17,032 bases of DNA, from positions 1-17,032 of the forward strand of contig JAEOSY010000096.1 of assembly GCA_016840125.1 (NCBI GenBank), given 5' to 3'. The position numbers and the translations under genes were made by a program. Below the pieces are notes generated by a model. The model had not been told where the DNA came from. It was given only the letters and a program-made list of their open reading frames with translations, and did not search any database. Source of the stretch: Candidatus Helarchaeota archaeon. GTDB taxonomy: Archaea; Asgardarchaeota; Lokiarchaeia; Helarchaeales; HEL-GB-A. Of the stretch, positions 1-17,032 are shown piece by piece (the first letter of the stretch is position 1; every line of letters begins with the position of its first letter).

Positions 1-1307
1 CCATATTCATACGATTGTAACCAAATACCCTCGCCGCCATCATCTGCGAGCTGCCTTTTCTTAATATATTCCATCTTTATTGGGATATTCAATCGTGCCA
101 TTGTAATTGTTACGCCGATCGAATCCATTCCTCCAAAGGCAGAAGTAAATGCCCCACTGGCTAGAAACGCATGTAGCCCAAGCATACTTCGAAGTGCTTC
201 CACATAGCATTGATCTCTAGGCACAATTTTTCCTTTAGCCGACATATCTTTCCCTTTCGTTTCCTCGACTATATGTGCAACAATCTTTTGTTTGAATTCA
301 AATTCACGCTTAGTTCTTGCGCATATCAATAAACATATGGGCTTCCGTAACATGGCATATTTGGCTGCTTTTTTTATTAAATCCGTCCGATCTCTCGAAA
401 ATATGGCGGCAATTGCCATCCCGGACGAATAATTTACCATAAATCCAATCTCTTCTTCAGTAAAACGGTATAATGCGTGTTCTAAAGTGTCAAAATTCCG
501 ATAGTCGATGATGTGAAACTCCATAAAATTCGGGATTTCAAACTCATAATTGGGGGATACTCCAGATACGTTCCATTTAGGCTCGCATGGATACGGATAC
601 AACTTCAGTGCACATGCTGTGAATATACCAAGTCCGCCCTTTGCACCTGAAGCACCTCGCATTACCCCTCGAATGCTAAACCCTGGACCATCTCCACAAT
701 ACCAATCGGGCTCATTTTCTAATCCCAATGAACCTAGTTTTAGAAGTTCACCATCTGGTAACACCCATTCCACTCCAAGCACATTTCGTGCGCTGTACCC
801 CGTCACATCTGAGGTAAATCCTGGTCCAAACATGGATGTTGAACTCGCGAGTGGTGAAACTTGGGGTCCAGCTCCTGGCATATGCGTATTTAAATCAAGT
901 TTCAGCAATTCCGCTTGTAGGGTCGCCCCCGTGACGTACGGTTCAACAACACAATACAAATTTTTGGCATCTATTTTCCTAATTTTATCCATACGTCGCA
1001 AATCAAAGACAATAACATCTTCTGAAGAGACATTGTTCCAAGGTCCTAGTCCCGTGGAGTGCGCCTTAAATTTTAATCCTCTTTGATGGATAATCCGTAC
1101 TGCCTTCTGAACTTCCTCAGTGTTTTTGGGTAAAATAATCGCTAATGGGGGATAAGTAAAATGGCTCTTTTCGATTCCAAATCGCTCACAGAGGGTTTCA
1201 CTACCAAAACTATACGCGTAATTAACTGTTATGACCGGATCTTGGGAGATATTTCTCTCTCCAACTACACCTACAAGGTCGTTGTAGATATCTTGTTCTA
1301 ATTCCAT
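1..1307 (-). CDS. FAD-linked oxidase (GlcD/VAO family), 3' end cut by window edge
   Basis: Reading the minus strand from the ATG at 1305-1307 gives an uninterrupted frame of 435 codons that leaves the window. The translation begins MELEQDIYNDLVGVVGERN and has the layout of a PCMH-type FAD-binding domain: a beta strand with PPLAIILPKNTEEVQKAVRI, the substrate-side FAD loop HSTGLGPWNN where this family usually has a glycine-rich GGGT motif, the VVEPYVT strand, and a MPGAGPQVSPLAS / VTGYSARNVLG segment typical of the flavin-binding part. A GAGGTG ribosome site sits five bases before the ATG. The gene starts 11 bases after the iron-sulfur gene upstream, so the two are probably co-transcribed and co-functional. 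It is likely a catalytic flavin subunit oxidising a 2-hydroxy acid or related substrate; the substrate is unknown. The C-terminal part is outside the window. Confidence 0.8.
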   Translation of the reverse strand, partial: MELEQDIYNDLVGVVGERNISQDPVITVNYAYSFGSETLCERFGIEKSHFTYPPLAIILPKNTEEVQKAVRIIHQRGLKFKAHSTGLGPWNNVSSEDVIVFDLRRMDKIRKIDAKNLYCVVEPYVTGATLQAELLKLDLNTHMPGAGPQVSPLASSTSMFGPGFTSDVTGYSARNVLGVEWVLPDGELLKLGSLGLENEPDWYCGDGPGFSIRGVMRGASGAKGGLGIFTACALKLYPYPCEPKWNVSGVSPNYEFEIPNFMEFHIIDYRNFDTLEHALYRFTEEEIGFMVNYSSGMAIAAIFSRDRTDLIKKAAKYAMLRKPICLLICARTKREFEFKQKIVAHIVEETKGKDMSAKGKIVPRDQCYVEALRSMLGLHAFLASGAFTSAFGGMDSIGVTITMARLNIPIKMEYIKKRQLADDGGEGIWLQSYEY

Positions 1308-1318
1308 CAACACACCTC

Positions 1319-2584
1319 TCATAAAGCCATTTCTACAAGTTCAATTAAATCATAAAACTTCAGTTTTGACTTCAGAGCTTCTATTCCCTCTTGAAGGTTG
1401 GTTTTACAGAAGGGGCAACAGGAGACAAGCGTTGAGGTTTCAGTTGAAAGCGCCTCTTCGACTCTGCGTTTTGATGTATTCAAGGCAAATTCTGGAAATT
1501 GTGCCTTGACGCCTCCACCAGCCCCACAGCAGTATGCAAATTCTCTGGTGCGTTCCATTTCCTGTAATTTAATCCCTGGAATTTGTTTTAAGACATTGCG
1601 GGGAGCTTCATACACTCCAAAAGTCCCTTGGCGTTTGGGTTTAGGAGGCATAGGCAATTTAATTAAAGGGATTATTTCAACTATTTTCCCGTGCCATTCC
1701 GGATACGGTTCAGAACCTCGTCCAAGATGGCAGGGATCATGGTATGTTACGGTTAGTGGTACTTCCTTGGAAAACTTTATTTTTCCCTCATCAAGAAGTT
1801 TCTCAATTAATTCAGATGTATGTAAAATTTGAAATGGCAACTTCTCATCCAGAACTTTTGGGTATTCAGCTTTAAACATTGCATAACATCCCGCACAGCT
1901 GGTCACCAAAGTTGTTATACCCGACTCTTTGATTTTCTCAATGTTCTCCTTCATCAATTCCTTCGCTTTCGTTACTTCCCCTACGCGATAGACGGGTGAT
2001 CCGCAGCAGAATTCCTTTGAATTTAGAACATTAAACTCAACTCCAATTTGATTGAACACCTTTACAGTGGCGCGGGCTAACTCTTGCCTTCTATATGAGG
2101 AAGTGCAACCTGCGAAATAACCTATTTCAGCCCCTGGAGTCAGCTTTACATTCTTGGAAACCCAATTAAATCGTTCATTATGTGGTTCCCCATATGGGTT
2201 ATGATTCTCTACAGTATTTTCAACATATTTTTTCTGTCTTGGTAGCGGGCCATAACCCTTTTCAACTAATCGCTCTCTAAGCTCCTGAATCACTTCTAAT
2301 GGTTCCAGATCATTGAGATTCTTACACGAGACATCGCATCCACCACATTCGGTGCAAGTATAGGCCACTTCCAATAATTTCTCATTATAAGGAATCTTCT
2401 CCGATATCAGGGCTAATGCGGTAATCAATCTACCTCCCCCAGAATAGTTGTGAAAATTAAATTCCTCAATCGACGGACAGATTGCTGAATATTTTTGACT
2501 CTTTATCTGAATTTGGGGAACCCACTTACACAAACTGCACCGAATGCAGCGCTCCATTATGTCTATATAACCCTCTAATGGCAT
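1319..2584 (-). CDS. Iron-sulfur oxidoreductase with two CCG domains (GlcF/HdrD-like)
   Basis: This 421-residue cytoplasmic electron-transfer protein has an N-terminal dicluster ferredoxin region followed by two cysteine-rich CCG domains. Cys13, 16, 19 and 36 and then Cys77, 80, 83 and 87 (CTECGGCDVSC) supply ligands for two [4Fe-4S] clusters. The first CCG domain has Cys160, the CCG pair at 193-194 and SCAGC at 229-233. The second has HDPCHLGR (Cys285), YCCGAGGG (352-353) and SCCPFC (388-393). This is the plan of the GlcF, LutA and HdrD/HdrB families, which pass electrons from a flavin subunit to a quinone, a thiol-disulfide pair or another carrier. Its ATG shares one base with the stop codon of the FAD oxidase before it (TAATG), with a strong AAGGAGGTG site inside that gene. 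A second FAD oxidase follows. The three genes probably form one enzyme complex. Family call certain; substrate and electron acceptor unknown. Confidence 0.9.
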   Translation of the reverse strand: MPLEGYIDIMERCIRCSLCKWVPQIQIKSQKYSAICPSIEEFNFHNYSGGGRLITALALISEKIPYNEKLLEVAYTCTECGGCDVSCKNLNDLEPLEVIQELRERLVEKGYGPLPRQKKYVENTVENHNPYGEPHNERFNWVSKNVKLTPGAEIGYFAGCTSSYRRQELARATVKVFNQIGVEFNVLNSKEFCCGSPVYRVGEVTKAKELMKENIEKIKESGITTLVTSCAGCYAMFKAEYPKVLDEKLPFQILHTSELIEKLLDEGKIKFSKEVPLTVTYHDPCHLGRGSEPYPEWHGKIVEIIPLIKLPMPPKPKRQGTFGVYEAPRNVLKQIPGIKLQEMERTREFAYCCGAGGGVKAQFPEFALNTSKRRVEEALSTETSTLVSCCPFCKTNLQEGIEALKSKLKFYDLIELVEMAL

Positions 2585-4095
2585 TATTTCACCTCCTCCT
2601 TAAAACAAAGTGCGCCTGGATTGAGCACGTTCTTGGGATCGAAAATATTTTTCACTTTTTGCATTGATTCAACAACTAGGGGTTGTATTTTAGAATAGAT
2701 CATATCTGCCCAAATTCCATAGGGGCGGTTGAAGAAAGCTCCATTATCAATTAACGCTTGACTTGACTTAATTAACATATTTTTAGTTATTTCACAGTCC
2801 TTTTCATTTTTAGGATCAAAATATAAATCGAATTCACAATGCACGTTACATCCTTGAACCATTGGCTGAATATAGACCCCAATATTGGATGAATTGAATT
2901 CTTCTTGCTTAGCAGTATGTTGTATTATCTTCTGGTAGTCTGGTGTTCTGTCCAATGTCGAAACAAAGAAAATATCATCGCAACCCCCCTTATATTTCAG
3001 CCGCCATGGGTACGGGGCAGCTTCTTCCAATAATTTACGAACCATCTCATTCGAAACCTCAGGGATGCTCGTTTTTAACTCTACTCCAAACTTATCCGCA
3101 TATTCAGAAATATCGCCTTCTTGCCAATCTAGCTTATCTTGTGCTAATTCCCCCATGCCCGTGATAGATATCATTCCGATCCAATTGGGTAATTTTTCCC
3201 GTAATTGTTCAATGCTCGCAGGATCTTCACTCAATAATACCGCAAGATTGAGATTATTTAAGATAAAAATCTCATCCCCCAACCGATATTTGAGAATTTC
3301 ATAAAGGAAATCAAAATTCGCGCCTAATGTTTCCGAAGTTACGTAAAAGATCTTTTTCAGATCAAAGGCACGCTGGACTTTAAGACTCGCCCATGTAACT
3401 AAAGCAATCGTTCCTTGGGCTCCTTGTACAATTCGAAATGGACTGAATTGAGTTGGCCCCATGGGATTTTTCTGTGCGCCCCCTGCTTCCTTTTGTTGAG
3501 TTAAACTCCCGGGTCCTGCTGCCGCTCCAGTACGGAACATATTTCCAGTCCCGAAGACCAATTCCGTACATAGTAGCGGATCTGCTATATCCCAGTGGTA
3601 TTTAGGTATCAATACAGGTTCCCTATCCAAGGCTGCCCCTACTACTGACTTTTTAGCGTAAGGGTATAATGGTAAATGGGGTTGTAATTTCGCTTTTTTA
3701 GCTTCTGCAATATATTCCCCGAAATTTACCCCTGGTTCCAGCATTACTACACGATTTTTAGGATCCACATTCAATATTTTTTTCATTTTAGTGAAATCTA
3801 CGATAATCGCTTTCTTTGTTCTAGGAACACTTGTTCCGTGGAACCTTGGAGGCTCTGAACTCGTTGGAACCAAGGCTAGAGCCAAATCATTTGCCAGTTG
3901 AACTAACTGTTGGACATGTCTTATATTTTCAGGCCAAACAACATATTCAGGTAGTTTTGGGTCAACCAATCCCAAACTCTCATCAGATTCATAATCCTTA
4001 AGAATTTGAGGATCATTAGAAATATGTTCCCTTGGAAAAATCGATTTTAATTTTTCTAATATCTCATCAGCCAATTGTTCCATTCTCCTTATCAT
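2584..4095 (-). CDS. FAD-linked oxidase (GlcD/VAO family)
   Basis: A 503-residue protein of the PCMH/VAO flavoprotein superfamily. The FAD-binding half (about residues 45-240) shows the strand PEYVVWPENIRHVQQLVQLA, the diphosphate-loop region around VPTSSEPPRFHG, the strand NRVVMLEPGVNFGEYI and a glycine-rich PFRIVQGAQGTIALVTWASL at the domain end. The C-terminus carries the family hallmark VKNIFDPKNVLNPG (about residues 482-495). It is likely the flavin subunit that oxidises a hydroxy acid or alcohol and hands electrons to the downstream iron-sulfur protein, with which it overlaps by one base. It is a distant paralogue of the FAD oxidase at the left edge, so this operon encodes two different flavin subunits around one FeS subunit. 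The start at 4095 is preferred because an AT-rich promoter-like stretch lies just upstream; Met5 (4083) is an alternative. Substrate unknown. Confidence 0.85.
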   Translation of the reverse strand: MIRRMEQLADEILEKLKSIFPREHISNDPQILKDYESDESLGLVDPKLPEYVVWPENIRHVQQLVQLANDLALALVPTSSEPPRFHGTSVPRTKKAIIVDFTKMKKILNVDPKNRVVMLEPGVNFGEYIAEAKKAKLQPHLPLYPYAKKSVVGAALDREPVLIPKYHWDIADPLLCTELVFGTGNMFRTGAAAGPGSLTQQKEAGGAQKNPMGPTQFSPFRIVQGAQGTIALVTWASLKVQRAFDLKKIFYVTSETLGANFDFLYEILKYRLGDEIFILNNLNLAVLLSEDPASIEQLREKLPNWIGMISITGMGELAQDKLDWQEGDISEYADKFGVELKTSIPEVSNEMVRKLLEEAAPYPWRLKYKGGCDDIFFVSTLDRTPDYQKIIQHTAKQEEFNSSNIGVYIQPMVQGCNVHCEFDLYFDPKNEKDCEITKNMLIKSSQALIDNGAFFNRPYGIWADMIYSKIQPLVVESMQKVKNIFDPKNVLNPGALCFKEEVK

Positions 4096-4199
4096 TTTGA
4101 ATAAAAATTACTAATTATTAAAAAAATATTATGTAAACTATCTGATTATGGATAATTAAACTCGAAGGAATTGTTTGCTTGGGTCGTACAATCCTTTTT
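4096..4199 (-). promoter_or_regulatory. AT-rich spacer, possible internal promoter for the FAD/FeS/FAD genes
   Basis: The 104-base gap between the DUF35 gene and the FAD oxidase is much wider than the other gaps in this minus-strand series. On the minus strand it contains an A/T-only stretch at about 4101-4132 (core complement of 4118-4130) that could serve as a TATA element 23-35 bases upstream of the ATG at 4095, which would give a nearly leaderless transcript. This would let the oxidase genes be expressed apart from the thiolase operon. The element is weakly defined because the whole stretch is AT-rich. Confidence 0.3.
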
Positions 4200-4640
4200 T
4201 TACTTGGGATTTTTCAATTCAGGTCTAAATTTCAAGCCGTATCGACGGACATCCTCTTGTTCATAAATAATACGAAATACTGCCTCAACTCGGGTCCCAA
4301 TTTTAATTTTCAAAGGGTTACAATCTGTTAATTGCACGTTCACTTTATTTTTCTGCTCATTATCCAGCTCAACCACTGCTATTGCATAGGCTCCACTCTT
4401 GCTTTGCATCTTTTTGAACTCCGGCGGTGCTGCACCCCGTCCAATTATTGTATAGGTATAAACGGTTCCTGTTGGGGGAAGCTCAATCAATTCTAAGGTA
4501 TTTGGTTTCGAACATTTATCACATAATACTTGGGGTGGGAAATTGACATACCCGCATTCTTTACATTTTCCTGCAACCAACCGATACTTTTGGGGAAGCG
4601 CGTTCCAATAACTGGGAATACTAACATGGGCACACATCAT
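4200..4640 (-). CDS. DUF35 zinc-ribbon / OB-fold acyl-CoA-binding protein
   Basis: A 146-residue protein with the two-part DUF35 layout. An N-terminal rubredoxin-like zinc ribbon has Cys26, Cys29, Cys40 and Cys43 (KCKECG ... LCDKCS), and an OB-fold follows from about residue 55 (GTVYTYTIIGRGAAPPEF, then YAIAVVEL and NVQLTDC). In archaea, DUF35 proteins form the scaffold of the thiolase / HMG-CoA synthase complex, where they help channel the CoA intermediate, and they occur next to those two genes as here (11-base gap). It may do the same here, but the neighbouring synthase-like protein lacks the normal catalytic residues, so the reaction supported is uncertain. A GGAGG site lies four bases before the first of two tandem ATG codons; either could be used. 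Confidence 0.9.
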   Translation of the reverse strand: MMCAHVSIPSYWNALPQKYRLVAGKCKECGYVNFPPQVLCDKCSKPNTLELIELPPTGTVYTYTIIGRGAAPPEFKKMQSKSGAYAIAVVELDNEQKNKVNVQLTDCNPLKIKIGTRVEAVFRIIYEQEDVRRYGLKFRPELKNPK

Positions 4641-4651
4641 AAAACCTCCAT

Positions 4652-5677
4652 TTACTCTAACTCAATTAACTCCTTGAATTTTAAATATTGGTTATAATCA
4701 ATATACTGCTTATTATCGAGATAAGTCGTCATTAGTGGAACATCCTCTAAAACTTCTTGAGCCTTTTCCACCTGCACGCTGAAAGCATCACAGCCTGCAC
4801 CCGAACCATACGAAGCACATAGGATCCGGTCATCCGGCTTTGCAGCCTCCAAAATTCCTATCAATCCCGTTAAAACAGAAGCCGCAGCACTATCACCTAT
4901 TACTCCTATTGTTTTCGTGTTTAATACTTTCTTATCAAACCCTATTTTCCTTAGGACTCTTGAAGGCTCTCTTGAATCATGTCCCTGAACGAATAAATAT
5001 TGAAAATCATCCGGTTTTAATCCTAGCTCTTTCAACAACTCTGAAACTGCTTGTTGTACCGAATTGATATAAGCTGATTGGTGATATTGTGGAATCCCTA
5101 AATCTTCAATCATAATAGATCCATCCTTACGAAAACGATCCGCGATGATTTCTACAGTGGCAGATGTTGCTCCCTCAATTTTTGCGATTCCGTTATCCTT
5201 CCCAATAATTAGAGCCGCAGCACTTGCACCATACGTATTTTCAATGGAATCTGAAGCGATACCCTTTGGCGCATCTGAGCTAACAACTAATCCCTTTCCT
5301 CCTTTACTAGCGACTATATCCATTAAAGTTAAAAGCGCGCTCGTACCTGCCTTTTCCGATTCTTTAAAATCCAATAACCGAACATCCAAAGGGATTCCAA
5401 TTGCCATTGCTACTTCAGCGGCTATCGATCGCAATGCATAGGGTGGAGAGCTACTCCCAACCCCAATGACACTGATCTCTTCTCTTGCTACTCCAGCATT
5501 CTTTATGGCATTCTTTGCTGCCTCAACTGCCATGGTACATATATCCTCATCGTACCCCATCACCGCTTTTTCCGTGATTTTCCCAGCAAAGTGCCCCCAA
5601 ACTTCTTTGATAGTTTCACTTTTAATCCGAAACCGCGGCACATAACAGCCGTACCCACAGATCTGCATCTCTACCAT
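4652..5677 (-). CDS. HMG-CoA-synthase-like protein lacking the catalytic Cys/Glu/His
   Basis: A 341-residue protein of the thiolase-fold HMG-CoA synthase family, near the usual archaeal length. Family landmarks are clear: ICGYGCYVPRFRIK at the N-terminus, DEDICTMAVEAAKNA, the YGSGAGCDAF motif near the C-terminus and GLIGILEAAKPDDRIL before it. The active site is changed. Where archaeal synthases have GSESHPYA, this protein reads GSSSPPYA, with Ser76 in place of the general-base Glu. Where they have FACKAGT, it reads KESEKAGT, with Glu108 in place of the nucleophilic Cys and a two-residue insertion. The FHQPN histidine position is Gln231, with His233 nearby. It cannot use the classical acetyl-Cys mechanism. 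It may be a structural partner of the thiolase or catalyse another CoA reaction. It sits 15 bases after the thiolase gene and 11 before the DUF35 gene, so all three are likely one complex. Confidence 0.82.
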   Translation of the reverse strand: MVEMQICGYGCYVPRFRIKSETIKEVWGHFAGKITEKAVMGYDEDICTMAVEAAKNAIKNAGVAREEISVIGVGSSSPPYALRSIAAEVAMAIGIPLDVRLLDFKESEKAGTSALLTLMDIVASKGGKGLVVSSDAPKGIASDSIENTYGASAAALIIGKDNGIAKIEGATSATVEIIADRFRKDGSIMIEDLGIPQYHQSAYINSVQQAVSELLKELGLKPDDFQYLFVQGHDSREPSRVLRKIGFDKKVLNTKTIGVIGDSAAASVLTGLIGILEAAKPDDRILCASYGSGAGCDAFSVQVEKAQEVLEDVPLMTTYLDNKQYIDYNQYLKFKELIELE

Positions 5678-5692
5678 TTGCCCTGCACCTCC

Positions 5693-6850
5693 TCATCCTC
5701 TCTGTAATATATGAATTGCTGCCGCACTCCCAGTGCCACCAACATTGTGAGTCAGTCCAATTTCTGCACCATCAACCGGATTTTGGTGTCGCCCAGTCAG
5801 TTGCTTCCAGACTTCGTAAATTTGCGCTATCCCAGTCGCTCCGATGGGGTGTCCTTTCGCTTTTAATCCCCCCCCCGTATTGATTGGAACCTTTCCCCCG
5901 ATCTCTGCTTGCCCTTCGTGACTAAAGAGCCCTCCCTCGCCTTTCTTACAAAACCCACAATCTTCGTAAGCGAGAATTTCTGCGATGGTGAAACAATCAT
6001 GAACTTCCGCTACTTGGATGTCTTTCGGTTCAAGTTTTGCCATCCTATATGCAGCTTTACTGGCTTTTATTGCTGCATCTATTCGCGTTAATGATTCACG
6101 GCGATATAGCGCTAAATAATCCGACCCCGCTCCCATCCCCGTAATATAAACTGGCGTGTCTGTGTATTTCTTCGCAATTTCTGCATCACACAAAATCGCT
6201 ACAGACCCTCCATCTGTTAGTGGACAACAATCGAAAACTGTCAAAGGCCATGCTACAAAAGGAGCATTCATCGCTTTTTCCAGCGAGATTTCCCTCTGGA
6301 ACTGAGCTTTTGGATTCATCGCTGCATATTTATGGTTTTTAACCGCGCACCGTGTGATATCTTCTTTTTTAGTTCCGAACTCATGCATATGGCGCGTTGC
6401 CATGAGCGCATAATTCCCGGGGAATGTCATTCCCGCAAGGCGCTCCCATTTGATATCTCCTGCAACTCCAAACCACCATAGGCGACTCTTTTTTGAGATG
6501 TCTTGCATTTTTTCAACCCCCCCGGCAATTGCCACTTTATTTTGGCCCGATAGGATGGAATAACAAGCGAATCGCAATGCGAAGCTGGACGACCCACAGG
6601 CATTCTCGACTCGTGCCGCGGGAATTCCCACGATATTTATCGCGTCGCCCACTAAAGCACTCATGTTTCCCAATTGCGAACCACCAAATGCCAAGGAACC
6701 AACAAAGGCTTCTTCAATATCAGACCGCTCAAAGTTATCTACATGTTGAATCGCTTCAAGATATGCTTCGGCAAATAAATCTTCATATGTTTTTTCAACA
6801 AATGAACCAAATTTCGTTTGACCGCACGCGATAAGTGCCACCTTTTTCAT
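5693..6850 (-). CDS. Thiolase family acyl-CoA acetyltransferase (archaeal SCPx-like type)
   Basis: From the ATG at 6848-6850 this is a 385-residue thiolase. The N-terminus is KKVALIACGQTKFG. The nucleophilic cysteine is Cys85 in VENACGSSSFALR. The VHDCFTIAE motif and the GGGLKAKGHPIGATG histidine loop are intact, and the C-terminus reads THNVGGTGSAAAIHIL. It should condense or cleave acyl-CoA esters, for example 2 acetyl-CoA to acetoacetyl-CoA or the thiolytic last step of an oxidation. It is the first gene of a thiolase / HMG-CoA-synthase-like / DUF35 operon, the arrangement of the archaeal thiolase-HMGCS complex. An in-frame TTG three codons upstream (6859) is possible, but the ATG gives the normal N-terminus. 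The missing synthase catalytic residues next door make a beta-oxidation or specialised CoA role as plausible as mevalonate synthesis. Confidence 0.9.
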   Translation of the reverse strand: MKKVALIACGQTKFGSFVEKTYEDLFAEAYLEAIQHVDNFERSDIEEAFVGSLAFGGSQLGNMSALVGDAINIVGIPAARVENACGSSSFALRFACYSILSGQNKVAIAGGVEKMQDISKKSRLWWFGVAGDIKWERLAGMTFPGNYALMATRHMHEFGTKKEDITRCAVKNHKYAAMNPKAQFQREISLEKAMNAPFVAWPLTVFDCCPLTDGGSVAILCDAEIAKKYTDTPVYITGMGAGSDYLALYRRESLTRIDAAIKASKAAYRMAKLEPKDIQVAEVHDCFTIAEILAYEDCGFCKKGEGGLFSHEGQAEIGGKVPINTGGGLKAKGHPIGATGIAQIYEVWKQLTGRHQNPVDGAEIGLTHNVGGTGSAAAIHILQRG

Positions 6851-6911
6851 ATTAATCAACTTTTCAAGAATTCTTAATACAATAAACTCAAGAGAATCTA
6901 GAAAATATTAA

Positions 6912-6954
6912 GGAGATTAACTTTTTAATATATTTTTTAATGGGATAAATCTCC
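6912..6954. promoter_or_regulatory. Thiolase promoter: TATA-like box framed by an inverted repeat
   Basis: Seven-base arms GGAGATT (6912-6918) and AATCTCC (6948-6954) frame an AT-rich core whose minus-strand reading AAAATATATTAA (6925-6936) resembles an archaeal TATA box. It lies about 75-85 bases upstream of the thiolase ATG. A regulator binding the inverted repeat would sit over the basal promoter and control the acyl-CoA operon. The arms are exact, but function is inferred. Confidence 0.4.
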
Positions 6955-7145
6955 AAATTATCACCCAAAATTTGAAATTTTATTTCTATGATGACATAGC
7001 CACGATTCACATCCCATTAACACCAGAGACGAGGAATTTACTTAACGCAGAGAAAATTAAATTAATAAAATCCTTAGTGGTCAGAGCAAAGGATAAATGT
7101 TTGTAAAGATTTTGTAGGAGTAGGAGAAAAAATAGAGGGATAATT

Positions 7146-8321
7146 ATGACGAATTTTCAATTTAAAACAAGGAGTTATTCAGGTTCAGGAGAACCCTGTG
7201 TCGAGTGTGGAACGTTACTGAGTAACGGACAAAAATTTGTTGAAATTTCGGAAACCGAGAGTGATCAAATTCCCTATCGAGCGGGGAAATACCACGTCCA
7301 ATGTCTCGCTAAGCGAAAATACTTTATTGCATTCTTGGATATTTTAGGATTCAAGAGATTTGCTGAAACACACAGTCTTTATGAATTGTACGAAAAAATT
7401 CAGGATATGTTTATCGCAGCGCGCTCTACAAGAGTGAAAATCACTTCGAGGATCGATAATATCACAAGGGAGATCATACTAGCGGATGTCCCATTTCTCG
7501 CAATATTTGATTCTATTATCATATATCAAGAAGTAATACCGTATAGCGAAACTGACGATCAAGAAGAATGGAAAGAGCAAGCATTCAACAAGTTTATAAT
7601 CGCATTAGAAGCAGTTCTGAAAGAATCTTTTAGGAGAGGAATTTTTTTAAGGGGAGGAATTTCATATGGTGAGGCAATTATCAGATTAGATCCACAGAGT
7701 TACGAACATATTATTCTCGGAAAGCCATATATAGAGGCTGTGGAAATAGAAAAAACCCAGTCTTGGATGGGAGTTGCCTTTCATCCCTCATTAAGCTCGT
7801 TTTTAGAAGGAACCCAGCATAGGTCCGAATTAGTGGAGTATGAGATCCCCAAGAAAAAAACTAAACTAAAAATACCAAACATTACAATCGGATGGGTGGA
7901 TTCTTCTTTAGAGCCCGATAGAGATATCTTCGATGAATGGGAGACTGAAGAGAAGCGTCACAAGAAAATCAAAAAGAATACTCGAAAATTTTTTAATCAA
8001 TGTCTGAAACGTTCTCCAAGACCGACCAAGATTGAGATAGATGGTGTATCTTCTCTCGCCTCTTCAATCACCTCTGCAATAACCTTTCCCAATCGAATTT
8101 TTGGTGTAATGGTTAACCTTTCTAGAAAGGAATTGGATTGGTATAATTTAGCTCAGATAAAAGATGGCTTAGAAGGGATAGGCATCTCGAAATCTTTAGA
8201 CCAAATAGAAGAAGGAATCGAAGTACTAGAGAGAGATCCAGATCGTATGGGTGATTTTGAAATTGAAAGGCGCATGAGAAATGGAATTTTAGAAGTTAGA
8301 GTGATAAAAAGAAACGATTAA
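7146..8321 (+). CDS. Class III nucleotide-cyclase-like protein with N-terminal zinc finger and C-terminal winged helix
   Basis: A 391-residue protein in three parts. Residues 18-53 hold Cys18, Cys21, His50 and Cys53 (CVEC ... HVQC), a treble-clef-like zinc site. Residues about 58-215 match the class III cyclase core: YFIAFLDILGF with metal-ligand-like Asp65, FDSIIIY with Asp122, FLRGGISYGEAI at 167-178 and LGKPYIEAVEIEK at 191-203. After a charged linker, residues about 330-391 look like a winged helix (WYNLAQIKDGLEGIG ... LEVRVI). Proteins with this core can make cyclic nucleotides, and some (Pycsar cyclases) act in antiviral signalling; whether this one is active is not shown. The ATG follows GAGGGA at good spacing. 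A T/C-rich tract follows the stop. It is transcribed toward the helicase-Cas1 gene, with about 200 bases between the two stop codons, and is AT-rich like the chromosome. Confidence 0.65.
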   Translation: MTNFQFKTRSYSGSGEPCVECGTLLSNGQKFVEISETESDQIPYRAGKYHVQCLAKRKYFIAFLDILGFKRFAETHSLYELYEKIQDMFIAARSTRVKITSRIDNITREIILADVPFLAIFDSIIIYQEVIPYSETDDQEEWKEQAFNKFIIALEAVLKESFRRGIFLRGGISYGEAIIRLDPQSYEHIILGKPYIEAVEIEKTQSWMGVAFHPSLSSFLEGTQHRSELVEYEIPKKKTKLKIPNITIGWVDSSLEPDRDIFDEWETEEKRHKKIKKNTRKFFNQCLKRSPRPTKIEIDGVSSLASSITSAITFPNRIFGVMVNLSRKELDWYNLAQIKDGLEGIGISKSLDQIEEGIEVLERDPDRMGDFEIERRMRNGILEVRVIKRND

Positions 8322-8323
8322 GT

Positions 8324-8388
8324 CTTTGAAAAGTAGATCTGACAACTTTTTCTCCTTTCTTCCCTTGTATATATAGATGTTTTCAAAG
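8324..8388. repeat. Inverted repeat after the cyclase-like gene
   Basis: Exact nine-base arms CTTTGAAAA (8324-8332) and TTTTCAAAG (8380-8388) enclose 47 bases that include the pyrimidine-rich tract. The left arm starts three bases after the cyclase stop codon. It could fold at the 3' end of the transcript; the loop is long, so a hairpin role is uncertain. Confidence 0.4.
8346..8365 (+). terminator. T-rich archaeal-type terminator of the cyclase-like gene
   Basis: A pyrimidine-only run, mostly T (CTTTTTCTCCTTTCTTCCCT), starts 25 bases after the stop codon. Archaeal RNA polymerase commonly ends transcription at such T-rich tracts without a strong hairpin. Confidence 0.45.
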
Positions 8389-8527
8389 TAATATTTAAAA
8401 ATCTATAGTCATAATCTGGATTTCGTGAGCTTCAATTTGAGTTACAATATCAGAGATTAAATTTTTTTAAGTACACGTCTGTCACATGCCTGACCCACTA
8501 CTGGCTCACAAGTTCATGAGGTTAATT

Positions 8528-11500
8528 TTAATCTCTTAATGAAAAATCCATCCAATACTGACTTTTATTGATATAATCCATGGACCCATTATGGATACGA
8601 TGGGCATCTTCTAAGGATATACCTAGTTCAACAAGTTCATACGGTTTTTTGAGGGCGAGTTGGAGGACATTGCGGAGTTTCGCATTGATGAGGATATCTT
8701 CTAGGGCCGGATCGATATCATCCAAGAGATTGAGAAGATAGTGAATACTCGCTGGGTGGTTAGGATCGGGCGCTTTCCCCAATTTATACAGTGAATCCTC
8801 CGAAATCCCTTGTTCGGGAATGATGAGGAGATTATAATCCATAGTGATACGCGCGAGGAGAACTTTGTCATTCAAATACTTTAACCAGATGGATCCCATA
8901 GCCGAAAAGGGCGCACTGCGTTCAATAGGGGTAGGTTCTGCTTGCTGTGATGGTATGGCGAGGTAGTAGAACCATGGTAGGAGGGATTTGAGGGCTTTCA
9001 TCGCATCGTGGAACTCCTTCTCATCGTAAAGCAGATTAGCAAATAACTTCGCCTCTGTGACCATGATTTCAAAGAGGGGTTTCGAGGTATCCGTGCCATG
9101 GGGGATGGGTTGCTGGCAGATGAGGTCGAATAGTTCCTCTAATTGACTTTCACGCGCGGATTGGACGTAAAATACCCTCTCCCAGCCCGTCTTACCCGAG
9201 AAGAACGCCTCTTGATCGAGTGCATTCTCCGCATACCACGCTTGGAGTGCGGGCGTGGCATCAGGCGGTATCGTACCAGCGAATGCATGCAGTAAGTAAT
9301 AGCGGAACGGTGGGCGGTAGGCATCCATAATATCATAGATTAATTCTCGGTTACGGTGATGTTCGGCAGTTCGATAGGTGGTGGATCTCTTCCGTTGATG
9401 TACAATACCGGGACCCGGATAATATCTCGAAAAGCCAGCTTTGGCGAGGCTATCCCCTATCTTCATTTCCAGTAAGCGATAGAGCTGGTTGAGGGCAGCA
9501 TTGAAGGGATCATAGGCTTTGGATCCATAGTAAAAGTCAGTTCTAGCGAACCGCTGGATTTGACGACCTGAGAACCACAAATTTTGCGGCAGGGATTCCT
9601 TAATCACGTCCCACGCAATCCTTTCCGCATTCCCCTCGAGGCTCCGTAAGTGACTGATAATGCGCACGGGGTTGAGGTCGGGATCTGCACTAATTTCGCG
9701 GTTCAAATATTTATAGTATTTCTCCCGATCTTTCCGCTTGCGGGATCCGATTAATTCCGCATGCTTCCTCCGTAAACGACGCACTAGCTGTTCCTTTTTG
9801 GCTTTTCGCCGTTCTAGTATGAGGTATGCCTCCGCTAAATAATCGAGCTGGGCGAGGCATTGCTCCCGCGAACCCGTAGACAATAAAGTGGAATAATGAA
9901 CATTGGAAAGGATTTTCGCCACCACCATATCACGGGCTACTATGAGCAAAGGGTGGTCTAGGGGCACATCCCGTTCTTGGAAGGTCAGTAATCGATTCCG
10001 TAAGTCCTCCTCAATCTCGCGACGCTGCTCAGAACGGTCTACCTCTGCCTTAGTTAGGATTTTAATCGGAATTTGCGCCTCATGGAGAATATTAATATCA
10101 AAGGCGAAACTACCGCCAGCGATGACGACCTTCCGCGCTTGATCCACCCAGAATCGCACGCCACCGCGTTCGGGGATGGCGAAGTAGGGGATATCCGACC
10201 CTTTCTGGGCGTGATAGGTCAGTGTCTCACCCGAACGTAAGTAAATCAAGCGCGTGTATTCATGTTTGCGGAACCCCGCTAGACCTTCATCATACATTAG
10301 GCGATGCTTGGGAATTTGGACGTTGGTACGGGACACGTAACTGAACCCAGTAGTTAGTCGAACCCGCTTAATGATGGCATGGCACTCCTTATTCGAGCAT
10401 ACCGTTGCCCGACGGAATGTAGGAATCAATATTATCCCATCCTCACAGTGCGGGCAGTGCGCCCGTTTTTTATCTATGCGATCGAGATCATTCAACATCC
10501 ATGTGGTTTTTTGTTTCTTTTCATAACTTGGACACGCAGGCTGTCTATGCCATACCCATGCTGCTTCCAGCTGACACTTACCTCGCTTTTCTCCGGGAGG
10601 GCGATTCTTCGGGTGGGCAGTGAAGTACATGCAAGTCTTGCAGTGATTCATTTCTTCACGGCGATCTTGAAAACCAGCACAAGCAGGACGATTCCCTGTT
10701 ACCATAATCTCGTCCACCCCTTGATTTTCCAATAACCGACATATGCATGTTTTTTGATTGGGTTTATTGTAATTCATGAAATGAGTACAGGTTTGACAAC
10801 TCTGTGGTACTCCATCTAACCAGTAGCGGTCGGGCGGTCGATGGGCGTGATACGCGGAGTAATCAGGACGTTTGACAAGTTTCTCTCTTAGTATTCCATT
10901 TAAATTGAAGTGAAGTACTTGACGTGAAAAAGAAAGCCGCTTAGGAATTTGGTGGTCGGGAAACAGGTCCTCAAAGACCACTTGGATGGCATGAATAGGA
11001 TCACTTCTTCTGGGTTGCCCCATGAAAATTCGGAATTGTTGTCGCAATAGATGCTGTAATTCCTTGATTGTTACTCCTTTTGAGGCTATATATTCTAGTA
11101 CTGCGAGAATCATGGGTGGATAGGGGCTCTGCCGATGTTTAATAATACGAGCGCGAGGTTCCGGGCGACGGGACCAATTTACATCCATCGGTTGGTAGCG
11201 TTTAATAATACGTCCCATGCGGCGGTAGGTAGGTCCATCTAGGGTAAAAATATCTGTCGGCATTTCATAATACGTTTCACCTACAGTCAAATGGGATTGC
11301 ACTCCGCGATATAGTAAATACATTCCGATGGACACCCATGACCCTAGCCGTACCCAATCACTGAAATCTCCATCGGAGATCTGATGCCCATACTGTAGGG
11401 CGAAGACGTGATCTTCATCCTTTTGTAGGTTCACTTGCGTCATGAATGATTTAATGGATACCCGTCGCTTCTCCACAAACTCCGGATCAACGGTTTGATC

Positions 11501-13360
11501 AAGTTCGGGCTGGGCTTTCTCCGCAATCACTTCGGTCAGTAAATCCATGTAATTCGTGAAGTGGGTGGGGTGTCCACGCTGATTCCGCTTGATCGGGATT
11601 GGATCGACCCCCCAATGCTCGCGGATGACTTCCATCATTTTCGGGATGGACCGTCGCACGTCAGGCGTTCTTGGCAACTTTAATGAATTCATTATATAAC
11701 GTAAATGGAAGCGTAACCCTTTGGTGATGACATTTATATCTAACGAGGACTCCACCATTGCCTCCCCTATATAAGTCAAATAAATAAACCCCTTTTCTTT
11801 GCGTATTAACGCCCGTTGTTTCAAGCGTTTCAAGATCCCATTGAGGTCGAACTCTACGTTATACTGGTTCAACCGTTCCTCCAGTTCTGTGGGGGTAGCG
11901 AAGCGGTGGTATAACGTTTCTAATACTAACTGGCTTTTGAATAATTCGCGTTCTCTCTCTAATTTCTCATAATTCCGTTTCTGTTTGATCTCTTCGGGTT
12001 CCCACAGTTGGATTTCAGTTAAAGGGGTCGAGAGCTGGCTTTGAATGGGTTCCAAGCGAAAACCATGAATTTCCCCTCGAATGGGGCTACTCAATAAATC
12101 AATGATCTCGTCCCCAGCTTCATCTACTGCCTCTACGATGGTAGAATAGAAATGCTTGCGGTTTTTCTTGGGTAAGAAAAAGCTCACTTTCGGATAATCT
12201 TCCCGAGAACGCCCGCACATCTGCGCTAATTTGGACGGGGGGTAATTCTCGGGGTCGGTGACGGCAATGGCGTGAATTTCCTCAATATCCACCCCCGTTT
12301 CGAGTAAGGGGGAGGATACAAGGATGCGGATCTTGCCAGGCTTATTGAATTCATCAAACACTTCTGCCTGCGTTTTGCGGCGCATTTTCTTGGCTTTCCG
12401 TCCACCATTCCGCGCCAATCCTGCATGGATGTAGTCACACCACACGTGGGGGTGCTTCTTGGGCCAGCGTTTACGCAAGGCATCGTTGACGATCCGTTCT
12501 GCCAAGCGCCGGGAGAAACAGAAAATGAGCACGCGGGCAGGTTCGACGGTACCATCGTCGTTTTGCCGGGTTTCCACGAACTCTTCCACAAACTCCCGCG
12601 CCATCACCATTTTTTCAAAAGTAATCTTCCACAGACTGTCACGGAGATCGTCTGGGTCCAGCTCGTTATGTCGATGCTTCTCAACATAGATAAATTTGCG
12701 TTCAGGGTGATCATAGAGCAATTGACACCCGAGATCTTTGGCCCACAGTTCGGCACTGGCTTCCTCGAACGTAGCACTGAGCAGGCAGAGCTGGCATCCT
12801 GGGTAGGTGTCCCGGATCTTGTAGAGCATGGTCTCGAGTTTGGAACCCCGTTGGAGGTCATTAATATAATGCACTTCATCAACACAGACCACTCCTAATG
12901 GCTCCCGTTCCGCGAAGTATTTGTAGGCTTGCATCTGAAATAAAAACGCACGGAACGCTTCGAAGGTCCCCACGATGACTAGTCGCTTACGGTACTGCTG
13001 AATTTCCCGTTTCATGGGGCGATTTTCACCAGAGATCGTCACGACATGTACCGTGCCTCCAAAGAAGTCGTATATCTCATTTGCCTTCTGCCGCAAGAGT
13101 TGATTATGCGGGACCAAATAAACTGCAACTTTCCCATGCCGTAATGCTTCTCCGATACCGACCAATGCCACTAGGGTCTTTCCACTCCCTGTATCTTGTA
13201 CAAGGAGGAGACTCTCCCCAGTGCGCACGATCCGAAATCCCTCCAATTGGAAGGGCCGTAACTTTTTCAGAGAAAACTTTCTGGATCTGGCATATCGATC
13301 TATGTAGCCGATAATTTCTGTGTAAGTAAGAATTGAATTAAAATCGGGACTTGAACCCAT
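8528..13360 (-). CDS. cas1: Ski2/Hel308-like helicase - cysteine modules - Cas1 fusion protein
   Basis: From the ATG at 13358-13360 this is a 1610-residue protein. Residues 35-410 are an SF2 helicase: QDTGSGKT at 55-62, DEVH at 161-164 followed by YINDLQRGSKLE, LSAT at 194-197, SSPLLETGVDI near 350 and QMCGRSRED at 380-388. The Ski2/Hel308 pattern continues with a winged helix at about 475-540. Two four-cysteine modules follow (Cys855/858/872 or 874/894 and Cys907/910/929/943), then a zinc ribbon (Cys969/972/988/993). Residues about 1035-1360 match Cas1: a beta domain (LIYLRSGETLTYHA, VVIAGGSFAFDINILHEA), VARDMVVAKILSN, SLEGNAER with Glu1242, AYDPFNAALNQLYRLLE, PGIVH with His1321, and YDIMDAYRP with Asp1343 and Asp1346. 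The Glu/His/Asp ligands for spacer integration are kept. About 250 further residues are unrecognised. No HD nuclease is present. The frame is open 79 codons further upstream, but that stretch overlaps the TATA box and is AT-rich non-coding in character. It diverges from the cas7-cas5 operon. Confidence is high for helicase and Cas1, low for the tail. Confidence 0.9.
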   Translation of the reverse strand: MGSSPDFNSILTYTEIIGYIDRYARSRKFSLKKLRPFQLEGFRIVRTGESLLLVQDTGSGKTLVALVGIGEALRHGKVAVYLVPHNQLLRQKANEIYDFFGGTVHVVTISGENRPMKREIQQYRKRLVIVGTFEAFRAFLFQMQAYKYFAEREPLGVVCVDEVHYINDLQRGSKLETMLYKIRDTYPGCQLCLLSATFEEASAELWAKDLGCQLLYDHPERKFIYVEKHRHNELDPDDLRDSLWKITFEKMVMAREFVEEFVETRQNDDGTVEPARVLIFCFSRRLAERIVNDALRKRWPKKHPHVWCDYIHAGLARNGGRKAKKMRRKTQAEVFDEFNKPGKIRILVSSPLLETGVDIEEIHAIAVTDPENYPPSKLAQMCGRSREDYPKVSFFLPKKNRKHFYSTIVEAVDEAGDEIIDLLSSPIRGEIHGFRLEPIQSQLSTPLTEIQLWEPEEIKQKRNYEKLERERELFKSQLVLETLYHRFATPTELEERLNQYNVEFDLNGILKRLKQRALIRKEKGFIYLTYIGEAMVESSLDINVITKGLRFHLRYIMNSLKLPRTPDVRRSIPKMMEVIREHWGVDPIPIKRNQRGHPTHFTNYMDLLTEVIAEKAQPELDQTVDPEFVEKRRVSIKSFMTQVNLQKDEDHVFALQYGHQISDGDFSDWVRLGSWVSIGMYLLYRGVQSHLTVGETYYEMPTDIFTLDGPTYRRMGRIIKRYQPMDVNWSRRPEPRARIIKHRQSPYPPMILAVLEYIASKGVTIKELQHLLRQQFRIFMGQPRRSDPIHAIQVVFEDLFPDHQIPKRLSFSRQVLHFNLNGILREKLVKRPDYSAYHAHRPPDRYWLDGVPQSCQTCTHFMNYNKPNQKTCICRLLENQGVDEIMVTGNRPACAGFQDRREEMNHCKTCMYFTAHPKNRPPGEKRGKCQLEAAWVWHRQPACPSYEKKQKTTWMLNDLDRIDKKRAHCPHCEDGIILIPTFRRATVCSNKECHAIIKRVRLTTGFSYVSRTNVQIPKHRLMYDEGLAGFRKHEYTRLIYLRSGETLTYHAQKGSDIPYFAIPERGGVRFWVDQARKVVIAGGSFAFDINILHEAQIPIKILTKAEVDRSEQRREIEEDLRNRLLTFQERDVPLDHPLLIVARDMVVAKILSNVHYSTLLSTGSREQCLAQLDYLAEAYLILERRKAKKEQLVRRLRRKHAELIGSRKRKDREKYYKYLNREISADPDLNPVRIISHLRSLEGNAERIAWDVIKESLPQNLWFSGRQIQRFARTDFYYGSKAYDPFNAALNQLYRLLEMKIGDSLAKAGFSRYYPGPGIVHQRKRSTTYRTAEHHRNRELIYDIMDAYRPPFRYYLLHAFAGTIPPDATPALQAWYAENALDQEAFFSGKTGWERVFYVQSARESQLEELFDLICQQPIPHGTDTSKPLFEIMVTEAKLFANLLYDEKEFHDAMKALKSLLPWFYYLAIPSQQAEPTPIERSAPFSAMGSIWLKYLNDKVLLARITMDYNLLIIPEQGISEDSLYKLGKAPDPNHPASIHYLLNLLDDIDPALEDILINAKLRNVLQLALKKPYELVELGISLEDAHRIHNGSMDYINKSQYWMDFSLRD

Positions 13361-13384
13361 AGTGGTAGTAGATAATTTGTAATA

Positions 13385-13393
13385 CTTATATAT
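13385..13393 (-). promoter_or_regulatory. TATA box of the helicase-cas1 gene
   Basis: The minus strand reads CGGAAG then ATATATAAG, a purine-rich BRE-like element followed by a TATA box. Its centre at 13389 predicts transcription starting near 13363, three bases before the ATG at 13360. This nearly leaderless arrangement is what selects that ATG over the upstream one at 13597. Confidence 0.7.
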
Positions 13394-13486
13394 CTTCCGA
13401 GTGACCAACCACAGAGGAGGTAAATTCAGGGAATTATTTCGAATATGGAAGGAGAAGGGTTTTTTTCTATTTTCAACCCTTATTAT

Positions 13487-13521
13487 AACCCAGTATGAAG
13501 CATTTTCCAAAGTTAGGGGTT
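13487..13521 (+). repeat. 35-base imperfect direct repeat, copy 1
   Basis: Begins AACCCAGTATGAAGC and ends AGTTAGGGGTT. It matches copy 2 at 30 of 35 positions without gaps. The ends AACCC and GGGTT are inverted relative to each other. It lies in the divergent control region. Confidence 0.65.
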
Positions 13522-13582
13522 CATTTTCAATTCTAAAAGTTTTAATAGAATTTTTTTGGAAATTTATCAGAATTTTCTCATT

Positions 13583-13596
13583 TGCGCAATTGCGCA
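13583..13596. promoter_or_regulatory. Perfect palindrome, possible operator
   Basis: TGCGCAATTGCGCA is a 14-base perfect palindrome in an otherwise AT-rich stretch, about 130 bases upstream of the cas7 TATA box and 190 upstream of the helicase-cas1 TATA box. With the preceding bases (TTTGCGCAATTG) it resembles the second site at 13692-13708. Such paired sites suit a dimeric repressor or activator acting on both promoters. Confidence 0.5.
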
Positions 13597-13691
13597 TTTT
13601 GGATGGGAGGGTTCCACAAGAACAAGTGGTAAGGTGGATCTCGATCAGATATTTTTAAACGTATTTTCATGGAGGGGGTGGGTGAAAGTAT

Positions 13692-13708
13692 TTTGCGCAA
13701 ATTGGCAA
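13692..13708. promoter_or_regulatory. Second site resembling the palindrome
   Basis: TTTGCGCAAATTGGCAA repeats the TTTGCGCAA core of the palindrome, followed by a spaced, degenerate TTGGCA half. It ends 12 bases before the cas7 TATA box, where archaeal activators and repressors often bind. Confidence 0.4.
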
Positions 13709-13720
13709 AGAATAGCGAAG

Positions 13721-13729
13721 TTATATAAA
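13721..13729 (+). promoter_or_regulatory. TATA box of the cas7-cas5 operon
   Basis: TTATATAAA preceded by GCGAAG, a purine-rich BRE-like element much like the one (CGGAAG) ahead of the helicase-cas1 TATA box. Predicted start of transcription is near 13750, giving an untranslated leader of about 100 bases before the TTG start of cas7. An AATATAAT stretch follows at 13741-13748. Confidence 0.65.
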
Positions 13730-13778
13730 GATGGACCGCCAATATAATATCGACCCCAGTTAAGGGTTCAAATTTTTT

Positions 13779-13816
13779 GTTACCTTTAAAAAGGGTTTTG
13801 TGAAAAAATGGGTAAC
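13779..13816 (+). repeat. Inverted repeat in the cas7 leader
   Basis: GTTACC (13779-13784) pairs with GGTAAC (13811-13816) across 26 bases. It falls inside the predicted cas7 leader, so it could form an RNA hairpin or bind a regulator. The 38-base unit begins GTTAC and ends GTAAC, like the ends of many CRISPR repeats, but only one copy is present. Confidence 0.4.
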
Positions 13817-13906
13817 TATCCTATCTTTAACACAAAAACTGGTGAAGAAATTTGGAAAAGAATGGTAGAAAAATTATTGAAACGACTTTTTTGGCTCATG
13901 CAGTGA
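13808..13906 (+). other. Possible 32-codon upstream reading frame in the cas7 leader
   Basis: An ATG at 13808 opens a 32-codon frame ending at the TGA at 13904-13906, overlapping the first 18 codons of cas7 in another frame. The peptide (MGNYPIFNTKTGEEIWKR, then a basic, hydrophobic end) looks plausible as protein, but no clear ribosome site precedes it. It may be a leader peptide or chance. Confidence 0.2.
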
Positions 13907-14823
13907 CCAACCGCAACAACCCTCTGGTGATGATCGGGACCGCCAAGAGCGAACGGGATCGCAAGCAAACCTCTCCTTTTGCGAAGGTTGGGTTTCTCAG
14001 TGGTAATACTTTACGGGGATGGTTGCGGCACGCGTTTGAGAAGCTACTGCTTAGCCATGGCGTATCCATCTGTCATAACATGCCTGAGGACGCACTCACA
14101 GCAGCTCGCAATAAGGTGTATTACAAGGAAGATTGTACCTTAGGCTACCATCCGCGCGGGAGCTGCAAGGATCAGGGTGGGTGCCTTATCCACCAGCTCT
14201 TCGGAGACCGAGATGTGACGGGCAATCTCATGGTACCCAGTATCATGTACTACCCGACAACCACAGGTAATGGCAGTGCCACTACAAATATCAACAAAGC
14301 TCTGGGTGGCGTTGGGATGGGGCGCGTAGAAGTGGTTCGCAATAGTCCCCGCGCACGCCTCCACACCCACCAAACCTATCTCACAGTGGAAACGTTGGCA
14401 GGAATCGCTATAGAAGCCCCCCTCCATTTAGTCCTCCATCAAGCTAATGATGCCCATGAAACGCTAATTCTGAAAGGTCTGCAATACTTAAACGAACAGG
14501 TGAAAGATAGTACCTTCGATTTTTTGCTCGGGGGCATGCGTAATGAGGGGTTCGGGCGGGCGACCGCGCTCCCCATGGTGGCGAAGAAATCCAAGAAAAA
14601 GTCCCAGAAGACCTTAGCCAACGAAGAGGAACCTAATGGTGGAAAATCCGCGCCTAAAACCGTCATACAGTTCAAAATGGATAAAATCGAAACCAATAAC
14701 CTCAATAAAAAATTCGAAGCGTTGGTCGATCACGAAATAAACAAACGTGGGTTTAAAGTCGAAAAGACACAAGAACAAGAAAATGATAAGAAGTCAGCAG
14801 AGACGGTAGAGGTCAGTTCATAA
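13852..14823 (+). CDS. cas7: Cas7-family RAMP protein (Csf2/Csc2-like backbone subunit)
   Basis: A 323-residue protein with the marks of a Cas7 crRNA-binding backbone subunit. It has a first beta strand KIIETTFLAHAVTN, the RAMP motif FLSGNTLRGWLRHAFEKLLL at 48-67, a cysteine/histidine insert (Cys95, His100, Cys105, Cys111, His114) followed by LFGDRDVTGNLMVPS, and a glycine-rich loop LLGGMRNEGFGRAT at 225-238. The fit is best to type IV Csf2 and the related type I-D Csc2; this is family resemblance, not a search result. Residues about 245-323 form a Lys/Glu-rich tail that is probably flexible and unusual for Cas7. The start is a TTG, preceded by GGTGA six bases upstream; a stop codon at 13843-13845 excludes any earlier start. 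It is first in a three-gene operon, ending one base before the cas5 ATG. Its job would be to coat the guide RNA in an effector complex. Confidence 0.78.
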   Translation: MEKNGRKIIETTFLAHAVTNRNNPLVMIGTAKSERDRKQTSPFAKVGFLSGNTLRGWLRHAFEKLLLSHGVSICHNMPEDALTAARNKVYYKEDCTLGYHPRGSCKDQGGCLIHQLFGDRDVTGNLMVPSIMYYPTTTGNGSATTNINKALGGVGMGRVEVVRNSPRARLHTHQTYLTVETLAGIAIEAPLHLVLHQANDAHETLILKGLQYLNEQVKDSTFDFLLGGMRNEGFGRATALPMVAKKSKKKSQKTLANEEEPNGGKSAPKTVIQFKMDKIETNNLNKKFEALVDHEINKRGFKVEKTQEQENDKKSAETVEVSS

Positions 14824-14824
14824 A

Positions 14825-15556
14825 ATGTCCCGAATTCTCCGCTTACTTTTTGAATTCCAGACACCCTATAGCGGGGATATTCGTTTTATTACAGGAAATG
14901 CCATTAGACACGCCTTATCCGCATTTGATGGAGACATTGATTGCTCGGTCGGAAAATTAACAGATCTCCCCTACCTCACCGAACCGAAATCCTATCATGA
15001 ATTTTTCCGCTTTCGGACACGAAAATACTTGCCGCCGTTTAATATGGAACGCTATTTCGATAAGTATCGTAACCGCATCGGGGTACGCGTGTTCTACACA
15101 CCCCGGTTTGTTACGTTTGATGTCTTAGATCCTTCAGAAGGGTTCCTCAGCTTTCTACAGAAGAAGAAGTTGTTACAGTTGGGCGGGCGTAGAAACAGTG
15201 GGTTCGGCGTGGTGGCGTTGAAAGAATTTGTCTGGATCGATTTGGAGGATATCAACCTCCCAGACAGAGCCACTCACCTTACCTTGCTGGCCCCTATGGT
15301 CTTTCTACCTGGTATCGTGGAGAAGTACGAGTGCCGTCAGGAGCAGCTCCGCATCTGGAATCACAGCACCAAGAATAATATCTTAGTCTTTAGTCCAGGA
15401 CAGTTCTACCGGCTTAAACCCAAAACTAATATTTCCAAGGTTGCAATGGAAGGGATAACCCGACGACTCCGCAAGGGACATACGCGCCTCTTGAACCAGT
15501 TCGGTTTCGGAGAGTATATTTTGAATGATTTCCATAATGGGGGAAAGAAATCATGA
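14825..15556 (+). CDS. cas5: Cas5-like RAMP protein (possibly Csf3-like)
   Basis: A 243-residue RAMP protein. It opens with a strand ILRLLFEFQTPYSGD and the helix motif FITGNAIRHALSAF, comparable to the GxxLRG helix of other RAMPs. It has a glycine-rich loop LLQLGGRRNSGFGVV at 116-130 closing a first ferredoxin-like fold, and a second FGFG motif at 226-229 near the C-terminus, which suggests a second degenerate fold. Position after cas7 and length fit the Cas5 subunit that caps the 5' handle of crRNA, such as Csf3 of type IV. With no separate Cas6 in the window, it could also process crRNA; no catalytic residues can be assigned. The ATG begins one base after the cas7 stop codon, and its stop overlaps the next ATG (ATGA), so translation is probably coupled. 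RAMP identity is good; the Cas5 rather than Cas6 assignment is moderate. Confidence 0.68.
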   Translation: MSRILRLLFEFQTPYSGDIRFITGNAIRHALSAFDGDIDCSVGKLTDLPYLTEPKSYHEFFRFRTRKYLPPFNMERYFDKYRNRIGVRVFYTPRFVTFDVLDPSEGFLSFLQKKKLLQLGGRRNSGFGVVALKEFVWIDLEDINLPDRATHLTLLAPMVFLPGIVEKYECRQEQLRIWNHSTKNNILVFSPGQFYRLKPKTNISKVAMEGITRRLRKGHTRLLNQFGFGEYILNDFHNGGKKS

Positions 15557-16254
15557 ATGATAACACCTTCAAGGATGAGATGCTCATGGTCCTACGCCAT
15601 GACTTACATAAATTGAAGCTCTCTAATGCCGTGGATCACCAACATGCCATGCCTGATGATCTCGCCCGTAAAGGCGACGGTGTGGCAGCATGGATGAGTC
15701 GTCACAGTCACAAGGTGAAATTTGAGAAAACTCATTACAGGAGTTCGTTAGTCTTTCCCGTACGCAATCTCAACAATCCCCGCCGTCTCATTAGCGAACA
15801 TCGCCAGGAAATGGAAGTTCTATTTCAAGAAGCTGACCCCTACCAACTTCAAGCGGCTATTTTGCACTCCAAACTCCTCAATTTCTACAACGAAGCCCGT
15901 GAGTTCCCCCTAACCTCCTTGAAATACCACATCCTCTTGACCTGTTCCCTCTACTACAACTTACGCAATCATATTAACTGGACGGATTTATACTTCTGCG
16001 AAAACCTCCCCGTGCAGAGCCCCTTCCAAGTCATTTATCAGGACAGTCGCCGCACGTGGGCATTGATCCCCCACCAGAAGGATCGGGGATTGGCGCGGGT
16101 GGGGGCGCGCTTCCACCGCATGTGGGACCGCCGCAGAAAATTGAGTATTGGAGGTGATCTACAAGCGTTGGATGGTATTCTCTCCAACATCGGCAGCTGG
16201 ACGGTGGCATTGACCACCCTCGAAGACTTCCTCGACTTCCACGGATTGCAGTAA
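15553..16254 (+). CDS. Unrecognised third operon protein, histidine-rich N-terminus
   Basis: A 233-residue protein I do not recognise. It overlaps the Cas5-like gene by four bases (ATGA) and is the last gene of the operon, so it is almost certainly part of the same system. The N-terminal third is rich in histidine and charge: His16-Asp17, His29-Gln-His31, Trp48, His51-Ser-His53, His61-Tyr. The middle (about residues 95-150) is probably helical (QLQAAILHSKLLNFYNEA, HILLTCSLYYNLRN). A basic stretch (RFHRMWDRRRK, about 187-197) suggests nucleic-acid contact. It has no zinc-finger cysteines like those of Csf1 and no HD, palm or glycine-rich RAMP motif. By position it may replace the missing large subunit (Cas8/Cas10/Csf1) or the small subunit Cas11; this is inference. 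No membrane segment or signal peptide is seen. Confidence 0.85.
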   Translation: MNDNTFKDEMLMVLRHDLHKLKLSNAVDHQHAMPDDLARKGDGVAAWMSRHSHKVKFEKTHYRSSLVFPVRNLNNPRRLISEHRQEMEVLFQEADPYQLQAAILHSKLLNFYNEAREFPLTSLKYHILLTCSLYYNLRNHINWTDLYFCENLPVQSPFQVIYQDSRRTWALIPHQKDRGLARVGARFHRMWDRRRKLSIGGDLQALDGILSNIGSWTVALTTLEDFLDFHGLQ

Positions 16255-16371
16255 CACACTCTCAACGTTTATGTCCTCAGCGCCGCAGTACCATCAGCCC
16301 AGGCAAAACTTTTAGTTTATGCGATGAATTGAAAGCATTAGCATAGGTATAAAAGAAATAGCATCAGTAAA

Positions 16372-16406
16372 AACCCAGTATGTAGCTTCTTCCACAGTTA
16401 CGGGTT
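16372..16406 (+). repeat. 35-base imperfect direct repeat, copy 2
   Basis: Begins AACCCAGTATGTAGC and ends AGTTACGGGTT. It is in the same orientation as copy 1 and matches it at 30 of 35 positions. Together the copies bracket the cas7-cas5-unknown operon but not the helicase-cas1 gene. They could be remnants of an attachment site, a short element or a regulatory site. Confidence 0.65.
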
Positions 16407-16461
16407 GCCATGGCGGGAACTCGAGAGTCTGGGGGATGCTGAAACGCCGCTGGAGTGGCAA
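16405..16461 (+). repeat. Imperfect inverted repeat next to repeat copy 2
   Basis: TTGCCA (16405-16410) pairs with TGGCAA (16456-16461), and an inner CGG pairs with CCG (16447-16449 region) after an internal loop. The enclosed bases include CTCGAG. It could form a structured RNA, but the pairing is short. Confidence 0.25.
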
Positions 16462-16654
16462 TGTATAGAATAAATTAAAAAGCAGAAATTAGCGCCACTT
16501 TCTTCATAATCTTTAACCTCTCACTGTATGCAGGTGTCAAATAAGAACATTTCCCTGAAAATTCTTCTATTTTTTTAAGTATGGACTTTATTATTATAGA
16601 ACTACTTCCAGTTCCTCATCTCTCTACTAATTTTCTGCCTGTTTAGTCGAGGGA

Positions 16655-17032
16655 TTAGAATCCCTGAGATATTTGTTTAATCAGTTTTTCTGTGTTTATT
16701 AAATAAAAAACGTCTGACTTCTCATCAAACCAGAATACGTATTCATCGGACCCTTGAAAATTATGAAATCCTTCGGAATTAGAATCCCCAGAAACTGAAA
16801 AGGATTGAATGGGTTCTCTGTTATCTAAGGAATAAAGTGTATAGGTTGGCGGAGTATCAGAGTCAAAATAGTTCACTTCACGGGCAAAGATTTTATCGGT
16901 GTGAACAGAAATGATTTCTATATTTTTTGGAGGATCCCATTGAAGATAATCTCCAGCTTCATCAAATATGAAGAGTTTCTCCCCCCTAAAAATAATGTTA
17001 TTTCCTTTTAAAACCGGGAATGGAAACATGTC
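16655..17032 (-). CDS. Hypothetical protein, C-terminal part (cut by window edge)
   Basis: The minus-strand frame is open from the window edge to the TAA at 16655-16657, giving at least 126 codons. An ATG at 17027-17029 exists, but the frame continues before it, so this may be an internal methionine of a longer protein. The visible part alternates short hydrophobic strands with Asp/Gly/Asn turns (GEKLFIFDEAGDYLQW, YTLYSLDNREPIQSFSV, DEYVFWFDEKSDVFYLIN), which resembles blades of a beta-propeller. No catalytic motif or membrane segment is seen. It is AT-rich like the left half of the window and convergent with the cas operon, so it probably belongs to the host background. Confidence 0.6.
   Translation of the reverse strand, partial: DMFPFPVLKGNNIIFRGEKLFIFDEAGDYLQWDPPKNIEIISVHTDKIFAREVNYFDSDTPPTYTLYSLDNREPIQSFSVSGDSNSEGFHNFQGSDEYVFWFDEKSDVFYLINTEKLIKQISQGF

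Follow-up and report, generated by a model that had tools for sequence, protein, structure and literature searches.

Organization of the locus

The window analysed here is a contig of 17,032 nucleotides from Candidatus Helarchaeota archaeon, and its features are presented in Table 1. The main one is a long open frame on the minus strand (window 13360-8528), a strand that the original prediction had left unstated; the plus strand at 8528-13360 is full of stops. The frame encodes a Hel308/Ski2-like helicase, predicted zinc-binding segments and Cas1 as a genuine single-chain fusion. The longest open frame extends over 8528-13597 on the same strand (1689 residues), and the start chosen originally, 13360, corresponds to its Met80. 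Met80 is probably the true start, judging from the aligned sequences: six homologues with uncut N-termini start 13-53 residues ahead of alignment column 100, and the distance to this column is 21 residues from Met80 versus 100 from the start of the longest frame. Residue numbers refer to the longest frame; subtraction of 79 gives the numbering used originally.

Table 1. Features of the window, with positions, strand and basis of assignment.
Feature	Position	Strand	Basis or remark
Helicase-Zn-Cas1 fusion ORF	8528..13360	-	Counted from probable start Met80; 1610 aa plus stop
DEAD/DEAH helicase core, N-terminal half, residues 114-280	12758..13258	-	PF00270, E 2e-21
Helicase C-terminal half, residues 352-464	12206..12544	-	PF00271 (Helicase_C), E 9.9e-11
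Cysteine-rich segments, predicted zinc-binding	10373..10702	-	C1048, C1051, C1067, C1072 invariant in 14/14 aligned proteins
Cas1 domains (beta and catalytic), approximately residues 1110-1530	9008..10270	-	Pfam, profile and Foldseek matches
Cas1 active-site codons	9323..9637	-	Glu1321 9635-9637, His1400 9398-9400, Asp1422 9332-9334, Asp1425 9323-9325
TATA-like stretch GAAGATATATAAGT, predicted promoter	13384..13397	-	24-37 nt upstream of Met80; read from sequence
35-nt element, copy 1, in the divergent intergenic region	13487..13521	+	Repeat pair
RAMP1, Cas7/Csm3-like, 323 aa	13852..14823	+	Profile matches to Cas7/Csm3
RAMP2, 243 aa	14825..15556	+	RAMP-like by glycine-rich loop only; L034 homologue 42%
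ORF3, 233 aa	15553..16254	+	Related to HD-like C-terminal half of F1 protein (G177/G178 cassettes); L034 homologue 42%
35-nt element, copy 2, downstream of ORF3	16372..16406	+	86% identical to copy 1
Candidate 3'-terminal structured RNA	16404..16470	+	TTGCCA...TGGCAA stem, tail TGTATAGAATAAATT; analogy with relatives

The helicase half contains the SF2 motifs TGSGKT (136-141), DEVH (240-243), LSAT (273-276) and QMCGRSR (459-465). Together with the Pfam DEAD and Helicase_C matches, these bear out the predicted SF2 motifs, in what is probably a Ski2/Hel308 setting. The NCBIfam Hel308-type models match the protein far below their full-length cut-offs. In a Foldseek search with a model of residues 540-1560, the Hel308 structures 2va8 and 2p6r were recovered with a probability of 1.00 but with E-values of 0.015 and 0.028, respectively.

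The C-terminal region has a significant match to Cas1. Pfam Cas_Cas1 (PF01867) covers residues 1254-1431 with E 9.3e-9, over the curated cut-off, the PADLOC match has E 1e-11, and that of NCBIfam cas1 (E 3.8e-11) lies below its full-length equivalog cut-off. The Cas1 fold is also present in the predicted model, from which Foldseek recovers Cas1 4n06 (E 1.2e-9, probability 1.00) and casposase 6opm (E 5.7e-9); a profile search of the PDB matches the same two structures and Cas6-RT-Cas1. The catalytic residues predicted as Glu1242, His1321, Asp1343 and Asp1346 are intact and correspond to Glu1321, His1400, Asp1422 and Asp1425. All four are invariant in the window protein and seven homologues. In a wider alignment of 14 proteins the first three are found in every member, while the position of Asp1425 is occupied by Asp in 11 and by Glu in three.

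It is important to consider an assembly artefact joining two genes, as the window consists of a single contig of 17 kb and one relative, L093, carries its helicase-Cas1 copy as two overlapping frames. The copy at L096 starts at a contig end. However, both halves lie in one open frame, in the same domain order, at 18 other loci from several assemblies; where identity of the relatives to the window protein was determined, it is 19-35%. Because the same join recurs in this way, the fusion in the window is not an assembly error; the artefact is refuted for the family and its probability is practically nil. The helicase and Cas1 in one polypeptide were predicted correctly, and two of the conditions named originally as refuting them, a missing Cas1 match and a missing Cas1 fold, do not apply.

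Neighbouring genes and comparison with CRISPR systems

The RAMP1 profile matches Cas7 of PDB entries 21bh, 8yhd, 8yhe and others with E 7.8e-9, and a single Csm3 model matches 36 of the 40 members of the RAMP1 family. No relation of RAMP2, a candidate for the Cas5-type RAMP gene of an ARAMP system, to the F0, F1, F8 and F9 families was found with hhalign. ORF3 gives 89.6% in hhalign with one F1 group and 21.2% and 1.2% with the other two, and a BLASTP match to L070 (8e-6). For the HD-like F1 protein itself, the Pfam HD match is sub-threshold and no match to PDB sequences was obtained up to E 0.5; those of its Foldseek matches that carry CRISPR names are to RAMP subunits, with a best E of 6.5e-3. 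RAMP1, RAMP2 and ORF3 recur beside a helicase-Cas1 gene in the Helarchaeota MAG LW55_61 with identities of 48, 42 and 42%. A further gene of the window, for HMG-CoA synthase, is 77% identical to that of G081 and 60% to that of a Helarchaeota MAG, Asgard genomes alone having been searched. The 35-nt pair was considered as a CRISPR remnant; this was dropped because there are only two copies, 2.9 kb apart.

Array-less RAMP systems (ARAMPs) have been described in Asgard archaea (Makarova et al. 2020, CRISPR J, doi 10.1089/crispr.2020.0012), and their mechanism was termed enigmatic (PMC8730458). As portrayed in parts of that paper and of PMC12669027, they occur in Asgard archaea and combine RAMP genes of the Cas7 type with a distinct Cas1 and extra nuclease-like genes, without an array. 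The window likewise has an Asgard host, the Cas7-type gene RAMP1, a Cas1 outside the ordinary clade and no array, and the neighbourhood of RAMP1, RAMP2 and ORF3 fits an ARAMP. In contrast, those parts of the two papers name no helicase-Cas1 fusion, terminal structured RNA or mobility of the cassette, which the original description of ARAMPs may do. Such neighbours of the array-less RAMP type were not identified in the original prediction, which stood as to the fusion and its active site but is not supported as to a role in adaptation.

In that role a single protein would carry out primed adaptation, and the spacers it takes up would go to CRISPR arrays at other places in the genome. The intact active-site residues agree with it, as does the presence in G177 of an ordinary Cas1 with Cas2. 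However, a simple array finder, applied to the loci only, gave no CRISPR array in the window or in 93 other loci, including all helicase-Cas1/RAMP1 loci scanned. The eight arrays found are all beside ordinary Asgard Cas1 genes, 30 loci of which, each with only ~1.5 kb of flank, served as positive control (8/30). Cas2, searched as PF09827, is absent from five of eight host genomes, including G001 and G178; in the other three, every one of five matches adjoins ordinary Cas1 genes. The Helarchaeota genome has five Cas1 matches, all in large frames, and no PF09827 match. A phylogeny of the Cas1 domain separates that of the window from a clade formed by 29 ordinary Asgard Cas1 proteins, which also speaks against the adaptation role. 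The spacer-acquisition reading is thus very improbable.

Several known systems may be compared with these loci. Cas6-RT-Cas1 and Cas2-Cas3 also join an enzyme to an adaptation protein, whereas in the present loci, which lack an array, Cas1 is joined to a Hel308/Ski2-like helicase. The similarity to type III and type VII systems lies in the match of RAMP1 to Cas7, the entries 8yhd and 8yhe being titled type VII complexes; however, neither Cas10 nor Cas14 was found among the cassette genes scanned, and no array was found. The casposase 6opm, among the closest solved relatives, shares the Cas1 fold, the active site and apparently the lack of Cas2. The window Cas1 differs in being fused to a helicase and accompanied by RAMP genes. 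Of the features of casposons, neither terminal inverted repeats nor a target-site duplication could be resolved for the cassettes, and no PolB was found as a cassette part among the window and cassette genes scanned. One PolB, possibly the host's, adjoins L001.

Cassettes and structured RNA in related genomes

RAMP1 was found in 18 of 227 Asgard genomes at no fewer than 47 places. The top genome has at least 10 of them; one genome holds at least 10 cassettes, and several cassettes per genome are seen, with and without helicase-Cas1. The evidence for mobility consists of three findings in relatives, outside the window's own genome: copy number, absences and a terminal RNA.

Four of the ten cassettes of G177 were compared with G178, and all four are absent there next to matching flank. 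Both flanks were matched for L094, L089 and L091, and only the right one for L092. Helicase-Cas1 is included in L092 and L091. The absence of cassettes in G178 can be due to deletion there, and for L092 and L091 this is the likelier explanation, since an RNA, in part or as a complete copy, remains in place. Even L094, the cleanest of the empty sites, resolved neither a target-site duplication nor a terminal inverted repeat. A 45-bp palindromic repeat beside L092 is also dispersed elsewhere and was for this reason ruled out as an element end. In five genomes RAMP1-F1 adjoins the EF-2 gene, a constancy that resembles stable inheritance. No empty site was found when the window was compared with G081 and G001; the match to G081 stops at window position 6851.

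In two lineages, one of which includes the closest sequenced relative of the window, the downstream end of the cassette carries a structured RNA followed by a locus-specific flank. In G177/G178, 28 aligned copies give a sense-strand fold of -25.1 kcal/mol with 14 compensated pairs, and the two genomes contain 25 and 20 matches. Solo RNAs occur as well. An earlier orientation of this RNA antisense to the genes (model R1, from G-U pairs) was reversed by folding the 28 copies on both strands. In G081, seven loci give a fold of -29.8 versus -9.4 +/- 2.9 for shuffled columns; identity is 0.83-0.91 and drops beyond the end of the RNA, first to 0.40 and next to 0.23. The RNA occurs at 15 places in the genome. 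The antisense strand of the G081 RNA also beats its shuffles (-17.9 versus -3.9 +/- 2.3), and covariation is thin (3 of 34 pairs). For single RNA sequences the advantage of the fold over shuffles is only slight on both strands (z -0.50 to -1.65).

In the window, the models R1 and R2 detect no RNA, including the candidate in Table 1. The fold has z -1.53 for 16372-16460 and 0.12 for 16407-16455. At gathering scores Rfam finds nothing in the window and, in four loci, only a tRNA, in L034.

The fusion is also found without RAMP1 nearby. Among eight helicase-Cas1 loci found via Cas1 alone, RAMP1 is nearby in four and not in the other four. No Cas1 match was seen in the large frames beside L088 and L090, or by Cas1 profile in F7. 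Viral contigs, searched by tblastn on stretches matching one or two peptide patterns, gave no relative of helicase-Cas1 or RAMP1, and phage and plasmid collections matched the helicase region only. One genome contains four giant relatives that are not accompanied by RAMP1 and possess a further conserved H.D.DG...DHH segment. A DHH nuclease domain was considered for this segment on the motif only; Pfam on P0002-P0005 and a PDB profile do not confirm it.

The giant relatives would suit a cellular recombination or repair enzyme, in which Hel308-type unwinding of stalled forks is combined with Cas1 as a structure-specific nuclease and the RAMP neighbours are a later association. Cas1 cuts branched DNA, which agrees with such a role. 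The patchy distribution, the multiple copies and the association with RAMP genes in separate lineages argue against it, and we consider it unlikely.

Proposed function of the helicase-Cas1 protein

Related cassettes carry a structured RNA at their end and are present in some genomes but missing from others; the helicase-Cas1 protein is for this reason likely the integrase of a mobile CRISPR-derived element. We propose, with a probability of roughly 0.55, that it is the ATP-driven integrase of an Asgard ARAMP cassette behaving as a mobile element. The helicase would separate the DNA strands, either at the donor end or at the target site, and Cas1 could then act by transesterification, linking a 3' end to the target without Cas2, by analogy with casposase. 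The RAMP proteins may bind the terminal RNA, and the HD-like protein may be a nuclease. Cassettes that have no helicase-Cas1 of their own would be mobilized in trans, and the solo RNAs might be decayed copies.

In the TnpB/IscB OMEGA systems the element ends with an RNA, and the flank beyond it differs at each insertion. The cassettes of G081 and G177/G178 have the same arrangement of end RNA and variable flank, while in the window itself none was detected. Unlike those of OMEGA elements, the cassette genes scanned include neither a RuvC nor an HNH nuclease family and encode Cas7-type proteins instead, and guiding by the flank is putative. This comparison allows a more tentative extension, namely that ARAMP cassettes are RNA-guided mobile elements made from class 1 CRISPR parts. 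The terminal RNA would acquire its guide from the flanking host DNA, a complex of Cas7/RAMP and HD-like proteins would read it, and helicase-Cas1 would unwind the site and insert the cassette. Such an element would be a class 1 counterpart of TnpB/IscB with a casposase-like integrase.

Alternatively, ARAMPs might serve defence, the RAMP complex and HD-like nuclease attacking invaders while helicase-Cas1 unwinds their DNA and either processes or captures it. Differences in copy number and presence would then reflect the fast turnover that is usual for defence islands. Cas7-like and HD-like parts are common among the components of interference systems, and the related HRAMP is described, in part of PMC8730458, as a probable distinct defence system. 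However, no array or spacer store was found, and the conserved terminal RNAs with locus-specific flanks, the copies without helicase-Cas1 and the solo RNAs fit a family of elements better. The defence function is regarded as less likely than a mobile element.

The terminal RNA, the cassettes coming and going and the motor-fused Cas1 give the ARAMPs a concrete, testable mechanism. If the proposed mobile element is real, mobility is driven by Cas1 in concert with class 1 CRISPR parts, a matter of relevance to the link between casposons and CRISPR in the archaea closest to eukaryotes. A Cas1 fused to a helicase would represent a new kind of integrase to study.

The helicase-Cas1 fusion protein

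The fusion gene is read on the minus strand as a single frame of 1689 residues, and over 8528-13360 the plus strand is rich in stop codons. The original prediction of a Hel308/Ski2-like helicase and a Cas1 in one polypeptide was borne out, as the Pfam families DEAD (residues 114-280, 2e-21), Helicase_C (residues 352-464, 9.9e-11) and Cas_Cas1 (residues 1254-1431, 9.3e-9, which exceeds the cut-off) are all matched in this frame. PADLOC also gave a Cas1 match (1e-11), and the matches to the NCBIfam cas1 and Hel308 models fall under the model cut-offs. Residues are counted here from the upstream ATG; subtraction of 79 gives the earlier numbering. The start proposed previously (codon 13360-13358) corresponds to residue 80 and is probably right, since the starts of the homologues are comparable and a TATA-like stretch, by our own reading, lies just upstream.

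The same two-domain join, sought in other genomes, is present in a single frame at 18 loci besides the window, a count that takes in L035, whose frame reaches the contig end, and P0008, which starts within helicase motif I. For the family, an assembly artefact joining two genes is ruled out by this recurrence. A protein search with 7990 candidates scored gave seven non-window proteins of 1853-2766 residues whose precomputed Pfam lists name both halves, together with four helicases only. Two of the seven are loci of the Helarchaeota MAG LW55_61 (G001), which has five Cas1 matches, each inside a large frame. Shorter versions of 1323-1363 residues occur in the Asgard genomes G177 and G178; PF01867 matches three of them (2.9e-10 to 1.0e-6), their precomputed Pfam lists being without Cas1. 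One copy (L093) consists of two overlapping frames and another (L096) starts at a contig end.

Across 14 aligned proteins, Glu1321, His1400 and Asp1422 are invariant, as are the Walker A lysine, the DE of the DExH box and cysteines 1048, 1051, 1067 and 1072; the position of Asp1425 holds Asp in 11 and Glu in three. The predicted model of residues 540-1560 has a mean pLDDT of 73.6; most of the Cas1 region scores 70-93. Foldseek places Archaeoglobus fulgidus Cas1 (1.2e-9) and the casposase, the Cas1 integrase of casposons (5.7e-9), first among its matches in the PDB; Hel308 follows with a probability of 1.00 but an E-value of 0.015-0.028. A profile search of PDB sequences led to the same result (4n06, 6opm and Cas6-RT-Cas1). 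In a tree of 53 rows, the 29 ordinary Asgard Cas1 sequences (from 30 loci, of which one gave no match) group together (100/100). The helicase-Cas1 rows fall into two groups, one of 11 that contains the window (98/94) and one with the other 10 (100/99).

Giant relatives (L001, L002, L033 and L035 in G001, and P0003-P0005 and P0008) carry an extra segment with the motifs H.D.DG..S and W(F/Y)DHH. By eye it is DHH-like; neither Pfam nor the PDB profile gave confirmation. Within the sequenced stretches compared, the four G001 giants have no neighbouring RAMP1, the Cas7/Csm3-like gene described below. The source record of P0005 names a bacterium, Candidatus Deferrimicrobium, which may reflect a binning error.

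RAMP cassettes and their variants

Three genes, RAMP1, RAMP2 and ORF3, diverge from the fusion gene. Single-sequence matches of RAMP1 are weak; its 40-member profile matches Cas7 of 21bh, 8yhd and other PDB entries (7.8e-9), and one Csm3 model matches 36 of the 40 members. RAMP2 has a RAMP-type glycine-rich loop, but hhalign did not link it to any of the other families considered. For ORF3, hhalign gives 89.6% with the C-terminal half of the F1 cassette proteins of G177 and G178, a resemblance that does not reach significance for the two other F1 groups (21.2 and 1.2%). F1 itself combines a predicted RAMP fold with a segment in which H132, D133, H140, H162, H163 and D182 are invariant in 34 of 34 proteins, which we read as a putative HD-like signature. 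Its best Foldseek E-value, 6.5e-3, is to CRISPR RAMP subunits, and its match to Pfam HD is below threshold.

The Helarchaeota MAG has counterparts of RAMP1, RAMP2 and ORF3 (48, 42 and 42% identity) at a distance of 4 kb from a helicase-Cas1. RAMP1 is nearby at four of the eight helicase-Cas1 loci found via Cas1 alone, a figure that leaves out loci fetched on account of RAMP1; the other four are the giants of this MAG. RAMP1 occurs at no fewer than 47 places (two weak) in 18 of 227 Asgard genomes, with at least 10 in G177, 7 in G062, 6 in G060 and 4 in G178; these are lower bounds, at most 10 candidates having been scored per genome. Among 48 loci compared, most of them fetched on account of RAMP1, 41 have RAMP1 and 38 have F1.

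The cassettes vary in their Cas1 content. Six of the ten in G177 contain helicase-Cas1, and no Cas1 match was found in the remaining four. In other lineages a standalone HTH-zinc-Cas1 protein of 619-698 residues (F5; L071, L072, L106, L108, L109, L113 and L116) is found near a PD-(D/E)XK nuclease (F11) at some loci and near a RAMP1-F1 cassette at others; it makes up a second type of Cas1 associated with RAMP cassettes. In the RAMP cassettes L098-L101, the F7 proteins of 993-1438 residues have zinc motifs, and their C-terminus resembles Cas1 by eye only. They have no P-loop and no match to the Cas1 profile, and are perhaps helicase-dead relatives of helicase-Cas1. Large frames beside RAMP1 at L090 and L088 gave no Cas1 match; that of L090 occupies the place of helicase-Cas1 in other cassettes. 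In five genomes (L103, L105, L107, L114 and L119) and, by DNA match, at L122, the gene for translation elongation factor 2 directly follows RAMP1-F1; this looks like a stable location.

Coordinates of features in the window and in compared loci
Sequence	Feature	Position	Strand	Remarks
Window	Fusion frame	8528-13597	-	1689 residues
Window	RAMP1, RAMP2, ORF3	13852-16254		
Window	391-residue ORF beside fusion	7146-8321	+	Zinc-like CxxC start, IAFLDILGF motif; no above-chance family match in Pfam or PADLOC
Window	Genes taken from their sequence to be thiolase, HMG-CoA synthase and DUF35-like	4200-6859	-	75% DNA identity to contig C215 of G081; match stops at 6851, short of the RAMP region
Window	35-nt pair	13487 and 16372		
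Window	Candidate RNA	16404-16470		TTGCCA...TGGCAA stem and G081-like tail; by position and shape
L071	F5	5188-8628		
L090	Large frame	8654-12667		1337 residues
L088	Large frame	10331-14218		1295 residues
L001	Family B DNA polymerase and TnpB/OrfB gene	5388-9567		Adjoin a helicase-Cas1 giant
L094	Missing in G178	4130-9377		RAMP1, F1, RNA
L089	Missing in G178	7050-10728		
L091	Missing in G178	6160-12273		F1, RAMP1, nearly all of helicase-Cas1
L092	45-bp near-perfect palindrome	2518-2563		Dispersed in G178; left edge of missing cassette

Terminal RNA and cassette boundaries

A conserved stretch of about 120 nt adjoins the cassette genes in G177 and G178. With 150 candidates scored per genome, its covariance model gave 25 matches in G177 and 20 in G178, and none in six other genomes. 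For 28 copies the sense strand folds at -25.1 kcal/mol (27 pairs, 14 compensated) and the opposite strand at -13.3 (16 pairs, 8 compensated), and individually the sense strand folds better in 26 of 28. One hairpin does pair on the opposite strand, but this is the weaker of the two orientations. Single sequences fold only mildly better than shuffles (z -0.50 to -1.65). In 10-nt ungapped windows, anchored in 25 of the 28 copies, the identity values are 0.46 and 0.90 before the end is reached, 0.61 where the window spans it and 0.30-0.33 past it.

Comparison with G178 covered four of the ten cassettes of G177 and resolved no target-site duplication. At L094 the flanks join within about 10 bp in G178 and the RNA ends about 10 nt from this edge; this looks like a clean empty site. 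The right edge at L089 is a 153-nt match at 70%. At L091 the sequence is missing at one exact junction and an RNA copy remains on that G178 contig. At L092 only the right flank is common to G178, where the cassette with helicase-Cas1 is absent and part of the terminal RNA is retained; the sole match on the left is a dispersed 48-bp repeat. L091 and L092 look more like deletions leaving remnants than empty sites.

The closest sequenced relative of the window, G081 (HMG-CoA synthase 77%, RAMP1 51%, ORF3 up to 54%), has the same layout as G177 and G178 but a different RNA. Downstream of ORF3 at seven loci it folds at -29.8 kcal/mol versus -9.4 +/- 2.9 for shuffled columns (antisense, -17.9 versus -3.9 +/- 2.3), and identity past its end falls from 0.83-0.91 to 0.40 and then 0.23. 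Covariation is thin: of 34 pairs, 3 show changes in both partners. BLAST located this RNA at 15 places in G081, with at least 83% identity across 95 nt or more in 11 of them, and gave none in G001. All seven copies have the RNA stretch, although ORF3 is matched only over a 3' part in four and a contig end truncates a fifth. L138, L139, L140 and L142, which retain this 3' part to differing degrees and all keep the RNA stretch, look like non-autonomous derivatives; in L142 the start of RAMP1 is joined to the end of ORF3.

Neither RNA model detects a copy in the window. Around the candidate RNA, 16372-16460 folds mildly better than shuffled sequence (z -1.53) and 16407-16455 does not (0.12). The 35-nt pair is real, and by eye the Helarchaeota locus shows a comparable pair with one copy ahead of RAMP1 and the other past ORF3; such pairs may be shared promoter or RNA elements.

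Proposed role of helicase-Cas1

In a scan of the 123 loci up to L123 and the window, a simple array finder gave eight CRISPR arrays, each adjoining an ordinary Asgard Cas1 gene (8 of the 30 loci of that kind), and none at the helicase-Cas1/RAMP loci. By PF09827, the Cas2 family searched, Cas2 was absent from five of the eight host genomes; the other three have five matches, each beside an ordinary Cas1.

PMC8730458 describes the Asgard RAMP systems (ARAMP) as having, in most cases, a distinct Cas1 and as enigmatic in mechanism, and raises the possibility that some of the Cas1 homologues in Asgard archaea are parts of new mobile elements. PMC12669027 presents ARAMP as array-less and type III-derived, with HNH or PD-(D/E)XK nucleases as usual partners. 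Family 3 casposons whose Cas1 carries fused zinc-binding and HTH domains are mentioned in PMC9939771, and other fusions in PMC10910872; PMC12770985 and PMC9755687 cite Makarova et al. 2020. Outside that ARAMP source paper, no helicase-Cas1 fusion was found in the literature by phrase, nor in the titles and abstract openings from broader searches.

It is likely that helicase-Cas1 is the integrase of these cassettes. On a bold reading, the locus-specific flank is a putative guide. Helicase-Cas1 would open the donor end or the target with its helicase half and, like the casposase, transfer strands with its Cas1 half in the absence of Cas2; the terminal RNA would be bound by the RAMP proteins. The cassettes without helicase-Cas1 would be moved in trans, and the solo RNAs would be remnants.
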